Positions 1 to 64,000 of a stretch of 64,000 nt of DNA are shown piece after piece. The stretch lies in the NCBI GenBank assembly GCA_024697865.1, contig JAILSC010000016.1, positions 47,124 through 111,123 on the forward strand. Direction: 5' to 3'. How positions within the stretch are numbered: the first letter of the stretch is position 1; each line of letters opens with the position of its first letter. The stretch is from Candidatus Saccharimonadota bacterium (GTDB lineage: Bacteria; Patescibacteriota; Saccharimonadia; Saccharimonadales; Saccharimonadaceae). A model generated the notes under the pieces. The model was not told the origin of the DNA. It ran no database searches and saw only the letters and a list, made by a program, of their open reading frames with translations. The translations under genes were made by a program, and so were the position numbers.

Positions 1-3000
1 TCTAGAATTGCTGATTTTTAGAGCGTCCCACATTTGGCCTAGTGGCAAGGTCTGTTTATTCTTGATTTCTTGGCCATAAGTATCCACTTTAGCGTTCAGG
101 GTCTGTGACAAGCCCGGGATGCCACTTACAACAGCGTCTCCAGCATCGTCTACTTGTCTTTGCATCGGGTCAGTTGCCGTAGCGGTCTGCCTTAATAAGT
201 TTGGTACCAATCCACGTGCTAAGCTATTGGTGTAGCTTTCGCCGTATCGGTTGCTGTCGGTTATAGCTTGTAGGGCGCTGTTCAATCCTTGTACATATGA
301 TTGGTCCATGAATGTGTTTAGGGTGTCCATTATGGTACCTGATGCAATAGTTAGAGCGTCCTCACCCTTAGCTTGCCTTTGTTGTACGCCACTACCCATT
401 GACATCAGCATTGACGCTGGTCCTAGATAGTTCAGCGAGACATATTTGTCGCCAATCTTAATGCTATTTGGCTCAATTCCTTCGGCCTTCCATCGGTTTC
501 TCTCGTCTTGACTGTCTGGATATCCACCAGTCAGTAAACCGGCCGCTGATAGAGCATAACCTAACCCAACGAGTCCAGCTGTGCCAAGCCCAGATTTTGC
601 CAAGTCAGTTTCAAATTGGGCTGTGGTATATCCCTTAGTACCTATCTTATTTACTATGGCCTTGACCGAGCCAAGCGGGGAATAGTCAATAGCAGTTGAT
701 AGTACCTTGCTCGGAACCTTGATAAACGGAGCTATTATTGTCTTAGTCCCTCTGAGGGCGCTCCTGATCACCTTATTATCTTGGCCTTCTATGAACTTGT
801 CGATCCTGTTCATTATTCCGGACAGCTTGGTATCTACGTCATATACAGCTTCGTTGCCTTTTCTCATCCCGTAAGCTTGTAGTTCTGGATCAGGAGTAGC
901 TACTCGGCTATTGATATAGTCTTCTAGCGCTTGGCCTTTCAGCCCTTGATTCACGCCCTGACGCTTGGCTTCTGTTCTTATAGCATTTTCAAATGCTGCG
1001 TAGCGGAAGGGAAGGTCTCCTGCGCTCATGGCCCTAAACACAAAGTTAGTTGGTTTAGCTACCATGTTATTAGCAATTTTATTCTTGAATTCTAGCTCAC
1101 CATTTTGGCCCCATGCGTTGGTCTTGTTAGCCATAGTATCCATACCAGCCCATAAGTTGTTGCCAGTCTTTAATACTTCACCAGCGGCCTTCAAGCCTCG
1201 CTTGGTACCTTTACCACGTCCACCGGCGCTAGTTACTACTTGTCGCTCGGTCCCGGTGGCCTTAGCTCTGGCCCAGTCTAGTCCGGCAGCGATTCTATCG
1301 GCGCTAGCATTTAGAGTATTCTGGAATAGGTTAGAAACTGCGTTACCAGTGTGAGTTCTTGGCCCAGATAGTAAGCTTGCACGCCACACAGCGCCGAATA
1401 TCGAGCGATTGTCCGGGCTGTTCTTGCTAACCGTATCTGTTAGTTGTGCGAATTGTCGGCCTTCTTGGTCTAGGTTCTGTCTGTAGGCTTGTGCGATTTC
1501 CATTTGTCGCTTGCGTAGAGTCTTCAAGTCTCCTTGACCATTCATAATTTGTTCTGATATAGCGGCATTCTCTTGTGCCAATGTTGCTCGCTCACCCCTA
1601 ATTTTGCCAATTGCTTGCGTATTTTCAACAATTTGTTGCCTGATCTTGCCGTCTACATTACCGCCACTCTTTTTGATAGCCGTTTGAGCCATGTTAGCAA
1701 TACCTTCCGGACTTCGGTTAAACATAACTGACAGGGCTTGAATTTCTTGACCTTGTTTAGTGGCGATCTCGGACATCTTGTTAATTACTTCGGTAGCACG
1801 ATCATATTGACCTTTAGCGTCTAGCATTTTAGCGTATTCACCGGCCAGCACCACATCGCCGCTGTTGCGGTCTTTGTCTTTGGCATTAAAGAAGTTGTCC
1901 CGTAGATAAGTGTCTATTTCGTCTGTACTCTTAGTGCCAAGTATTTCGTTGGCTCTAGCTAGTCGCTCCTCATTGGTTACTGGGTTGTAACCCACAGGGT
2001 TATTCTTTAGCGCTCGTCGTGTCTGGTCTGAGAAGTTAGGGTTGGCGCTGGTGTTTCTGGCGAAGCTTGAGCTAGTATTGACATTTTCTCCATTCTGTGC
2101 TACAATAGGGGTGAAAGGAGAATTATCTATGTTAACCAAGTTTGAAGGTGCATTTGATAAACTACCACTATTCTTTATAGTTGACGGAACGCCAGTCAAA
2201 ATAGTTGAGGAAGGGGAAGACATAGTAGGATATACTTCCACTGGTTTCCCATTCGGCATACTCAAGGCGCTCAACGAAGGCCGTGAAGTGTCCGAAGAAG
2301 AGTTTAATTCCGCAGCGTCTAACTTATTGGCCCAAGCGTAAAGCTTGTCCATCTGTTTTACTATTTTTTCAATCTCTTTGGCTTCTGCTGAATCTTTTTT
2401 AACCCTCCATTCCTCATACAGTTTATGGCCACCCAACTCAAACTTAGCCTCATACATATGTGGAGACATAATTTGAAACTCTTTCACTACCTTGTCGCCA
2501 TCTCCCTTAGTAAATTTAATTGCGATATCTTTGTATCCGGCAGACCCGTCAGTATATCTATTAGTTAGATCGTTATTCCATATCTTATAGCCTCTGTCCT
2601 CAAACGATTTTAGAATCCCTGGTAACGCAGCATTAGGATCTTTAACCAGGATCATGGACCTAAGCATATCAGTTGGAGTTTTGCCATTCTTTTCCATAAT
2701 CTTTTGGTTAATTCTATCTACATTATTTTTTACTGCAGTTTTGAAGAATTCCTCGTTAGGGGTGACTCCATTTTCTATAGTGATTTCCCTCACGTCATTT
2801 ATAAACTGGTCACGTTGTTCTTCAGCTTGCTTGATCAGATCTTGAGCAGTGTAACCAGTATTTGTGCGTACTATGCCTGCCACAGCTTCAGGTGGTGTTA
2901 CAGACAATTCTTCCACTGTTGGTACTCGCATCGAAGCGTTGACTGCACCTTCATTGGCCCCAGTCGTATCTGTTCTGGTTGGGATTGCTGGCTCTTGGGC

Positions 3001-5097
3001 CAGATTCTCCGGATTCACTTGGACTGGTTGTGTCTGGTCTTGAGCCACTTCTCGCTCTGACTGCATTACTTCTGGTGTATTGCCGATTTCTTCGCCGGTT
3101 CTTACTTCTACGGTTGGGTTGTCTAGCGCTCTAGAATAAGCTCGCAGCATATCAAGTCTAGACATTCCGGTCGGGTCAATATCCATAGCTCTTAGAGCTT
3201 GGGCAAGTTGAGTCTCGCTCATAACTTGGTCACTGTGTTGTTCTAGCCATGCTTCTTGTTCTATTGGCGTAAGCTCACTAAATATTCTGCCGTCTAGCTC
3301 ATTTGAAGCGCTTTGAAGGGCGTTCTGCTCTTGTTCTTGGTTAGTTTGTCGTTGCTGAGTTAGGGTGGCCTCATTCGGCGTATTTTCGCCTTGTATGGCA
3401 TTAGCTTGATTCTCTTGGTTTATCACTTCGTCTACGCTTTGGCCACGCCAACCAGTGTTTTCGTTCTGATTCTGCTGTGTCAGTTCGGCTAGCCTTTGTT
3501 GTGCGTAGGTATTGCCCTGTTTAGCTTGTCTGGTAAGCGTGTTGACATCCTCAGAGCTCGGTCTTAACCCCAGATTATTCTCACGGAATGGGTTAATGTT
3601 AGTCTGAGCGGCTCCACCTTGTTCTATTACATTGGCCAGCTCAGCGTCTGATAGTCTTGTAATAGTTCCGTCTGGGTTAGCCTTCACCATATCGCCATTT
3701 TGGGTAGTTTGGACCGATTCGCCAGTGTCAGTAGTTATTTCGGTGTTTTGATTGCCTCTTATAGCGTTTTTAATGTTGCCAGCACCAGAGATTGCGCCAG
3801 AAACTAGGCCGCCCGTAATACCACCGAGTGCTGCTGCTTGACCCGTACGTCCCAGAGTGCCTTCGTCCCATTTGCCTTGATCTGATAATTCTTGGGCAAG
3901 GTTTTGGCCGGCTTCCTGAGCGGCTTCTTCTGCGCCAGTTTTTAGCAATTGTTTAGCAGTATTTTTTAGTGTGCTAACTCCTAAGCCTTTCACGGCTGCT
4001 TTAGTTATAGCTGGGGTTATACCACCAGAGAACATAGAGATTGGGATTATCGCCGCATCTGCCGCTGAACCTAACCTGTTCAAAGCACCATTTTCTTTCA
4101 CATTTACGGTTGCTGTGCCGTCACTGTTCTTTTCTAGCACATTCTTTGTACCATTTGGGTTACCAGCATCTTGCAATAGTCCAGGTAAGCGCATCGGCTC
4201 GCCTATGACGCTACCGGGTATATTTAATATAGCCCTTAGTATTTGTTTGCCAAAACTCTCGTCTTCGGTTTGCTCACCAAGTATAGCGTTACCTGCTGCC
4301 TGGGATAACTCATCGCCCGCCACTCCGAGTCCTTGGCCTAGTGTTATTGGCCTAGAACCGTTCCTGATTCTTTGCAGTATATCTTCATCACCCTTGACTT
4401 GGTTTTCTACCGTCTTCTCACCTAAATTATTAGAAAGTGATAGCTTGGGCTCTGATTGGCCGAGATTATTTTTAAACGCATCGTAGCTCAGCTTATTGAA
4501 TGCATTGCTCGGGAGTTTAGTCTCTCCCGACCTTAGACTATTGAGCAAGCTCTTGTTCTGGTTGATTTGATTTTGATAAGTGTTAGCCAGCCTATTAGTC
4601 TCAGTTTCGTTCATTTGGCGCTGTTTTTCAATAGCATCTTGTTGGGCTTTGGGCTGTAAAGCATTGATTTTGTTGCCCAGATCTAGGCTATTTTGGATGC
4701 TAGAGGCCATTTTAGCGCCAGCTGGACTGGTGCTAGAGATAGAATTTAATAGCTGTTGCTGTTTTTGCTGTCTAGCTTGCTGTTCTTGCGCCCTTCTTGC
4801 TTCTTCTTGCTGCTTTCTAGCCGCCTCTTCTTGACGTCTGCGCTCTTCTTCTTGTCTACGTTGCTCTTCTCTTTGGCGTATTTGCTCATTTATTTGTTGA
4901 GCCTGCGCCAGAGCATTCCGCATTGGGTTTTGGTTATTATTGGCGTTGTTATTCACGCTATTGACTGAGCTTACAGCGTTTGTGTTGCTTGCCCTTGTTG
5001 GTGTGGGGTTCAGGGTCCTCAAAGAAGTGATCAAGGGCGTATTTTCGTCTTTCTTCCTCTGGATTGAGAGCCCGGACCAATTCAATAAGTTAGCCAT
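1..5097 (-). CDS. Giant phage polyvalent/internal virion (ejection) protein, partial; ORF open at the left window edge (at least 1699 codons)
   Basis: Start ATG at 5097 preceded by GGAGG (GGAGGCTTAATCATG). Frame checked open at several points and at position 1. Q/E/R-rich coiled-coil N-terminus; RelA/SpoT-like segment; motif LLSGPRTHTGNAVSNLFQ typical of large phage internal proteins. The ORF track has no closed minus-strand ORF here, consistent with one ORF running off the edge. Confidence 0.8.
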   Translation of the reverse strand, partial: MANLLNWSGLSIQRKKDENTPLITSLRTLNPTPTRASNTNAVSSVNSVNNNANNNQNPMRNALAQAQQINEQIRQREEQRRQEEERRRQEEAARKQQEEARRAQEQQARQQKQQQLLNSISSTSPAGAKMASSIQNSLDLGNKINALQPKAQQDAIEKQRQMNETETNRLANTYQNQINQNKSLLNSLRSGETKLPSNAFNKLSYDAFKNNLGQSEPKLSLSNNLGEKTVENQVKGDEDILQRIRNGSRPITLGQGLGVAGDELSQAAGNAILGEQTEDESFGKQILRAILNIPGSVIGEPMRLPGLLQDAGNPNGTKNVLEKNSDGTATVNVKENGALNRLGSAADAAIIPISMFSGGITPAITKAAVKGLGVSTLKNTAKQLLKTGAEEAAQEAGQNLAQELSDQGKWDEGTLGRTGQAAALGGITGGLVSGAISGAGNIKNAIRGNQNTEITTDTGESVQTTQNGDMVKANPDGTITRLSDAELANVIEQGGAAQTNINPFRENNLGLRPSSEDVNTLTRQAKQGNTYAQQRLAELTQQNQNENTGWRGQSVDEVINQENQANAIQGENTPNEATLTQQRQTNQEQEQNALQSASNELDGRIFSELTPIEQEAWLEQHSDQVMSETQLAQALRAMDIDPTGMSRLDMLRAYSRALDNPTVEVRTGEEIGNTPEVMQSEREVAQDQTQPVQVNPENLAQEPAIPTRTDTTGANEGAVNASMRVPTVEELSVTPPEAVAGIVRTNTGYTAQDLIKQAEEQRDQFINDVREITIENGVTPNEEFFKTAVKNNVDRINQKIMEKNGKTPTDMLRSMILVKDPNAALPGILKSFEDRGYKIWNNDLTNRYTDGSAGYKDIAIKFTKGDGDKVVKEFQIMSPHMYEAKFELGGHKLYEEWRVKKDSAEAKEIEKIVKQMDKLYAWANKLDAAELNSSSDTSRPSLSALSMPNGKPVEVYPTMSSPSSTILTGVPSTIKNSGSLSNAPSNLVNIDNSPFTPIVAQNGENVNTSSSFARNTSANPNFSDQTRRALKNNPVGYNPVTNEERLARANEILGTKSTDEIDTYLRDNFFNAKDKDRNSGDVVLAGEYAKMLDAKGQYDRATEVINKMSEIATKQGQEIQALSVMFNRSPEGIANMAQTAIKKSGGNVDGKIRQQIVENTQAIGKIRGERATLAQENAAISEQIMNGQGDLKTLRKRQMEIAQAYRQNLDQEGRQFAQLTDTVSKNSPDNRSIFGAVWRASLLSGPRTHTGNAVSNLFQNTLNASADRIAAGLDWARAKATGTERQVVTSAGGRGKGTKRGLKAAGEVLKTGNNLWAGMDTMANKTNAWGQNGELEFKNKIANNMVAKPTNFVFRAMSAGDLPFRYAAFENAIRTEAKRQGVNQGLKGQALEDYINSRVATPDPELQAYGMRKGNEAVYDVDTKLSGIMNRIDKFIEGQDNKVIRSALRGTKTIIAPFIKVPSKVLSTAIDYSPLGSVKAIVNKIGTKGYTTAQFETDLAKSGLGTAGLVGLGYALSAAGLLTGGYPDSQDERNRWKAEGIEPNSIKIGDKYVSLNYLGPASMLMSMGSGVQQRQAKGEDALTIASGTIMDTLNTFMDQSYVQGLNSALQAITDSNRYGESYTNSLARGLVPNLLRQTATATDPMQRQVDDAGDAVVSGIPGLSQTLNAKVDTYGQEIKNKQTLPLGQMWDALKISNSR
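2078..2106 (+). promoter_or_regulatory. Near-consensus sigma70-type promoter for antisense gene: TTGACA-17 nt-TACAAT
   Basis: TTGACA at 2078-2083, TACAAT at 2101-2106, followed by AAAGGAG at 2114-2120 and ATG at 2129. Confidence 0.65.
2129..2341 (+). CDS. 70-aa unknown protein, wholly antisense to the giant phage ORF
   Basis: MLTKFEGAFDKLPLFFIVDGTPVKIVEEGEDIVGYTSTGFPFGILKALNEGREVSEEEFNSAASNLLAQA; SD AAAGGAG 8 nt upstream; strong promoter directly upstream. Confidence 0.6.
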   Translation: MLTKFEGAFDKLPLFFIVDGTPVKIVEEGEDIVGYTSTGFPFGILKALNEGREVSEEEFNSAASNLLAQA

Positions 5098-5099
5098 GA

Positions 5100-6194
5100 T
5101 TAAGCCTCCATGTTGTTACCATATGGGCTGTTGGTTTTCTTCTTGTTTAATCCTCTTAAAGCCGTCAGCAGAGGGGAAGTTCCGGCTGTTGATTCGGCCA
5201 CTGCCGTCGTTAGGTTAGTATTGCCAGTGTCATAACTTGCTAGATCAGGTGAGTTATAGACTGCGGTTATACCGGTATAGTTCGGTTTACTGAACTCTCC
5301 TAGTCTATTAACTTTGTTGCGATAGTCAGCGAGACGGCTATAAGCGTCGCTGATATCGCCGCCAAAATCACCGCCGTACTGGGCACGATTGCCGAGTGCT
5401 GTGACCAAGTCGGTGAGCAAAGACTGTCCTTTTTCGTAGATTTCTTGCTTTTTCGATTTGACTTGCCCATTGTACCAGTCCTCCAATTTCTTTTTATCGT
5501 TCTCGAATTGATTTTGATAGTTGCCCCAGTCAGTGTCCAGATTAGACTGGTTCTGGGCGTAGGTTTGGCCAGCATTGTTGTACTCTTGGTTAGCTTGCTT
5601 AGTAACCATCCCTGGCGCTTCATATCGTGCTACAGAGCCTCCGCCAGCCCCCATAGCGCCTAAAATTCTTAGCAAGCCACGTAAACCGGAAGAAGCACGA
5701 TTTGTGATGATATTTCGGTTAGTCTGTAGTTGCTGTTGGTTCTGCTTTGTAGAATTGTCGTATTCATTTTTATTAGCATTGTATTGAGATTGTTGCTCAT
5801 TCTTGTAAGTGTCGTATTCACTTTTGACGCCAGCTAGGGCGTTGTCAATTTGCTTATCTATAGTGCCTAAATTGTCTTTGATATCTGATATTTGCCGGTC
5901 ATAGATGTTTATCATATTGCGGTCGGGGGCGCTAGTACTGCCACTTCCCGTGCCAGTAGTATAGTTATATTCGTTAGTGACAGTCGGGTTATTGGCCGGC
6001 GCATTCGGATCTGCGATTTGTTTGTTAGCATCTAAGCCTTGGCGAGATGCAACATTCTGAGTGGCGTAAGTCCCTTTACCAAGGTTCATGACCCCATAAC
6101 CTTCGACATTGGCCCAGATATTGCCATCGCTACCAGACCACCAACGGTAGTCTAGACCTTTTGCATCGAAAGGGTTTAAATTTGTATTTGCCAT
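5100..6194 (-). CDS. Phage internal virion/structural protein (coiled-coil, podophage-like)
   Basis: 364 aa; N/Q-rich coiled coil with a Gly-rich segment (RASSGLRGLLRILGAMGAGGGS); directly upstream of the giant protein; SD TTAGGAG. Confidence 0.6.
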   Translation of the reverse strand: MANTNLNPFDAKGLDYRWWSGSDGNIWANVEGYGVMNLGKGTYATQNVASRQGLDANKQIADPNAPANNPTVTNEYNYTTGTGSGSTSAPDRNMINIYDRQISDIKDNLGTIDKQIDNALAGVKSEYDTYKNEQQSQYNANKNEYDNSTKQNQQQLQTNRNIITNRASSGLRGLLRILGAMGAGGGSVARYEAPGMVTKQANQEYNNAGQTYAQNQSNLDTDWGNYQNQFENDKKKLEDWYNGQVKSKKQEIYEKGQSLLTDLVTALGNRAQYGGDFGGDISDAYSRLADYRNKVNRLGEFSKPNYTGITAVYNSPDLASYDTGNTNLTTAVAESTAGTSPLLTALRGLNKKKTNSPYGNNMEA

Positions 6195-6235
6195 AATAAG
6201 AACTCCTAAGTTGTTATTATTCAGTAAGTCTTAGC

Positions 6236-6256
6236 GTTCTCGTCTTTAAAGTAACC
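6236..6256 (-). promoter_or_regulatory. Phage leader hairpin copy B (conserved 14-nt loop ACTTTAAAGACGAG)
   Basis: Minus strand: CTTAGGTT-ACTTTAAAGACGAG-AAC(G)CTAAG; core GTT/AAC stem given here. Confidence 0.55.
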
Positions 6257-6309
6257 TAAGCGGTCTTAGTTCACTGCTCGCTGCCTGTGCTTGTTTGGGC
6301 TTCCGCAAC

Positions 6310-6331
6310 GCCTCCCGTCTTTAAGGTAGAC
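6310..6331 (-). promoter_or_regulatory. Phage leader hairpin copy A (loop ACCTTAAAGACGGG)
   Basis: Minus strand: GTCT-ACCTTAAAGACGGG-AGGC, just downstream of promoter P1. Confidence 0.5.
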
Positions 6332-6353
6332 TTCAGTGAACCTCAACAATTTC

Positions 6354-6383
6354 ATTATAATCACCCATCCAACCACGCCGCAA
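6354..6383 (-). promoter_or_regulatory. Phage promoter P1: TTGCGG-CGTGGTTGGATGGGTGAT-TATAAT
   Basis: -35/-10 with 18-bp spacer; spacer shared with P2 and P3; upstream of the virion protein leader. Confidence 0.6.
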
Positions 6384-6411
6384 TGATTGACAAATATGTT
6401 ATAATATGGGT

Positions 6412-6666
6412 ATGGAAGTAGTGTTTGGAGTTATATGCATGTTGAGCGGCGCCATCATAGGTATTGGCGTGGCCATTTTAATAGGTAAAAAATGGGGCGG
6501 ATCTAAAAAAATCCCCGATTGGGTACCGGAATTGATTGGAGCTATCCTCGCATTCGGTGGTCTATTTGGTGGGGCCTGGTTTGCCGACGCCTATAAGCAG
6601 TCTATAATAGACCAAACCTATCAGCAAGTGGTTGACTCTGGTTATTGTAACGATCTCAACGATTGA
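6412..6666 (+). CDS. Small two-TM membrane protein encoded against the phage late genes (ATG at 6412, alternative 6406)
   Basis: MEVVFGVICMLSGAIIGIGVAILIGKKWGGSKK..; extended -10 TGTTATAAT at 6397-6405 immediately upstream. Confidence 0.6.
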   Translation: MEVVFGVICMLSGAIIGIGVAILIGKKWGGSKKIPDWVPELIGAILAFGGLFGGAWFADAYKQSIIDQTYQQVVDSGYCNDLND

Positions 6667-6925
6667 TTTTTGTTTCAATTTTTACTATAGACTTCTCAAT
6701 TTCTCCGAATCTCTTGGCATATCCGTTGTGCTCGTCTATTTTTGCTTCCTGTCGTGCCTGATTTTCTTCGATCCTACCCAAGCGATCATCAATTTTTTGT
6801 TCACGTTTAGCCTCTTTGATTTCTTGTTCCTTAGACTTTTTACTTGTTATCATGTAGTTGCCCATCACGGCAAAAATTCCAGTTATTGTTGGCGCTATGA
6901 TAAAGGCTAATATGTCGCTATTCAT
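6656..6925 (-). CDS. Holin-like/phage small membrane protein with coiled-coil tail
   Basis: N-terminal TM (ILAFIIAPTITGIFAVMGNYMI) then charged coiled coil; next to the endolysin; SD AGGAG. Confidence 0.6.
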   Translation of the reverse strand: MNSDILAFIIAPTITGIFAVMGNYMITSKKSKEQEIKEAKREQKIDDRLGRIEENQARQEAKIDEHNGYAKRFGEIEKSIVKIETKINR

Positions 6926-6944
6926 TGTGTGTCTCCTGAAAGAA

Positions 6945-6975
6945 GTAGCGCCTGGCCCGATTCCCCAAGCGCTAC
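6945..6975 (-). promoter_or_regulatory. Stem-loop upstream of the holin-like gene
   Basis: Minus strand GTAGCGCTTGG-ggaatcggg-CCAGGCGCTAC, 11 bp with one G-U, followed by TTCTTTC and the SD. Confidence 0.4.
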
Positions 6976-7108
6976 GAAGTGTGTGTTTAAACGGCTTTTT
7001 TGGTTAATTTTTTGTGTTGCGGTATTGCGTGTGCGATTTGTTAAAGGGGTATGTTGAAAAATTATGCAAGATTTTAAAATGTCCAAACCGGGCCACCGCA
7101 TATCGCTG

Positions 7109-8113
7109 CTACTCCGACCTGTATTCAATGGTGTCGCCAGCGAATAAGCCAACACCGTTAGTGGAAACCCAACCGTCATAGACAGTTAAAAAACGTTGAA
7201 AAGTAGTTGAATACCAATGTTGAGCGTAGTCATTCATAGCTTCGCCCCACTTTACTTCACCCGTGCAAGCTAACATAATCTTGCCGAGTGTATCGCCAGC
7301 TTGAACGTCCCAGACTTTACACTGGTCCGCTGGTTCCGGTTCCGGTGCTGGCTTAATATAGATATTTGGTCTAAATGCTCCGATAAAATCACGGGTAGAT
7401 AGGTTAATGATATTGCCGGCAGCTCCACCACCGGGGCAAGGAGCACCACCTTGATTCTGACCAAGTAGAGTAAAGTATCCATTGTTATACTCACCCATTG
7501 CCATACCAATATGCCCCCATTGGCCAGTAGAATAGACTGCAATATCGCCAGCTTGAATCTGGGTAGGGTCCCAAATCATCGTAAATTGGTCGCCAGCGTT
7601 CTGTTGCCAACACCCCTCGGCAATAGTTCCTTTAGCGGCACCAGTCCCACAAGTGTAGAGCGTGTGGCCAGTGTAGTTGATGAAAAAAGCTGCCATACTG
7701 TCCCAGCACTGCGCCCCGTAATAGCCGTCCACATCTATACATTGGCCTAGCGTTTGATTGGCAAAAGCTTGCGGGCTTGAGATGTCTAGTGTCGGCACAT
7801 AAGCACCTTGGCCACATTCTTCACCCTCTGGGCAGGATTTGTTGTTTACTTCGGTTACTGGCCCACCAGATTCCACAGCTTCCACTGTTGGGATTTCACC
7901 GGTTTCAATCGCTCCTTGGCCGGATTCTTCGGTTATAACTGCCGGCTCTTGCTCGTCGGCATACTCAATTACTGCTGGTCTGATCGTGATGTCTGTTTTA
8001 ATTTCGGTAGACCCGTCTTGGTTGTGTATAATCACAACAGACCCAACGGCCCCGAGCGCTACAAGTAGTGCCGTAGCGATTGTAGCTATGATTTTGTTCC
8101 GTTTAAGTTTCAT
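7109..8113 (-). CDS. Endolysin: N-terminal signal/anchor, CHAP domain, LysM-like C-terminus
   Basis: Start MKLKRNKIIATIATALLVALGAVGSVVI preceded by AAGGAGG; CHAP pattern (AQCWD..., GDIAVYSTGQWGHIGMAMG); C-terminal WDVQAGDTLGKIM. Confidence 0.75.
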   Translation of the reverse strand: MKLKRNKIIATIATALLVALGAVGSVVIIHNQDGSTEIKTDITIRPAVIEYADEQEPAVITEESGQGAIETGEIPTVEAVESGGPVTEVNNKSCPEGEECGQGAYVPTLDISSPQAFANQTLGQCIDVDGYYGAQCWDSMAAFFINYTGHTLYTCGTGAAKGTIAEGCWQQNAGDQFTMIWDPTQIQAGDIAVYSTGQWGHIGMAMGEYNNGYFTLLGQNQGGAPCPGGGAAGNIINLSTRDFIGAFRPNIYIKPAPEPEPADQCKVWDVQAGDTLGKIMLACTGEVKWGEAMNDYAQHWYSTTFQRFLTVYDGWVSTNGVGLFAGDTIEYRSE

Positions 8114-8144
8114 TTGCCTCCTTCTGGGATTATTTGTCACTTCC

Positions 8145-8174
8145 ATAATAACCACTCATCAAGGCACGGCGCAA
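8145..8174 (-). promoter_or_regulatory. Phage promoter P2: TTGCGC-CGTGCCTTGATGAGTGGT-TATTAT (endolysin)
   Basis: Same architecture and spacer as P1 and P3; 5' leader carries AGAAGGAGG before MKLKRNK. Confidence 0.6.
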
Positions 8175-8177
8175 CCA

Positions 8178-8258
8178 AAAGCCAGCTCAACGGCTGGCTC
8201 TTGGACTATAAAATAGATCATACATAGCAGGGCTTGGTGGGCATAGCGCCCTACTATA
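8178..8258 (-). ncRNA. Candidate phage ncRNA between P3 and a terminator-like hairpin
   Basis: Begins just after P3; internal hairpin ATAGTAGGGC...GCCCTGCTAT; ends AGCCAGC-cgttga-GCTGGCT-TTT. Confidence 0.4.
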
Positions 8259-8264
8259 GTTCAT

Positions 8265-8294
8265 ATAGTAACAACCCATCCACCCATAGTGCAA
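8265..8294 (-). promoter_or_regulatory. Phage promoter P3: TTGCAC-TATGGGTGGATGGGTTGT-TACTAT
   Basis: Third instance of the shared promoter/spacer motif. Confidence 0.55.
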
Positions 8295-8325
8295 CACCAA
8301 AATGTCAGTTGTGTTATAATAGATG

Positions 8326-8370
8326 AATAGGCTAGTTCCGCATCTGCGGTTGTCCACTAGCCTATTTTTT
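8326..8370 (+). ncRNA. Candidate very short plus-strand transcript: extended -10 TGTTATAAT (8312-8320) followed at once by an intrinsic terminator
   Basis: AATAGGCTAG ... CTAGCCTATT 10-bp stem enclosing CCGC-ATCT-GCGG, then TTTTTT. Confidence 0.45.
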
Positions 8371-8541
8371 GTTTTTCCAGCGAGCAGCTGCGGCAGCTTG
8401 TGCACGTTTTTTGCGCTCTTCCTTTGGTATATTATTGACGATATTAGCCCCCTTGCGTCTATCTTCAATCATCTTATCGTACAATAAGGCTTTTTTGTAG
8501 ATATCTTCAAAATATTTCTTGTCTACTGTTATATCTGCCAT
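8362..8541 (-). CDS. Small basic phage protein (59 aa), unlisted in the ORF track
   Basis: MADITVDKKYFEDIYKKALLYDKMIEDRRKGANIVNNIPKEERKKRAQ..RWKNKK; SD AGGAAAT. Confidence 0.5.
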   Translation of the reverse strand: MADITVDKKYFEDIYKKALLYDKMIEDRRKGANIVNNIPKEERKKRAQAAAAARWKNKK

Positions 8542-8564
8542 TTATTTCCTTTCTGGTGTATATT

Positions 8565-8984
8565 TTACCCGTATAGTATTTTTTTGGCTAGTTCATATTT
8601 AGCAATTCGTCTTTTATTCAGGCCGCTAGATCTACTTGGGCTAGTATTATGGGCTAGATCGGCTTTTTTTACTGCTAGCGCCATTGGATCAGCCTTAATT
8701 CTTTGTAGATATTCCTCATAGGACATTTTTGGGGGCTTGGTGAGGATCACCACTACTTCTACTAAGTATTCTGGTATCCCCTTTTCTATAAGCTCTCCGG
8801 CCGTTGTCTCGGTGTCTTCTATTACATCGTGGAGAAGTGCAACGGTTTTCAGATCTAAATTGTCTAATTGGGCCGCTACGGCAAGCGGGTGGAGAATATA
8901 TGGGTTGCCCTGTTTGTCTATCTGCCCGGAGTGGGCAGATAGAGCTATTTGCAGAGCGGTTTCGAAAACTTTGTTCATGTTCAT
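8565..8984 (-). CDS. HD-domain small alarmone hydrolase (RelA/SpoT hydrolase/Mesh1-like)
   Basis: ALQIALSAHSGQIDKQGNPYILHPLAVAAQL...VALLHDVIEDTETTAGEL...VKKADLAHNTSPSR: signature of the SpoT HD hydrolase family. Confidence 0.85.
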   Translation of the reverse strand: MNMNKVFETALQIALSAHSGQIDKQGNPYILHPLAVAAQLDNLDLKTVALLHDVIEDTETTAGELIEKGIPEYLVEVVVILTKPPKMSYEEYLQRIKADPMALAVKKADLAHNTSPSRSSGLNKRRIAKYELAKKILYG

Positions 8985-8997
8985 GGTTGCGCTCCTT

Positions 8998-9603
8998 TTA
9001 AACTACTCTTAGTCCATAGTTATCATAAATGCCCCTATCGAAATAATCGGTCATAATGTCGCTGTGGTCGCTGTTGTATGCGTTCACCACTTGCTTACAA
9101 GCCTTAAACACTTGCTTGCCAAAGTCCGACAAAATCTCTTCTTTGTCTATATGATAGCTGCTTATGTTCACGTCACCTTTAATGCTAGCGAGCACTGCGT
9201 CCGCCGTTTCGTTTTCTATCTGTCGCTGTTCCTCGTCTGGTCTTGAGCGGTAGTCTTCCCAATAAATGCCAAACGTCGCTCCGACCCAGTTCCGGCGCCC
9301 GTGGCGCATGCTGTCAATTACTCGCCCCCTGATTTCCTCGTCTGTTGCTATAATATCGCTGTGCCTGTCTGCTTTTACCGTAATATAGAGGCTGGTGGTA
9401 TAACCGCCCCGCCCTTTTCGGACAGAGATGCCTGATTTTTTCAAAGGTCGCTCGCCCTCGCATAACACTTTTTGCAGGTCTTGCCTTATTGCTTGCGTCA
9501 ATTCTTTTCCATATAGATTTTGATTCTGGTTCCCAGTCCAGCCGTCATAGGGGGCTGTGCCTGTTGCTTTCACACCAAATTTTTTTAAATAAGTTGTGTT
9601 CAT
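8998..9603 (-). CDS. LPD29-like (large polyvalent protein-associated domain) phage protein
   Basis: GKELTQAIRQDLQKVL...ISVRKGRGGYTTSLYITVKA... and NSDHSDIMTDYFDRGIYDNYGLRVV resemble LPD29-type sequences from memory. Confidence 0.45.
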   Translation of the reverse strand: MNTTYLKKFGVKATGTAPYDGWTGNQNQNLYGKELTQAIRQDLQKVLCEGERPLKKSGISVRKGRGGYTTSLYITVKADRHSDIIATDEEIRGRVIDSMRHGRRNWVGATFGIYWEDYRSRPDEEQRQIENETADAVLASIKGDVNISSYHIDKEEILSDFGKQVFKACKQVVNAYNSDHSDIMTDYFDRGIYDNYGLRVV

Positions 9604-9642
9604 CTTATTGTCCTTTCGATGATTATTATTTATTACACCCCT

Positions 9643-9671
9643 ATTTTAGCACGCTAGCGAGCATATGTCAA
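9643..9671 (-). promoter_or_regulatory. Sigma70-type promoter TTGACA-17-TAAAAT for the LPD29/HD-hydrolase unit
   Basis: Minus strand TTGACATATGCTCGCTAGCGTGCTAAAAT. Confidence 0.6.
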
Positions 9672-9709
9672 TAGTTTTTTTGGACTTTTTTTAAAAGTTT
9701 TCCACAACC

Positions 9710-9830
9710 AAAAAACCACCACCTAGCTCCACGTTATCTTGAGTTCAGTGGTGGCCGAGTCATCGGTGCAACTGCGTAGCCATAGTCTATATTACTAACG
9801 GTCCACACACCGAGTTTTCTCTCAGCTGTA
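9710..9830 (-). ncRNA. Candidate ~120-nt structured phage ncRNA with own promoter (TGGTATAAT at 9836-9844) and terminator
   Basis: Terminator stem CCACCAC...GTGGTGG (9716-9754) followed by TTTTTT; TCGGTG/CACCGA and TAGT/ACTA internal pairings; no plausible ORF. Confidence 0.5.
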
Positions 9831-9845
9831 ATTCTATTATACCAC

Positions 9846-9877
9846 AAAAAACCGCCTCGCAGTGAGAACGGTTTTTT
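9846..9877. terminator. Bidirectional intrinsic terminator after the capsid gene
   Basis: AAAAAACCG-cctcgcagtgagaa-CGGTTTTTT. Confidence 0.75.
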
Positions 9878-9937
9878 GTCGTCTAGATTGACGGTTGTTA
9901 TTACTGTTGTACTTTCATTGTATCATATTTCTATGAA

Positions 9938-10783
9938 TTAGGCGCTTGGAGTGGTGCCAGTGATAGAAGCAACAGCTTTCTTCTTAGCAGCTAATACAAA
10001 CGTATCATAGATGAATCGGCCAGTGAGTACCGCACCGTCAACAAGCTCAGAATCCTCTCGGATATCGGTCTTGTGGATTTGGCGAGCACCAAGCACGGCT
10101 TTCTTCTGCCAGATAACGGCTAGAGTGTTAGCTGGGAAGTAGGTGGAAGGGACCTTGATCACGGCCATTCCGTCTAATTCACCAACAAAACCACGAGGAA
10201 CTAGCTTGTCATTGTATCCGTTAGCATATACACCAGTAGTGATATCCTTCTTGATTTCGTTGTAGAAGGCAGGAGTGACGAACATCGCACGATCGTTGAT
10301 TGGAGCCTTGGCTTCATCCAAGTAAGCGCTAGCTTTCAACACAGCTGCGTAAGCGTTGCCACTACCAGCAGTGTAAGAAACAGCTTGGTTGTTGGTTGAA
10401 GCAGCGGTCGCTGCGGTTGCGATTCGGTCGGTGTCGATTTCAGGAATTACCTGTTCGTCCATTTGAGCTCGCAATACTTGACCAGCTTTCTTAGCCAAAG
10501 CACCTTGCAAGTAGTTGCCACGATCAATAGCGATCTTGAAACACTTGTCATTTGCCAATTGGTAAGTAGCTACAGTGTCTTGCAATTCAGCGTTACCACC
10601 AAAGCGGTCGCCAGTTGCACTACGGTTGTAGTTAGAAGTTGCTACGGTTGTTGGGGTGTAAACATTGATTGTCTGAACTCCGTCGAAGTCATAATCACGG
10701 TTTACGAATTTATCAGTATAAGAGCCATGAGCGAATGCTACGTCCATTTTGCTCGAATACTTTTCTGCTAAATGTACAGTCAT
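9938..10783 (-). CDS. Major capsid protein
   Basis: 281 aa; capsid-like composition and position after portal and scaffold; ...NDRAMFVTPAFYNEIKKD...LDGMAVIKVPSTYFPANTLAVIWQKKAVLGARQI...; strong RBS. Confidence 0.75.
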   Translation of the reverse strand: MTVHLAEKYSSKMDVAFAHGSYTDKFVNRDYDFDGVQTINVYTPTTVATSNYNRSATGDRFGGNAELQDTVATYQLANDKCFKIAIDRGNYLQGALAKKAGQVLRAQMDEQVIPEIDTDRIATAATAASTNNQAVSYTAGSGNAYAAVLKASAYLDEAKAPINDRAMFVTPAFYNEIKKDITTGVYANGYNDKLVPRGFVGELDGMAVIKVPSTYFPANTLAVIWQKKAVLGARQIHKTDIREDSELVDGAVLTGRFIYDTFVLAAKKKAVASITGTTPSA

Positions 10784-10823
10784 TTTTCTGCATTCCTTTC
10801 TTTTGGGTTAGTTGATGAAGCAA

Positions 10824-11699
10824 CTAATCACCTAAGAAACCAGCAAGGAATTCGTCGTCCTCTTCTTTTCGGGACGGGGCTTTAGTAGAGCTGCCAACAT
10901 CTGCGTTATTTAGCATATCAAGCGCAGCCTTACGGCCAGAAGTCTTACCACCAGCTTTGCCGGACGCTTCAGCTTTGGCTATCGTAGAATACAGCTTATA
11001 TGGCGAAACTCGTGAACCAATTACTTGGCCAGTCTTTTCGTCGGTTATGAGCGAATTCTTCATCAGCTCGTCGGCTGCCATAGTCAATTCGGCATTGTAT
11101 TGGTCAGATTCTGGATCGAAAATCGGGAAGTCTCTCACTACTTGGTTGGCTTCACTCGATATTCTAGTAACATTGTCGGCCACTCGCTCTACGTATTCTG
11201 CGAACTCTCTTTGTTGTTCCATGGCGTCTAGACGCTGGCTCAAGCGAAGGTTCTCAGCTTCTGCTCGGGTATAATAGTCCCCAGTTTGTGGGTTTATTTG
11301 CCCGATTAGAGATTCTACCGTCGGGATATCCTGGGCCGTCTTCAAGTCATACTTCTTTCGGCTCAGCTCGGCGATTTCGTCTCGTAGAGCATTGCGCTCT
11401 GCTACCTTGTCTCTGATTTCTGTGTTAAGTTGCTGTTTTCGTGCATCTGCACGGCTTGACGTTTCTTCTGACTCAGTAGATTCAGATTTCTCTTCCTTCT
11501 GAGCTTTTGGCTCCTCTTTAGGTTGAGATTCCTTTTCAGGAACTTCCTTTTCGGAAGTATCTGTCTCGCCCGTAAACCCGAGAACGAACTCATCGCCATC
11601 AGAATTGTCGGTGCCGGTATTGGTTTCTACGGTTGGCGCTTCCGTTGTAGTGGTTTCGGCTTCCACTGGTCCTTTTACGCCGGCGGCTTCTTCTGCCAT
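10824..11699 (-). CDS. Scaffold-like phage protein
   Basis: Acidic, coiled-coil, T/E-rich N-terminus; located between portal and capsid. Confidence 0.6.
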   Translation of the reverse strand: MAEEAAGVKGPVEAETTTTEAPTVETNTGTDNSDGDEFVLGFTGETDTSEKEVPEKESQPKEEPKAQKEEKSESTESEETSSRADARKQQLNTEIRDKVAERNALRDEIAELSRKKYDLKTAQDIPTVESLIGQINPQTGDYYTRAEAENLRLSQRLDAMEQQREFAEYVERVADNVTRISSEANQVVRDFPIFDPESDQYNAELTMAADELMKNSLITDEKTGQVIGSRVSPYKLYSTIAKAEASGKAGGKTSGRKAALDMLNNADVGSSTKAPSRKEEDDEFLAGFLGD

Positions 11700-11760
11700 A
11701 ATTTATCTCCTTTTACTTTTTACGACTGTTAGGCGTCGATTCCTTTGGGGCGAGATAGCC

Positions 11761-11803
11761 CCTGTTGTGCTCCCCACGAAGGGATAAAGAGGAGCACGAC
11801 AGG
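11761..11803. promoter_or_regulatory. Strong intergenic stem-loop upstream of the scaffold gene
   Basis: CCTGTTGTGCTCC / GGAGCACGACAGG, 13 bp with one wobble/mismatch; no U-tract. Confidence 0.5.
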
Positions 11804-11810
11804 AATTACC

Positions 11811-12113
11811 TCATAGTTTCTTGGCATCGAACATTTTGACCTTATTTTTAATAACACTTAGCTCACGTCTTAGGACTGTACATACTTCCTTATTGACGGC
11901 CACTTCTCGCATAAACTCTTCAGGATTACTCGAGTTTTTGATTGAGTCAATTTTCTCTAGCTTTTCGATATCCTTCTCTAGGCGCTCCATGACGGCCGTG
12001 ATTAGCGGCCGTTCATGTTCGTAAGCGTTCTTGTCTTGCTGGACTTTTTTGCGTTGTTTCTTAGTAGGTTTTATCAGCCTTTCAGTGCTGACTTGGTAGA
12101 AATTATCTTCCAT
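11811..12113 (-). CDS. Small coiled-coil phage protein
   Basis: 100 aa, overlaps the portal stop; MEDNFYQVSTERLIKPTKKQRKKVQQDK... Confidence 0.55.
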   Translation of the reverse strand: MEDNFYQVSTERLIKPTKKQRKKVQQDKNAYEHERPLITAVMERLEKDIEKLEKIDSIKNSSNPEEFMREVAVNKEVCTVLRRELSVIKNKVKMFDAKKL

Positions 12114-14010
12114 TTACTAGCCTTTCTAGTCGTTCTACGACCTGTTCTGGTGCAGTTCCGTTCTGCACTGCGTCTATAGCCTGCACAATAACGTCGTCTG
12201 GCACGCCTCTAGCCCGCAGAAGGGCAACTACTTCCTGTACTGACGTTCCGGTAGGTTCTTGGACTTGCTCAGCCTCTACGGAACCATTATTCACGGATCC
12301 TGGCGTCATTTGCTGTTCTTGTTGCGTTTCTTCATTCATTGCCAGCTGTTCAGTATCTACAGTTAGGTCTTCTGGGTCTTCTACGCCACTATTGACGACG
12401 ATTTTATTCCAACAAGCGGCCAATTTTTCTGGTGGTACAATTTGCGATAGGGAAGGGGTAGCTGCAATTTGTAACAACAGTTGCAAAGCTTCTAATTGTT
12501 CTGACTGACCATTTAATTTCGAGGTGGACGCATCAACACGGAATCTCAGAGCTGGGGTAGCCGTAGAATAGTCAATTCTGATTTTATTATCGTCGCTGAC
12601 GAACCCTTCCGGAAGTTTGCCCTCTTCCTCTAAAGCACGTAACTTGTCTGCGGTCTTTTGGTCTAGTTGTAGGATTTCTACGCCCTCACGCTCGGCAAAG
12701 TAGACGTTGATAGCGGTCTCGGCCCAATTTTCAAAGAATGACTCGAAGTTCTTGCGGATGTAGTTGTCTTCTGCCGACATAATCTCTTTTTGCTGTTTCA
12801 GAGCAGTCGGGGTCTTACCAAAGCCAGGATTGCCTACTTCAGCGCTAACTGTAGTATCACCACCGGTGTTGAATAGGGAATAAAGCTGGGTTTTGTTTAA
12901 TGCATAAATATCCGGATAGTTGGCTATAGCCGAAGTATCTACTGATAGCGGCACAATCTTGTTATTAGCGTCGCTACCCATTTCAATTAGTCCATTCGCT
13001 TCATAGATAGCTTGGGTAGTATCTACGTTGCCGTATACCATAACTGGTGGTGCTAGTCCTAGAGCTCGGTTGAACTTGTAAGCTCTCATATCGGCGTCAA
13101 TCATGTTCTGCATACCACCAACGATTTCAATAATTGAACGGCCAAATGGATTAGAGCCGTCTACGTCAGAGTAGAAGTAGTCTACTGGTGGTAAGCCACG
13201 TGGATCTTTATTTTTCTTGCGTCGGACGATAGTGCCGTCACTGCCTTCACTAGCTGGGCACCCAGTAAAGAAGATCGCCCCTACCCCCTTCTGGAAACCA
13301 ATTACTACCTCAATACCGGTGGTGTTGATACCAAGTCTCTCTTCTTCTCGGGTCTTGGCCTGGTGATCTTTTGAAGTTATCTGGGTCTTGACTTCTTTGA
13401 GCGCTGCGACATCCCAAGTTGATTCATATTTCTCGCCGTTCTTCTTAGCTTCTTTGGCCATTGCCTTGTCGGCCTCTAGAATCTGGTCAATAGTCTCTGG
13501 TTGCCACCATGAACGCATAAAGAAGTAATCACAATCATAGAAGGACTTTTTGCCGGGTTGGAAGAATATGTCACCCCAGTAAACTAGGGTAGCATCGGTG
13601 GTGAACTCGTTGCCATGTTTCAAAAATGGGGTGTATACAGCCTGACCTCCAACTATTTGGCCATTTTCAACAGTTGACCAGAATTTCTGGATCAAGTCAT
13701 AGTCAGCGTTAGCGTACGGTATAATTTTGTTTAATAAAATGAACTCTGCTATGATTGGCAACCAGTCATTATCGTCATCTGACGTTACAATACCGGTTGG
13801 CAGTTGTTGAATAACCCGCTTCGGGGTTTTGCGTATTAGTGCTGCAGTAGTACCGTCTGAGACTCGTGCATATTCCGGCGGAGTGCCAGCTTCTGTTTCA
13901 TTTCTAGCGATGCGAACATACTCGTCAAATGGTTCCGTCCATTGTTCGGTCCAGTCTACAGCTTTGTTGTATTTTTTCCAAAAGTTTGTTTCAGTAAGAA
14001 ATTGATTCAC
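12103..14010 (-). CDS. Portal protein
   Basis: 635 aa; follows terminase; ...GQIVGGQAVYTPFLKHG..., ...VDYFYSDVDGSNPFGRSIIEIVGGMQNMIDADMRAYKFNRAL..., typical podophage portal features. Confidence 0.75.
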   Translation of the reverse strand: MNQFLTETNFWKKYNKAVDWTEQWTEPFDEYVRIARNETEAGTPPEYARVSDGTTAALIRKTPKRVIQQLPTGIVTSDDDNDWLPIIAEFILLNKIIPYANADYDLIQKFWSTVENGQIVGGQAVYTPFLKHGNEFTTDATLVYWGDIFFQPGKKSFYDCDYFFMRSWWQPETIDQILEADKAMAKEAKKNGEKYESTWDVAALKEVKTQITSKDHQAKTREEERLGINTTGIEVVIGFQKGVGAIFFTGCPASEGSDGTIVRRKKNKDPRGLPPVDYFYSDVDGSNPFGRSIIEIVGGMQNMIDADMRAYKFNRALGLAPPVMVYGNVDTTQAIYEANGLIEMGSDANNKIVPLSVDTSAIANYPDIYALNKTQLYSLFNTGGDTTVSAEVGNPGFGKTPTALKQQKEIMSAEDNYIRKNFESFFENWAETAINVYFAEREGVEILQLDQKTADKLRALEEEGKLPEGFVSDDNKIRIDYSTATPALRFRVDASTSKLNGQSEQLEALQLLLQIAATPSLSQIVPPEKLAACWNKIVVNSGVEDPEDLTVDTEQLAMNEETQQEQQMTPGSVNNGSVEAEQVQEPTGTSVQEVVALLRARGVPDDVIVQAIDAVQNGTAPEQVVERLERLVNGR

Positions 14011-14032
14011 TCATTCGTGCCTACTTCCCGTC

Positions 14033-14056
14033 GGTTTCTCGTCTTTAAAGTAAACC
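14033..14056 (-). promoter_or_regulatory. Phage leader hairpin copy C (loop ACTTTAAAGACGAG)
   Basis: Minus strand GGTTT-ACTTTAAAGACGAG-AAACC at the predicted 5' end of the portal transcript. Confidence 0.55.
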
Positions 14057-14068
14057 AAGCTTAATTTC

Positions 14069-14098
14069 ATTATATTCCGTATTCCGCCCCAGTGTCAA
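14069..14098 (-). promoter_or_regulatory. Phage promoter P4: TTGACA-18-TATAAT (portal operon)
   Basis: TTGACACTGGGGCGGAATACGGAATATAAT, then GAAATT identical to the post -10 sequence of P1. Confidence 0.6.
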
Positions 14099-14396
14099 GG
14101 ATAGTGAACTTCTTGACAACGTACCTAGTACCCCTTTTATCGGCCGCTGGTGTTCTTTTTATCTGAAACTCGGCCTCTAACAGTCTTCCGGAACGTTGTA
14201 TTCTCTCTTCTTCGTCAGCGAACTTAATATACTCGGCGTCCTGATCTGCTCGGTCACGTATTTCAATGCTCTCTTCAGTGCGCACTTTGGCCGGATAGAC
14301 AAAATCGCCAGCAACAATAGAGTGGCTAGTCTCGACCAATTTACTGCCCTTTACCTCTGTTACTGACCTTTTCCCGTAGTTTATCTCTTTATCCAT
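14070..14396 (-). CDS. Phage hypothetical protein
   Basis: 108 aa, between terminase and portal. Confidence 0.5.
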   Translation of the reverse strand: MDKEINYGKRSVTEVKGSKLVETSHSIVAGDFVYPAKVRTEESIEIRDRADQDAEYIKFADEEERIQRSGRLLEAEFQIKRTPAADKRGTRYVVKKFTILDTGAEYGI

Positions 14397-14403
14397 ACAC
14401 CTC

Positions 14404-15036
14404 CTAGTATATTTTGTTTAATGTCCCCTCGTTTTGTTTCACTCTAAGATTAGAAGAAGAAGGTGCCTGCTCTGATTGATATAATTGCCAAGCAATAGCA
14501 AGCGACATTACGGCGTCATCATGGCAGTTTGCGGCAGCTTCAGCTCTCCCACGCTTGTTAATTATAAATTTACCCAACTCATCAATAGTTGTCTTATCGT
14601 AAAGCCGAATCAGTTTATTGTCTATAGCCTGTTTTAAGTCGCCGAGCATTTGAGGACGAGTTTGTACGTTAGTATCCCATCCAATAGCGTCTGTCAATTG
14701 TTCTCCTTCAATAGTCCCAAGTTTACGACGCTGAAATATGCGATAATGGCCATTGCGGTTGAGAATTTGTAGATTAGACAGCGCCGAAACGCCGCCCATT
14801 TGCCGCTCGAAAGCTACAACAGGCTCTATACCAGTGGTACTATAAAGCCACTCTAAAGCTTCATGGATAATTGGCGTCATCTCAGCTGCAACGCATTTCT
14901 TTTCAAACACCAGCGGAACATCTATTTTCGTCTTAGACAAGAATTGGCCAAAATTAGCATCTAAGCCACCTTGGGCGCAATCTACGGCCACCACAAAGAA
15001 TTCGCCACGATCTATCTCTCTATAAAGCCGAAACAT
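14404..15036 (-). CDS. terL: Terminase large subunit, C-terminal nuclease part
   Basis: REIDRGEFFVVAVDCAQGGLDANFGQFL... and ...CHDDAVMSLAIAWQ: RNase H-like terminase nuclease motifs. Confidence 0.75.
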   Translation of the reverse strand: MFRLYREIDRGEFFVVAVDCAQGGLDANFGQFLSKTKIDVPLVFEKKCVAAEMTPIIHEALEWLYSTTGIEPVVAFERQMGGVSALSNLQILNRNGHYRIFQRRKLGTIEGEQLTDAIGWDTNVQTRPQMLGDLKQAIDNKLIRLYDKTTIDELGKFIINKRGRAEAAANCHDDAVMSLAIAWQLYQSEQAPSSSNLRVKQNEGTLNKIY

Positions 15037-16030
15037 ACTCTGCCTCCCGAATAGGTGTTTTTATCTCCGAGTTGTAGTGTACCAACGCATCATCACGAAA
15101 ATATGGATCTCCGCCTAATAAAAATGCCTCTGTGTCAGTAGTTGGGAACTCTCGCATTTCGAGTTTTGAGGTAAGCCCGTTCGTTTTTTTGAAGTGCCAG
15201 TATGCCTGATCTTTCGTCACATGGGGAATTTGCTTGTAATAGTCAGGCATTTCCCAGTTGATCGGGGCCTTTTCTTGATATGCTCCGAATAGGTGCCACG
15301 CCAGAAATCGACTTTTGAATTGTGAGCGGCCTTCTTTGCCAGCTTGGTACTCTTCGGCGAAAAAGTTATCTGCCACGTTCCCAGTAGTTTCTCTAAATAT
15401 CTTACCTACACCATCAGAAACTTGTTTTTCTGCCCCCACAACCAGCTCACGTGCGTCAAGTATCTCAGTATTATTGTAGAAAGCCACCTCAGACCAGTGG
15501 ATGTTTTGACGAGTACCACCACGGCCGGAAACTTTTGCCCCAGCAGTTAGACAATCGTACACGGAACCGTTTTGCCCTTCAATAATAGTGCCACCAACAT
15601 CCTTCTTCAAAAACTTAGAGCGAAGTGTCGGTAGTATTTTGCGATCATTGGGGTTTTCGTAGTGTAACTGTCCCTTGCTATAAGCAACAAGTAAATACGA
15701 ATCGATAAACTGGTTTACACGCTTGAATAGTTCGTCGGTATCTTTTTGGCGATACGAATAAACGGAAGAGTTGGCCAAATTTGTTACTCCAATCTCGCCA
15801 AGGATAAAGTCTACACAGAAAATAGCATCAATCAGAGAAGAAAAACCGAAACGGCGTGACTTTAAGATATTCTCTCTAATTGGCGCTAAACCTTGTCCAT
15901 ATTCCTTCAAAATAAGATCGTAGTAAAAACTTTGCACGTCATTCAGCTTCATCGGCACAATTTCGCCGTTGATTGTTGTGATGGTAAAATAATTTTCAAT
16001 AAAGCCTTTGTAGTCGATAGTCTTACTCAT
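15020..16030 (-). CDS. terL: Terminase large subunit, N-terminal ATPase part
   Basis: ENILKSRRFGFSSLIDAIFCVD (Walker A-like), IHWSEVAFY (Walker B-like); start MSKTID with SD GAGGT. Confidence 0.75.
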   Translation of the reverse strand: MSKTIDYKGFIENYFTITTINGEIVPMKLNDVQSFYYDLILKEYGQGLAPIRENILKSRRFGFSSLIDAIFCVDFILGEIGVTNLANSSVYSYRQKDTDELFKRVNQFIDSYLLVAYSKGQLHYENPNDRKILPTLRSKFLKKDVGGTIIEGQNGSVYDCLTAGAKVSGRGGTRQNIHWSEVAFYNNTEILDARELVVGAEKQVSDGVGKIFRETTGNVADNFFAEEYQAGKEGRSQFKSRFLAWHLFGAYQEKAPINWEMPDYYKQIPHVTKDQAYWHFKKTNGLTSKLEMREFPTTDTEAFLLGGDPYFRDDALVHYNSEIKTPIREAEYVSAL

Positions 16031-16460
16031 CTGATACCTCACTGTCTACTACATACTCGCCGCCAAAATGCGCAGAGTCTATGCTTAAATTGAGGTTGAA
16101 CCCACCATCTGTTTTGTCACGGACTTTGCCATAGGCCTCCTCTTTTATCGCTTTATATGCGGTTGGATCTCCAGTCTCTAGCACCCTGTTTATCACACTG
16201 ACATCCATCGCAGTCTCAATAGTGCGTTTCCCGCCTTCAACCCCTAGTTTGTTTAATTTTTCCATAATTTCTGGGTTTTTTACGGCTAGATCCAAAATCA
16301 TCAACACCTGCTCTTGTCGGTCTCTCTTTTCTCGGCGAGCTTTGCCACTTGCAATACCACCTTTTTGTGTTATTGCTCGGAGTTCGCTCGGAGTTCGCTC
16401 GGAGTTCGGCACGAGGTTCTTGGCGTTGTTTCTTGGCTTAAGATTTTGCTCATTTGCCAT
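16023..16460 (-). CDS. Terminase small subunit candidate
   Basis: Directly upstream of and overlapping terL; basic helical N-terminus (TPSELRAITQKGGIASGKARREKRDR). Confidence 0.5.
   Translation of the reverse strand: MANEQNLKPRNNAKNLVPNSERTPSELRAITQKGGIASGKARREKRDRQEQVLMILDLAVKNPEIMEKLNKLGVEGGKRTIETAMDVSVINRVLETGDPTAYKAIKEEAYGKVRDKTDGGFNLNLSIDSAHFGGEYVVDSEVSDE
16375..16407. repeat. Three perfect tandem 11-bp repeats inside the candidate terS
   Basis: GCTCGGAGTTC x3. Confidence 0.9.
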
Positions 16461-16750
16461 TATTTACCTCCGTTTATTTCGATATTATTTTGGATCTCAT
16501 CATCGCTCATATCGAGCGCAGAGTCTATATTTGCCTTACATTCGCCTTCGTCCCGTCCATACAATACACATATTCGTTCGGCTGCCGATCTGACACTCTG
16601 GTTTGTAACTAGCTCGTGGTATAGCATAGCAATTGAAACCCCTACCACAAATGTCAGTAAAATGTGCATCGTCTCTTTGCCTAGCCAACGCAACCTTTTG
16701 TGGCCTTTTCTCTTGCTCCAAGCGTGTATCTCTGTATAGCTCTTAGTCAT
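16460..16750 (-). CDS. Phage single-TM hypothetical protein
   Basis: 96 aa; TM MHILLTFVVGVSIAMLYHELV. Confidence 0.5.
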   Translation of the reverse strand: MTKSYTEIHAWSKRKGHKRLRWLGKETMHILLTFVVGVSIAMLYHELVTNQSVRSAAERICVLYGRDEGECKANIDSALDMSDDEIQNNIEINGGK

Positions 16751-17051
16751 GTTCCTTCTTTGATTTTATCCGTCCATCGCCCCGAGCGGGTAGTCTTGCC
16801 TCTTTAATATAGCTCGTAACTCCAAACCGGTTAGCGTATTTATAAACGTCGAAAATGCTTTGTAAGTTTGCTCTTTTCATTTCTTTTCTAAAGTCCTCCC
16901 AGATTTTGTAGTAGCCGTTCGGTGCGCCATATCGATGGAATACTACTGTCATAGTTGGTGTCTCGACTATTACGGTGTATGCCCCACCGAATATGACCTT
17001 GCCCCAATTTAGCTTACGTTCCTTTTGTGACCCAGCTTTGAAACGTCCCAC
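16743..17051 (-). CDS. Phage hypothetical protein
   Basis: 102 aa, overlaps the next gene by a few bases. Confidence 0.45.
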   Translation of the reverse strand: MGRFKAGSQKERKLNWGKVIFGGAYTVIVETPTMTVVFHRYGAPNGYYKIWEDFRKEMKRANLQSIFDVYKYANRFGVTSYIKEARLPARGDGRIKSKKEHD

Positions 17052-17061
17052 TCCATACCTC

Positions 17062-18156
17062 CTAGTCTACGATTCTGCAGAGCCCGGCCCTGCATAAATG
17101 TCTTGCCCGTGCTAGAGTGACGTCGAACGGTGGGGAACAACTGTGCATCAGTTCTTGTCTCTCTAGATCAAAATAATCTTTGATTGGGCGAATTGTGATT
17201 TTCTTCATTCTTGGTTTGTACCTGCTAGGATCATCGACCAGTATTTTATCCCAGCTATCGTTCGGCGGTGTATAAGTAAACTCTTGTTTTGGTTCGAATA
17301 TCTTTTCGGCTACTTCGTCTACATTTCCACAGTCCCAGTCTAATATCAGCTCGGCCTGCTTAGGTATTTTGAGTTCTTTAGTCACGCTTAATGGTGTCCT
17401 AACGACTCTAACCCCATAGCCTAAAGCTTCGTTGATTGAATAGCAATAGGTTTCCATATTGTTACTTATTTGTACTAGCCAGGCGCTGTCAGCGATATAT
17501 GGCCTGACGTCTACTCTTGGCTTCATTATGGCCACATTCGGAGATTCTATTTTGCTCGGCATACTGTTGGTAAATATGGCCCAAAAATAGTGGCGGCCAG
17601 TCTTTTCGCAATAACGATCCAGAGCGTCAATTAGTTTTAGTGTCCTATCTCCTCCCTTTGTTCTGTCTTCTAACCTACAAGCTGAGACAAGTCGCACCAC
17701 TTTGTCTGGCTTCTCTAGAGTCAGTGGGTTGTAGCTATATTCCACTGGCTTGTCTACATTCTGCAATTCTTCCTGCTCGATTATTTTAGCCTTAGCATAT
17801 TTACTGACCCCCATTATCTTTTGGATCTTAGGGTGGTCAATCGGTGGTTTATAACCCAGCTCTTGGTAGATCGCATGACACACAAAAATATATTCGTCAG
17901 CTTCTACTTGTTCTATAGCATCAACATTGAAGTTGAAAAATGCTTTTTTGGCGTAGTATTTCACGCCCAGCTCTCTTTTTACGCATCTTACATACCTTCT
18001 GAGCCTGATCAGCTGTTCATAGTCGCATTGGTCATACATTACCGTCAAGTCATATTTGTGATATTTTTTGGCTAGCTCATATAAGAATTGCTCCGTGCCA
18101 CCTATGCTATTGATGAACCGGAAGTAGAATAGGTTAGAGTAGCACTCTTTTTTCAT
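17062..18156 (-). CDS. GT-B type glycosyltransferase (phage-encoded)
   Basis: NSIGGTEQFLYELAKKY...; RLVSACRLEDRTKGGDRTLKLIDAL...; AWLVQISNNMETYCYSINEALGYGVRVVRTPLSV. Confidence 0.65.
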   Translation of the reverse strand: MKKECYSNLFYFRFINSIGGTEQFLYELAKKYHKYDLTVMYDQCDYEQLIRLRRYVRCVKRELGVKYYAKKAFFNFNVDAIEQVEADEYIFVCHAIYQELGYKPPIDHPKIQKIMGVSKYAKAKIIEQEELQNVDKPVEYSYNPLTLEKPDKVVRLVSACRLEDRTKGGDRTLKLIDALDRYCEKTGRHYFWAIFTNSMPSKIESPNVAIMKPRVDVRPYIADSAWLVQISNNMETYCYSINEALGYGVRVVRTPLSVTKELKIPKQAELILDWDCGNVDEVAEKIFEPKQEFTYTPPNDSWDKILVDDPSRYKPRMKKITIRPIKDYFDLERQELMHSCSPPFDVTLARARHLCRAGLCRIVD

Positions 18157-18554
18157 TTCCCACCTCCTAATAATTCTGGGTTTTCGTGGATGTTGCCAAT
18201 AACCTCAACTTCCTCTTCGCTCCAGTCCTCAAATTCTTCGACTAGCCCGCCTTTACATTTTGCCCAGAATTTAGTGCATAGTTCACTATATCCCACCATA
18301 AATGTTGGCTTTATTCCTTTGAATTTGACTATATCCCCCTCATAGATCTCTTTGCCGTTCTTGTCTTTGAGGCCTGTGTGTTGCTCAACTACAAAAGCCT
18401 CTTGCCTTACCTCTGGAACAATAGTATTGCCAAAGTCTGAGAACACTTTTCCACGAGAACTTACATAAAAATCTCCTATGTAATTATAAGGAAACTTATA
18501 GTTGTAAGTTTTTTGGTCTTCACTCCAAACCCTAAACTTAATTTCTCTACTCAT
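18153..18554 (-). CDS. YopX family phage protein
   Basis: MSREIKFRVW...QHTGLKDKNGKEIYEGDIVKF...VIGNIHENPELL. Confidence 0.85.
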   Translation of the reverse strand: MSREIKFRVWSEDQKTYNYKFPYNYIGDFYVSSRGKVFSDFGNTIVPEVRQEAFVVEQHTGLKDKNGKEIYEGDIVKFKGIKPTFMVGYSELCTKFWAKCKGGLVEEFEDWSEEEVEVIGNIHENPELLGGGK

Positions 18555-18557
18555 TCT

Positions 18558-19001
18558 TCACCTCCGAAAACAAATATCTAGGTCTTTTATCACAGGGTCA
18601 GCTAGGTTTTCAATATCTACATCAAAGTAGATTGTGTCCAAATCACGACTTATCCCTGTGAACCTAAACCCTTTATCTTTCAGCCGTTTCCAAGCTTTGA
18701 GCTTTTCCACTGCTTTCTCGGCTTCTTCTTTGGTTTCAAAGTAATTACCGATTTCTTTTCTCGCTTGATGCCATATATGACCTGGCTCTTTTGCAGTCTC
18801 TAGAAAAATTTCTCCTCTATCACCGATATACCAATACTTTTTCGGCTTTGGTTCTTCGTAATCTTCCCACTCCTCGTTCAGTTCGGCAAGGGAATTTACA
18901 ACATACAATTTGTCGTCAGTTATAATGTCTATTTGGTTATCTTCAGATAATTGTTTAAGGATTTTGCCTATCTCCCCTGTTTTCTTGTTTCTGAGCTTCA
19001 T
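18558..19001 (-). CDS. Phage hypothetical protein
   Basis: 147 aa; MKLRNKKTGEIGKILKQL... Confidence 0.5.
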   Translation of the reverse strand: MKLRNKKTGEIGKILKQLSEDNQIDIITDDKLYVVNSLAELNEEWEDYEEPKPKKYWYIGDRGEIFLETAKEPGHIWHQARKEIGNYFETKEEAEKAVEKLKAWKRLKDKGFRFTGISRDLDTIYFDVDIENLADPVIKDLDICFRR

Positions 19002-19468
19002 TATTTGCCTCCTTTCATCTTTTTAAGAGCATCTTTTCCACGAGGCGTTTTCACGTAATTGTTTAGAGCTCCCATTAAGCCACCTTTAGACGCTCTATAT
19101 AAGTGGTGTTCTCGCCACCTGTCCTCGGCTTCTTCAAATTTATCGCCAGCAACCTCTTTCAGAAGTGCTACATCCTGTAGCAAATCACTTGTGTATTCAT
19201 CTGCATCTAACTCTGCTACTGCACGCATTAGTTTGGTTGCTAAAACCATAGCGTTATCTCGTGATAGCACAACCTCTCTGTCTTCGTGTTTGCCCCGCTC
19301 ATCTTCTTTTACCCAGAGTTCGATACTTACATTGTGGCCATCCCCGTCTCCTTCCTCACTCCAAAGGTCTCGACGGCGGACAGTTATGGTGTCGTAAATA
19401 TCAAAATCTTCTAACTTTATTTCTCGATTCCCCCAATCAAAATAGAAACATTTATCTGCGTACGCCAT
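19001..19468 (-). CDS. Phage hypothetical protein
   Basis: 155 aa in co-directional cluster. Confidence 0.5.
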   Translation of the reverse strand: MAYADKCFYFDWGNREIKLEDFDIYDTITVRRRDLWSEEGDGDGHNVSIELWVKEDERGKHEDREVVLSRDNAMVLATKLMRAVAELDADEYTSDLLQDVALLKEVAGDKFEEAEDRWREHHLYRASKGGLMGALNNYVKTPRGKDALKKMKGGK

Positions 19469-19470
19469 TA

Positions 19471-19731
19471 TTATTCACCTCCTTTTGGCTCATCTTTTGC
19501 TTTTTCTGCTAAGTCCAAAAGTCTAACTAACATCTCCTTGTCATAGACTTTTATAAAACACTTCTCTTGTATTTCAGGGAGCAATCTTTCTACTGCATTA
19601 TCCCATCGTCTTTTCAGCACATCTTCCAGAACTCTGTTATTTGACTCAAGAATGGCAATTCTGCTTTCAAGTGCGTTCAGCCTATTTACGAGTTCAAGCG
19701 TATCCATTCTGCTTAAATGCCAACTTTTCAT
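19471..19731 (-). CDS. Phage coiled-coil hypothetical protein
   Basis: 86 aa. Confidence 0.45.
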   Translation of the reverse strand: MKSWHLSRMDTLELVNRLNALESRIAILESNNRVLEDVLKRRWDNAVERLLPEIQEKCFIKVYDKEMLVRLLDLAEKAKDEPKGGE

Positions 19732-19889
19732 TCTTCACCTCCTATCCCATATTTCTTAATAAACTTCTTTGCGTGTTTCTCGCATAAATATAATGGATTT
19801 TCCCAATCATCCTTTAGACTGATTCGTATTTTCCCGAGATAATGCTTAGCGACTTTTTTGCAGCCTTTGTGCGAACATTCTGGCATCAT
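19728..19889 (-). CDS. 53-aa putative Zn-binding phage protein (below ORF-track cutoff)
   Basis: MMPECSHKGCKKVAKHYLGKIRISLKDDWENPLYLCEKHAKKFIKKYGIGGEE; stop overlaps next ATG. Confidence 0.5.
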   Translation of the reverse strand: MMPECSHKGCKKVAKHYLGKIRISLKDDWENPLYLCEKHAKKFIKKYGIGGEE

Positions 19890-20509
19890 GATTCTTCACC
19901 TCCAGAATGCAACGCCTGCCAGTTCAAGCTTCCTTCACGGGGCCAGTTGTAGTGTTTTAATACAATGCCGGTGAATACTTCTTTGGGTTTTTTGTCATAT
20001 AATTCATAGCTGAATGGTTGGTCTTCACCATATTTTAGGTTAGGAACCCTAGTGTCTCCTAAGAACTCTCGCCGGATGAACTTCACGGCCCCCACGTATT
20101 CTTTTTTGCTCTTTTTATCTAGATGCCAGATTGTGCCGTCATTGACTTCTAGGTCAAAATAGACTAAGTCGTTCTTGCCGTCTAGATATGGCCGAAATTG
20201 CTCGAAATCGGTTAGATAGTAGTCGTCACTCGATAGGGAAACAATGTATTCTCCCCGTGCCAGATCGAACCCTAAGTTCATGGTAGGCGCTACGCCCTTA
20301 TTCTCATCCCAGCGATGGATGACTGATCCAGTTCCGTCTATCATGTTTTCACGCCACCATTTTAGGGCGATATTCCAGCTGTCGTCTGTCGATCCGTCGT
20401 CTAGTAGTACAACCTGGATATCATCGCCTAGTGGAATGCTGTTTAGCGCCCGCTCTAGCAAGTCTTCTTGGTTATACACTGGTATTATCACGCTTATTTT
20501 CACACTCAT
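19886..20509 (-). CDS. GT2 family (GT-A) glycosyltransferase (phage-encoded)
   Basis: KISVIIPVYNQEDLLERALNSIP...VVLLDDGSTDDSWNIA...LSSDDYY. Confidence 0.85.
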   Translation of the reverse strand: MSVKISVIIPVYNQEDLLERALNSIPLGDDIQVVLLDDGSTDDSWNIALKWWRENMIDGTGSVIHRWDENKGVAPTMNLGFDLARGEYIVSLSSDDYYLTDFEQFRPYLDGKNDLVYFDLEVNDGTIWHLDKKSKKEYVGAVKFIRREFLGDTRVPNLKYGEDQPFSYELYDKKPKEVFTGIVLKHYNWPREGSLNWQALHSGGEES

Positions 20510-20604
20510 CCTATTACTCCCGTTATTACTAATATCCCCATACAGAACAGGAACCCGAGACCGAACCCAACCATGAAAATGTCGCCTTTATTACTCTTAT
20601 CCAT
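20506..20604 (-). CDS. 32-aa TM micropeptide overlapping the GT2 start codon
   Basis: MDKSNKGDIFMVGFGLGFLFCMGILVITGVIG; TGA overlaps the ATG of GT2 (ATGA). Confidence 0.4.
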   Translation of the reverse strand: MDKSNKGDIFMVGFGLGFLFCMGILVITGVIG

Positions 20605-21025
20605 TTATACTCTCCCTCTTTCCGAATAACTTAGCAAAGAATTTTTGCTCTTGTTTATCATTTTCTTTCAAAGCTTTTTTAGCTTCTTTTTCTTCAGCCA
20701 TTTCTCGTTCTTTTCTAACTCGGTAGTATAGTGTGCTCTCAGGTATTTTTAGATATTCAGCCATTTCTCGAATTGAGCAGCCATTTTTATATCCGAGCAT
20801 CACTTTGTCACGGACCTCAAGCCAGCGTTCATTTTTAGCAATACTCCTACGAGATTTAGAACCGCCTTTTCGGCCAGCAATTCGTGCCGCTTCCGGATTC
20901 GATGCGAACCCCCCAGTATGTCCTTTTTGACCACCAAGTTTACCGATTCTTTCATAATAGTCTAGACCATGCTCTTTGTAGATTGTATTGCGGGCCTTTA
21001 TCCCGCCAATTTTGGTACCGCTCAT
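20597..21025 (-). CDS. KGG-motif/HTH phage protein
   Basis: GGQKGHTGGFASNPEAARIAGRKGGSKSRRS plus HTH CSIREMAEYLKIPESTLYYRVRKE. Confidence 0.65.
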   Translation of the reverse strand: MSGTKIGGIKARNTIYKEHGLDYYERIGKLGGQKGHTGGFASNPEAARIAGRKGGSKSRRSIAKNERWLEVRDKVMLGYKNGCSIREMAEYLKIPESTLYYRVRKEREMAEEKEAKKALKENDKQEQKFFAKLFGKRESING

Positions 21026-21265
21026 TTATTTGCCCTCCTCGTCCGGAACCATGTATCCCATATCATTAGCTTTCGGTGTATCGTCGGCATCTATATTCCG
21101 CACCTTTTGATAAGCGTTGTATCCTAAATCCATTGCTTCTTTGATTCGGTTATAGTCTCTACGTGATAAATCCTTCACCAAGTCCATCATTGCGTCAAAT
21201 CGCTCTTCTGCGGGGTCTTCCGTGTAGAATTGTGATCCGTGGTTGGCTCTTTTAAAAAATCCCAT
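21026..21265 (-). CDS. Phage hypothetical protein
   Basis: 79 aa in cluster. Confidence 0.4.
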   Translation of the reverse strand: MGFFKRANHGSQFYTEDPAEERFDAMMDLVKDLSRRDYNRIKEAMDLGYNAYQKVRNIDADDTPKANDMGYMVPDEEGK

Positions 21266-21275
21266 TTTACCTCCT

Positions 21276-21557
21276 TTAGAATATGCTCATGCGAGCTTGT
21301 TTAAAATCTTGATATCTAGCTTCAATAGTCGGCTCTGATGCCTTAATCAGACCGTCCTGCTGAAGTTTTTGTCGAGTGCGCCGGATAGTCTCCGGGCTTG
21401 ACACTCTTTGCAGGTTGTCAAAAAGCGACTCATTGTAATCCCAACCCTCGTCAATCCAAATCAACGAGATCAGGAGCTTATCATCGCTTGCTGCTTTGGG
21501 CGATTTCTTCACCCAGTCGAGGATTCTACTCCTCATGTCCTTTGTGTTGACCTTCAT
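21276..21557 (-). CDS. Phage hypothetical protein (possible winged-helix)
   Basis: SSPETIRRTRQKLQQDGLI. Confidence 0.45.
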   Translation of the reverse strand: MKVNTKDMRSRILDWVKKSPKAASDDKLLISLIWIDEGWDYNESLFDNLQRVSSPETIRRTRQKLQQDGLIKASEPTIEARYQDFKQARMSIF

Positions 21558-21951
21558 GTTTTACCTCCTTTAAATAGTCATCTATTAACCTCTTGGCCTG
21601 GTCAAATCCAAGCGCAAAGTCGGCCATATATCCACGATGTTGCAAATCTGATAGCATGGCCGCTTGCTCGGCTATATGCTCAGAAGACCATTCTCCATTC
21701 TTCTTCTTGAGCCTCGTACCTTCCTTTTTCAGTTCGATAAATAGACCGTGGTACCAATCTCGCCCATGTGGTTGTGGCTCAGCAACAAACATATCTGGCC
21801 AAGCTCTTCGGCCACCATTGAGCCTTTTCTGTTTTACTGCCTGGCCCATTGTCAGCTTGATCCCACTTCCAAAATCAGAGTGGAATATGACTTTTGGATA
21901 CTGTAGCTTTAAGTAATCTGCGACTTGTTGTTGTATGACCGATTCTTTCAT
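21526..21951 (-). CDS. VRR-NUC domain nuclease
   Basis: MKESVIQQQVADYLKLQYP...RRAWPDMFVAEPQ...GLFIELKKEGTRL...HIAEQAAMLSDLQHRGYMADFALGFDQAKRLID. Confidence 0.85.
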   Translation of the reverse strand: MKESVIQQQVADYLKLQYPKVIFHSDFGSGIKLTMGQAVKQKRLNGGRRAWPDMFVAEPQPHGRDWYHGLFIELKKEGTRLKKKNGEWSSEHIAEQAAMLSDLQHRGYMADFALGFDQAKRLIDDYLKEVKHEGQHKGHEE

Positions 21952-22061
21952 GATTGACCCCCAGTCTGCGTTGTTATCTCGAACCCGCAAGTCCTTTTTG
22001 CCGCCTCATTTAAAGCTAACGCCTCTCCTACTGTCAAATCCCTAAATAAGTCATTCATTTT

Positions 22062-22421
22062 TTATCTCCCTACTTTCTCCTTTATTAGCAGGTAACGAAT
22101 CACCCTTTTGTCTCGTCTCAGCTTATTCTCGAACTTAGCCCGGTTTTTAAGCCCCTTGACGTTCCAGAAGTAGTAATAAGCCTCTGTTTCGTCCTCAATT
22201 GGGTAAGCTAACTGTTTCCGGCCGTCGTCTTCAAATAGCCAAATCATGTCACAATATTTTTTTAGTTCTTCGTCTATATCGCTGATAAATTTGGTCTGAT
22301 CGTAGTCTACTTGCACCAGCACGGTAAGCTCGTAGAATTCGGCGTCATCTTGCTCTGTGGCGTCAATTTCGCCGTCTTCCATAGCGTCCCAGTTAGCTTG
22401 CTTGATTTTACTCATCTTCAC
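22062..22421 (-). CDS. Phage hypothetical protein
   Basis: 119 aa in cluster. Confidence 0.45.
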   Translation of the reverse strand: MKMSKIKQANWDAMEDGEIDATEQDDAEFYELTVLVQVDYDQTKFISDIDEELKKYCDMIWLFEDDGRKQLAYPIEDETEAYYYFWNVKGLKNRAKFENKLRRDKRVIRYLLIKEKVGR

Positions 22422-22427
22422 CTCCTT

Positions 22428-22700
22428 TCAACTTGCCTCAGCGTTCAACTTTTTTATAAGGTTTTTGATACCTCTATCGCTACCGATACTTTTAGCAGAC
22501 CACCAGCCTTTATATGGGTATATCTTTCCTGATATTTTGCCTTTTTGGAAGTATATTTCACAATAGGTATAACCAGTTATTTTACACCCTGCTTGCTTTA
22601 AGCGTTTCTCAACATGATCAAAACGAGATGGCTCTACTTTTTCCCTATGTTTTTTCGCTTGCTCTTTCATAAACCGAAAATCATCTGCTAATTCGCTCAT
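22428..22700 (-). CDS. Phage hypothetical protein
   Basis: 90 aa in cluster. Confidence 0.45.
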   Translation of the reverse strand: MSELADDFRFMKEQAKKHREKVEPSRFDHVEKRLKQAGCKITGYTYCEIYFQKGKISGKIYPYKGWWSAKSIGSDRGIKNLIKKLNAEAS

Positions 22701-22857
22701 TTTTCACCTCGTCTTCAAGTTTATTATTTAGCCTATGGTGTATGTTTTTTAAATCTTCTATTTCTACCATGCAATCATAGGCATCATACAAACACAACTC
22801 AGCATCTTTTATATATGACATTGCGCTCTCCAATGCTTCCTCTGTTGTTAAACTCAT
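22681..22857 (-). CDS. 58-aa phage hypothetical (below ORF-track cutoff)
   Basis: MSLTTEEALESAMSYIKDAELCLYDAYDCMVEIEDLKNIHHRLNNKLEDEVKNERISR; overlaps next ORF. Confidence 0.4.
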   Translation of the reverse strand: MSLTTEEALESAMSYIKDAELCLYDAYDCMVEIEDLKNIHHRLNNKLEDEVKNERISR

Positions 22858-23567
22858 TCTTCTCCCCCTCTACTTGCTGTAATTACTGCAAGTCTGTCGC
22901 TTAATTCCGCTTGTAATTTTTCGGAGTTCAATTTCGCCTTCATTTTGTCTTTTTTGGCGATAACCTCGTCTTCATTACGAATTGGACCGAGCCCTACGTA
23001 TATCTCTTTTAGCTCGTCAATATCCTTGGCTTGTTCTAATTGTTTTTTGGCAATACCAATTTCTCTGATGCTGTATCTAGACTTAGGTTTGTCTATGACT
23101 TCGGCTGCCACTGCGTCCATTTCTTCGGCTGGCGTAGTTTCGTAGCCGGCAACTTTGAGCAACCACCCGATTTTCATCCGGTAAGCTTTACCAACTGCTC
23201 TAGTCTGTGCCATACTGGCCACAGCATATTCATCAAAACCAGTCTTGCCATTCTCTTTATTGGTGCAGATAGCCACTCCATAGCCGACTTTTTTGCCTTC
23301 AGCGTCTCTAAGACTTACTTCTGCCCGATATTTGTAGTTCTTGCCGTCACTTAAGTTCTCAACATTCTCTACAATTGGGAATGTTCCAGTGAACGCTCCG
23401 GCAATTTGCCAGCCTTCTACGTTGACATAATTCTTGCCCTTAATACTGGTGAACAAGTTGTTCTGAACGATCAAGTCTTTTAGGTTCGTCGCAAAGTCCA
23501 TGACGGCGCTAGGGCTAGATAAGTTGACCTGCTCAGTCTTGGTTGCAATTTCGTTAGTCTTAGCCAT
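22854..23567 (-). CDS. Phage DNA-metabolism-associated protein (GW...MAQTRAVGKA motif family)
   Basis: YVNVEGWQIAGAFTG...EVSLRDAEGKKVGYGVAICTNKE...YAVASMAQTRAVGKAYRMKIGWLLKVAGYETTPAEEMDA; seen in many phages, often near recombination genes. Confidence 0.6.
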   Translation of the reverse strand: MAKTNEIATKTEQVNLSSPSAVMDFATNLKDLIVQNNLFTSIKGKNYVNVEGWQIAGAFTGTFPIVENVENLSDGKNYKYRAEVSLRDAEGKKVGYGVAICTNKENGKTGFDEYAVASMAQTRAVGKAYRMKIGWLLKVAGYETTPAEEMDAVAAEVIDKPKSRYSIREIGIAKKQLEQAKDIDELKEIYVGLGPIRNEDEVIAKKDKMKAKLNSEKLQAELSDRLAVITASRGGEE

Positions 23568-24158
23568 TTTGGACTCCTAACACTCGCTGAGCGATCCTGC
23601 GGCCTTCATTGAAGAAGTCATTTGAGACCTTTATAATGTCCGTGTGCTTGATTTCTTTGACCTCGATTTTCATTTTTTCTCCCTTCGTTAAAATTTTTCT
23701 AATGCATCTGCCCTGTCGTTGGTTCGCATTTCGTCGTTGCGCTCGTCTATTTCATGCAGACGCTCTTGGACTAATCGGTCCGTGTAGTCGTTGATAAGTT
23801 CTTGTCGTTCCATTACGCTAGCTCCTTCCTAGCCTTGACAGCTGCTAGCGCTAGAATTATGTTTTTTGTAGTTTGCATCTTTTTTCTCCCTTCGTTTTCG
23901 CTCAGCCGGCCTCGCAGTGAACCGGCCGAGCACTTAAGATTGATATTTGAGGCTTTTGGCTCTGTTATCTCCCAGCTTCTTTAATCCTTGAGCGTGAGTA
24001 GTTTCTGCCCTTTTTAATGCCTACGAGGATAAAACTTTGAACCTGGGGTTTCGTCCTCGTCTAGCACTAAAATCACCCGGCTCTATCTGGCCGGGTGTTT
24101 CCACACTTTACTGAAACGTAAGAACATGCTAAAATAGGGGTAGGAGTTATTTTATTTT

Positions 24159-24386
24159 ATGGAAATAGGAAGTTTTCTAGAAATTATAATCTTTATCACC
24201 GCTATTTTGACTGTCTTGTTGATTTTGGTCCAAACACGTGGCGCAGCTATGGGTGCAGGGTTCGGTAGTTCAAGTGAGCTTTACACTACACGTCGCGGCC
24301 TAGAGAAGTCCCTCTTCGTTACGACCGTTATCACGTCGACTATTTTCGCGGCATCAATCTTAGGTTTATTAATAATTCCATCATAA
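24159..24386 (+). CDS. secG: Preprotein translocase subunit SecG
   Basis: 75 aa, two TM, QTRGAAMGAGFGSSSELYTTRRGLEKSLF. Confidence 0.85.
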   Translation: MEIGSFLEIIIFITAILTVLLILVQTRGAAMGAGFGSSSELYTTRRGLEKSLFVTTVITSTIFAASILGLLIIPS

Positions 24387-24390
24387 TATT

Positions 24391-26127
24391 ATGACAAATT
24401 CATTAAAAAAGCGTGGGCAAAAAATTTTTAGAAAGTTTTCACGGGCTACTGTCGAAGCAGGAGAGAAAAGCGGAGAACGTATCCGCAAGAATTTTTTGGA
24501 ACGAATTTCACACGTAAAAAATGTGCGACTTTTAGTTTTGGAATGGGGACTGCTGGTGGTAGCCTTAATTATGCTGGCATTAGCTCAGGCCTTTTGGTTT
24601 GGAGACTCCTACGCCGAAAATGTTTATACCACTGGTGGGACTTATACCGAAGCTACGATTGGCGAAGTAAACACTATGAATCCATTATTCGCTACAACTA
24701 ATAGCGAAAAAGTACTAAGTAAATTAATGTTTGCGACAATCGCGACGGTTGACTATTCTGGGCACCCAGGGAATCAATTAGCGGAATCTATCACCGCTTC
24801 TGAAGATGGCAAAAAATGGACAATGAAGCTACGAGAAGGACTCAAGTGGTCGGACGGAGAACCAATCACTAATGATGATGTGATTTTTACCGCTAGCTTG
24901 ATCAAAAATCCGGCCGTAAACACAATCTACGGAGCCAACCTAGCCAACGTAAAAGTTTCTGTTAATGAGGAGGGGGAAATTGTCTTCGACCTCCCGGCAG
25001 CTTATGCTGATTTCTATTCGGCACTAAATATACCAATAGTACCAAAGCATATTCTGGGCGACACCGATCCAAAGACTTTGATCGAAAATAGCTTCTCGAA
25101 TTCGCCGGTGACCTCTGGGGCGTTCACTTTTAACGCGGCCCAGTCTAGCGGTTCGGCCGATGAAAAGATTTATTATTTATCCGCGAATGACTATTATTAT
25201 TTAGGACGGCCATTATTAAATACTTTTGCCGTACATACTTATAAAAGCCGTGACGACATCATCAATGCGGTGAATGCTAGCTCGGTTACCGCTACAGCAG
25301 AATTATCGGGGTCCGATGTTGACCGCTTAGCCACCAACCAATTCAACGAACGAAATTCAAGCTTAAATTTCGGAGCGTTTATTTTCTTCAACTTGGGGCA
25401 TAAATCCGTAGGAGACAAGGAGTTACGCAGCGCTATCCGGCAAGGTTTGAATCTCTCACGTATTCGAGAATCTGCCCCAGGGACAGAAGCACTAGATTAT
25501 CCATTAATTGATTCTCAAATTAAAATTACCGAGTACCCCAATTTACCGGAATATGATTTCGATGCGGCTAAGTCCGAAGTCGCCGAGCTTAGTGGCGAGA
25601 CACCGATCCATCTAGATATAGCAACGGTAAACGCCGGGTTTTTGCCCGAAGTAGCCAAAGCCATAGAAGAGGATCTAGAGAATTTAGGGTTTGAGGTAAA
25701 TACCTCTGTTTACGAAGAAAGTCAGGAATTCATCAACAACGTAGTATCTAAACGGACTTATGATATTTTAATTTACGAAATCGAATTAGGTTCAGACCCA
25801 GACCTTCTGCCTTACTATCATTCTTCGCAGGCTACCAGCACGGGGCTCAACCTATCGAATTATAAGAATTTCTTAGTAGATGATTTACTACTAGGGGCCC
25901 GCGACACGATGGACTCGACTTTGCGGACCAAAAAATACGAGATGTTCCTGCAATACTGGGCAAACGATATACCAGCAATTGGTCTTTATCGGCCAAACTT
26001 AACCTATTATTACAACAAAAACGTGAGGACTTTTGACAACAACGTAAGGCTAGTGACGGCGATCGATCGCTTCTCCGACGTAACTAATTGGGCAGTTAAC
26101 AAAACCACAAAAAATAAGACGCCTTAG
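24391..26127 (+). CDS. ABC transporter family-5 (peptide) substrate-binding protein with N-terminal TM
   Basis: LREGLKWSDGEPITNDDVIFT..., ...GSDPDLLPYYHSSQ.... Confidence 0.8.
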   Translation: MTNSLKKRGQKIFRKFSRATVEAGEKSGERIRKNFLERISHVKNVRLLVLEWGLLVVALIMLALAQAFWFGDSYAENVYTTGGTYTEATIGEVNTMNPLFATTNSEKVLSKLMFATIATVDYSGHPGNQLAESITASEDGKKWTMKLREGLKWSDGEPITNDDVIFTASLIKNPAVNTIYGANLANVKVSVNEEGEIVFDLPAAYADFYSALNIPIVPKHILGDTDPKTLIENSFSNSPVTSGAFTFNAAQSSGSADEKIYYLSANDYYYLGRPLLNTFAVHTYKSRDDIINAVNASSVTATAELSGSDVDRLATNQFNERNSSLNFGAFIFFNLGHKSVGDKELRSAIRQGLNLSRIRESAPGTEALDYPLIDSQIKITEYPNLPEYDFDAAKSEVAELSGETPIHLDIATVNAGFLPEVAKAIEEDLENLGFEVNTSVYEESQEFINNVVSKRTYDILIYEIELGSDPDLLPYYHSSQATSTGLNLSNYKNFLVDDLLLGARDTMDSTLRTKKYEMFLQYWANDIPAIGLYRPNLTYYYNKNVRTFDNNVRLVTAIDRFSDVTNWAVNKTTKNKTP

Positions 26128-26138
26128 CGTCTAGTTCG

Positions 26139-26228
26139 TGGTGCGCGCGACTGGACTTGAACCAGCACAGCCTGAAAGCGGCCACTACCACCTCAAGGTA
26201 GCGTGTCTACCAATTCCACCACGCGCGC
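26139..26228 (-). tRNA. tRNA-Leu(GAG), CCA encoded
   Basis: GCGCGCGTGGTGGAATTGGTAGACACGCTACCTTGAGGTGGTAGTGGCC...GGTTCAAGTCC...CGCGCGCACCA; anticodon loop TTGAGGT; long variable arm. Confidence 0.93.
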
Positions 26229-26319
26229 TTGAACCTATCTCAATTATATCATATTATTTGGCTTTGAGGTGTTTTATTTTAGCTCAATATGGTATAATGA
26301 ACTAGAACAAAGGAGGTAA

Positions 26320-27345
26320 ATGAGACGAGGAGTCATTGTCAACACGGCGTTAGCGACCCTGATTACAGCACTAGGGTTTGGCTTTTTTGCAATTAACACT
26401 TATGCTGAGGGCGGAGAAGCGAGCGACGAAAGCAGCGAAACCACGGAAGCTCCTAAGACTAGCCTGACCTTAATGCCAGTAAGTAAAACTTTGCAGATTG
26501 CTTCTGATTCAGTCTACGATGGGACTTTAAGTGCCACCAACGACGGCAGCGAAGAAATCAAAGTAGAGGTTTATGCCGCTCCATATTCTTACGTCTATTC
26601 CGAAAGTGAAGACTTATATAAATTAGGGTTCAACAATGAAAATAACTTCACCCAAATTTCGCGTTGGATTAAAATCAAAGACGCTAACGGAGATTATGTC
26701 ACTAGACCATCCTTCACTATCCCATCTGGCGAAACATTAGAAGTCGATTACCAAATCGCCACTCCTAGCAATATCCCGGCTGGCGGACAATATGCGGTAA
26801 TTTTCGTGCAAACCGTATCCGGGAATGTGAACGCCAGTGGTATTCGCACAGAAGCTAGCGCCGGAATGGTAGTTTATGGTCATTCTACCGAGGGAGATAT
26901 AGACACTTCGTCCGAAATTCGCGACATGACGATTGGACAGGGTACTAGATCCGAAGATGGATCCAGTACCGATAACCACATCTACGGCTCAGCCAAAGTC
27001 AAAAATACCGGAAACGTAGACTTCTTTGCGAAGGGGAAACTGAGGGTCGATCCAATCATTGGCTTTAGCGCCTACGAAACCGATGCAAGCAGCAGCACTA
27101 CTTCAGTTATACCCGAGTCAGAAAGGGTCATCGCTGACGAATGGGCAGAAACCCCAGATTTTGGTATCTACAAGGTTACTTGGACGGTGACTGCTGGAGA
27201 AAAAACGGAAATTACCGAACGAGTGATATTTTTATTCAATCCAATTGCCATGATAATTACCATAATTGTCTTGACAATTTTGGTAATTACATTTATAATA
27301 GGGGTCAGGAAGCGTAAAGAACGCCGGTCTAGGCTTGCAGTTTAG
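26320..27345 (+). CDS. Secreted/cell-surface protein with C-terminal TM
   Basis: Signal peptide, beta-rich domain, C-terminal TM and basic tail; SD AAAGGAGG. Confidence 0.6.
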   Translation: MRRGVIVNTALATLITALGFGFFAINTYAEGGEASDESSETTEAPKTSLTLMPVSKTLQIASDSVYDGTLSATNDGSEEIKVEVYAAPYSYVYSESEDLYKLGFNNENNFTQISRWIKIKDANGDYVTRPSFTIPSGETLEVDYQIATPSNIPAGGQYAVIFVQTVSGNVNASGIRTEASAGMVVYGHSTEGDIDTSSEIRDMTIGQGTRSEDGSSTDNHIYGSAKVKNTGNVDFFAKGKLRVDPIIGFSAYETDASSSTTSVIPESERVIADEWAETPDFGIYKVTWTVTAGEKTEITERVIFLFNPIAMIITIIVLTILVITFIIGVRKRKERRSRLAV

Positions 27346-27413
27346 GCTTGGCCTTGTGGAAAACTTTACGAAGCCAAAACAAAAATATCAAATAAAAACA
27401 GAGAGTGTAGAGT

Positions 27414-28349
27414 ATGAAAAAAACACAAAAAAAGATTTTGGGTCTCTGTGGACTGGGTGCCGTAGTGGCCACTACGGCTTTGGCAGCAGCTCTGCCGACT
27501 AACCCAGAGGCTTTAGCCACATCAGTGGCGGTCAACTCCGTCACGGACACTATCCAGGTACGGGTAATCGGCACCGCGGTGAAGATCAACATCACCCAGC
27601 CCGACCCTACAAGCGATCTAAATATCGTTAACCCAGAACGAGAAATAGCTTTTAACTACGAGAACGCGAGCGACGTAACTTCGACACTGTACTATACAAA
27701 CGTAAATGGCCACACTGAAATTATCGATGAAGAACATTTTACTCCTGACTATGAACCAGGGGTATTCTCGAAGACGTTTAATTTGAACGATTACGGTTAT
27801 GGGCATTATAAACTGATAGTAGAAGGCGAAGGGGCAGGCGGCGAAACGAATAAAGATAGCGTAGTTTTTAATTACTTACCTGTAACTGGGACGGCAGCTC
27901 AAGTCGGCCAAGAAGAAAAAGTAAAAGTAGATTTGAATTATGACACGAGTAGTACTAGTCGCGTAAAAGCCATCCGACTTGATGTACTCAAGAATGGTTT
28001 GCATACAGGCAAAGTCGTCTGGGTGAACTATCCTACTACGACAACTGATATAGATTTTTCGAGAATGTTAAGTGGGGATTACACGATCACGGCCACAGCG
28101 TATGGAAAAAACAACCTGCCTCTGTTTGCCCCATTCCCGATAACAGTGAACTATCAATCACCATATACGCCAGTACCAGTACCACATACAGCTGACACCG
28201 GTGGCATGTTTAAGGACGGTAGCGTTTCGCAAACAGATTATCTAGTTACTGGATTAATGGTATTTGGAATAGTAGCGGTGGCTGGAATTGCATTCATTAT
28301 GCGAAATGATAAAAAGACGCATAGCAAGAAATCTGGACGACGTAAATAA
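27414..28349 (+). CDS. Cell-surface protein with possible sorting-like C-terminus
   Basis: Signal peptide; C-terminus PHTADTGG...TM...KKTHSKKSGRRK. Confidence 0.55.
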   Translation: MKKTQKKILGLCGLGAVVATTALAAALPTNPEALATSVAVNSVTDTIQVRVIGTAVKINITQPDPTSDLNIVNPEREIAFNYENASDVTSTLYYTNVNGHTEIIDEEHFTPDYEPGVFSKTFNLNDYGYGHYKLIVEGEGAGGETNKDSVVFNYLPVTGTAAQVGQEEKVKVDLNYDTSSTSRVKAIRLDVLKNGLHTGKVVWVNYPTTTTDIDFSRMLSGDYTITATAYGKNNLPLFAPFPITVNYQSPYTPVPVPHTADTGGMFKDGSVSQTDYLVTGLMVFGIVAVAGIAFIMRNDKKTHSKKSGRRK

Positions 28350-28376
28350 GACTAAATCTCGGGGAATCATACTCTA

Positions 28377-28420
28377 CAAAAAATCGGGCACCAGGTAACT
28401 GCGAGGGTGCCCGATTTTTA
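28377..28420. terminator. Bidirectional intrinsic terminator between convergent genes
   Basis: AAAAATCGGGCACC...GGTGCCCGATTTTT. Confidence 0.85.
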
Positions 28421-28421
28421 A

Positions 28422-29021
28422 TTATTCGGTAACGCCAAGCTCAATACGCTTGAATTGGCGGATGGTGATGTTTTCGCCGGTTTTAGCGATAGCTTCCTTA
28501 ATAAACTCAGCCACAGTCTTAGAGTCGTCCAAGATATAAGGTTGATTCATCAAAACTTTATCCGAGAAGGCCTTCTTCATTTGGCCCTCCAAGATCTTTT
28601 CTTTCATATTTTCAGGACCTTTGAAGTTGGTTTCCAATTCTTTCATTTTGGCTTCACGGTCGGCCTCTGGGATATCTTCTTCGCTGACGTAAAGTGGATT
28701 CATGGAAGCAACTTGCATAGCGATTTGGTGAGCTAAGGTCTTAAACTCATCCGTTTTAGCCACGAAACTAGTTTCACAGTTAACCTCTACGATAGCGCCC
28801 AAGCGACCGTCGTGAATATAGGCATCAATTAGCCCTTCGCGGGTTTCACGATCGCCTCGTTTTTCGGCCTTAGTTAAGCCTTTTTTGCGCATAGCTTCGA
28901 GAGCCTTATCGAAGTCGCCCTCAGCTTCAACTAGAGCTTTCTTGGCATCAGTCAAGCCAACACCGGAGAGTTCTTTTAGCTTTTTGATTTGTTCGATTGT
29001 AATTTCGTTTGATTTTGCCAT
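28422..29021 (-). CDS. tsf: Elongation factor Ts
   Basis: IKKLKELSGVGLTDAKKALVEAEGDFDKALEAMRKKG; SFVAKTDEF. Confidence 0.95.
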   Translation of the reverse strand: MAKSNEITIEQIKKLKELSGVGLTDAKKALVEAEGDFDKALEAMRKKGLTKAEKRGDRETREGLIDAYIHDGRLGAIVEVNCETSFVAKTDEFKTLAHQIAMQVASMNPLYVSEEDIPEADREAKMKELETNFKGPENMKEKILEGQMKKAFSDKVLMNQPYILDDSKTVAEFIKEAIAKTGENITIRQFKRIELGVTE

Positions 29022-29029
29022 TTTGCCTC

Positions 29030-29716
29030 CTATTTTTTGCTTGATTTGATGGCCTCAACTACGTAGTCGAGGATTAGTTTGGTTGCCTTGATTGAGTCAT
29101 CGTTCGCAGGGACGACGTAGTCAATTGGGGTAGGGTCGACATTGGTGTCTACCATCGCAAAAACAGGAATGTTCAAGATGTTAGCTTCTTTGATAGCATT
29201 CTTTTCTTCGTTGGCATCTACCACAAAAATTGCAGCTGGCTGCTCAGCCATATCTTTAATACCACCGTAGCGCTCGTTCAAAACATCGATCTCCTCTTGG
29301 AAGCGCTGAACTTCGAGTTTGGAATAACGATTTTCCAATTCGCCAGATTGCATACGACGTTCTAAATCTTTTAATTTTTTGATTTGGCGATTAACGGTAT
29401 TAACGTTAGTCAAAGTACCACCAACCCAACGCATGGTGACATAAGGCATATCTACTGACTCAGCCGCTTCTTTAACAATGTCCTTCATCTGTTTCTTGGT
29501 TCCAACGAAAAGAACCTTTTTACCGGATTTAGTAATCTCGGCAAGTTTCGGCAAAGCTGCATCTAGAGCCTCGACGGTTTTTTCTAGGTTGATAATATGG
29601 GATTCACCGCGTTTGCTGTGAATGTATGGCGCCATTTTAGGGTGCCAACGGCTCGTCTTGTGACCAAAATGGGCACCGCTTTCCAAAAGAGCCTTCATAT
29701 CGACATTTACTGCCAT
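29030..29716 (-). CDS. rpsB: 30S ribosomal protein S2
   Basis: MKALLESGAHFGHKTSRWHPKMAPYI...; start MAVNV with AAAGGAT SD. Confidence 0.95.
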   Translation of the reverse strand: MAVNVDMKALLESGAHFGHKTSRWHPKMAPYIHSKRGESHIINLEKTVEALDAALPKLAEITKSGKKVLFVGTKKQMKDIVKEAAESVDMPYVTMRWVGGTLTNVNTVNRQIKKLKDLERRMQSGELENRYSKLEVQRFQEEIDVLNERYGGIKDMAEQPAAIFVVDANEEKNAIKEANILNIPVFAMVDTNVDPTPIDYVVPANDDSIKATKLILDYVVEAIKSSKK

Positions 29717-29873
29717 TTGGATTATCCTTTCTCCTTTGCTCTTGGGCATTTAAGTTTTACAGATGTAAAACCAGGAAATCTCCCAAAAACTGTTTCATTA
29801 AATTAGTATCTACTATTATCTTAGCACAAAACCCTGAAAAATGCAAGCGGCGGGACTAATTATACTCGTATTA

Positions 29874-30319
29874 CTATTTCATTTCGCGATGACGACGTCT
29901 GAGTTCGGCTACGCGTAATCTGGCGGCTTGATGCTGGACCAGACGCTTAGCTTCCTCTAGTTCGATCTGATCAGTTACGTTTTCAGCTGCCTTAACGGCT
30001 CGTTCATAGGCGACTTTAGCTTCTTTTTCAGCGATTTCACGGTCCGATTCGGCTTCGTCGGCCAAGATTACTACTTCGTCCTGAGTGATTTTAGCTACGC
30101 CGCCGCTAACGGCCAAAAATTCCAATTTTAAATCTGGGTCATCCTTGCGACGTCTAATTGCCATGGCGCCGGGATTAAGCAAGGTAACTAGCGGCTCGTG
30201 GCCGGGCAGAACGGTGATGCGGCCAGATTTGCTAGGTAGGACTAGCTCATAAACCGGCTCACTAAGCTTCTCACCTAGGAGAGTAACTAATTTCAATTGC
30301 AAAACTTTGGGTTCCGTCA

Positions 30320-30320
<1 letters not shown>
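29874..30320 (-). CDS. atpC: ATP synthase epsilon subunit
   Basis: Operon position and family features. Confidence 0.85.
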
Positions 30321-32600
<2,280 letters not shown>

Positions 32601-32602
32601 AT

Positions 32603-34126
32603 TTAATCCTTATATCCTTTAGCGATTTTAGTAGCGGTGTCTTTGACTAGCTTAATTAGTTTATCGTCGGGCTTAGAATTAATATCTAGAGTCCTGGTTT
32701 CAACTTTATTTTTTAGCTCCGCTAGCAAAGCACTTTTGGCGTCATTAATCTTGTTAACTGGGACCTTATCGAAAGCTCCTTCGGTTAAAGCAATCACGCT
32801 TACAGCCTGTTGCCAAATGCTCATTGGCTGATATTGTGGTTGCTTCAATAATTCGGTCAAACGTTGACCGCGCTCGATAGTCGCCTTAGTATTATCGTCC
32901 AAATCTGAACCAAACTGAGCAAACGAAGCCAACTCGCGGAACTGAGCTAGAGATAGTTTCATCCCGCCACTGACCGATTTGATAACCTTAGTTTGAGCTG
33001 CACCACCCACACGAGAGACGGACAGACCGACCGAAATAGCTGGCCGAATACCTTGGTAGAACAGGTCGGTTTCTAGGAAGATTTGACCATCAGTAATTGA
33101 AATTACATTAGTCGGGATATAAGCTGAGATATCACCGGCCTGAGTCTCAATAATCGGCAAGGCGGTCAGAGAACCACCACCGAGTTCGTCGGACATTTTG
33201 GCGGCTCGCTCCAATAAACGTGAATGGAGATAGAAGACATCGCCAGGATAAGCTTCTCGTCCAGGTGGACGACGGAGCAAAAGCGACATCTGACGATAAG
33301 CCGTAGCATGCTTAGATAAATCATCATAAACAATCAAGGCATGTTTACCATTATCACGGAAGTATTCACCCATCGCCGCACCAGCATAAGGAGCCAGATA
33401 GAGCAGGGAAGCGGGGTCGGCTGGACTGGTAGCCACAATGATAGTTTGATCCATGGCTCCGTCAGCCTTCAAGCGCTCTACAAGCCGAGCAATTTTACTG
33501 TTCTTTTGACCGATAGCTACATAAATATTTTTAACGCCAGCTTTTTGTTTGGCTTGGTTAATCATGGTATCTACGGCAATTGCAGTCTTACCGGTCTGGC
33601 GGTCACCAATGATTAATTCCCGCTGACCTCGGCCAATTGGCACCATAGTATCAATAGCTAAAATACCGGTCATTAAAGGCTCGTTAACACTTTGGCGGTC
33701 CATCACGCCTGGAGCCTTACGCTCGATTAGGCCTTTTTCGGCGGTCTTAATTGGACCCAAACCATCTAGCGGGCGACCTAAAGGATCTACTACTCGTCCG
33801 AGCAATTCTGGACCCACCGGCACACGCAAAACCTCGCCAGTCAACTGGACTTTGGCTCCGGCAACGATTTTGTCTTCGCTGCCCAAAAGCACGGCACCGA
33901 TTTCGTCTTCCATCAGGTTAAGGGCGAAAGCTTCGATGGTTTTACCGTCAATAGTCTCGATCTTTAAAACTTCATTATAGCCAGCTTCATGCAAGCCATA
34001 AATCCAAGCGATACCGTCGCCCACTCTAGTGACAATACCGGCGCGCTCTAGGCCTTTTTCGTTTTCTAGCCCCGAAATTGCTTTGCGCAATTCTTCACTT
34101 AGTTCATTCACTGAAATATTTGCCAT
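32603..34126 (-). CDS. atpA: ATP synthase alpha subunit
   Basis: [27 protein letters not shown]. Confidence 0.97.
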
Positions 34127-34525
34127 TTAAACACTCCTTAAATTACGTAATTTAGTTCGTACAGAGCCGTCTAGCTCAGCGTCGGCAGTCTTGATAATGA
34201 TACCACCGATCAACTCTGGTTTGATTTTTTCGACCATTTCTACTGCTTTAGTACCAGACTTAGCCTTAACTAACTGTTCAACCTGTTTTCGTACTTTGCC
34301 GCTAAGCTCGCTAGCTGAATAAACGTAGGCGGCAGTAACACCAAAACGTTCAGCTGCGGCCAGTTCGAAATCCCGAATATAGAGCTCAGCGTTACGCGTT
34401 TGTCTAGTCTCGACTAAATAAGCTGCTAAGGTGCGGGCGACCTGACGAACAGATTTACCAGCCTCCAGCATATCGATTAAAGCTGCGATAACCTGCCTGC
34501 GACTGGCTTTAGGAGCGGTGCTCAT
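34127..34525 (-). CDS. atpH: ATP synthase delta subunit
   Basis: Operon position, size, C-terminal features. Confidence 0.75.
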   Translation of the reverse strand: MSTAPKASRRQVIAALIDMLEAGKSVRQVARTLAAYLVETRQTRNAELYIRDFELAAAERFGVTAAYVYSASELSGKVRKQVEQLVKAKSGTKAVEMVEKIKPELIGGIIIKTADAELDGSVRTKLRNLRSV

Positions 34526-35061
34526 TACTTGTGCTCCTCAATCACTGAGTTAATAATTTTCTCGTCGGCAGCGTCGATTTTGGTATCGATGATTTTTTCG
34601 GTTGCAAGAGCAACTAAGTCTACCATTTCGCCACGCAAAGCGGCTCGAGCCTGTTCGACGTCACGCTCGAGATCGGCTCGAGCGTTAGAGACGATTACCT
34701 CGGCTTTAGTCGTGGCATCTTCCTCGGCTTTAGAAACAATCTCGGCGGCTTCAACCTTAGCAGCCTCAATGATTCCGGCCGCGTCTATGCGTGACTGCTC
34801 TAATAGTTCAGCCGTTTTAGCCTCAGATTCACTAGCATGTTTTTGAGCGTCTTCAGCAGCTTTCATCGCGTCCTCGATCTTCTTATCGTGCCGATCAAGC
34901 ATTGCAGCGATCGGCGGATAAATCCATTTAGCCAGAATGATAACCAAAATGATAAACGAAATCGTCTGTAATAGTAACGCAGTCCAATCAATACCTAAAG
35001 TCCCGAAAAGATCACCCCCTTCGGCTTCGGCTTCTGCAAATTGCGTTAAAATATTTTGCAC
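34525..35061 (-). CDS. atpF: ATP synthase b subunit
   Basis: N-terminal TM and long coiled coil; operon position. Confidence 0.9.
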   Translation of the reverse strand: MQNILTQFAEAEAEGGDLFGTLGIDWTALLLQTISFIILVIILAKWIYPPIAAMLDRHDKKIEDAMKAAEDAQKHASESEAKTAELLEQSRIDAAGIIEAAKVEAAEIVSKAEEDATTKAEVIVSNARADLERDVEQARAALRGEMVDLVALATEKIIDTKIDAADEKIINSVIEEHK

Positions 35062-35071
35062 TTAATACTCC

Positions 35072-35287
35072 TTATACCATTGTATTACCGATGATCGCTA
35101 CTACTAGACCAATAATAGCCAACGCATCAGCGAAAGCGATCGCGAGCACCATGAGGGTTCGATAATCGTTAATTTTTTCTGGATTACGACCGGCGGCGTT
35201 CAAAGCGGCTGCACCAATCATACCTACACCAATAGCAGCACCACAAGCTGAAATTGCGTATGTTAAACCGAAACCAAGCAGTTCCAT
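35072..35287 (-). CDS. atpE: ATP synthase c subunit
   Basis: 71 aa, two TM, AALNAAGRNPEK. Confidence 0.95.
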   Translation of the reverse strand: MELLGFGLTYAISACGAAIGVGMIGAAALNAAGRNPEKINDYRTLMVLAIAFADALAIIGLVVAIIGNTMV

Positions 35288-35333
35288 TTATTTCTCCTTT
35301 TCTATTATTTATATATTATAACATACCCCTGGA

Positions 35334-36119
35334 CTAGGCACGAGCCTTAGCTGGGGCTTTAGATTTTTTAGTATTCTCCTCCTCAAGATCGGCCACAGCC
35401 AACCCCGAGAACACGACGGTCAATGAGAAGAATACATAAGCCTGGATCCCCCCGATAAATAACTCGAAAATATAGACAAACGGCAACAGTGCGGGGGACA
35501 CGAAGCCGGTTAACCACGAAACGATAACTATCAAAATTTCGCCAGCTAAAACGTTGCCGAATAATCGCATCGATAAGGCAATTAATCTGGAAACTTCCGA
35601 AATTAATTCTAGAAAACCTTCGAGTGTGCCGATTGGGTTCTTGAAGGGGTTACGAAAATAGCGGCCCATATTGCCCTTGAAGCCGTGCTTAACAAAGGCC
35701 ATGATTTGAATTAAGACAATGGCCATAATAGCCAGAGCGAAGGTTAGGCTTAAATCTGCGACCGGCCCACGCAACAAAGCTGTGCCGTTGAGAGTAACTG
35801 CTTCACCGACAAATGGTAATAACTCAATATAATATAATACGGCGATATAGAAAAACAGGGAAATAGCAAACGGAGCAATTACCCGACAGATTTTTTCGTT
35901 CGGGATAACTTCTTTGCAGGTTTTATACAAACCCTCAAAACACCAAATAGCTAGCCGCGTGAAGAAACCTTTTTTCTTGGTGTCATCTTTAGCCCTACGA
36001 GCGACAAAGAACAGCCAAGCCACAACGATCAAGTAGCCGGCTATGCCGAGTAAGATTGAATTAGTAATCGGTAAACCGAAAATTTCAAAGATAGGTTCAG
36101 CCTTAATACTAATTTCCAT
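35334..36119 (-). CDS. atpB: ATP synthase a subunit
   Basis: SLSMRLFGNVLAGEI-like motif (ALSMRLFGNVLAGEILIVIV). Confidence 0.95.
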   Translation of the reverse strand: MEISIKAEPIFEIFGLPITNSILLGIAGYLIVVAWLFFVARRAKDDTKKKGFFTRLAIWCFEGLYKTCKEVIPNEKICRVIAPFAISLFFYIAVLYYIELLPFVGEAVTLNGTALLRGPVADLSLTFALAIMAIVLIQIMAFVKHGFKGNMGRYFRNPFKNPIGTLEGFLELISEVSRLIALSMRLFGNVLAGEILIVIVSWLTGFVSPALLPFVYIFELFIGGIQAYVFFSLTVVFSGLAVADLEEENTKKSKAPAKARA

Positions 36120-36389
36120 TTATTTCGCCTTTCCAATAGTCGCCTGTTGTTTCTGATTACGAATATGTTTCAGCTGTGAGAACACTAGGCACAAGGCGAT
36201 AATGATACCTAGCCCAGCGCCAACGATCATCCCCCATGGCTTAGTAGCAGTATTAAGATCTAAAATAAGCCCAATTGCAAAGCAGATTGACACCGGCAAG
36301 AAAATTCGCCAAGTAGTAGACCACAAGGTCCTAAGCATTATCTTGGTTACGACTTTAGGGTCGCTAATGTCTGTATTTTGTTTACTCAC
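36120..36389 (-). CDS. ATP synthase-associated membrane protein (AtpI/AtpZ-like), probable GTG start at 36389
   Basis: Operon head; TM segments; GTGAGTAAACAAAATACAGAC lies 8 nt after a TAAAAT box (the track's ATG start at 36425 would lie upstream of that box). Confidence 0.55.
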   Translation of the reverse strand: MSKQNTDISDPKVVTKIMLRTLWSTTWRIFLPVSICFAIGLILDLNTATKPWGMIVGAGLGIIIALCLVFSQLKHIRNQKQQATIGKAK

Positions 36390-36492
36390 TGGAAACAATT
36401 TTAGCAAATAATTCTGAAAAATCAAGGCGAATAGGATTCGATTAGTTTAGCACTTTACATTTTAATTTTTATCTGATATAATGGGGAAAGTT

Positions 36493-36837
36493 ATGAGTAA
36501 AAAAGAGTTACACCCTAAAGATTATCGCGATGTCGTGTTTTCTGACGAAGCAGCTGGTTTTTCATTTTTGACTAAATCTACTGCTAAGAGCGATACCACC
36601 ATCAAATGGGAAGATGGTAAAGAATACCCATTAGTAAAAATTCAGATTTCTTCTAAGAGCCATCCGTTCTTCACCGGCGAAGAGAAGATTATCGACACCG
36701 AAGGTCGCGTAGACCGCTTCAAAGCACGTGCCGAGAAAGCTAAGAAGATGAAGGAAGCTTTGGAGAACAAGGCTAAAAAAGCCGCCAAAGAAGCCGAGAA
36801 AAAGGCTGCTAAAGAAAACGATAAAATCGAAAAATAA
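36493..36837 (+). CDS. rpmE: 50S ribosomal protein L31 (type B-like) with Lys-rich C-terminal extension
   Basis: MSKKELHPKDYRDVVFSDEAAGFSFLTKST...KISSKSHPFFTGEEKIIDTEGRVDRF-like. Confidence 0.85.
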   Translation: MSKKELHPKDYRDVVFSDEAAGFSFLTKSTAKSDTTIKWEDGKEYPLVKIQISSKSHPFFTGEEKIIDTEGRVDRFKARAEKAKKMKEALENKAKKAAKEAEKKAAKENDKIEK

Positions 36838-36906
36838 TTTTCAGAAAATCCAGTTGGGCAAAGACTGGATTTTTGATATAATGGGTTTTATAAACAAGGA
36901 GTGATT

Positions 36907-37452
36907 ATGTTTGATTCATCAGAAGACCGCGCGAAAATGGAATCCACATTAGAGCGATTTAAAAATGAAATGAAGAAGGTGCGCACCGGGCGAGCACACC
37001 CAGATATGCTCTCGGGAGTAAGAGTAGAAGTTTATGGACAGATGATGCCATTAAATCAAGTATCGAATATCACCGCTGCAGATGCAACTTTGCTCGTAAT
37101 CACGCCTTTTGACCCGGCTAATATTGCGGCAATTTCAGGTGCAATCCGAGCAGACCAATCCTTGGGCTTAAACCCGGCAGATGATGGTCGGGTGATTCGC
37201 GTGCCGATCCCGGCTTTAACCGAAGAACGTCGTAAGGAAATCGTAAAAAATGCCTCGGCTAAGGTGGAAGAAGCTAAAGTGGCCCTAAGGAATACCCGCG
37301 AAGACGCGCGCAAAGCCATTAAAAATGCCGCGGAGATGAGTGAAGACATAAAGAAGCGAGCCGAGAAAGAAATCGACGAACTGACTAAAGAATTTAGCGA
37401 TAAGGTCGAAGCCGAATTTAAAACAAAATCAGAGGAGATAATGAAGTTATAA
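36907..37452 (+). CDS. frr: Ribosome recycling factor
   Basis: VRTGRAHPDMLSGVRVEVYGQMMPLNQVSNI. Confidence 0.95.
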   Translation: MFDSSEDRAKMESTLERFKNEMKKVRTGRAHPDMLSGVRVEVYGQMMPLNQVSNITAADATLLVITPFDPANIAAISGAIRADQSLGLNPADDGRVIRVPIPALTEERRKEIVKNASAKVEEAKVALRNTREDARKAIKNAAEMSEDIKKRAEKEIDELTKEFSDKVEAEFKTKSEEIMKL

Positions 37453-37454
37453 CT

Positions 37455-38123
37455 ATGAGTTTAGTACATTTAGGAATCATACCGGACGGAAATAGAAGAT
37501 GGGCCAAAGAGCGGGGTCTGCCCACGATCGACGGCCATAAGCGGGGAATGGATAAAGTTGAAGAATTGATCGAGGCTGCCGCTGACGCCCAGATCCAATA
37601 TATCACTTTCTATATCTTCAGCACCGAAAACTGGAGCCGAAGCGAAGCGGAAGTATCCTACTTAATGAAAATGGCTGATACATATATCATGAAGTTCGCC
37701 AAAAAATTAGCCGCGAAGAACGGAAGGCTAGTAGTACTCGGCTCCAAGAATCGAATTTCACCAAAATTAGTTAGCACTATAGAGAAAGCCGAGAAATTGA
37801 CCGAAGATTGCACCGGAATCACGGCTTGTTTCTGCTTTAATTATGGCGGAGAACAAGAAATCGCTGATGCGGCTGCTATCGCAGCCAAAGAGGGTGACAT
37901 TACGCCGGAAACCATTCGTAAGCATCTGTATCATCCAGAAGTCCCGAATGTAGATATGGTAGTGCGAACCAGCGGCGAAGAGAGGACCTCTGGTTTCATG
38001 TTGTGGCGAGGGGCTTACAGCGAGCTAATGTTCGTCAAAAAATATTTCCCAGAAATGGAAGCTGGGGATATCGAAACAATCTTAGCAGAATACGAAAAAC
38101 GTAACCGGCGTTTCGGAAAATAA
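37455..38123 (+). CDS. uppS: Isoprenyl transferase (UPP synthase)
   Basis: HLGIIPDGNRRWAKERGLP...GHKRGMDKV. Confidence 0.95.
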   Translation: MSLVHLGIIPDGNRRWAKERGLPTIDGHKRGMDKVEELIEAAADAQIQYITFYIFSTENWSRSEAEVSYLMKMADTYIMKFAKKLAAKNGRLVVLGSKNRISPKLVSTIEKAEKLTEDCTGITACFCFNYGGEQEIADAAAIAAKEGDITPETIRKHLYHPEVPNVDMVVRTSGEERTSGFMLWRGAYSELMFVKKYFPEMEAGDIETILAEYEKRNRRFGK

Positions 38124-38139
38124 TGATATAATATAGTAT

Positions 38140-39378
38140 ATGAATATATTTATAGGTGTGGTAGTGGGGTTGCTAGTCTTGATGACATTGGTAACTCTGC
38201 ACGAACTAGGGCATTTTATTGCGGCTAGACGTAATGGAGTAAGAGTATTAGAATTCGGGATTTGTTTCCCGCCTAGAGCGATTGCTTGGGTTAAAGACCC
38301 TAAAACTAAAAAATGGAAACGCATCCCGCGTAAAGACTGGAAGAAACCCCAAGAAGGACTGATCTTTAGCCTAAACTGGCTACCGATCGGCGGATTCTGT
38401 CAGATGGACGGAGAATCAGCCGCCGACACCAGAAAGGGGACTTTCGGGGCAGCTAGCTTCTGGTCTAAGACGAAGATTCTGTTTGCCGGCGTAGCCATGA
38501 ACTGGCTGACGGCAATTATTATCTTCACAATTTTAGCCTGGACGGGGATGCCGGAGTTTCTGCAAGGGCAGTTTACGGTGGAGGCAGACACCAGAATAGA
38601 AGCAACTCCGGTGCAAATTACCACGATAGCTGAAGGTTCACCAGCAGAAACCGCAGGGATGCAGGTAAACGATCACATCATCGCAGTCGATGGACAAGAA
38701 CTCTGGCGAGCCAGTGAAATCAATGATTATAATCGAAGCCATGCTGGGCAAGAAGTAACATATACCGTACAACGAGAAACCACAGAGTCTTGCACTCAAT
38801 CAGATTGCGAAACGACTACCCTAGATTTACCGACAACATTAAATAGCGCTGATTCGGAGTATTTACTGGGCGTGACAATGGCCTCCACCCAATCGTTGTC
38901 ATACTCGACCTGGTCGGCACCAATCGTCGGTGTGGGATTGACCGCCCAGTTGACCGGTGAGACCTTCAAGGGGGTAGGAATATTACTAGGAAACTTGGTG
39001 TCCGGTGTTGCTCAACAGTTTAGTTTTGACTCAGGGACAAGAGAAAGCGGACAGGAGGCGATTTCATCCGTAGGTGATTCGGTTGCAGGCCCGGTAGGAA
39101 TTGTGGGGCAATTATTCCCAGCCTTTACTGCGGCCGGACCGTCCAATCTAGCCTTCTTAACAGCGCTAATTAGCGTGTCGCTAGCCTGTATGAATGTATT
39201 GCCAATCCCGGCGCTAGATGGCGGACGATGGCTTCTGATCGCAATTTATAAAGCTCGCAAGAAAAAATTAACCAAGGAAACCGAAGAAAGAATAGTTTCG
39301 CGTGCGATGATGGTGCTACTAGCTTTAATCTTTATCGTTACAATTTTAGACATCATAAGGATAGCTAATGGCGGGTGA
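38140..39378 (+). CDS. rseP: Site-2 protease RseP/RIP metalloprotease
   Basis: LHELGHFIAARRNGVRVLEFGICFPPR; PDZ; NVLPIPALDGGR. Confidence 0.92.
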   Translation: MNIFIGVVVGLLVLMTLVTLHELGHFIAARRNGVRVLEFGICFPPRAIAWVKDPKTKKWKRIPRKDWKKPQEGLIFSLNWLPIGGFCQMDGESAADTRKGTFGAASFWSKTKILFAGVAMNWLTAIIIFTILAWTGMPEFLQGQFTVEADTRIEATPVQITTIAEGSPAETAGMQVNDHIIAVDGQELWRASEINDYNRSHAGQEVTYTVQRETTESCTQSDCETTTLDLPTTLNSADSEYLLGVTMASTQSLSYSTWSAPIVGVGLTAQLTGETFKGVGILLGNLVSGVAQQFSFDSGTRESGQEAISSVGDSVAGPVGIVGQLFPAFTAAGPSNLAFLTALISVSLACMNVLPIPALDGGRWLLIAIYKARKKKLTKETEERIVSRAMMVLLALIFIVTILDIIRIANGG

Positions 39379-40153
39379 GGCAAAACCTAGAAAATCGTGG
39401 CGAAAAACCACACTGATTATTTTGGCGATGCTATTTTGGACCTTTGCATCAGTGATTGGTTCGCAACTGATCGTGGGGCTAATCATGATTCCGATCGTCG
39501 GGGAAGAATCTTTCCAGACGCCGGTAATGACTACGGTATATTCGGCCCTATCTTATATTTTAGCCATGGTGCTGGTAATTTTTGTCCCGCCAAAATTTGC
39601 AGCTAAGATCAGCTCGCCTCAAAAACCCGAAAAAAAGCTCAAAATCCTTAACCGCGAAGAACTGGGTTTGCGCGGATGGCCAACCTGGGCTGATGTCGGA
39701 CTAGCTCCAGTAGGATTTATCGTACAAATTATCTTGTCGATGCTTCTGGTCGGACTGTTCAGCCTATTTCCGTGGTTCAACGCAGAAGAGGCCCAAGACG
39801 TCGGCTACAACATACTAAACGGAAGCCTGGATCGCACGGTGGCCTTCATCTCTTTAGTGGTGGTTGCGCCAATTATGGAAGAGATCATCTTCCGAGGCTG
39901 GCTGTATGGTAAATTACGACAGAAATTATCTGGTAAAACATCTGAAATAACCGGAATAATTATCTCTATTCTTCTGGTTTCGTTATTATTTGGCATAGTA
40001 CACATGCAATGGAACGTAGGCGTAAATGTATTCGCTTTGTCAGTGGTATTATGTGTTTTGCGTGAAATCACGGGGACAATTTATTCTGGTATCTTAGTTC
40101 ATATGCTGAAAAACGGAATAGCGTTTTACTTCTTATATGTAGCAGGGGTGTGA
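39368..40153 (+). CDS. CPBP family intramembrane metalloprotease
   Basis: PIMEEIIFRGWLYGKL...; FGIVHMQWN. Confidence 0.85.
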   Translation: MAGEAKPRKSWRKTTLIILAMLFWTFASVIGSQLIVGLIMIPIVGEESFQTPVMTTVYSALSYILAMVLVIFVPPKFAAKISSPQKPEKKLKILNREELGLRGWPTWADVGLAPVGFIVQIILSMLLVGLFSLFPWFNAEEAQDVGYNILNGSLDRTVAFISLVVVAPIMEEIIFRGWLYGKLRQKLSGKTSEITGIIISILLVSLLFGIVHMQWNVGVNVFALSVVLCVLREITGTIYSGILVHMLKNGIAFYFLYVAGV

Positions 40154-40166
40154 TATAATATAACGT

Positions 40167-41390
40167 ATGAGATTATCACAGACTTTTATCAAAACTTTAC
40201 GTGAAGCGCCGAAAGACGAAACCGCTAAAAACGGGGCTTTACTAACTCGAGCGGGCTATATCCACAAAGAAATGGCTGGCGTATACGATTATTTGCCGTT
40301 AGGACTAAGGGTATTAAATAACATTGAAAATATTATTCGAGACGAACTAAATAAGCTAGGTTGCGAAGAGGTATTGATGTCTGCCTTGCAAAACCCAGAA
40401 CCATGGGAAAAGACTGGACGGTTCTCTGATCAAGAGGTAGACATTTGGTTTAAGACTGAGCTTTCAGCCGGTGGCGAATTAGGTTTAGCGCCTACTCATG
40501 AAGAACCAATCATCGAAATGGTCAAGAAGTACGTCTCTAGCTATAAAGATTTACCATTCGCGGTGTATCAATTCCAAAATAAATTCCGTAATGAACTGAG
40601 AGCAAAATCAGGTATTTTGCGCGGACGCGAGTTTTTAATGAAAGATCTATATAGCTTCCATACTACGGAGGCAGATCTAGACAGATTCTACGCTGAAGTA
40701 GAAGGGGCTTACGAACGAATTTACGAGCGAGTAGGACTAGGCGATTGTACCTACGAGACTTTTGCTAGTGGAGGAATTTTCTCTAAATTCTCGCACGAAT
40801 ATCAGACAGAGTTACCAGTAGGAGAAGATACAATCTACTACAACGAGAATCATTCACTAGTACTAAATAAAGAAGTGTTCGAAGACGATATTTTGGCAGA
40901 ATTTAAAGTTAAAAAAGAAGATTTTAAAGAGACTAATGGCGCTGAAGTGGGGAATATCTTTAAATTGATGTTTAAATATTCCGAGCCCCTAGAATTAAAA
41001 TATGCCGATGAAGACAACTCGACTAAGACGGTTTATATGGGCTGTTACGGAATTGGTGTGTCCCGTTTGATGGGGGTAATTGCCGAAAAATATTCGGACG
41101 ATAAGGGCTTAATCTGGCCAGAATCAGTAGCGCCATTCAAATACTATCTGGTGGGGATTGGTGAAAAGGGGTTAGCCAAAGTTGAAGAATTATACCAGGG
41201 GCGAGAAAATGAAATCCTGTTTGACGATCGTGACGCTAGACCAGGGGAAAAATTTGCCGACTCAGAACTAATGGGCATCCCTTATCGTATAGTTGTTTCA
41301 GATAAGACCTTAACGTCTGATTCAGCAGAAGTAACTAATAGATTGACCGGTGAAACTGCGTTAGTAAAATTGGCAGAATTGTTTAAATAG
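40167..41390 (+). CDS. proS: Prolyl-tRNA synthetase, short form lacking the INS editing domain
   Basis: LAPTHEEPIIEMVKKYVSSYKDLPFAVYQFQNKFRNELRAKSGILRGREFLMKDLYSFH; 407 aa. Confidence 0.92.
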   Translation: MRLSQTFIKTLREAPKDETAKNGALLTRAGYIHKEMAGVYDYLPLGLRVLNNIENIIRDELNKLGCEEVLMSALQNPEPWEKTGRFSDQEVDIWFKTELSAGGELGLAPTHEEPIIEMVKKYVSSYKDLPFAVYQFQNKFRNELRAKSGILRGREFLMKDLYSFHTTEADLDRFYAEVEGAYERIYERVGLGDCTYETFASGGIFSKFSHEYQTELPVGEDTIYYNENHSLVLNKEVFEDDILAEFKVKKEDFKETNGAEVGNIFKLMFKYSEPLELKYADEDNSTKTVYMGCYGIGVSRLMGVIAEKYSDDKGLIWPESVAPFKYYLVGIGEKGLAKVEELYQGRENEILFDDRDARPGEKFADSELMGIPYRIVVSDKTLTSDSAEVTNRLTGETALVKLAELFK

Positions 41391-41450
41391 ATATTGACAT
41401 TTAAGGAGTTTTTCGGTAAACTCTATATGTATCAATAGTGGGAGTTAATT

Positions 41451-41897
41451 ATGATTAAGAAAACCATTAGTCTAACAGCGGCCGGGAAGAAAGATTTAGA
41501 GCAAGAATTAGCTGATTTAATTAAAGGGCGGCCAGCGATTGCCGAGAGGATTGCTACGGCGCGATCTTTTGGTGATCTATCAGAGAACGAAGAATACTCT
41601 TCAGCCCGCAACGAACAGAAAGTAGCCGAAAGCCGGATTTTAGAGATCCAAGATATTTTAAAAAACGCCAAGGTAATCCGTGGCGGCAAGAAAGACAAGG
41701 TAGCACTGGGAGCGACGGTGAATTTAACCTTAAGCGGCAAAAAGATGGAATACGCCTTAGTGGGGCCGACCGAGGCCAACCCGCTAGAAGGCAAAATCTC
41801 TAATGAGTCGCCAATCGGTAAAGCCTTACTAGGTCATAAAGCTGGGGATACTTTCGAATTTAACGGCAAAAAAGTTAAGATCGTAGAAATCAAATAA
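41451..41897 (+). CDS. greA: Transcription elongation factor GreA
   Basis: IATARSFGDLSENEEYSSARNEQ... Confidence 0.93.
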   Translation: MIKKTISLTAAGKKDLEQELADLIKGRPAIAERIATARSFGDLSENEEYSSARNEQKVAESRILEIQDILKNAKVIRGGKKDKVALGATVNLTLSGKKMEYALVGPTEANPLEGKISNESPIGKALLGHKAGDTFEFNGKKVKIVEIK

Positions 41898-41914
41898 TCT
41901 GATATAATAGAGTT

Positions 41915-43393
41915 ATGTTGTTAGAAGACTATCGCAAAGAACGCTTGCGCAAGTTGGAGGAGATCCGGGCCAAGGGAATCGATCCGTATCCGTCCAAAAC
42001 GGCGCGCAATACTAAAATTATTGACGTAGTAAATCATTTTGATGAGAAAAAGGGACAAGAAGTCTGCATCGCTGGACGAATTGTAGCGATTAGATCTTTT
42101 GGGAAACTAGTGTTTCTTAAAGTAAGAGATTTATCGGGCGAAGTACAGGTCTTCATGAAAGCTACGGGGGAAGAACGCGAAGGCTTGTTCGGCGCAAAGC
42201 AGATAAAACTCTTGGACGTAGGTGATTTTATTGAGGCTAAGGGGACGGTGGATAAGACCCAAACTGGTGAGATTTCGGTATTTTGTGATTTTGTCAAACT
42301 CCTGACTAAGACCCTTAGGCCTCTACCAGAGAAGTTCACCAACAAAGAAGAGCGATACCGTCGCCGCTATGTAGATATGAATGTAAATCCGGGCGTACGG
42401 GAGAGACTGGTCCGCCGTTCCAGGTTCTGGCAAGCAACGCGGGATTTCATGAATTCGCACGGCTTTGTGGAAATAAATATCCCGGTCTTAGAGCACACTA
42501 CGGGCGGAGCAGATGCAACACCGTTTGTTACGCACATGAATGCCTTGGATGAAGATCTTTATCTCAGAATTTCACACGAGTTACCTTTGAAGCGGCTCCT
42601 GGGTGGTGGCTTTGAAAAAGTTTACGATATTGGGCCTAGGTTCCGAAACGAGGGTGTAGATGATGAGCACTTGCCGGAGCATATCGCGTTCGAAGCTTAT
42701 GCCGCCTATGAAAATTACGAAGACGGCATGAAGTTCTACGAGGAAATGATCAAATACGTTTGCAAAGAAACGTGGGGAACCCTGCAATTTAACGTAGGTG
42801 GATTCGAAATCAATCTAGACCAAGAGTGGCCACGCGTAAAATATGCAGATTTACTCCGCGAAAAGTATAATGTAGACGTCTTTAATCCTGACCGAGAACA
42901 GTTAATCCAAGTATTACTAGAGAACTGGGACGCGAAAGATTTAAGCCGCGAGGATTTTGTAAAGAAACTAGAAAACACCAGTACCCCGCACTTAATTGAT
43001 GATGTCTGGAAATTGATTCGCAAAACTTCGGCAGGGCCATATTGGCTAATAGAAGAACCTTTAAGCTTATCGCCTCTAGCAAAGAAATCCGCCGATAACC
43101 CCCTGGTAACTGAAAGATTTCACCCCATCATTGCAGGGACAGAAATGGGCAATGGTTTTTCAGAGCTGAATGATCCGCTGGATCAATTTGAACGATTCAA
43201 AGAGCAGCAGGCAGCCCGCGACGCAGGCGATGAAGAAGCTCAGATGATGGACCAAGATTTCGTGGAAATGTTAGAATATGGTATGCCGCCAGCCTGTGGT
43301 TGGGGCAATAGCGAACGAAATTTCTGGCTCCTAGAGGGTGTGCCGGGCCGAGAAGCAGTGCCATTTCCGTTGATGAAAGCTAAAGAAGACTAA
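41915..43393 (+). CDS. lysS: Lysyl-tRNA synthetase, class II
   Basis: EERYRRRYVDMNVNPGVRE...; PPACGWGNSERNFWLLEG (class II motif 3 region; note PPACGW rather than PPTGGLG). Confidence 0.93.
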   Translation: MLLEDYRKERLRKLEEIRAKGIDPYPSKTARNTKIIDVVNHFDEKKGQEVCIAGRIVAIRSFGKLVFLKVRDLSGEVQVFMKATGEEREGLFGAKQIKLLDVGDFIEAKGTVDKTQTGEISVFCDFVKLLTKTLRPLPEKFTNKEERYRRRYVDMNVNPGVRERLVRRSRFWQATRDFMNSHGFVEINIPVLEHTTGGADATPFVTHMNALDEDLYLRISHELPLKRLLGGGFEKVYDIGPRFRNEGVDDEHLPEHIAFEAYAAYENYEDGMKFYEEMIKYVCKETWGTLQFNVGGFEINLDQEWPRVKYADLLREKYNVDVFNPDREQLIQVLLENWDAKDLSREDFVKKLENTSTPHLIDDVWKLIRKTSAGPYWLIEEPLSLSPLAKKSADNPLVTERFHPIIAGTEMGNGFSELNDPLDQFERFKEQQAARDAGDEEAQMMDQDFVEMLEYGMPPACGWGNSERNFWLLEGVPGREAVPFPLMKAKED

Positions 43394-43605
43394 AATTCGA
43401 TAATTTTAACGCGAGACTTTGCCCCACGAGTGATAGTAATACTGGTCTTAGGGACTTTGAAGTGCTTAGCCAGCAGTTTAATTAGGACGGTATTAGCTTC
43501 GCCATCATGAGGTTTAGCCCGTAAATAAACAGTAAGTTCGCCGGTGGCGGTTTCGATGATTTTTTCTTGCGAACTGCCCGGTTTGACGATGACTTGGTAT
43601 TTCAT
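43390..43605 (-). CDS. DUF167/YggU family protein
   Basis: VKPGSSQEKI...LTVYLRAKPHDGEANTVLIKLLAKHFKVPKTSITITRGAKSRVKII. Confidence 0.9.
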   Translation of the reverse strand: MKYQVIVKPGSSQEKIIETATGELTVYLRAKPHDGEANTVLIKLLAKHFKVPKTSITITRGAKSRVKIIEF

Positions 43606-43646
43606 AAATATATTATATAATATTTTAGCGTGATATAATAATAGAT

Positions 43647-45740
43647 ATGGCTAAGTTTAAGTTAGTGTCTAAATATCAGCCCACGGGCGACCAACCGGCA
43701 GCAATTAAGCAACTGACGGATGGAGTTTTGTCGGGGATTCACGAGCAAACACTGCTCGGGGTAACTGGCTCAGGCAAAACTTTTACTATGGCCAACATCA
43801 TTGAAAAAACCCAACGGCCAACGCTGATTTTGGCGCACAATAAAACGCTGGCGGCACAGCTTTATGCTGAATTCCGAGAATTTTTCCCAGATAATGAAGT
43901 ACATTACTTTGTTTCGTACTTTGATTATTATCAACCGGAGGCATATATTGCCTCAACAGACACTTATATCGAAAAAGATTCGGCGATTAACGACGAAATT
44001 GACCGTTTGAGGCACGGAGCAACGGAGGCATTGCTGACTAGACGCGATGTAATTGTAGTAGCCTCAGTGTCTTGTATCTACGGTATTGGTTCGCCGGAAA
44101 ATTATACCGAGATGTCGTTGCCACTGTGGAAGACTCAAGGTGGGTGGGTGGCAAGCAATGGCTCTTCGGACACGCTTGCTCGCGCCCGTCTTCACGGGGC
44201 GAGCTCGCTTCTCGTGAACCCAGCTGGGTCCACAAATTCCTTAGAACCATCGCCTGCCACCCTCTCTCAATTAGACTTCATCCGCTATCTCGTGAACATG
44301 CAGTATCATCGGAATGATTTGGCGTTTGAGCGAGGTAATTTCCGGGTAATGGGTGACACTATAGATTTATACCCGGCTAACGGAGAGTATGCTTACCGAT
44401 TTGAATTCGGATTTGATACCTTGGAAGAGGTAAAAATCGTGGATCCGTTGACTTTTGAGGTACGCGAGAAGCCCGATCACATACATTTATTCCCAAATAC
44501 GCATTATGCCACGCCAGCCGACCAATTAGAAAAGGCTTTGACTACAATCCGGGCCGAATTTGAGGACAGATTAAAATATTTCGAGAAACACCAGAAATAT
44601 TTAGAGGCCCAAAGATTATCGCAACGCACCAAATACGATTTAGAAATGTTGAAAGAAACCGGTTTTGTGAAGGGAATTGAGAATTATTCTCGGCACTTGG
44701 ATGGTCGCAAGCCAGGAGGACCACCTTCTACTTTGCTAGATTTCTTCCCAGAAGATTGGCTTTTGATTGTTGATGAATCGCATATGACTCTACCGCAAGT
44801 ACGGGGAATGTATAATGGCGATCACGCCCGAAAGTTAAATTTAGTGGAATACGGATTCCGTCTGCCGTCAGCCTTGGATAACCGACCCCTAACTTACGGC
44901 GAATTCCAAAAGCACATTAATCAAGCAATTTATGTCTCGGCCACACCGGGAGAATATGAATTAGAAAATTCACCTGAGCCAGCTGAGCAAGTAATTCGCC
45001 CGACCGGACTCCTAGATCCAGAAATTGAAGTACGTTCACCAGACGGCCAAATTGATGATTTGATGGAGGAAATAGACCGCCGCATCGCCAAGGGGCAACG
45101 CACTTTGATTACCACTCTGACCAAACGCATGGCTGAAGATTTAACCGATCATCTAAAAGAACGGGGCGTAAAAACGGCCTACATTCATTCGGATATTGAC
45201 ACTTTGGAACGCGGAGATATTTTGCGTGATTTGCGTGAAGGCGTATACGATGTACTGGTAGGCATTAACTTACTACGCGAAGGGTTGGATTTGCCAGAAG
45301 TATCGCTAGTGGCGATTCTGGATGCTGATAAGGAAGGGTTCTTACGTTCAGAGTCGGCATTGATTCAGACAATTGGCCGTGCAGCCCGGCACGAAGAGGG
45401 GAAGGTAATTATGTACGCTAATTATATTACGGAGAGCATGGAGCGGGCGATTGGCGAGACTAATCGTCGCCGAGAAATCCAGCAGGAATATAACGAAAAA
45501 CACGGAATTACGCCAAAATCTGTGAAGAAAGAAATTTCAAAAGGACTCCGCGCAATTATTCCCGAAAAGGAAAAAGAAAATAAGCTAGATATCAAACGCG
45601 TACCAAAGGATGAACTGCCCGCATTAATCAAACAACTAAGTTCCGAGATGCAATTAGCTGCAGCTAATTTGGAGTTTGAAAAAGCAGCCTTACTTAGGGA
45701 CGAAATTGAGAAAATTAAAGCCTACATAGAAGGGAAATAA
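43647..45740 (+). CDS. uvrB: Excinuclease ABC subunit B, with in-frame insertion at 44146-44262
   Basis: [32 protein letters not shown]..; UVR motif at C-terminus. Confidence 0.97.
44146..44262. mobile_element. Palindromic, in-frame inserted element in uvrB (RPE-like by analogy)
   Basis: 25-bp imperfect terminal inverted repeats GGGTGGCARGCRATGGYTCTWMGGA; internal hairpins at 44178-44204 and 44218-44229; 117 bp = 39 codons; absent from the usual UvrB pattern. Confidence 0.55.
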
Positions 45741-45780
45741 CTCCAAAATACTGGACTGACATGATATAATGGTTATAGTT

Positions 45781-46716
45781 ATGAGTGGGCAGAATAGTTT
45801 TGAGGCATTAGAGAAAATCCGACGACGAATAAAGTTGTGCGACTATCTAGTGGTCGCGCAATTATATCTGCAAGACAATTATCTGCTGGAAAGAGATTTG
45901 ACACCAGACGACATCAAGCCTCGCTTATTGGGCCACTGGGGTACTTGCCACGGAATTAATGTAGCCTATGCTAATCTCAAGGCTTATTTTGCGGATGATC
46001 CGGGTTTTACTTTTATCTTGGGACCGGGGCACGGGTTTCCGGCCTTGCAGGCAAATTTATTTGTGGACGGAGAATTAGCTAAGGTTGATGATAGAGCCGT
46101 CCCCGATGCGGCCGGAATCGCTTATTTATGTCGGCAATTTTCTTGGCCGGACGGATTTCCGAGCCATGCTAGTCCGATTACGCCAGGTATTATTACCGAA
46201 GGCGGAGAACTCGGCTACGCCACGGCTAATGCCTATGGAGTATCACTTGGCCATCCGGAAAAAACTATCGCTGTGCTGATTGGCGATGGGGAACTAGAGG
46301 CCGCCACCGGGTTAGATTCTTTGAATTTGAGGAATCTACTTACTGGAGAGAACAACGGAAAAGTGTTGCCGATTTTACATCTAAATGGCTACAAGATCTC
46401 GGCGCCGTCGATTTACGCCCGAAAGTCCGAAAGAGAATTAAACGAGCTAATCCGTGGGTTTGGCTTTACGCCGATTTGGATCAAGGGTGACAAACCACAA
46501 CATTTCCAAGCTGCTTTAAACCAAGAAGTAGAGGCGCCGTTTTATATTTTACAGACCGAAAAAGGCGAAGGTGGACCCAATCGTCATCAAGATGCCCACC
46601 AGATCCCATTAAAAAATCCGAAGACCGACCCCGCGGAGCTAGCGCAACTGTCTGACTGGCTGAAGTCTTATCATTTTGCTGATTTGTTTGACCAAAAGAA
46701 AGGATTCGTGATATGA
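45781..46716 (+). CDS. Phosphoketolase N-terminal (TPP-binding) half
   Basis: LGHWGTCHGINVAYANL...GPGHGFPALQANLFVDG...SHASPITPGIITEGGELGYATANAYG...VLIGDGELEAAT...ILHLNGYKISAPS. Confidence 0.88.
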   Translation: MSGQNSFEALEKIRRRIKLCDYLVVAQLYLQDNYLLERDLTPDDIKPRLLGHWGTCHGINVAYANLKAYFADDPGFTFILGPGHGFPALQANLFVDGELAKVDDRAVPDAAGIAYLCRQFSWPDGFPSHASPITPGIITEGGELGYATANAYGVSLGHPEKTIAVLIGDGELEAATGLDSLNLRNLLTGENNGKVLPILHLNGYKISAPSIYARKSERELNELIRGFGFTPIWIKGDKPQHFQAALNQEVEAPFYILQTEKGEGGPNRHQDAHQIPLKNPKTDPAELAQLSDWLKSYHFADLFDQKKGFVI

Positions 46717-47855
46717 CAGAGCTATATTCATCAGCAGAACGAATTGGTGAATTACTGGCTGAACAGCTTAAAAATGATCCGCATTTTTACTTCTTTTCGC
46801 CGGATGAAACCACTTCCAATAAATTCAGTCAGATATACGAAGTTGCGGAGCGAGCTTGGAGCCTACCGATAGAAGAGTGGGATTTGCCAGAAAGTCCCAA
46901 TGGCAGGGTTGTCGAAATGTTGTCCGAGAACGTACTATTCTCGGTAATGACGGGACATCTAACGAATAATGAACAAGCGATGTTGGGTAGTTATGAAGCG
47001 TTTTTACCAGTAATCACAGCGCAACTATTGCAACAAATAAAGTTCATCAAACAAGCCCGGAACGTAACTTGGCGTACGCCAATGCCGGCCGTGAATTTAT
47101 TGTCGACCTCAACCTGCTGGCGGCAAGATCATAATGGTTTTACCCACCAATCACCAGCATTGATTTCAATGTTATTATCGGTGCCTTCTAATCTGGCTAA
47201 CTGTCTCTTTCCGGTAGACGACGTAGCCGCAGAAACGGCTTTTAATTTTATGCTCGATTCCCGGGATGTTGTAAATTTGACAACATTCGACAAGAATCCT
47301 CGACCTCGCTACCTTGACTCAAAACAAGCCGAGCTTCAACTCAAGAATGGTGGCGCGAGTATTTATCAGGCCGCATCAGACGAAGACCCGAACTTTGTAC
47401 TGACAGCGGCAGGAGATATCGCCACACATGAAACCCTTGAAGCCATGCGCATTATTCGGAAAGATATGCCAGAAGTGAAGTTACGTTTCGTAGGAATCGG
47501 CGCCCTTAGCTACCGAGCAATCGGCACTACACAAAATAAACTCAGCAGAGAGCGATTTATGGAACTATTTACGCCTGACCGACCAATTTTGGCAAACTTC
47601 CATGGCTATCCAGAAACCCTGGAAAATATTTTGGAAAACTACACTGAAAGACGGCGGCTAAGAGTACATGGTTTCAACGAAGAGGGTTCGACCACTACGC
47701 CGTTTGAGATGCTAAGACGCAATGCGGCTTCGCGTTATGACCTAGCAATTGATATCGCCAAAGTCTTAAAGCGGCCTGATTTGGTAACTAAATACGAAGA
47801 CCGCCTAGCTCAAAATCACCTCCATGCTATAAAATATGGCATTGACATGATATAA
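46713..47855 (+). CDS. Phosphoketolase C-terminal half
   Basis: FFSPDETTSNKFSQIYE...RVVEMLSENVLFSVMTGHLTNNEQAMLGSYEAFLPV...STCWRQDHNGFTHQSPALISMLL...HGFNEEGSTTTPFEMLRRN. Confidence 0.88.
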   Translation: MTELYSSAERIGELLAEQLKNDPHFYFFSPDETTSNKFSQIYEVAERAWSLPIEEWDLPESPNGRVVEMLSENVLFSVMTGHLTNNEQAMLGSYEAFLPVITAQLLQQIKFIKQARNVTWRTPMPAVNLLSTSTCWRQDHNGFTHQSPALISMLLSVPSNLANCLFPVDDVAAETAFNFMLDSRDVVNLTTFDKNPRPRYLDSKQAELQLKNGGASIYQAASDEDPNFVLTAAGDIATHETLEAMRIIRKDMPEVKLRFVGIGALSYRAIGTTQNKLSRERFMELFTPDRPILANFHGYPETLENILENYTERRRLRVHGFNEEGSTTTPFEMLRRNAASRYDLAIDIAKVLKRPDLVTKYEDRLAQNHLHAIKYGIDMI

Positions 47856-47863
47856 TTTCTATT

Positions 47864-48556
47864 ATGGAATTATTTATTTTGATTATAACGCTAGTAATTC
47901 TAGCGGAAACCAGTTTCTTAACGGTGAAAAAAGTGCAGCCTTTAAGGACAGGGAAACGAAAAATTTATATCGATACCTCCGCTTTAATCGACGGACGAAT
48001 TCTGAATGTAGCACGCTCGGGATTCATCGATGGCGATATCATTGTGCTAAAAAGTGTACTAAGAGAATTACAATTACTAGCTGACGGCAAAGATTCAGAA
48101 AAGCGTACTAAGGCTCGTGCCGGGATGGAGGCTGTAGCCGAACTAGAGCGAGTAGTAAATGTAAATACCGAAATTTATGATGACGGCGAAGGACGAGTAA
48201 AAGTAGATGAACAATTGCTAAAATTTGCCAAAGACAACAAAGGTGCAGTCCTGACTATAGACTATAATTTGATTAAGGTGGCTGAGGCGGAAAAGATTGA
48301 AACTTTGAATATTAACGACCTAGCCTTGGCTGTGCGAACAGAATTCCTGCCTGGTGAAAAGATGGAAATCAAAATTACCGAAAAAGGTTCTAACCGAGGA
48401 CAGGGTGTCGGACACCTAGCCAATGGCACGATGGTGGTAGTGGACCGAGCCTCCAATAAAATCGGCCAAACCCTAACCGTAGAGTTCGTGAGATTTCACG
48501 AAACCTCTGCCGGTAGGATGATTTTTGCTAAGATTGCTCGACCCAAGAAGAAATAA
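47864..48556 (+). CDS. PIN-TRAM domain protein (YacL-like)
   Basis: KIYIDTSALIDGRILNVARSGFIDGDIIVLKSVLRELQLLADGKDSEKRTKARAG...; TRAM GQGVGHLANGTMVVVDRA. Confidence 0.9.
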   Translation: MELFILIITLVILAETSFLTVKKVQPLRTGKRKIYIDTSALIDGRILNVARSGFIDGDIIVLKSVLRELQLLADGKDSEKRTKARAGMEAVAELERVVNVNTEIYDDGEGRVKVDEQLLKFAKDNKGAVLTIDYNLIKVAEAEKIETLNINDLALAVRTEFLPGEKMEIKITEKGSNRGQGVGHLANGTMVVVDRASNKIGQTLTVEFVRFHETSAGRMIFAKIARPKKK

Positions 48557-51259
48557 TTAACTGTTCTTATCAGATTTATTGCAAGACTTATCCGGTGTGA
48601 TTTTGATTTCACTAGTAGAAGTATAACCGGCGGAGTCCGAAACCGTGATGCGGGCGGAAGTCTCGGTTCCGTTTAAGGTATAAATGGTGCCACCACTGAG
48701 CGAGACGCCGCCTTTTTCTACACCGTTGATGTAGAGAGTGGCATCAGCTAAATCGGAGGTTCCGCGGCTAATGTTAGCGTTAAGATTGCAACCGCTAGCC
48801 GACAGGGAAACGCGTGGTGGTTCATAATCACAGGTGTCGTTTTGGTCGCGGTTATAGGGTTCTGGGACACTATAGACGGCGTTGCCGGTCATCGGGTCAA
48901 TGGTCTTAGTGACATCTATCTCGATCTTTTGGTCTTCAGGCGTACAAGCCGCAGCTAGCAAGTGATTATATCGGTTGAAAGTGAGCTTTTCGGTAGTGAC
49001 ACCAGAATTTTTGGAATTATACCAACTTGGCCAAATATCTGTCCTGCCGTTAATAGTCAAGGTCTGAATCCCGGCCGGTCGGACTGGTTGATCACCAGGG
49101 TGCCAGCGGCCATCAGGCTCGTAAACTTCTTTATGGACATGTTCCATATAATAGCCTACCGTGTGACGAACGATATCGTTAGAGTTGGAGCTAAGCCCCG
49201 CGCCATCGTGATGACCGTTCCAGACGAAGGTGGACAAGGCAGTAGAGTAACTCTCAATCAAAGAATCTTTAGTAACGGCGGAGTTAGTAGTAGTGGTAGT
49301 CCCGGTCTTAGTAGCGGTCCAAACCCCTGGAACCACGAAACCTTCATTATTAAACCAACGAGCGCTTGGGTCACTGAGGATGCTAGAGATCATATAGGCG
49401 ACTTGTGGATCTACTACCGGGGTAGCTTCAGGATCGCTCCAGGATTCGATAGTTTCGCCAGAGGAATTCTTCATCTCTAGTACGTAAGATAGATCTTTAT
49501 AGGAGCCGCCGCGAGCAAGAGAGGCGTAGGCATTAGCGTGCTCTACCATGCGAACGTTGCAACCAGAGCCAATAGCGATAGAAAGTCCGTAGCCTTCTTG
49601 GCCGTCGCAATAAGTCTTGTCGCCGAGTTGATGAGCAATTTCGAGAGAATTGTCGATTCCATTGATGTAAAGCGCTTTAACCGCAGCGATGTTGAGCGAG
49701 TGCCCCAACGAGAACCGAATAGTTACGTTGCCGTAGAAGGTACCAGTGGCGTTGGTCAAGGAACAGCCACCGCCCGTATAACCAGCACAATAGAGACTGT
49801 TGATGTTTTCGTCTTTCAATACGCTACCCGGGCCATAGTTGACCCCTTCACGCTGCATAAAGAGCGGGGAATAATCCAGAATCGGCTTGATAGAAGAACC
49901 TGGCTCGATGAGAGAGTCTGTAGTCACATTCATTTCGCCGTAATCAGTGTCGAGGAAATCAATAGAACCGACCATAGCTACAACCTGAGAGGTCTCTACG
50001 TCTACAGAAACCATGGCGATGTTGTCACTATTATTCTTATACATGTGCTGAGCCCCAACCTGGACGGCGTCTTCGGCAATCTTCTGGGCACGAAGATCAA
50101 GCGTGGTCTTAATAGTCCAACCGCCAGCTCGCATAGTGGAAATACCATATTTATCTTCTAATTGCTTCTTAACCTCAAGGACAAAGTGCGGAGCAAGCAT
50201 GTCGGCATATTGACTAGATTCTGGCTTGATTCCGGCTAGAATATCTACAGACTTAGCTTCTTCGGCTTGTTCTTGGGTAATATAGCCCATTTCCGCCATG
50301 ACGTCTAGGGTGTAATGCTGACGCCAGATTAATTGATCGTGGCCATATTCATTGTAAGGGTTAAAGACGCCCGGGTTGTTCGGAATGGAAGCCAACAGAG
50401 CTGATTCAGCCAAAGTAAGATCTTTAGCGTGTTTACCGAAATAAGTTTGAGCCGCAGACTCTACCCCGTTACGCCGACCGCCGTAAGGCGATTGGTTCAA
50501 ATACATGGTGAGAATTTGATCTTTAGAGTACATCTTCTCGAGCTCAACTGCGAGAATTAACTCCTTGACTTTACGAGTGAGACCACCACGGTTTTCGCTC
50601 TGAGCTTCATCGGAGAAATAAACTTGCTTGATTAATTGTTGAGTCAGAGTAGAACCACCTTGAACACCATGACCAGATAAGGTTGAGAAGGCAGCCCGAA
50701 CCATAGCTCCAAAATCTACCCCGGAGTGGTTGTAGAAGTTGCGGTCCTCGATGGCCACGGTAGCTTGATACATATACTCAGGAATATCTTCAGCGTCGAC
50801 AACTAAGCGATAATCGTCGTTACCAGTATCTTTCCAAAGCAATTCACCGTTGCGATCCAAATAAGTATTAACCGTCTCGGAAATAGACATTTCGTCTAGG
50901 CGGATCTCATCTAAATCTTTCTTATAATAAAGAAATAGTCCGCCAAGGAAAATAATAAAAATCAAGATACAGGCAGCACAGAATTTCAGAATAGTCTTTT
51001 GGCCTGGCCAAGAAAACCACCATTTAAACACTCTTTTTGGATGCAAGCGCGCAAAAAAGCGCTTGACTGGTTCTTTTGGCAATTTAGCTAGTTCTTCGGC
51101 CCGACGGCGAGAGCTAGCTTCCTGTTTAGCCCGATAATTATAAGCTAAACTGGAGTAAAGGTTCATGTTCTTTTTCGCAGTTTTAGAGGATTTTTTGCTT
51201 TTATTAGTCTTTGATTTAGACTTGGACGGCAAAATCCTCTCCAATTTCTTTTTAGCCAT
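48557..51259 (-). CDS. Class A penicillin-binding protein (PBP1A-like)
   Basis: VAIEDRNFYNHSGVDFGAMVRA...HGVQGGSTLTQQLIKQVYFSDE; EPGSSIKPILDY; start MAKKKLERI. Confidence 0.92.
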   Translation of the reverse strand: MAKKKLERILPSKSKSKTNKSKKSSKTAKKNMNLYSSLAYNYRAKQEASSRRRAEELAKLPKEPVKRFFARLHPKRVFKWWFSWPGQKTILKFCAACILIFIIFLGGLFLYYKKDLDEIRLDEMSISETVNTYLDRNGELLWKDTGNDDYRLVVDAEDIPEYMYQATVAIEDRNFYNHSGVDFGAMVRAAFSTLSGHGVQGGSTLTQQLIKQVYFSDEAQSENRGGLTRKVKELILAVELEKMYSKDQILTMYLNQSPYGGRRNGVESAAQTYFGKHAKDLTLAESALLASIPNNPGVFNPYNEYGHDQLIWRQHYTLDVMAEMGYITQEQAEEAKSVDILAGIKPESSQYADMLAPHFVLEVKKQLEDKYGISTMRAGGWTIKTTLDLRAQKIAEDAVQVGAQHMYKNNSDNIAMVSVDVETSQVVAMVGSIDFLDTDYGEMNVTTDSLIEPGSSIKPILDYSPLFMQREGVNYGPGSVLKDENINSLYCAGYTGGGCSLTNATGTFYGNVTIRFSLGHSLNIAAVKALYINGIDNSLEIAHQLGDKTYCDGQEGYGLSIAIGSGCNVRMVEHANAYASLARGGSYKDLSYVLEMKNSSGETIESWSDPEATPVVDPQVAYMISSILSDPSARWFNNEGFVVPGVWTATKTGTTTTTNSAVTKDSLIESYSTALSTFVWNGHHDGAGLSSNSNDIVRHTVGYYMEHVHKEVYEPDGRWHPGDQPVRPAGIQTLTINGRTDIWPSWYNSKNSGVTTEKLTFNRYNHLLAAACTPEDQKIEIDVTKTIDPMTGNAVYSVPEPYNRDQNDTCDYEPPRVSLSASGCNLNANISRGTSDLADATLYINGVEKGGVSLSGGTIYTLNGTETSARITVSDSAGYTSTSEIKITPDKSCNKSDKNS

Positions 51260-51318
51260 ATACCCATTATACATGAATTTCTAAAAACATAAAGTTTTTT
51301 ATGTGTTATATTATATAT

Positions 51319-52959
51319 ATGAGAAAGTTTAAGTTCCGGTCGGTAGTGGCATTGGCTCAGGCTAAAATGTCGGTGAAATCGGCAGCAATCGTCTTGGCTT
51401 CGTCGACACTGGTTTCAGCTTTACTTGGGCTATTTCGGGACCGGCTTTTAAACTCCTATTATCTAGGAACTTACCCTACCGGCATTGACGCCTATACGGC
51501 GGCGTTTACAGTCCCAGACTTTATGTTTTTTATTTTAACCTCGGGGGCACTATCGGTTTCATTTATTCCAGTATTTAACGAAAGATTAGCAAAGGGGAAC
51601 AAAAAATCCGCTTGGGAATTATCCTCATCTTTGCTAAATTTGATGGCAATTTTAACTTTAATTGCATCAGTGTTAATTATGATTTTCGCGGATCCTTTGA
51701 TTCGTTATGTGGTTTCGCCAGGCTTAGACGAGTCCGGCATGGTACTAGCAATTAATATGACGCGAGTAATCGCAATTAATCCATTCTTGTTCTCAATCGC
51801 AACTGTACTAACTTCGATTCAGCAGGCGGTAGGACGTTTCATTTTCTACTCGTTAGCGCCAGTGATTTATAACATTGGTATTATTATCGGGATTACCTGT
51901 TTTACGGATGGTATCAACCTCTTCGGCGTAGAAATATTCGGCGGCGGGATTATGGGCGTGGCCGTAGGCGTAATTCTGGGCGCAGTGATGCAGCTAGTGG
52001 TGGCTTTGATTGGCTTATTCGGTCTAGGAATGGATTACAGATTCAAAATTAACTGGAAAAATCAAGGCTTTAGGTCTATTTTGAAGTTATTGCCAGCCAG
52101 ATCCCTAGACCAGGGAATGGACTACGTGAACGGAATTGTTAACACTAACCTATCTTCACGCATGGGAGCGGGAGCGGTGCGGTCGTTCAATCAGGCTTCA
52201 ACCCTACACCAAATGCCAGTGAATTTAATTGGCGTAGCAATTTCTACAGCTTTCTTCCCCAAACTAACCGAAGAGCTAGGGGCTGGCGATAAAAAAGAAT
52301 TTTACCAAACCTTCCGCAAGGCTTTGCGAACGATTATTTGGATTGCGTTGCCGGTGGCCGTGATTGCCTTCTTTACCCGAGGGTACGTTACGAGCTTCAT
52401 CTCCAACATCGGTAACAACGACAGTAACGGCACTATCGCTTCGGTACTCGGCGTATTGTGTATCGCAGTTTTTGCTAGGAGCGTGTTCCATATTGCATCA
52501 CGCGGATTTTATGCCTTTCAAGATACGAAAACGCCGTTTTATGTATCGATCGTGGCTATTGGTTTAACTATTGGGCTCTCGGTCTGGTTCTACTTCTTGA
52601 ATTGGGGCGTAGACGGACTGGGCGCAGCGCAATCAATTGGTGCAGTAATCGAAATCGTGATTTTGCTCTGGATTTTGCAAAAACGAGCCCGAGGAGAACT
52701 ACTGAATAAAGCCTTCTGGCAGGCAACTTTCAGAATGTTCTTCGCCGGATTAATTACGGGATGCGTAGCCTTCTCGATGACCAAATTCGTACCATTAATG
52801 GTGACAGATACATCGCTCGTAATCACAATCCCGAAATTCTTACTAATTGCCGGTGTATCACTAGCGGCTTACTTGACCGCTAGCTATTTCTTGGACTTGA
52901 AAGAGGCTAAGCCAGTATTTAATTATTTTAAGAAGATTTTGTTTAGAAACGCAAAATAA
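51319..52959 (+). CDS. murJ: Lipid II flippase MurJ (MviN)
   Basis: 12+ TM MviN pattern: ASSTLVSALLGLFRDRLL..., PDFMFFILTSGALSVSFIPVFNERLAKG; start MRKFKFRS. Confidence 0.9.
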   Translation: MRKFKFRSVVALAQAKMSVKSAAIVLASSTLVSALLGLFRDRLLNSYYLGTYPTGIDAYTAAFTVPDFMFFILTSGALSVSFIPVFNERLAKGNKKSAWELSSSLLNLMAILTLIASVLIMIFADPLIRYVVSPGLDESGMVLAINMTRVIAINPFLFSIATVLTSIQQAVGRFIFYSLAPVIYNIGIIIGITCFTDGINLFGVEIFGGGIMGVAVGVILGAVMQLVVALIGLFGLGMDYRFKINWKNQGFRSILKLLPARSLDQGMDYVNGIVNTNLSSRMGAGAVRSFNQASTLHQMPVNLIGVAISTAFFPKLTEELGAGDKKEFYQTFRKALRTIIWIALPVAVIAFFTRGYVTSFISNIGNNDSNGTIASVLGVLCIAVFARSVFHIASRGFYAFQDTKTPFYVSIVAIGLTIGLSVWFYFLNWGVDGLGAAQSIGAVIEIVILLWILQKRARGELLNKAFWQATFRMFFAGLITGCVAFSMTKFVPLMVTDTSLVITIPKFLLIAGVSLAAYLTASYFLDLKEAKPVFNYFKKILFRNAK

Positions 52960-52977
52960 TCTGGTATAATATATCTT

Positions 52978-53265
52978 ATGGAAATTAAACGCGAGGATAT
53001 TTTGCATTTGGCTGATTTGTCGAATTTTGCAATCTCTGACGCAGAAGCTAAGTCGCTAGAGAAAGATCTTGGCGGCATTATTAAGTATATTTCGCAATTG
53101 GACGAATTAGACACCGAAAATGTAGAGCCAACCTATCAGGTGTTTGAGATGGAAAATGTCTGGCGAGAAGACGAAATCTTACCCCAAGAAGCCGATCGCG
53201 AAGCTTTACTAGCTTTGACCAAAGAGGAAAAAGATAATCAAATAAAGGTACCGAAAGTATTATGA
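52978..53265 (+). CDS. gatC: Asp/Glu-tRNA amidotransferase subunit C
   Basis: ILHLADLSNFAISDAEAKSLEKDLGGIIKYISQLDELDTENVEPTYQV. Confidence 0.92.
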   Translation: MEIKREDILHLADLSNFAISDAEAKSLEKDLGGIIKYISQLDELDTENVEPTYQVFEMENVWREDEILPQEADREALLALTKEEKDNQIKVPKVL

Positions 53266-54635
53266 AAATAGCCAATAAAAAAGTTACCGCCGAAAGATTA
53301 GTCAAAGACGCCCTAGCTAAAGCTAAGCATTTTGAGGATTATAATATTTTTACCTATTTAAATGAAGAGGGCGCTCTGAAAAAAGCTCGCGAGATTGACG
53401 CCCGTATCGCCAAAGGTGAAGAAGTTGGTCGACTAGCGGGCGTGCCATATGCCTTGAAAGACAATTTCCTTTCACCAGAGGGTGAAACTACTGCAGCGGC
53501 ACACATTTTAGAAGGATTCACTTCACCAATTACAGCCACCGCCGTAAAAAAACTCGAAGATGAAGGCGCAATCATGATTGGACGTGTGAATATGGACGCT
53601 TTTGCCCATGGATCGTCTACAGAAAACTCATATTTTGGCCCAACCTTGAACTCACACGACAAAAAAAGAGTATCCGGTGGTTCATCTGGTGGTTCGGCTG
53701 TGGCGGTCGCTTTGGATATTGTAGAATTTGCTACGGGGACAGATACGGGCGGCTCAATCAGGCAACCAGCTTCGTTTAATGGCGTATATGGCTTAAAACC
53801 AACTTATGGCTGTATTTCGCGCTACGGAGTAGTAGCCATGGCGTCGTCTACTGACTGTATTGGCTTTTTCACTAAGACGCCAGAAGACATGGACTTGCTG
53901 ATGTCTATCGCCTCGGGCAAGGATACAAAAGATCTGACCACGCTTGACGATTATTATAATAACAGCAAAGCGACTAAAGCTCAAAAAGTCGGTATTATTA
54001 AAGATTTTGACAATGACAGCGTGGATAAGGAAATCCGGCGGGCCCTGAAGCACAAATGCGAGCTACTAAAATCCAAGGGTTATGAAATTGTGGAACTGGA
54101 GATGCCGGCCCTGAAGTACGCGTTGGCTGCATATTATATTATTGTCCCGGCGGAAGTAACCTCCAATCTTTCTCGCTACGACGGGGTAAGATATGGCTTT
54201 CGCTCTGATGATTCGGTAAATTTGGACGAGCTTTATTCTCATACTAGAGATGAAGGCTTTATGCCGGAAAATAAGCGCCGAATTATGATTGGTAACTTCG
54301 TCTTGTCTAGTGGTTTCTACGATGCTTATTTCTTGAAAGCAGCCAAAGCTCGAACTTTAATTGTCGAAGAATATGCTAAAGCTTTCTCTAAATGTAATTT
54401 TATTTTGACCCCAGTGGCACCGAATCCAGCCTTTAAACTAGGTGAGAAAGTCAACGATCCGGTAGCGATGTATCTCGAGGACGTGATGAGCGTGCCTTTG
54501 AATTTGGCCGGTGTGCCGGGGTTGACAATTCCGGCCGGAAAAACCGACGCAGGACTACCGATTGGTCTGCAATTAGTCGGCCCACGCCGCAGCGATAAAA
54601 GCCTAATTGAATTCTCTAAGGAGCTAGCAGAATAA
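53262..54635 (+). CDS. gatA: Asp/Glu-tRNA amidotransferase subunit A
   Basis: GVPYALKDNFLSPEGETTAAAHILEGF...; RVSGGSSGGSAVAVA. Confidence 0.97.
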   Translation: MKIANKKVTAERLVKDALAKAKHFEDYNIFTYLNEEGALKKAREIDARIAKGEEVGRLAGVPYALKDNFLSPEGETTAAAHILEGFTSPITATAVKKLEDEGAIMIGRVNMDAFAHGSSTENSYFGPTLNSHDKKRVSGGSSGGSAVAVALDIVEFATGTDTGGSIRQPASFNGVYGLKPTYGCISRYGVVAMASSTDCIGFFTKTPEDMDLLMSIASGKDTKDLTTLDDYYNNSKATKAQKVGIIKDFDNDSVDKEIRRALKHKCELLKSKGYEIVELEMPALKYALAAYYIIVPAEVTSNLSRYDGVRYGFRSDDSVNLDELYSHTRDEGFMPENKRRIMIGNFVLSSGFYDAYFLKAAKARTLIVEEYAKAFSKCNFILTPVAPNPAFKLGEKVNDPVAMYLEDVMSVPLNLAGVPGLTIPAGKTDAGLPIGLQLVGPRRSDKSLIEFSKELAE

Positions 54636-55054
54636 TGGACGGCGGTGTAGTAACTTTTGTCATTGCGATTTTGATTGTAGCGGTTTTTGTCTTTGTGGCA
54701 ATTTTGCTCACTGGTAAACGCAATTATAATTTCAATAGAGAAGCTTATCAGACGAAGTTCTTAGCGATAGAAAATAAATTAACCCAAGCCAGTCCGGCTA
54801 CTTGGACAGTAGTGATTATTGAGGCCGATAAATTACTTGATAAGGCCATGATCGAAATGGGTATCCCGGGCAAAACTATGGGGGATAGATTGAAACGTTC
54901 AGGGGATAAATTTGGAAATCTGAACTCGGTATGGCGAGTACACAAACTACGTAATGCTCTTGCTCACGAGGCCGGATTTGAGATTAGCTATAAGCAAGCC
55001 TTTAACGCCCTAGCTATTTATAAACAAGCGCTAAAAGATTTGGGGGCGATATAA
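54635..55054 (+). CDS. Single-TM hypothetical protein between gatA and gatB
   Basis: 139 aa; start overlaps gatA stop. Confidence 0.6.
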   Translation: MDGGVVTFVIAILIVAVFVFVAILLTGKRNYNFNREAYQTKFLAIENKLTQASPATWTVVIIEADKLLDKAMIEMGIPGKTMGDRLKRSGDKFGNLNSVWRVHKLRNALAHEAGFEISYKQAFNALAIYKQALKDLGAI

Positions 55055-55119
55055 TGAAATTCAAGAACAAAGCTATGCGAGTATATCTAACGGTAAAACG
55101 CGGAAGGAGCAAACTATGA
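55054..55119 (+). CDS. 21-aa basic micro-ORF coupled to gatB
   Basis: MKFKNKAMRVYLTVKRGRSKL; start overlaps previous stop (TAATG) and stop overlaps gatB start (ATGA). Confidence 0.35.
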   Translation: MKFKNKAMRVYLTVKRGRSKL

Positions 55120-56528
55120 AATACGTATCGACAATCGGAATTGAGTGTCACGTACAGCTCAAAACCAAAACTAAGTTATTTTCTGAAGTAGACAACGATG
55201 CTCGGGGCAAAGAGCCAAATTCATGCGTATCGCCAGTGGATTATGCTCTGCCAGGAATGCTGCCACGCCTAAATGGCGAAGCCATCCGGATGGCGATTTT
55301 AGCCGGACGAGCGATGAATTGTGAAATTAATCCTGAGAGTCGTTTTGACCGCAAACATTACTTTTACCCAGATTCACCAAAGGGCTATCAAATCACTCAG
55401 TTTTATCAACCAATTATCGGCGCAGGCTACGTAGAGCTACCTTCCGGCACCAAAGTCCGAATCGAACACGCCCATCTCGAAGGTGACGCCGGCAAGTTGA
55501 CTCATTTCGATAGCTACTCTTTAGTTGATTTGAACCGAGTAGACACTCCACTAATCGAAATCGTGTCCATGCCCGATATTCACTCGGCTAAAGATGCGCA
55601 CGACTATTGCAAAGAACTCTGGCGCCTAATGCGATTCGCGAACGTGACTTACGGAGATTTGTACAACGGCAATATGCGATTTGATGTTAATATCTCCTTA
55701 GCCCCAGAAGACTCCCAAGAACTCGGGACTAGAGCAGAAGTGAAGAATTTGAATTCGTTTAGGTCAGTTGAGCGAGCCGTAGAATACGAAATTAAGCGCC
55801 AAACCAAGCTGTTAGAAGCCGGCAAAAAGGTAGTCCAGGAAACTAGAGGCTGGAGCGACGATACTGGTGAAACTACCGGCCAGCGCTCAAAAGAAGAGGC
55901 TAAAGATTATCGCTACATGCCGGAACCAGATTTGCCACCAGTACGCCTAAGCACTGAATTCATTGAAGCAGAATCAGCTAAACTGCCATTAATGCCAGCT
56001 GATTACCGCCAAAAATTTAAGGACGTAATTGCTGATGAGATTTTAGAAATTTTGCTAGACTATCCAGAATTGGCTAGTAAATTAGGCGAAATCGATCAAA
56101 AATACGTCAAGAACATCGCGAATTTGTTTACCTCGGTGCTTTTGGCAGAGGAAAAATCAGCGGAATATCTAAATACTTTACCTACGGCCAACGATTTGAA
56201 CGAATTGGCAGAGATGAATAGCAAAAAAGAATTATCGTCTACGGCCACCAAAGAAGTATTTCTGAGGCTATTCGATCCGCAGATGAAGGGACACGGTACC
56301 CGGCAAATTGCTAAAGAGCTGGGCGTAATCCAGGAAAACGACCTCGGGGCGCTGGAAAAAATCGTGAACACAGTGCTAGCTAAGCCCGAGACCCAGAAAG
56401 CTCAATCTGATTTCAAGGCTGGCGAAGAAAAAGTAATTGGATTTTTGGTCGGACAAGTGATGAAAGAGTCTCACGGCAAGGCTAACCCATCCGCCGTACA
56501 AGAGATTTTGCGGAAAAAGTTGTCATAA
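55116..56528 (+). CDS. gatB: Asp/Glu-tRNA amidotransferase subunit B
   Basis: IGIECHVQLKTKTKLFS... Confidence 0.97.
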   Translation: MKYVSTIGIECHVQLKTKTKLFSEVDNDARGKEPNSCVSPVDYALPGMLPRLNGEAIRMAILAGRAMNCEINPESRFDRKHYFYPDSPKGYQITQFYQPIIGAGYVELPSGTKVRIEHAHLEGDAGKLTHFDSYSLVDLNRVDTPLIEIVSMPDIHSAKDAHDYCKELWRLMRFANVTYGDLYNGNMRFDVNISLAPEDSQELGTRAEVKNLNSFRSVERAVEYEIKRQTKLLEAGKKVVQETRGWSDDTGETTGQRSKEEAKDYRYMPEPDLPPVRLSTEFIEAESAKLPLMPADYRQKFKDVIADEILEILLDYPELASKLGEIDQKYVKNIANLFTSVLLAEEKSAEYLNTLPTANDLNELAEMNSKKELSSTATKEVFLRLFDPQMKGHGTRQIAKELGVIQENDLGALEKIVNTVLAKPETQKAQSDFKAGEEKVIGFLVGQVMKESHGKANPSAVQEILRKKLS

Positions 56529-56627
56529 TCAGAATTTTTATGATATAATAAGGCACAGAAATCTACTTCTTTTTGAGTGTGGAGCTCGAGTAAGAAAATA
56601 GTATAAATAATAACAATAAAGGAGCAT

Positions 56628-58727
56628 ATGGCTACTGGAATAAAGAGTCTAGCAGATATGCGCAATATCGGTATCATTGCACATATTGACGCTGGCAAAA
56701 CCACAACTTCGGAAGCGATTTTGTATCGTACCGGGTTAAAGCACAAGATCGACCTAGTAAAGGGCGGTACTGGTGGTGCTGATACCGACTGGATGGAACA
56801 GGAGAAGGAACGGGGGATCACCATTACTTCTGCTGCTGTAACCGTTTATTGGAAAAACCATCAAATCAATATCATCGATACCCCAGGGCACATCGACTTT
56901 ACCGCCGAGGTAGAGCGTTCTCTACGTGTACTAGATGGGGCTGTCGTAGTATTCGACGGTAAAATGGGCGTAGAAGCTCAGTCTGAAACCGTATGGCGCC
57001 AAGCCACTAAATACGGGATCCCTCGAATTTGTTTCGTAAACAAAATCAACCAAATCGGTGGTGATTTCTACAAGTCTTTGGATTCGATCCATAAGCGTTT
57101 GTCTAAAAACGCAGTGGCGATCCACTTGCCAATTGGCTTTGAAAAAGATATTTGCGGGGTAGTAGACCTCATCGACATGAAGGCTTATACCTACAAAGAT
57201 TACGCCGACAAAGAATTGATTGTAGGCGAAATCCCAGAAGATATGGTAGAGAAAGCCAAGAACGCTCGTTCGATGCTAATTGAGGAAGCTGTTCAAGCCG
57301 ACGAAGCTTTGATGGAAAAATTCTTTAATGAAGGTGAAGATGCTATTACGGTTGATGAATTGAAGGCTGCCCTTCGCAAGCGCGTGCTAGACGGCGATTT
57401 CTTCTTAGTCACTGGTGGTGATGGTCGCGGGGTAATCGTAGAGAAGGTCCTAGACCTAATGACCGACTACCTACCTTCACCGCTAGATCGTGATCAAGGT
57501 CAAACCGTGGGTACTGATCCTAAGACTGGCGACCAAATCGTTCGTAAAGCTGACGATAAAGAACCACTTACGGCCCTAGCTTTCAAGATCGCTACCGATC
57601 CATTCGTAGGTAAACTTATCTTCATCCGGGTTTATGCTGGTAAATTAAAATCGGGCGATACTGTTTACAACGCCACTACTGGTGATAAAGAACGTATCGG
57701 ACGTTTGGTCCGAATGCACGCCAATGACCGTAAAGAAATTTCGGAAATTGGCGCTGGCGATATTGCCGCTGTTGTAGGCCTAAAGAACTGTACGACCGGT
57801 ACAACTCTTTGCGATCCAGCTCACCCAATTCTACTAGAATCGATCGATTTCCCAGATCCTCCAGTATCAATCGCTGTAGAACCAAAAACTAAAGCCGACC
57901 AAGAAAAAATGGCCCTCGGTCTTTCTAAAATGGCCGAAGAAGATCCGACTTTCCGAGTCCACACCGACGAAGAAACTGGCCAAACTATTATTTCTGGTAT
58001 GGGCGAGCTCCACTTGGAAATTATTATCGATCGCTTGAAGCGCGAGCACAATGTGGAAGCTAACACTGGTGCCCCGCAGGTGGCTTATCGTGAAACTATT
58101 CGCGGTACCGCTGAGGCTCAAGGTAAGCATGTCAAACAGTCTGGTGGTCGAGGTCAGTATGGTGACGTCTGGATTAAGTTTGAACCAAATGAAGCAGGGA
58201 AGGGCTTTGAATTCATCGACCAGATTAAAGGTGGTGTAGTGCCACAAGAATATCGCAAACCAGTGCAGAAGGGTGTCGAGGACACTTTGGCTGGCGGCGT
58301 GATTGCTGGCTACCCAGTAGTAGACATCAAGGCTACTTTGTACGATGGTTCCTATCACGACGTAGACTCGTCTGAGCTCGCCTTTACCTTGGCTGGTGCT
58401 TTAGCTACTCGCGAAGGCATCGCTAAGGCTAACCCAGTCTTGCTTGAACCAGTAATGAAGCTAGAAATTACCACCCCTGAAGATTTCATGGGCGACGTAA
58501 TTGGTGACATCAACTCACGCCGAGGCCGAATTGACGAAATGGAAGATCTAGTTGGCGGAGCTAAGTTAATCAAAGCTTTCTGTCCACTAGCCAACCTATT
58601 TGGCTATACTGGTGATTTGCGCGGTATGACTCAAGGCCGAGCCGCCTCTTCGATGGAGCTCTTCGCCTACGAAGAAGTACCACCGAACGTAGCGCAAGAA
58701 ATCATTGAGAAACGCAACTCAAAATAA
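56628..58727 (+). CDS. fusA: Elongation factor G
   Basis: MRNIGIIAHIDAGKTTTSEAILYRTG... Confidence 0.98.
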   Translation: MATGIKSLADMRNIGIIAHIDAGKTTTSEAILYRTGLKHKIDLVKGGTGGADTDWMEQEKERGITITSAAVTVYWKNHQINIIDTPGHIDFTAEVERSLRVLDGAVVVFDGKMGVEAQSETVWRQATKYGIPRICFVNKINQIGGDFYKSLDSIHKRLSKNAVAIHLPIGFEKDICGVVDLIDMKAYTYKDYADKELIVGEIPEDMVEKAKNARSMLIEEAVQADEALMEKFFNEGEDAITVDELKAALRKRVLDGDFFLVTGGDGRGVIVEKVLDLMTDYLPSPLDRDQGQTVGTDPKTGDQIVRKADDKEPLTALAFKIATDPFVGKLIFIRVYAGKLKSGDTVYNATTGDKERIGRLVRMHANDRKEISEIGAGDIAAVVGLKNCTTGTTLCDPAHPILLESIDFPDPPVSIAVEPKTKADQEKMALGLSKMAEEDPTFRVHTDEETGQTIISGMGELHLEIIIDRLKREHNVEANTGAPQVAYRETIRGTAEAQGKHVKQSGGRGQYGDVWIKFEPNEAGKGFEFIDQIKGGVVPQEYRKPVQKGVEDTLAGGVIAGYPVVDIKATLYDGSYHDVDSSELAFTLAGALATREGIAKANPVLLEPVMKLEITTPEDFMGDVIGDINSRRGRIDEMEDLVGGAKLIKAFCPLANLFGYTGDLRGMTQGRAASSMELFAYEEVPPNVAQEIIEKRNSK

Positions 58728-58765
58728 GTTTACGAACATAATTCACTACGTTCGAAAGACGCGAA

Positions 58766-58798
58766 GAAAAAATCTGCTAATGGCAGATTTTTTCTTTA
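58766..58798 (+). terminator. Intrinsic terminator downstream of fusA
   Basis: AAGAAAAAATCTGC-taat-GGCAGATTTTTTCTT. Confidence 0.85.
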
Positions 58799-58871
58799 TA
58801 TCGCTCAACCATTATGAGTTGTGCGGTAAGATTATTTTAGGAAGGGTCGTATTGAGTTTCCCCATATAAAA

Positions 58872-61262
58872 CTATTCGTCGAGCCATTTATATTTGGGTT
58901 CGCGTCCATTTTCGACTAATATACGAATGAGGCTTCTGATATCAGATTCAGGTAACCCCAACTCTTGCATGGCTTTTTTAGGCGTACGACTTAGCGCTCT
59001 TAAACTATTATATTTATCCCTTATTATTCCCCGACCCCTACTGCTAAGAATCTGCTTATCGCTCAAAATTGTTTTAAATAGATCTCTATCCGAAACTTGC
59101 GAAGAAGCTTCTTCTGGTTGCTCCGGAGCGAAAGTATCTGTGGGCTGCACATCCGCCCTGGACCACTGGTAGTCTTCACTCATTTGTTGCGAAGTAGGCT
59201 CCTCCACTAGTTGTTTTTCGCTTTCAGCAGATTGTTCGGCTTCGCCTGCGAATGGAGTGGTGCTTTTTGAACGAAAATCCTGTACTCTCACTAAAATGTC
59301 GATTAAGAGGTCATCGGCGATTTCTGAGTATTCCACGTCAACATTCTTATTCGTTAAAATATACATATCGTCGTAATTATTATCAGGAGATAACTTACCC
59401 TCCAGTTTTTTCGGCGTGACCCAGTGTCTACGAGCATAAGCTCCCTCATCAAAGATATTTGGCTCGCCAGGTACGCGATCTCTGTAGTACGTCCCGTTAA
59501 ATAAATCCCTGATTTTATCTAGTGAATCCGCTAAGCCATAATAGTAATGTTGCTCATGATGTAATGTACCTTCGGTGATGTACGCCCAAATCTTGCCGAT
59601 ATCGTCTGGTCTATTTATTTCGAGTGCTGAAACTATACAATCCGTAGTAGCCCACTTGCCTTTTATGCGTTTGGAAATCGAAATCGTCATTTCTCCATCA
59701 TCATTAATGAAAACAGGATCAGACATATGATCTATTACTTGAGCGACTCCAGAGTAATGATTTTTGAAGCGATTATATAAAACGATGTCGTCCAGTATTT
59801 CACTAATAGATGAGCTAGGTTTTTTCTTGCGCTCAGCACTATTCTTATCACTTCTTTTTCCGACTGAACTGATTGTCTCAAATTCGGTGTTAGCGATCAA
59901 ATCTTGACATTTTTTATATAAATCGTTCCTTAGTTGCTCTAAATTGATCGTGAACTCCTCCATTGGATTCTGTTCTTGTTTGGCAGATTGTTTCTGTCGC
60001 AAGTCATCCCATTCTTCCCAGTGGCGAGAGATAAACTCACTATATCTCGCCCCCCATTTGCGATCATCATAATTGCCTCGCGCAATACTCATGGCCTCCA
60101 CCGCAGTTAAGACGCTATCTGCATCTAAGCCGGCTTCTTTGTGCGCTAAATCATAAAACCAATCGGCGGCGCGTGCTGCGGCTTCATCATTGGCGACATT
60201 TTCCAAAACATCGGATAGGCCGGCGCATAGTGCTAGAGTATCTTTATCTCCTTGAATATTTTCCGCCACATAACTAGTCAGCTCTTTGTTATGAATCGGT
60301 AAAATAAATTCAATCTCCCTGTGGTGAGCCCCTTCTTCGTCGATTCGATCAACTGATTGTGTCGGTTTGGCGATAGCGCGCATCACAGCATTATGTTTGA
60401 TGCCCTCTAATTCCGGCTGCCACAGTTTATCAACGAAATGCTCCGCCTCTTCTACCTTAGACAGTTGATCGCTGTCTTCTAGACCATTTCGGATAGTACT
60501 CTTTAGGTCGCCTGGAGTAACTTCTTTCTTAAAGTCGCCGTCAATTAATTGAAGGACAAGACCGCGATCTAGGCCATCAGCAATACCCAACCGTCTAGCC
60601 TCGTAATTCATCATTTTCTCATGTTGGCTATTCAGCTCTATCATTTCTCGTTCACGGAACTGCTCTATATATTCAGGGGGTTGTTCGCTAGTGTTAACTC
60701 GTTCGTGAAACCTGGCGTCATATTGCTCGAAAGCCTTATGACGACCGTCTAGCCATCTTCTCATGCTCTCTTTGCGACCATCCTGCAGTTTTTTTCTACG
60801 TTTAGGCTCAGCTTCCAGAACGAACTCGTCCGTCGCAAGTCCACGTTTTTGTGCCTCATCGATAAATTTTTTATCATCCTGGTATTCTTTTTGAACTCTA
60901 GCGAGATCCTCTTTATATATTCTCTGAACCTCAACCAGTTCTTTTCGATAAGCTTCATCTGCTAGAGATTCGTGTTCTTGTTGTTTTTGCGCATAATTAG
61001 AGTCCATCTGTTGACGCTCGGCCACCAAAATCTTCTTAGCCATTTTGACTTTATCCTCTCTGCTGGAGCTGGGATATTGTTCCGTTAGTTCTTCGTTGGC
61101 TCTTATAGTAAAATCACCGTCAGTTTCACCTGGCTGTGGGGCTACTTCGGTTAAATGTCGGTTTACACCTTCTGGACGTTCATAAAATGAAAATGTTGGT
61201 TCGGTATAATCTATGCCGTTAAATGAATTCTCTATATTACTAAGTTTTGGCGTATTCTCCAT
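58872..61262 (-). CDS. Large coiled-coil hypothetical protein (796 aa)
   Basis: Long charged helical ORF; no family recognised by eye. Confidence 0.7.
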   Translation of the reverse strand: MENTPKLSNIENSFNGIDYTEPTFSFYERPEGVNRHLTEVAPQPGETDGDFTIRANEELTEQYPSSSREDKVKMAKKILVAERQQMDSNYAQKQQEHESLADEAYRKELVEVQRIYKEDLARVQKEYQDDKKFIDEAQKRGLATDEFVLEAEPKRRKKLQDGRKESMRRWLDGRHKAFEQYDARFHERVNTSEQPPEYIEQFREREMIELNSQHEKMMNYEARRLGIADGLDRGLVLQLIDGDFKKEVTPGDLKSTIRNGLEDSDQLSKVEEAEHFVDKLWQPELEGIKHNAVMRAIAKPTQSVDRIDEEGAHHREIEFILPIHNKELTSYVAENIQGDKDTLALCAGLSDVLENVANDEAAARAADWFYDLAHKEAGLDADSVLTAVEAMSIARGNYDDRKWGARYSEFISRHWEEWDDLRQKQSAKQEQNPMEEFTINLEQLRNDLYKKCQDLIANTEFETISSVGKRSDKNSAERKKKPSSSISEILDDIVLYNRFKNHYSGVAQVIDHMSDPVFINDDGEMTISISKRIKGKWATTDCIVSALEINRPDDIGKIWAYITEGTLHHEQHYYYGLADSLDKIRDLFNGTYYRDRVPGEPNIFDEGAYARRHWVTPKKLEGKLSPDNNYDDMYILTNKNVDVEYSEIADDLLIDILVRVQDFRSKSTTPFAGEAEQSAESEKQLVEEPTSQQMSEDYQWSRADVQPTDTFAPEQPEEASSQVSDRDLFKTILSDKQILSSRGRGIIRDKYNSLRALSRTPKKAMQELGLPESDIRSLIRILVENGREPKYKWLDE

Positions 61263-61441
61263 GAACCGATGACCTTTCTAGTTACCTTTATGCTTATAAT
61301 TTTACTTTTTCTAGTACGAAGAGTCAAGAGGGAATTGGATAAAAAATCCCCCCAGAGAAGGAGGATTTTTGAGTTGACCATTATTGTTTTTTCGTTCTTT
61401 CACTTCTGGTGGTTCTGGATGTTATAAAAACTAACATAATT

Positions 61442-61675
61442 TTATTCCGCTAAGCGCATGATTGCCTTAATATCGGCACTACACTCTGCGTGTTTGTGAC
61501 TGATCATATCAATCAGCCTGCCGATTTCTGCTCGATCACCATTATTGCTTGCCTGGACCACCTCCTCCATCAATTGCCCAAGATATTGATAACGCTCCAT
61601 CGTGCGCTCCGCATGGCGCTGAACGTCAAGCGAATCTAGCTTGGCCATCCCCATGCCTTCATTCATTGCGACCAA
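61442..61675 (-). CDS. Small helical hypothetical protein
   Basis: 77 aa; AERTMERYQYLGQLMEEVVQASNNGDRAEIGRLIDMISHKH. Confidence 0.5.
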   Translation of the reverse strand: MVAMNEGMGMAKLDSLDVQRHAERTMERYQYLGQLMEEVVQASNNGDRAEIGRLIDMISHKHAECSADIKAIMRLAE

Positions 61676-61760
61676 CTCCTCTTCTAATATACTTACCTAT
61701 CTAGTAGGCCCTATTTTCATATTATACACTAAATTTCTGCAAAAATCAAGTATTATATAA

Positions 61761-61809
61761 TAATACCCCAGGATTTACGCGACTTCTCGGGTCGCTACCT
61801 GGGGTATTA
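61761..61809. terminator. Stem-loop (12-bp perfect outer stem) downstream of the 57-aa gene
   Basis: TAATACCCCAGG-(ATTTAC)-GCGAC-TTCTCGG-GTCGC-(TA)-CCTGGGGTATTA. Confidence 0.55.
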
Positions 61810-61827
61810 TCCGATATTCAGTTGTTA

Positions 61828-62001
61828 TTAGGCGGGGTTGCCGTCTTCGTCGACGTAGTAGCCTACTGCGATATTTTTTTTAAGCTCCTTAATCCTTTCT
61901 GGGTTTTCCTTCGCCCATTGGTTGGCGGCGATGTTGAGCTTGATCCGCTCGGAATTCACCTTGGAATCCATAGCGACTGATTCGTGTGTGCTGGTTGCCA
62001 T
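61828..62001 (-). CDS. 57-aa hypothetical (below ORF-track cutoff)
   Basis: MATSTHESVAMDSKVNSERIKLNIAANQWAKENPERIKELKKNIAVGYYVDEDGNPA; SD AAAGGA. Confidence 0.5.
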   Translation of the reverse strand: MATSTHESVAMDSKVNSERIKLNIAANQWAKENPERIKELKKNIAVGYYVDEDGNPA

Positions 62002-62162
62002 TATATATTTCCTTTCATCGAGATTATAATAGGGCGACTAAAAATACGGTGGCCTTACACCTCCTTTCGACGCCAGTTTAACGACTAAATATCGGATTGC
62101 TAAGTTACTAAGCAGTTGTCTGCTTATTTTTTTTATTATACTATAGAAATTTATTTTTGTCA

Positions 62163-62220
62163 ATATTACCATTGACTTTTTATTGTGTTTGTGCTATAAT
62201 AAAAGTATCTTGGTACAACC
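62163..62220 (+). promoter_or_regulatory. Promoter region TTGACT-17-TATAAT for the 140-aa gene
   Basis: TTGACTTTTTATTGTGTTTGTGCTATAAT then leader with AAAGGAG. Confidence 0.65.
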
Positions 62221-62246
62221 AAACGTTCTTTAGAAAGGAGCAGCAG

Positions 62247-62669
62247 ATGTCGGACATGATGACTGACCACCGTGGCGACGATGACTTTAGTCATTACCAG
62301 GGGAGACACAATTTGGCAAATGTGGAAATGCAAGTGCTTCAACAGAAGACAAAGGAGGAAGCAAACAAAATGCGCAAACCCCACGAAAAGAGTCAACCCA
62401 CCATCAAGACGGCGGACCTGGCGGCCAGCTTGGCGGCGAACCTGTTTGCCGCGATTAATCCCATGGAGGTTGAGTATATGCGGTATCATCCGTTCAACCA
62501 GACGGCACTGCCGGCGGCGGGCGTCATCATCACCGACGCCAACCCAGAGGACCTCTATTATCCGGAAGGGTGGTACTTTGCGAAAGGCAACTTCCGCAAC
62601 AAGCACAACACCACCTCTGGTGAGTACGAGGAAATTCCGATGCTGAAGCATGACGGTACCCCCTGGTGA
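62247..62669 (+). CDS. 140-aa hypothetical protein with GC-rich codon usage
   Basis: Start MSDMMTDHRGDDDFSHYQGRH with SD AAAGGAG; own promoter and terminator. Confidence 0.6.
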   Translation: MSDMMTDHRGDDDFSHYQGRHNLANVEMQVLQQKTKEEANKMRKPHEKSQPTIKTADLAASLAANLFAAINPMEVEYMRYHPFNQTALPAAGVIITDANPEDLYYPEGWYFAKGNFRNKHNTTSGEYEEIPMLKHDGTPW

Positions 62670-62761
62670 CGTAGCGCCTCAACGGGGCAACAACCTGCCT
62701 GGCGTGGCGGAATACTGGTCGAGGCTGGTAAACGTATACTCCGTTTGGGGCCCAACAACCC

Positions 62762-62797
62762 TACCCCCGACTCTAAGTAGCCGGGGGATTTTTTTGA
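62762..62797 (+). terminator. Intrinsic terminator after the 140-aa gene
   Basis: CCCCCG...CGGGGG followed by ATTTTTTT. Confidence 0.8.
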
Positions 62798-62937
62798 CCC
62801 AACTAAATAGAATTTTCAAAAAATAGTAAAAATAACCTCTTTACAATTTGAGTAAAATAGTCTAAAATAGTATAGTAGAGTTTTGGAGCTGGTTTTTATT
62901 AGCGCTCCAACCGTAATGTAATAAAAAAGGAGAAAGA

Positions 62938-64000
62938 ATGGCAAATTTTGACCGTTCCAAGCCACATATCAATGTGGGTACCATGGGTCACGTCGACCAT
63001 GGTAAGACGACTTTAACGGCTGCAATTACGAGCGTGCTCGCTAAGCGCTTGCCGTCCGACGTAAATAAGCCAGTGGCTTATGATCAAATTGATAATGCGC
63101 CTGAAGAAAAGGCTCGCGGTATTACTATCGCTACTTCTCACCAGGAGTATGAAACCGACAAGCGTCACTATGCGCACGTCGATATGCCAGGCCACGCCGA
63201 CTACATCAAGAACATGATTACCGGTGCTGCTCAGGTAGATGGTGCTATCCTCGTGGTAGCCGCTAACGATGGTCCGTTGCCACAGACTCGTGAGCACGTA
63301 CTTTTGGCTCACCAGGTAAACGTACCTAAGATTATCGTATTCCTAAACAAGATGGACCTTGCTGATCCTGAACTAGTAGAACTAGTAGAGATGGATGTGC
63401 GTGACCTCTTGAACAAGTATGGTTTCGATGGTGACAACGCTCCTATCATCAAGGGTTCTGCTACTAAGGCTCTCGAAGGTGACAAGGAAAACGAAGACGC
63501 TATCATGGAACTCATCACTGCGATGGACGAATACTTCGACATCCCTGAACATGATCTCGACAAGCCATTCTTGATGCCAATTGAGGACGTATTCTCGATC
63601 AAGGGTCGTGGTACAGTAGCCACTGGTCGTATCGAACAGGGTATAATCAAATTAAACGACGAAGTTGAAATCGTTGGTCTTAAAGAAACTCAAAAATCAG
63701 TTGTAACTGGTATCGAAGCCTTCCACAAGACTTTGGATCAAGGTCAAGCTGGCGACAATGCTGGGTTACTACTTCGTGGTATTGAGCGCGATCAAATCGA
63801 ACGCGGTCAGGTAATTGCCAAGCCTGGTACTATTACCCCACACACCGAATTTGAAGCCGAGGTTTACATCTTGAAGAAGGAAGAAGGCGGTCGCCACACT
63901 CCATTCTCCAAGGGTTACAAGCCTCAGTTCTACTTCCGCACCACTGATGTAACTGGTGAAGTAGAGCTTCCTGCTGATAAGGAAATCGTCATGCCTGGTG
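62938..64000 (+). CDS. tuf: Elongation factor Tu, partial at right edge (ATG at 62938, GGAGAAAGA SD)
   Basis: ATGGCAAATTTTGACCGTTCCAAGCCACATATCAATGTGGGTACCATGGGTCACGTCGACCATGGTAAGACG = [24 protein letters not shown]; open at window end. Confidence 0.97.

Follow-up and report, generated by a model that had tools for sequence, protein, structure and literature searches.

Minus-strand phage genes are clustered at the left end of the window (the whole stretch of 64,000 nt analysed here, from a 709-kb, 95% complete genome whose size and kin suggest a Saccharibacteria-type host), and within one of these genes a short open reading frame runs in the opposite direction. This raises the question of whether the small frame, P0001, is a gene in its own right and, if so, why it lies inside the gene of a giant phage protein. 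The first-pass annotation described a 70-codon ORF with a consensus promoter and a Shine-Dalgarno (SD) sequence, and all of these signals lie at the positions it gave (Table 1). Translation probably begins with the ATG at 2129; the position 2042 given there is just a TTG further upstream in that open frame. P0001 is fully antisense to residues 919-990 of the giant, whose own frame, as had been claimed, is free of stops across the entire overlap.

Table 1. Positions in the window of P0001, its signals and the neighbouring phage genes
Feature	Position	Strand	Basis or remark
Antisense promoter TTGACA-17-TACAAT with extended -10 (TG)	2078..2106	+	Sequence: -35 TTGACA 2078-2083, spacer 17, -10 TACAAT 2101-2106; promoter conserved at this junction in L013, L014, G142, G684, G752
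Predicted transcription start	2113	+	7 nt past the -10 box; inferred from spacing
SD sequence AAAGGAG	2114..2120	+	Sequence
P0001, 70-aa ORF, proposed immunity protein	2129..2341	+	ATG 2129, stop 2339-2341
Giant phage protein gene, 2063 aa, continuing beyond the window start	1..5097	-	Central module variable among relatives
Giant module aa 737-931, RelA/SpoT synthetase-like motifs, proposed toxin	2305..2889	-	hhalign
Giant peptide IVAQNGENVN, sense-strand face of the promoter	2077..2106	-	Recurs as S-I-x-Q-N-x-[EQ]-N-V-[KN]
Endolysin	7109..8155	-	Context
Stand-alone RelA/SpoT-type HD hydrolase	8565..8984	-	PF13328, 29.8 bits (cut-off 27.2); TIGR00691 partial
Phage major capsid protein	9938..10783	-	phrog_422, 3.7e-40

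Antisense ORFs are common in this window, and the coincidence of a promoter, an SD sequence and an open frame could be put down to chance. The promoter, however, is the sole antisense site scoring at least 10 of 13 within the roughly 6.2 kb of the giant gene, and an SD-ATG-ORF arrangement of at least 70 codons within 35 nt is found at only 0.7% of arbitrary antisense positions. The codon log-likelihood of P0001, -3.951 per codon compared with -3.954 (sd 0.084) for the genes of the window, is unmatched by any of about 220 stop-free antisense control windows of equal length. The codon usage of the giant over the same overlap falls within its lowest 0.6%, a result that is linked to the P0001 score and not independent of it, because the third codon positions of both frames coincide. 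Taken together, the codon tests indicate that the plus frame is better fitted than the frame of the giant, which reads here as a Ser/Pro linker. This agrees with the earlier suggestions that the giant is the less constrained, overprinted strand and that such signals are unlikely to arise together by chance. With the conservation and recurrence of the promoter described below also contradicting it, chance coincidence has a very low probability, and the data support a protein-coding antisense gene under a promoter and SD sequence of its own.

Five other giants were found by protein homology and not by motif (L013, L014, G142, G684 and G752). They and the window giant have a common carrier with differing central modules, that is, a variable toxin-type domain on a conserved carrier, the pattern of polymorphic toxins; relatives bear PBECR3, LPD3 and MuF_C domains. 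The antisense promoter lies at the same junction in all five homologues, behind different modules; in the window giant and its relatives a linked antisense element adjoins the module. The junction peptides are AQNGENVN in the window, AQNDENVN in L013, SQNGENVN in L014, AENTENVT in G142, SQNSGDVN in G684 and PQHNKSVN in G752. Conservation of the promoter among relatives, one of the signs of function that the first-pass annotation had named, is thereby found. Another, conservation of the plus-strand frame, is not: the homology search for P0001 was empty, and relatives have a structured RNA in its place. No homologue was found in viral contigs, phages, Pfam, PHROGs, NCBIfam or PDB, nor in 296 genomes of the family, where matches with E of 0.05-0.1 were taken as noise. 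A Chitinophagaceae sequence (L018) seemed at first to combine a fragment of a related toxin with a small protein like P0001, but BLASTP did not support the likeness of the small proteins and this candidate was dropped. A single-sequence AlphaFold2 model of P0001 has a pLDDT of 71 and the order beta-beta-beta-alpha-alpha, with a good result in one of five runs; a fold search with it gave no usable match. No convincing terminator was found 3' of the ORF. For the other modules, few or no named relatives were found in phages and plasmids.

The peptide face of the promoter, S-I-x-Q-N-x-[EQ]-N-V-[KN], also occurs in unrelated polyvalent phage proteins, where its codons spell the -35 and -10 boxes. 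Scanning DNA for the promoter revealed it on the antisense strand of giants from other phages (L023 and L049), codon-blind peptide scans added L074, L082, L150, L170, L172, L180 and L186, and a later DNA scan added L232. Since any hit to a DNA pattern contains the promoter by definition, loci of this kind were counted solely for module context and RNA structure. From promoter and base composition we infer that the phages of this other group are of Firmicutes type. The junction follows swappable toxin-type modules, with PBECR3, LPD3 or MuF_C in several loci; the remaining modules upstream of the motif have no Pfam match. L023 has two modules with an element of its own behind each, and L074 and L150 have the same sequence past the motif with different modules and RNAs. 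The E. coli phages PhiR5_2 and PhiR12_3 (L233, L234) lack the element despite MuF_C-like modules in their polyvalent protein, and it is therefore not universal.

Selection could in principle act on this stretch as a peptide, a linker or processing motif, with the likeness to a promoter as a by-product. The peptide itself does recur, and L090 has it with the Val codon GTC and a poor -10 box. Codon choice, however, follows the promoter boxes. Val is encoded by GTC in 8/8 independent polyvalent giants from the codon-blind scans, where GTC makes up 1-36% of Val codons (product 3e-10), and in 0/12 further ORFs (about 500 aa or longer) that contain this peptide, which use GTA, GTT or GTG; the two groups were sorted by reading the proteins after the codons were seen, and L090 and L152 were left out despite GTC, the former for its poor -10 box and the latter as a primase-like gene start. 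L074 and L150 spell Ser-Ile as AGT-ATA, although AGT accounts for 4% and 1%, and ATA for 2% and 1%, in the respective genes. On this codon evidence, synonymous codons are chosen for the promoter boxes. Moreover, the peptide varies (SLSQNSGDVN, SIPQHNKSVN, SIIAQPDTSVN) around constant -35 and -10 boxes, and strong RNA stems begin near the predicted +1. We therefore regard selection for the peptide as very improbable.

Similar promoters were also seen in other settings. In L152, one of this type lies antisense at the start of the primase-like gene, near 4299 (minus). In L244 (G226:C9) a PBECR3-like toxin frame (ORF aa 369) continues into a gene resembling ComM, and the junction bears a 12/12 antisense promoter; PBECR3 adjoins a ComM-like gene in L218 too. 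In L064/L243 (G267:C1, near 65185) the same promoter is followed by a stem-rich stretch and a T-run, the opposite frame being just 72 aa; this element is possibly orphan or decayed. The consensus (TTGACA, TTTTGTG, TATACT/TATAAT) occurs outside long genes as well, at 62172-62200 of the window and in L025 and L044, and it therefore looks like an ordinary strong promoter.

Behind this promoter most relatives have no ORF but a compact predicted RNA of 50-100 nt. Over 75 nt from the predicted start, the median folding z of 17 non-window elements is -3.8, and most elements are the lowest-energy or almost the lowest antisense window of their own gene. The best outer stem mostly starts at position 0 or +1, at or near the equivalent of the predicted start 2113, and is followed by a U-run; the exceptions are L172, with its stem further in, G752 and G226, which are weak, and G142, which is weak by a stem score that was developed on these same loci and whose combined P value is descriptive. 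In 13 of 16 cases folding is better for the antisense strand than for its complement, and the antisense strand also has more G-U pairs (28 vs 13), as would be the case if function resides in the antisense RNA. A structured RNA beside a toxin-type gene, as in type III toxin-antitoxin systems, is found in these relatives, with no Rfam match for any of the RNAs. L150 and L232 have similar modules on different carriers, and a short common word in their RNAs, read by the giants in different frames, was noticed by eye.

These RNAs could indicate that the element serves regulatory antisense transcription, in which an RNA pairs with the giant mRNA or blocks its transcription, in the manner of a type I antitoxin or of EcoRI Rna0, and P0001 is incidental. 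An RNA without an ORF is what most relatives have, perfectly complementary to its own mRNA by construction, and there is a precedent in EcoRI, with intragenic reverse promoters and an 88-nt antisense RNA (PMC3874152). Against this, the window's own leader, taken from the predicted start, is unstructured (z -0.3 vs the median of -3.8) and bears a spaced SD sequence, an ATG and gene-like codons; nor would silencing alone protect a cell that makes or receives the giant protein. Purely regulatory transcription is, on balance, a rather unlikely explanation of the window locus. For the relatives' RNAs themselves, the roles of RNA antitoxin and of cis-antisense silencer are equally plausible.

What P0001 might act upon is suggested by the module in front of it. 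This has motifs resembling RelA/SpoT synthetase (GYKDIAIKF, EFQIMSPHMYEAKFELGGHKLYEEWR), and against a 31-sequence RelA_SpoT alignment it gave an hhalign score of 27.6, compared with at most 14.3 for non-overlapping segments of the giant, at a probability of just about 25-33%. It has no Pfam match, and its model (pLDDT 47) gave no fold match, so that the assignment to RelA/SpoT is weak. The HD hydrolase gene, whose product is of the alarmone-hydrolase type, sits between the capsid and endolysin genes of the phage cluster. This hydrolase family is common in phages. The gene was not found in G757 and G758, sister virus records without this module that are possibly partial. The RelA-like match, together with an HD hydrolase not found in the module-less records, parallels Apk2/IapK/Aph1 (PMC12226406), and it is by this parallel that we take P0001 to be a putative inhibitor. 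The first-pass annotation had suggested that P0001 could be a moron expressed in the lysogen, serving immunity, superinfection exclusion or anti-defence. Its view of P0001 as a real antisense gene holds. No homologue links P0001 to an immunity family, which leaves room for a moron with another task, such as superinfection exclusion or anti-defence, that would use the junction promoter by happenstance. The term moron is too loose, however: the element goes with the exchangeable toxin-type module of the giant and lies directly behind such modules in very different phages, and cognate immunity is therefore the more specific reading. We consider an unrelated task for P0001 unlikely.

We therefore favour, somewhat above even chances, the interpretation that P0001 is an antisense-encoded immunity (antitoxin) gene for the putative RelA/SpoT-like toxin module of the giant it overlaps. 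The giant would be a polyvalent-type protein, delivered with the virion, whose central module is toxic and exchanged between phages. An immunity gene cannot directly follow a toxin that is embedded midway in a 2000-aa protein, and the antidote may for this reason lie on the opposite strand of the linker directly behind the module, under its own promoter. Toxin and antidote would travel together in a single cassette reaching as far as the conserved promoter/peptide junction. In the lysogen the late giant gene would be silent and the antisense promoter would fire, protecting the cell through a product that neutralises the module, with the HD hydrolase as a possible second tier of immunity. In most relatives the same promoter would yield a small folded RNA in the role of antitoxin or silencer. 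More tentatively, and with somewhat less than even confidence, we propose that hidden antisense immunity genes, RNA or protein, lie behind exchangeable toxin modules in at least two distant phage groups, with a promoter concealed behind the conserved peptide S-I-x-Q-N-x-[EQ]-N-V-[KN].

If this is true, a large number of antidote genes go unseen in annotated phage genomes, since any antisense ORF or RNA within a long gene is discarded by gene callers. It would also explain how central toxins are neutralised without a downstream immunity gene, and it would give a rule for pairing the toxins of polyvalent proteins with their immunity factors: the peptide motif marks the antisense promoter, and the antidote adjoins it. 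The locus would moreover clearly exemplify overprinting, the opposite strand having reshaped a linker.

Iyer et al. 2017 (PMC5512222) described polyvalent proteins that contain PBECR, LPD and MuF_C domains. The giants discussed here resemble them as giant multidomain phage proteins with exchangeable effector domains, and several relatives bear these Pfam domains; in the main text of that paper the terms 'antisense' and 'immunity protein' do not occur. Literature searches on antisense promoters or antisense RNAs accompanying the polymorphic toxins of prophages, covering mainly titles and abstracts, gave no paper recognised as describing such an arrangement, which is weak evidence of novelty. 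In type I and type III toxin-antitoxin systems short structured RNAs neutralise the toxin mRNA (I) or the toxin (III). Here, in contrast, the RNAs lie within the linker-coding sequence of a giant virion-type protein, and the RNA sequence is variable and the promoter constant. The complementarity to toxin mRNA of type I is trivially present, and the relatives' RNAs are antisense and single-unit, whereas known type III RNAs are repeats upstream in the same transcript. The EcoRI gene with Rna0 is similar in that a reverse promoter within a toxin-like gene yields a short protective antisense RNA (PMC3874152), but the genes are unrelated and EcoRI has no swappable cassette, conserved peptide face or protein alternative. 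A further parallel is the MuF polymorphic toxin Apk2 with IapK and Aph1, known from prophages of S. pneumoniae, M. haemolytica and P. multocida (PMC12226406), in which one prophage likewise combines a toxin domain of RelA/SpoT-type synthetase with a small inhibitor protein and an HD hydrolase. The Pfam scan found no MuF domain in the giant, N-terminal or otherwise, and we class the window system only as working like Apk2. In the Apk2 system the toxin domain lies at the C-terminus, with the immunity genes in tandem after it; in the window the module occupies a central position, and the proposed inhibitor is encoded antisense inside the gene. The parts are of known kinds, and it is their arrangement that appears to be new.

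Follow-up and report, generated by a model that had tools for sequence, protein, structure and literature searches.

A probable two-state RNA switch ahead of the portal and 364-aa-protein genes of Saccharibacteria phages

We describe an element shared by the 5' leaders of two late Saccharibacteria phage transcripts; it is probably a cis-acting two-state RNA switch controlling translation. Comparison of the leader sequences establishes a conserved hairpin, an alternative helix, the covariation of both and their mutual exclusion. We infer that the switch acts on translation, that the hairpin is its ON state, and that an RNA-binding factor acting in trans recognises the hairpin loop. More tentatively, the element may represent a hitherto undescribed class of bistable, factor-responsive translational switch in phages of the Candidate Phyla Radiation, in which a single arm serves both the recognition hairpin and the lock on the start codon, with one trans-acting factor setting the dose of the portal protein together with that of the 364-aa and giant proteins.

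The element was analysed in a stretch of 64,000 nucleotides (the window) from a host genome of 709,535 bp, in which the exact matches of ACYTTAAAGACGRG are three hairpins only, A, B and C; the reversed control pattern has 0 matches in the same 709,535 bp. A fourth near match at 22708 (2 mismatches) lies within coding sequence and was discarded. The prophage extends over ~38.9–70.7 kb of the contig, so that the window holds only part of it. The genes that follow the hairpins are:

12103..14010, minus strand: portal protein gene (635 aa, GUG start at 14010), with hairpin C in its leader
5100..6194, minus strand: gene of the 364-aa protein of the A/B transcript, conserved alongside the element, with hairpins A and B in its leader
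5097 to 1 and beyond (off the window edge), minus strand: gene of a 2063-aa protein, downstream of the 364-aa gene and also conserved alongside the element

The portal protein has a weak match to Pfam SU10_portal and is 22–25% identical to Microbacterium phage genes annotated as portal protein; relatives of its gene were found in genomes of Candidatus Saccharibacteria and among IMG/VR contigs. A 100-aa protein, conserved in the phages that carry the element, is encoded right after it, at 11811-12113. The 364-aa protein is predicted to form a long helical hairpin (low-confidence model).

All three minus-strand copies are found where the sequence-only reading had placed them, and have the following architecture, with bit scores from the covariance model described below:

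14033..14056, minus strand: hairpin C, the ON hairpin of the portal leader, GGUUU-A-CUU-UAAAGAC-GAG-AAACC, 39.7 bits
6310..6331, minus strand: hairpin A, GUCU-A-CCU-UAAAGAC-GGG-AGGC, 36.0 bits, with counterparts in leaders L038 and L039
6230..6260, minus strand: hairpin B, CUUAG-GUU-A-CUU-UAAAGAC-GAG-AAC-G-CUAAG, 34.9 bits, with counterparts in L013, L038, L039 and L057
6269..6341, minus strand: outer helix GUUCACUG/CAGUGAAC enclosing hairpin A, from the predicted fold

The segment shared by the three copies, which had been read as a 14-nt loop, is real, but is better parsed as a bulged A, a 3-bp helix and a 7-nt loop, UAAAGAC. In general terms, the element consists of a stem, a bulged A on the 5' side, a helix of 2–3 bp and a 7-nt loop YAARNAC, and the bulged A is present in every aligned copy. 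The inner helix is CUU/GAG in B and C and CCU/GGG in A, and covaries among the leaders (CU/AG, CC/GG, UC/GA). The two positions at which the "loop" of A was said to differ from that of B and C do differ, and they pair with each other (C-G for U-A), so that the difference is itself a compensatory change. The proposed outer helix around A, GTTCACTG/CAGTGAAC, likewise appears in the predicted fold; for L038, a different enclosing helix is predicted.

Homologous hairpins precede the same two genes (the portal gene, and the 364-aa gene beside the 2063-aa gene) in about nine related Saccharibacteria phages. The 7-nt-loop form is found in the portal leaders L004, L005, L006, L007, L016 and L017, and a form with a 10–11-nt loop in those of a sister clade (L018, L019 and L127), whereas the 364-aa leaders with the hairpin are L013, L038, L039 and L057, L038 and L039, like the window, having two copies each. 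In L016 the promoter and the loop have decayed, and the hairpin of L004 contains a U-U mismatch. A covariance model was built from 12 copies of the 7-nt-loop hairpin; it scored the window hairpins and the homologous leaders at 31–40 bits (L057 at 21.8 bits), with no other site of the host genome above 17 bits and nothing else convincing beyond these leaders in the genomes searched. The 10–11-nt-loop form is out of reach of this model and was located through its genes. A broader promoter-plus-motif scan of IMG/VR returned 33 stretches, among which L012 is the contig of L004 and L091 is a further match in L007's own contig; the best of the remaining ones, L092, lies upstream of a tail-sheath-like gene; its RNA does not fold into the hairpin, and it was set aside as a chance match. 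The motif is absent from the distant portals L121/L122 (27% identity), L128 (47%) and L027. L128 and L027 nevertheless have stems over their start codons. In L040 and L132, which entered no statistical test, the outer stem is apparently kept around another loop, and a stretch upstream is complementary to the Shine-Dalgarno region.

Covariation strongly supports the view that the hairpins are a real, selected RNA structure. Across 14 distinct stems of the ON helix, 96% of the cells are standard pairs, two-sided changes occur at 7/7 counted pairs, and double-change cells number 26, against 8.0 in shuffles; these values refer to hand-trimmed stems from few, related sequences, with the 3'-side bulged G of B-type hairpins excluded. 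The claim that the stems differ and stay paired is therefore borne out by compensatory changes across related phages, and the covariance-model check suggested with it recovered the related leaders with covariation present. Together with the homologous leaders, the compensation in every counted pair and the promoter directly upstream, this agrees with the earlier proposal that late phage transcripts carry a selected RNA structure at their 5' end.

The same hairpins have an arm that is complementary to the downstream ribosome-binding site, in what we call the OFF helix. Its strands in the window are:

14048..14058, minus strand: left arm of C, UUGGUUUACUU, an OFF-helix strand (predicted fold and covariation)
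14002..14012, minus strand: portal start region GAGUGAAUCAA, including the GUG at 14010, complementary to the C left arm (fold and covariation)
6230..6241, minus strand: right arm of B, GAGAAC-G-CUAAG, alternative partner of the Shine-Dalgarno region (fold and pairing test)
6198..6210, minus strand: CUUAG-GA-GUUCUU, Shine-Dalgarno (AGGAG, 6207-6203) and spacer, complementary to the B right arm (fold and pairing test)

In portal leaders it is the left arm that pairs, over 7–12 bp, with the GUG or AUG start region, for instance as UUGGUUUACUUU/AAAGUGAACCAA in L017 and GGUUCAUCC/GGAUGAACC in L018. In the 364-aa leaders an arm, usually the right one, pairs with the Shine-Dalgarno sequence or spacer: GAGAAAAC with GUUUUCUC in L038 and GAGAAUC with GAUUCUU in L039, while in L013 the left arm UAGGUUAC pairs with GUAACUUA. 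This pairing between motif and ribosome-binding site exceeds the shuffled mean in 14/14 leaders, with individual p values of 0.001–0.08.

For the nine distinct portal leaders, likewise a small set of related sequences, 86% of the OFF-helix cells are paired, with two-sided changes at 7/12 pairs and 13 double-change cells (5.9 in shuffles), and sliding the partner by 1–3 columns abolishes the signal for both the ON and the OFF helix. We also simulated a tree-based null, in which the arms evolve independently on the portal-gene tree from a fully paired ancestor, at rates set by the observed divergence. The observed combination of pairing and double changes (OFF helix: 87% and 11 double cells; ON helix: 96% and 11 double cells) was reached for neither helix in any simulation (0/2000 for each), and the OFF pairing level alone was reached once in 2000. 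Single substitutions can be followed through both folds. Between L018 and L127, the left arm changes from GGUUC to GAUUC, the ON partner from GGGCC to GGGUC and the OFF partner from GGAUGAACC to GGAUGAAUC, so that one left-arm G->A is met by two C->U changes, one in the ON arm and the other in the start region, where AAC becomes AAU. A left-arm C->U that distinguishes L018/L127 from group I is likewise accompanied by G->A in the ON partner and by a change of the start codon from GUG to AUG. Such three-way compensation of the left arm is difficult to account for unless two folds alternate.

We take the hairpin as the ON state and the arm-on-start helix as the OFF state because the latter hides the start codon or Shine-Dalgarno sequence. 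In the proposed ON state the conserved hairpin would form and the ribosome-binding site would be unpaired with it; in the OFF state the left arm would lie on the start codon of the portal leader, or usually the right arm on the Shine-Dalgarno sequence and spacer of the 364-aa leader, and 30S binding would be blocked. As RNA polymerase leaves the promoter the hairpin would be made first, which could permit early translation, and a factor binding the conserved bulge and loop would then hold the ON state and keep the start free.

Folds calculated from the energy model at 37 °C are consistent with two competing states. The OFF fold is the minimum-energy fold in L004, L007, L016, L017, L018, L019 and L013, and lies within ~1 kcal/mol of the ON fold in the window, L005 and L006 (for the window portal leader, −11.8 kcal/mol for OFF and −12.7 kcal/mol for ON); the ON energy of L004 is excluded, the value belonging to a different local hairpin. 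The OFF folds of L038 and L057 are a mixture of several helices, and in the window ON fold the GUG is still paired with a nearby CAC. The portal start codons of P555, P558, P385, P502 and P127 fall within about the 3% least accessible among 354 phage genes, that of the window at the 16th percentile of the same set; the start of L004 is almost fully hidden, and those of L005 and L006 (P556, P557) are not hidden in the ensemble. Six portal leaders from groups I and II show strong sequestration of the start codon in the alternative stem; in the window, L005 and L006 it is marginal. These differences in accessibility and fold balance suggest that the switch may be tuned differently in different phages.

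In transcript prefixes ending after the motif, the hairpin forms in 11/14 leaders, and it is lost in 9 of those 11 once the start region is transcribed. This order of events would also fit a ligand-free kinetic timer, in which the transient hairpin admits ribosomes briefly before the stabler OFF fold forms, and so caps how much portal and 364-aa protein is made. The portal is needed in few copies, in line with such a limit, and a precedent exists in the MS2 maturation leader (PMC6582335). We consider a timer unlikely, though the strongest of the alternatives, since the bulged A and the YAARNAC loop are conserved beyond the needs of pairing and the OFF fold is no stabler than the ON fold in the window and L005/L006.

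Because the bulged A and loop are conserved without being needed for pairing, a bound factor is suggested. The capsid protein and the terminase are improbable as binders, because among phages that share the hairpin these proteins are either highly divergent or not detected: the capsid protein is replaced by one of 25–30% identity, in P558/P135 by a 25–26%-identical type, and the 340-aa terminase has no match in P556/P557. No Com-like zinc-finger family was recognised among the window phage proteins scanned, which covered small ORFs in part. By its position and conservation, the 100-aa protein encoded after the portal could be a candidate binder. A virion protein (portal, 100-aa or 364-aa) might instead sit on the bulged-A hairpin as a repressor and block initiation, as the MS2/PP7 coat protein does. 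The bulged A lies 2–3 pairs below the conserved loop and 15–23 nt upstream of the portal start, and the conservation of the 100-aa protein would suit this role; we nevertheless regard such an operator as rather improbable, given that it leaves the covarying OFF helix unexplained and that capsid protein and terminase vary as above. The analogy with protein-binding operators in the sequence-only reading was closer than its analogy with antitermination, but missed the complementarity of the arm to the start codon and Shine-Dalgarno sequence, which argues for a two-state translational switch rather than a simple operator.

Both transcripts are predicted to begin at promoters just upstream of the hairpins, as had been noted, and both promoters do run TATAATGAAATT into the leader:

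14069..14098, minus strand: portal transcript promoter, TTGACA (14098-14093), 18 nt, TATAAT (14074-14069), a perfect 12/12 consensus
6354..6383, minus strand: A/B transcript promoter, TTGCGG-18-TATAAT (TATAAT 6359-6354, weak −35 TTGCGG), read directly and below the promoter scanner's threshold

The TTGACA is conserved across related group I portal leaders. With the transcription start inferred from the promoter, hairpin C begins at about +7 of the predicted portal transcript. A nascent-RNA antiterminator acting on RNA polymerase, like HK022 put, would account for a hairpin that lies in roughly the first 10 nt of the portal transcript, as well as for the structured, promoter-proximal A/B leader. 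The put analogy drawn earlier, however, finds no support in the transcript layout: each phage has the element on just two transcripts, and between the two transcription units, ahead of the second leader, lies a terminator-like hairpin with a new promoter behind it. With the start-codon and Shine-Dalgarno pairing unexplained and no Rfam match, antitermination is very improbable. We judge equally poorly a leader peptide, in which the motif would belong to a short upstream ORF (frame VYFKDEK/VYLKDGR); the frame is open through the motif in 17/18 leaders, and in several it terminates at the portal start, but about half of the leaders have no in-frame start codon within 40 nt, L057 has an in-frame stop, changes are not enriched at third codon positions and the spacing to the gene is not in frame. 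Least plausible of all is a DNA operator for a transcription regulator, suggested by the inverted repeat directly downstream of the promoter, as G-U pairs, a bulged A and an asymmetric loop are features of RNA and not of DNA palindromes, and compensation with the coding start region is unexpected for a DNA site.

A search of the whole window against Rfam 15 at the gathering cut-off returned only a tRNA at 26142-26228, and focused searches at E up to 10 returned only sub-threshold eukaryotic families. A literature search on Saccharibacteria phages yielded genomic surveys, whose titles and abstracts do not mention the element, and within that coverage we found no earlier description of it and no Rfam family. 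The element appears to control virion components needed in limited numbers, and offers a way to search for the RNA-binding regulator in these phages. As a small defined RNA target, it makes the two-state model testable in E. coli or in vitro, although the hosts are hard to culture.

In comparison with metabolite riboswitches, the conserved core is only ~24 nt and confined to one phage group, with two exclusive folds. HK022 put shares with the element a structured 5' end of a phage transcript. The MS2/PP7 coat operators have a bulged A below a short helix and a conserved loop near the start codon, and our element has the same 5'-side bulged A below a short helix and loop; those operators are, however, simple repressor sites with no alternative covarying fold, and the loop sequences and sizes differ. 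By analogy, the element would work most like the Mu mom/Com leader, lambda cIII and the MS2 maturation leader; we claim membership in none of these systems, and no resemblance in sequence was seen.

In the MS2 maturation leader, a small transient 5' hairpin delays a stable ribosome-blocking fold (PMC6582335). The likeness is the transient hairpin near the 5' end, formed before the blocking fold, while MS2 is an RNA phage for which no conserved recognition loop is described. In lambda cIII, an alternative mRNA conformation blocks translation and RNase III binding relieves the block (PMC2777011). This resembles our bistable leader, with a translation-blocking fold that a factor would relieve, but concerns an early regulatory gene and one gene only. 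We know of no bulged-A consensus hairpin in cIII. In the Mu mom leader, the hairpin loop recognised by Com adjoins a translation inhibition stem that holds the GUG start (PMC6483171). A loop-recognised hairpin and an alternative stem with the GUG start of a late phage gene are thus combined in both cases; the sequences and genes differ, and the bound hairpin and inhibition stem are separate in mom, whereas in the Saccharibacteria phage leaders they share an arm.

In most leaders, one reading frame across the hairpin motif (window 6331-6230 and 14070-14010, minus strand) would yield short peptides that resemble one another, such as VYFKDEK, VYLKDGR and GYFKDEN; we judged these to be a by-product of the RNA motif. 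Upstream of the homologue of the 364-aa gene of the A/B transcript, two DNA stretches of related Saccharibacteria phages (L040, reverse strand, and L132) have the purine-rich stretch GGAGAAAGAAAYCC in place of the loop. This stretch is complementary to the Shine-Dalgarno region, and the outer stem seems to be retained in both leaders.

In the phages checked, the 364-aa gene is followed by a 2063-aa gene, and the first 1699 aa of its product, the part inside the window, gave no Pfam family above the cut-off and matched no PHROGs family. This and other prophage genes are:

1-5097, minus strand, 2063-aa gene directly after the 364-aa gene (first 1699 aa)
8565-8984, minus strand, 139-aa HD-domain protein among the late genes (Pfam HD_4, E 6e-07, above cut-off)
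9938-10783, minus strand, capsid protein
15020-16042, minus strand, terminase
17062-18156, minus strand, second, distinct 364-aa protein, early/middle region
19886-20509, minus strand, Glycos_transf_2 protein, early/middle region

The HD-domain protein could act on alarmone-type nucleotides. The second 364-aa protein looks glycosyltransferase-like, its Pfam search being without a match. Very different versions of the capsid protein and terminase are carried by otherwise similar phages (P558/P135/P385; P556/P557).

At the portal genes of more distant Saccharibacteria phages, L128 (start at about 2772) and L027 (start at about 1495), the hairpin motif is absent; each start codon is predicted to be covered by a stem of its own, and a concealed portal start may therefore be a broader theme.

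Follow-up and report, generated by a model that had tools for sequence, protein, structure and literature searches.

Late genes and promoters of the prophage

The window (the whole stretch of 64,000 nucleotides analysed here) belongs to a host genome of 709 kb in 26 contigs and overlaps an integrated tailed-phage prophage of ~32 kb, which runs from the integrase at contig position 38.9 kb to about 70.7 kb. Read leftwards, the prophage is arranged as early region, g102, terminase, portal, head protein (a match to PHROG 422), HD-domain protein, endolysin, s364, and tail genes; the features discussed below are collected in Table 1. Its head and tail modules are collinear, with the endolysin in between, whereas in relatives (window 5100-14010 compared with L088, L089, and L091) they are convergent. 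Among the other prophage proteins, one encoded at 22062-22421 (minus strand) contains a clear ribosomal protein S6 domain (Pfam E 6e-12) and has a homologue in the G300 prophage, and a KGG-motif protein (20597-21025, minus strand) is conserved in many of these phages, with a C-terminal extension carrying a helix-turn-helix (HTH) only in the window and L085 versions among those compared.

Table 1. Features of the late region and of related loci (positions refer to the window unless another locus is named)
Feature	Position	Strand	Description
P1	6354-6383	minus	-35 TTGCGG (6383-6378); 18-bp spacer CGTGGTTGGATGGGTGAT with box (6377-6360); -10 TATAAT (6359-6354)
P2	8145-8174	minus	TTGCGC / CGTGCCTTGATGAGTGGT / TATTAT
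P3	8265-8294	minus	TTGCAC / TATGGGTGGATGGGTTGT / TACTAT
P4 (portal promoter)	14069-14098	minus	TTGACA / CTGGGGCGGAATACGGAA / TATAAT
s364, virion-associated gene	5100-6194	minus	Under P1; role suggested by its place ahead of the tail genes
Endolysin (CHAP domain)	7109-8113	minus	Under P2; longest ORF starts at 8155, RBS supports ATG at 8113
Portal protein	12103-14010	minus	SU10-type, weak Pfam match; under P4
g102	16743-17051	minus	102 aa, family without known relative; candidate box-reading factor
Leader hairpin, copy 1	6304-6336	minus	Downstream of P1; bulged A, loop UAAAGAC
Leader hairpin, copy 2	6229-6261	minus	Downstream of P1
Leader hairpin, portal leader	14028-14060	minus	Just downstream of P4
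Leader hairpin, relatives	L007 2719-2751; L121 8027-8059; L086 18337-18416		
Body of P3 short RNA (predicted)	8202-8258	minus	Folding z about -4 with terminator; start placed from the -10
Terminator-like hairpin	8178-8201	minus	Between P3 and P2; AGAGCCAGCC..GGCTGGCTTTT

The original prediction had placed three promoters here, P1 to P3, and their coordinates, sequences, and 18-bp spacers were exactly as it gave them; its remark that the portal promoter P4 lacks the GATGRGTG box of the other three was likewise confirmed. P1 lies ~150 nt upstream of s364 and precedes the tail operon, and P2 lies directly 5' of the endolysin ribosome-binding site and start (AGAAGGAGG, ATG at 8113). No gene stands directly behind P3, which is followed by a short structured stretch, a terminator-like hairpin, and then P2, 120 bp away. 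P4 has the 18-bp spacer and a 12/12 match to the hexamers, and is set apart by its perfect -35 and by a weak fit to the window phage's own box (6-8/18 versus P1-P3). On the plus strand, the extended -10-like sequence TGTTATAATA occurs at 6397-6406 and 8312-8321, 13-17 bp away from the P1 and P3 -35 elements; a small membrane-type ORF (6406-6666) follows the first copy, and the second runs into a terminator-like hairpin.

A spacer box that changes from phage to phage

The shared spacer box proved real. In a spacer-blind search of the prophage (spacers of 15-20 bp, TTG-type or 4/6 -35, 4/6 -10, both strands), the best triple fell at 18 bp, with pairwise identities of 11, 13, and 13 of 18, a sum reached by 0 of 150 first-order Markov simulations. 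The best single pair in the window, at 13/18, is matched by the top simulated value (13 in 30 runs; mean of maxima 11.5), so that two sites alone would not be convincing. The pattern TTGC-N10-GATGNGT-N2-TTAYTAT, which was derived from the P1-P3 sites themselves, matches only P1, P2, and P3 in the window at up to three mismatches (chance mean 0.51), and across the 709-kb genome the 30-bp motif returns these three sites, all in the prophage, and two three-mismatch matches. The box core occupies spacer positions ~3-12 of 18 (~ -27 to -21) and ends ~6 bp from the -10.

Searches with portal, s364, tail, and head genes led to four viral contigs (G200, G482, G483, and G484) and two same-genus prophages (G142 and G062) as relatives, and to G362 and G250:C1 as outgroups. 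Upstream of the late genes of the relatives, we again find a -35, 18 bp, and a -10, with a spacer sequence that varies by phage: GTTCC-type boxes occur in G483 and ahead of s364 and portal in G482, and GGTCTC-type boxes in G142. The genes behind these phage-own boxes are portal, tail, and lysis genes, and the lysis box of G482 differs from that shared by its s364 and portal promoters (4-7/18). By inspection, the outgroup promoters at the same genes are of a 17-bp or extended -10 type. The original expectation that the motif would be enriched in related phages holds for phage-specific equivalents of the box and fails for the literal GATGRGTG: the literal motif matched at about the chance rate in viral_contigs (2 matches) and genome_contigs (9), the seven matches inspected lay inside open frames, and G142 was the one relative with GATGGGTG. 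For the same reason, namely that the box differs between phages, a matrix built from the three window sites alone found no match in the first relatives.

In four phages, the best-sharing pair of ORF-proximal promoter-like sites, whatever the spacer length, fell at 18 bp; it reached 13/18 in the window, 14/18 in G142, 13/18 in G482, and 14/18 in G483, against ~11/18 at most other spacer lengths. With a leave-one-phage-out 30-bp matrix, the held-out late promoters ranked 1-4 per phage, except P3 at 23 of 222,188. Since the -35 and -10 hexamers at 18-bp spacing alone already place most late promoters high, including the box improves the ranking across phages only modestly, and the evidence for it comes mainly from within phages. 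A spacer-only matrix ranked poorly across phages because the boxes are phage specific.

The same promoter layout extends to four (L173, G245, G300, and G266) of the phages with a different portal family that were reached via distant g102 homologues. G266 is the clearest of the cases: its 700-kb genome contains AGCACCCGTASGAAAT-TANNAT five times, exactly; every copy lies in the prophage, on the same strand, and the five precede portal, two tail-region genes, the endolysin, and the gene after g102. Its best pair shares 17/18 (simulated maximum, 12), and all five copies preserve the 16-bp box, which abuts the -10, despite variation in the -35 region and the flanks. A TTG-type -35 is missing at three of these five promoters and at one G300 promoter; in the blind test, neither the G300 nor the G245 pairs were conspicuous. 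All 28 promoters listed, from 11 phages, have G at spacer position 4, a count that is partly circular because the L173, G245, and two of the three G300 promoters were found by a matrix favouring G at this position, and one that represents about seven independent box types with hexamers partly assigned by eye; the first G266 promoters came from inspection of the sequence upstream of portal and endolysin. As P4 and its orthologues have the common 18-bp architecture and position-4 G, two late classes separated by the box, as originally supposed, are not supported.

An arrangement of another kind was seen near the integrase of G250:C1, where two TTGACA-17-TAnnnT sites (offsets 31417 and 33095 of the analysed stretch) share a dyad-like spacer (AAACGCCCAAGGTTTGC / AACCGCCTTTGGTTTGC) and are probably a repressor operator pair.

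Candidate factor and late-leader RNAs

Two protein families were missing from the outgroups and seen in all or nearly all box phages then sampled. One is a glycosyltransferase, not seen in one box phage whose contig is partial; the other is g102, a family of 14 members with 23 invariant positions among seven close homologues. A g102 HMM matched in all 11 box phages and in none of the box-less G362, G250:C1, G202, L010, and L011. A weak homologue is present in G338, G342, and G228, in which no second box copy was found, and G250:C37 and G332 are fragments. The AlphaFold2 model of g102 has a four-strand, two-helix, one-strand fold (pLDDT 78, pTM 0.66). No family in Pfam, NCBIfam, or PHROGs scored above noise, and no DNA-binding fold was recognisable; Foldseek searches with two g102 models gave nothing below E 0.9 in the PDB and, among viral models, only uncharacterised proteins as top matches. 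That g102 might bind DNA is a guess from its distribution. A second candidate, g142, has a weak HTH resembling sigma region 4 and was rejected, as this HTH is absent in most box phages.

The portal or s364 leaders of the window phage and its near relatives carry a conserved hairpin with a bulged A, CYU/GRG pairs, and the 7-nt loop UAAAGAC. Its pairing is supported by covariation, with two-sided changes in 5/8 pairs, 89% of cells pairing, and a score reached by 0/500 shuffles. Among phage loci, the covariance model matches only in these portal/s364 leaders, and over 246 genomes all matches above 31 bits fall in one of them; the loci checked among weaker matches in other genomes had no phage-gene relatives nearby, and matches to TTAAAGACG in L008-L010 lay inside a conserved gene and were not this hairpin. 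Within the phage portion of the window, Rfam returned nothing. As outgroup leaders seem to carry similar hairpins, the element probably predates the box. Possible roles are that of a translational operator or of a site where an RNA-bound antiterminator loads.

Short RNAs and terminators form a second feature of some leaders. P3 would give ~55 nt before the terminator, and G300 independently has the same layout of box promoter, short RNA, terminator, second box promoter, and gene. A short structured RNA with a terminator between tandem box promoters thus recurs in two distant phages (window 8178-8258 and L191 about 9917-9980, both minus strand). The G300 portal promoter also has a terminator-like hairpin immediately after it. 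No homologue of the P3 RNA was found in other loci, beyond a 16-nt chance match. Between promoter and gene, no terminator was seen at P2, at the G142 lysis promoter, or at those G266 promoters whose gene begins no more than 50 nt away. Q and AlpA need a pause element; here, a -10-like pause element near the start is present at 6/28 promoters versus a 16% background (5-of-6 matches, 4/28 versus 7%) and is not clearly enriched. The phage proteins scanned against PHROGs and Pfam included no antiterminator family, a search that distant homologues could escape.

A proposed phage-coded late switch and its alternatives

That boxes are common to unlinked promoters within a phage and differ among phages of one host genus is better explained by a trans factor that the phage encodes than by a host preference. 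The sites, their register, their phage-specific sharing, and their association with late genes and with g102 are features of the sequences themselves; from them we infer the start sites, the binding of a protein, the identity of that protein, and activation. We propose, with moderate confidence, that P1-P4 form one late-promoter class in which a phage-coded protein, with g102 as the candidate, binds the spacer box and switches on virion and lysis transcription. Host RNA polymerase with a sigma70-type factor would recognise the -10 and, where present, the -35, and the phage protein would bind about 6-14 bp upstream of the -10, inside the 18-bp spacer. If each phage has its own box-factor pair, the box would change between phages and the register (18-bp spacer, position-4 G, about -27) would stay. 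These phage-own tags at one fixed place suggest a dedicated late-gene switch protein in every phage, matched to its tag. The factor would most likely help initiation where the -35 is weak or missing, and it may in addition let RNA polymerase read through early terminators such as that following P3.

How much of this is activation and how much antitermination depends on signs that point both ways. In pure promoter-loaded antitermination, as for lambda Q or AlpA, the promoters would be constitutive, transcripts would stop at terminators, and the box would serve only to load the antiterminator. The box is placed where QBE, ABE, and the putative ZBE lie, and the P3 layout with its independent counterpart in G300, including the hairpin after the G300 portal promoter, fits this explanation. 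Against it stand P2, the G142 lysis promoter, and the close-start G266 promoters, where no terminator was seen before the gene, and the three G266 promoters without a -35, which should not fire unaided; the pause element is not clearly enriched, and no match to Q or another antiterminator was found among the phage proteins scanned. We regard it as rather unlikely. Given the missing -35s of G266, where no terminator was seen before the gene, and the weak -35s at P1-P3 on one side, the P3 and G300 layouts on the other, and a pause element that is not clearly enriched, the reading that we prefer is a late factor bound in the spacer that assists initiation and perhaps antiterminates as well.

Three other explanations rank lower. 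A repressor operator, serving to keep the late genes silent in the lysogen, would suit a phage that has an integrase and sits in the host genome, and temperate phages normally have phage-specific operators; yet the boxes show no dyad symmetry or inverted repeat by inspection, unlike the G250:C1 pair, a weak or absent -35 fits activation better, and repression does not need a strict register to the -10, which makes this improbable. Slightly less probable still are ordinary host sigma70 promoters whose spacers are alike through recent duplication or a host spacer preference. That hexamers at 18 bp suffice to rank most sites high and that P2 and P3 are only 120 bp apart would be expected on this basis, but not that boxes differ across phages of one host genus while being common to unlinked promoters within a phage, that the G266 box is retained where its surroundings vary, that the window motif is absent from the rest of the genome bar two three-mismatch matches, or that box-less relatives have other promoters before the same genes. 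The original prediction also allowed for a phage activator or repressor site or a modified RNA polymerase. The same-register boxes on lysis and virion genes of relatives bear out a phage-specific regulator site, whereas a phage sigma factor or RNA polymerase reading the entire 30-bp element appears very improbable: although the element spans -35 to -10 and g142 has its weak HTH, the -10 remains TATAAT-like, the one sigma70-region-2 protein of the genome is encoded outside the prophage, the g142 HTH is missing in most box phages, and no single-subunit RNA polymerase (PF00940) was matched in the genome, a search in which the control genomes were also silent.

Among known systems, a binding element between -35 and -10 is described for lambda-type Q, with its phage-specific QBE (PMC6606751), the ABE of AlpA (PMC9371919), and the putative ZBE of GafZ (PMC11150451), and a conserved element in this place, with a putative bound factor, is also what we find. 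The short RNA and terminator of P3 ahead of a lysis gene further recall pR'; unlike in lambda, no Q-like protein was found among the phage proteins scanned, several promoters rather than one are involved, the pause element is not clearly enriched, no terminator was seen at most promoters, and the -35 is missing in some relatives. In Pseudomonas aeruginosa (AlpA) and the Caulobacter GTA (GafZ), the short element loads the factor onto RNA polymerase, and GafY-GafZ couples activation to antitermination; g102, however, resembles no Pfam, NCBIfam, PHROGs, or PDB family, and the host group and element sequences differ. Sigma appropriation by T4 MotA likewise combines a phage box with a sigma70 -10, with a -35 that is dispensable in some of our relatives, but in T4 the centre of the box lies at -30, 12 +/- 1 bp from the -10 (PMC2988021). 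The box here is nearer to the -10, and a TTG -35 is retained in the window promoters; no MotA or AsiA homologues were seen among the subset of phage proteins scanned. Phage Mu C is a small phage activator that turns on several late promoters via host RNA polymerase (PMC4461284), and no C-like protein match was seen here.

We suggest, tentatively and as a possibility only, that g102 represents a new transcription-factor family, unrelated to Q, AlpA, GafZ, and MotA, that loads onto host RNA polymerase via the 18-bp-spacer box and co-diversifies with it, and that the leader hairpin forms a second component of the switch, at the level of RNA. The literature searched contained no account of how phages of these small-genome bacteria control their late genes. 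If the proposed switch is true, a conserved register, swappable boxes, and one candidate factor of ~100 aa would make a compact system in which to study the takeover of RNA polymerase by a factor bound between -35 and -10. Annotation of such phages would gain a late-gene signature, and the box-factor pairs would form a natural set for specificity swaps in laboratory reporters.
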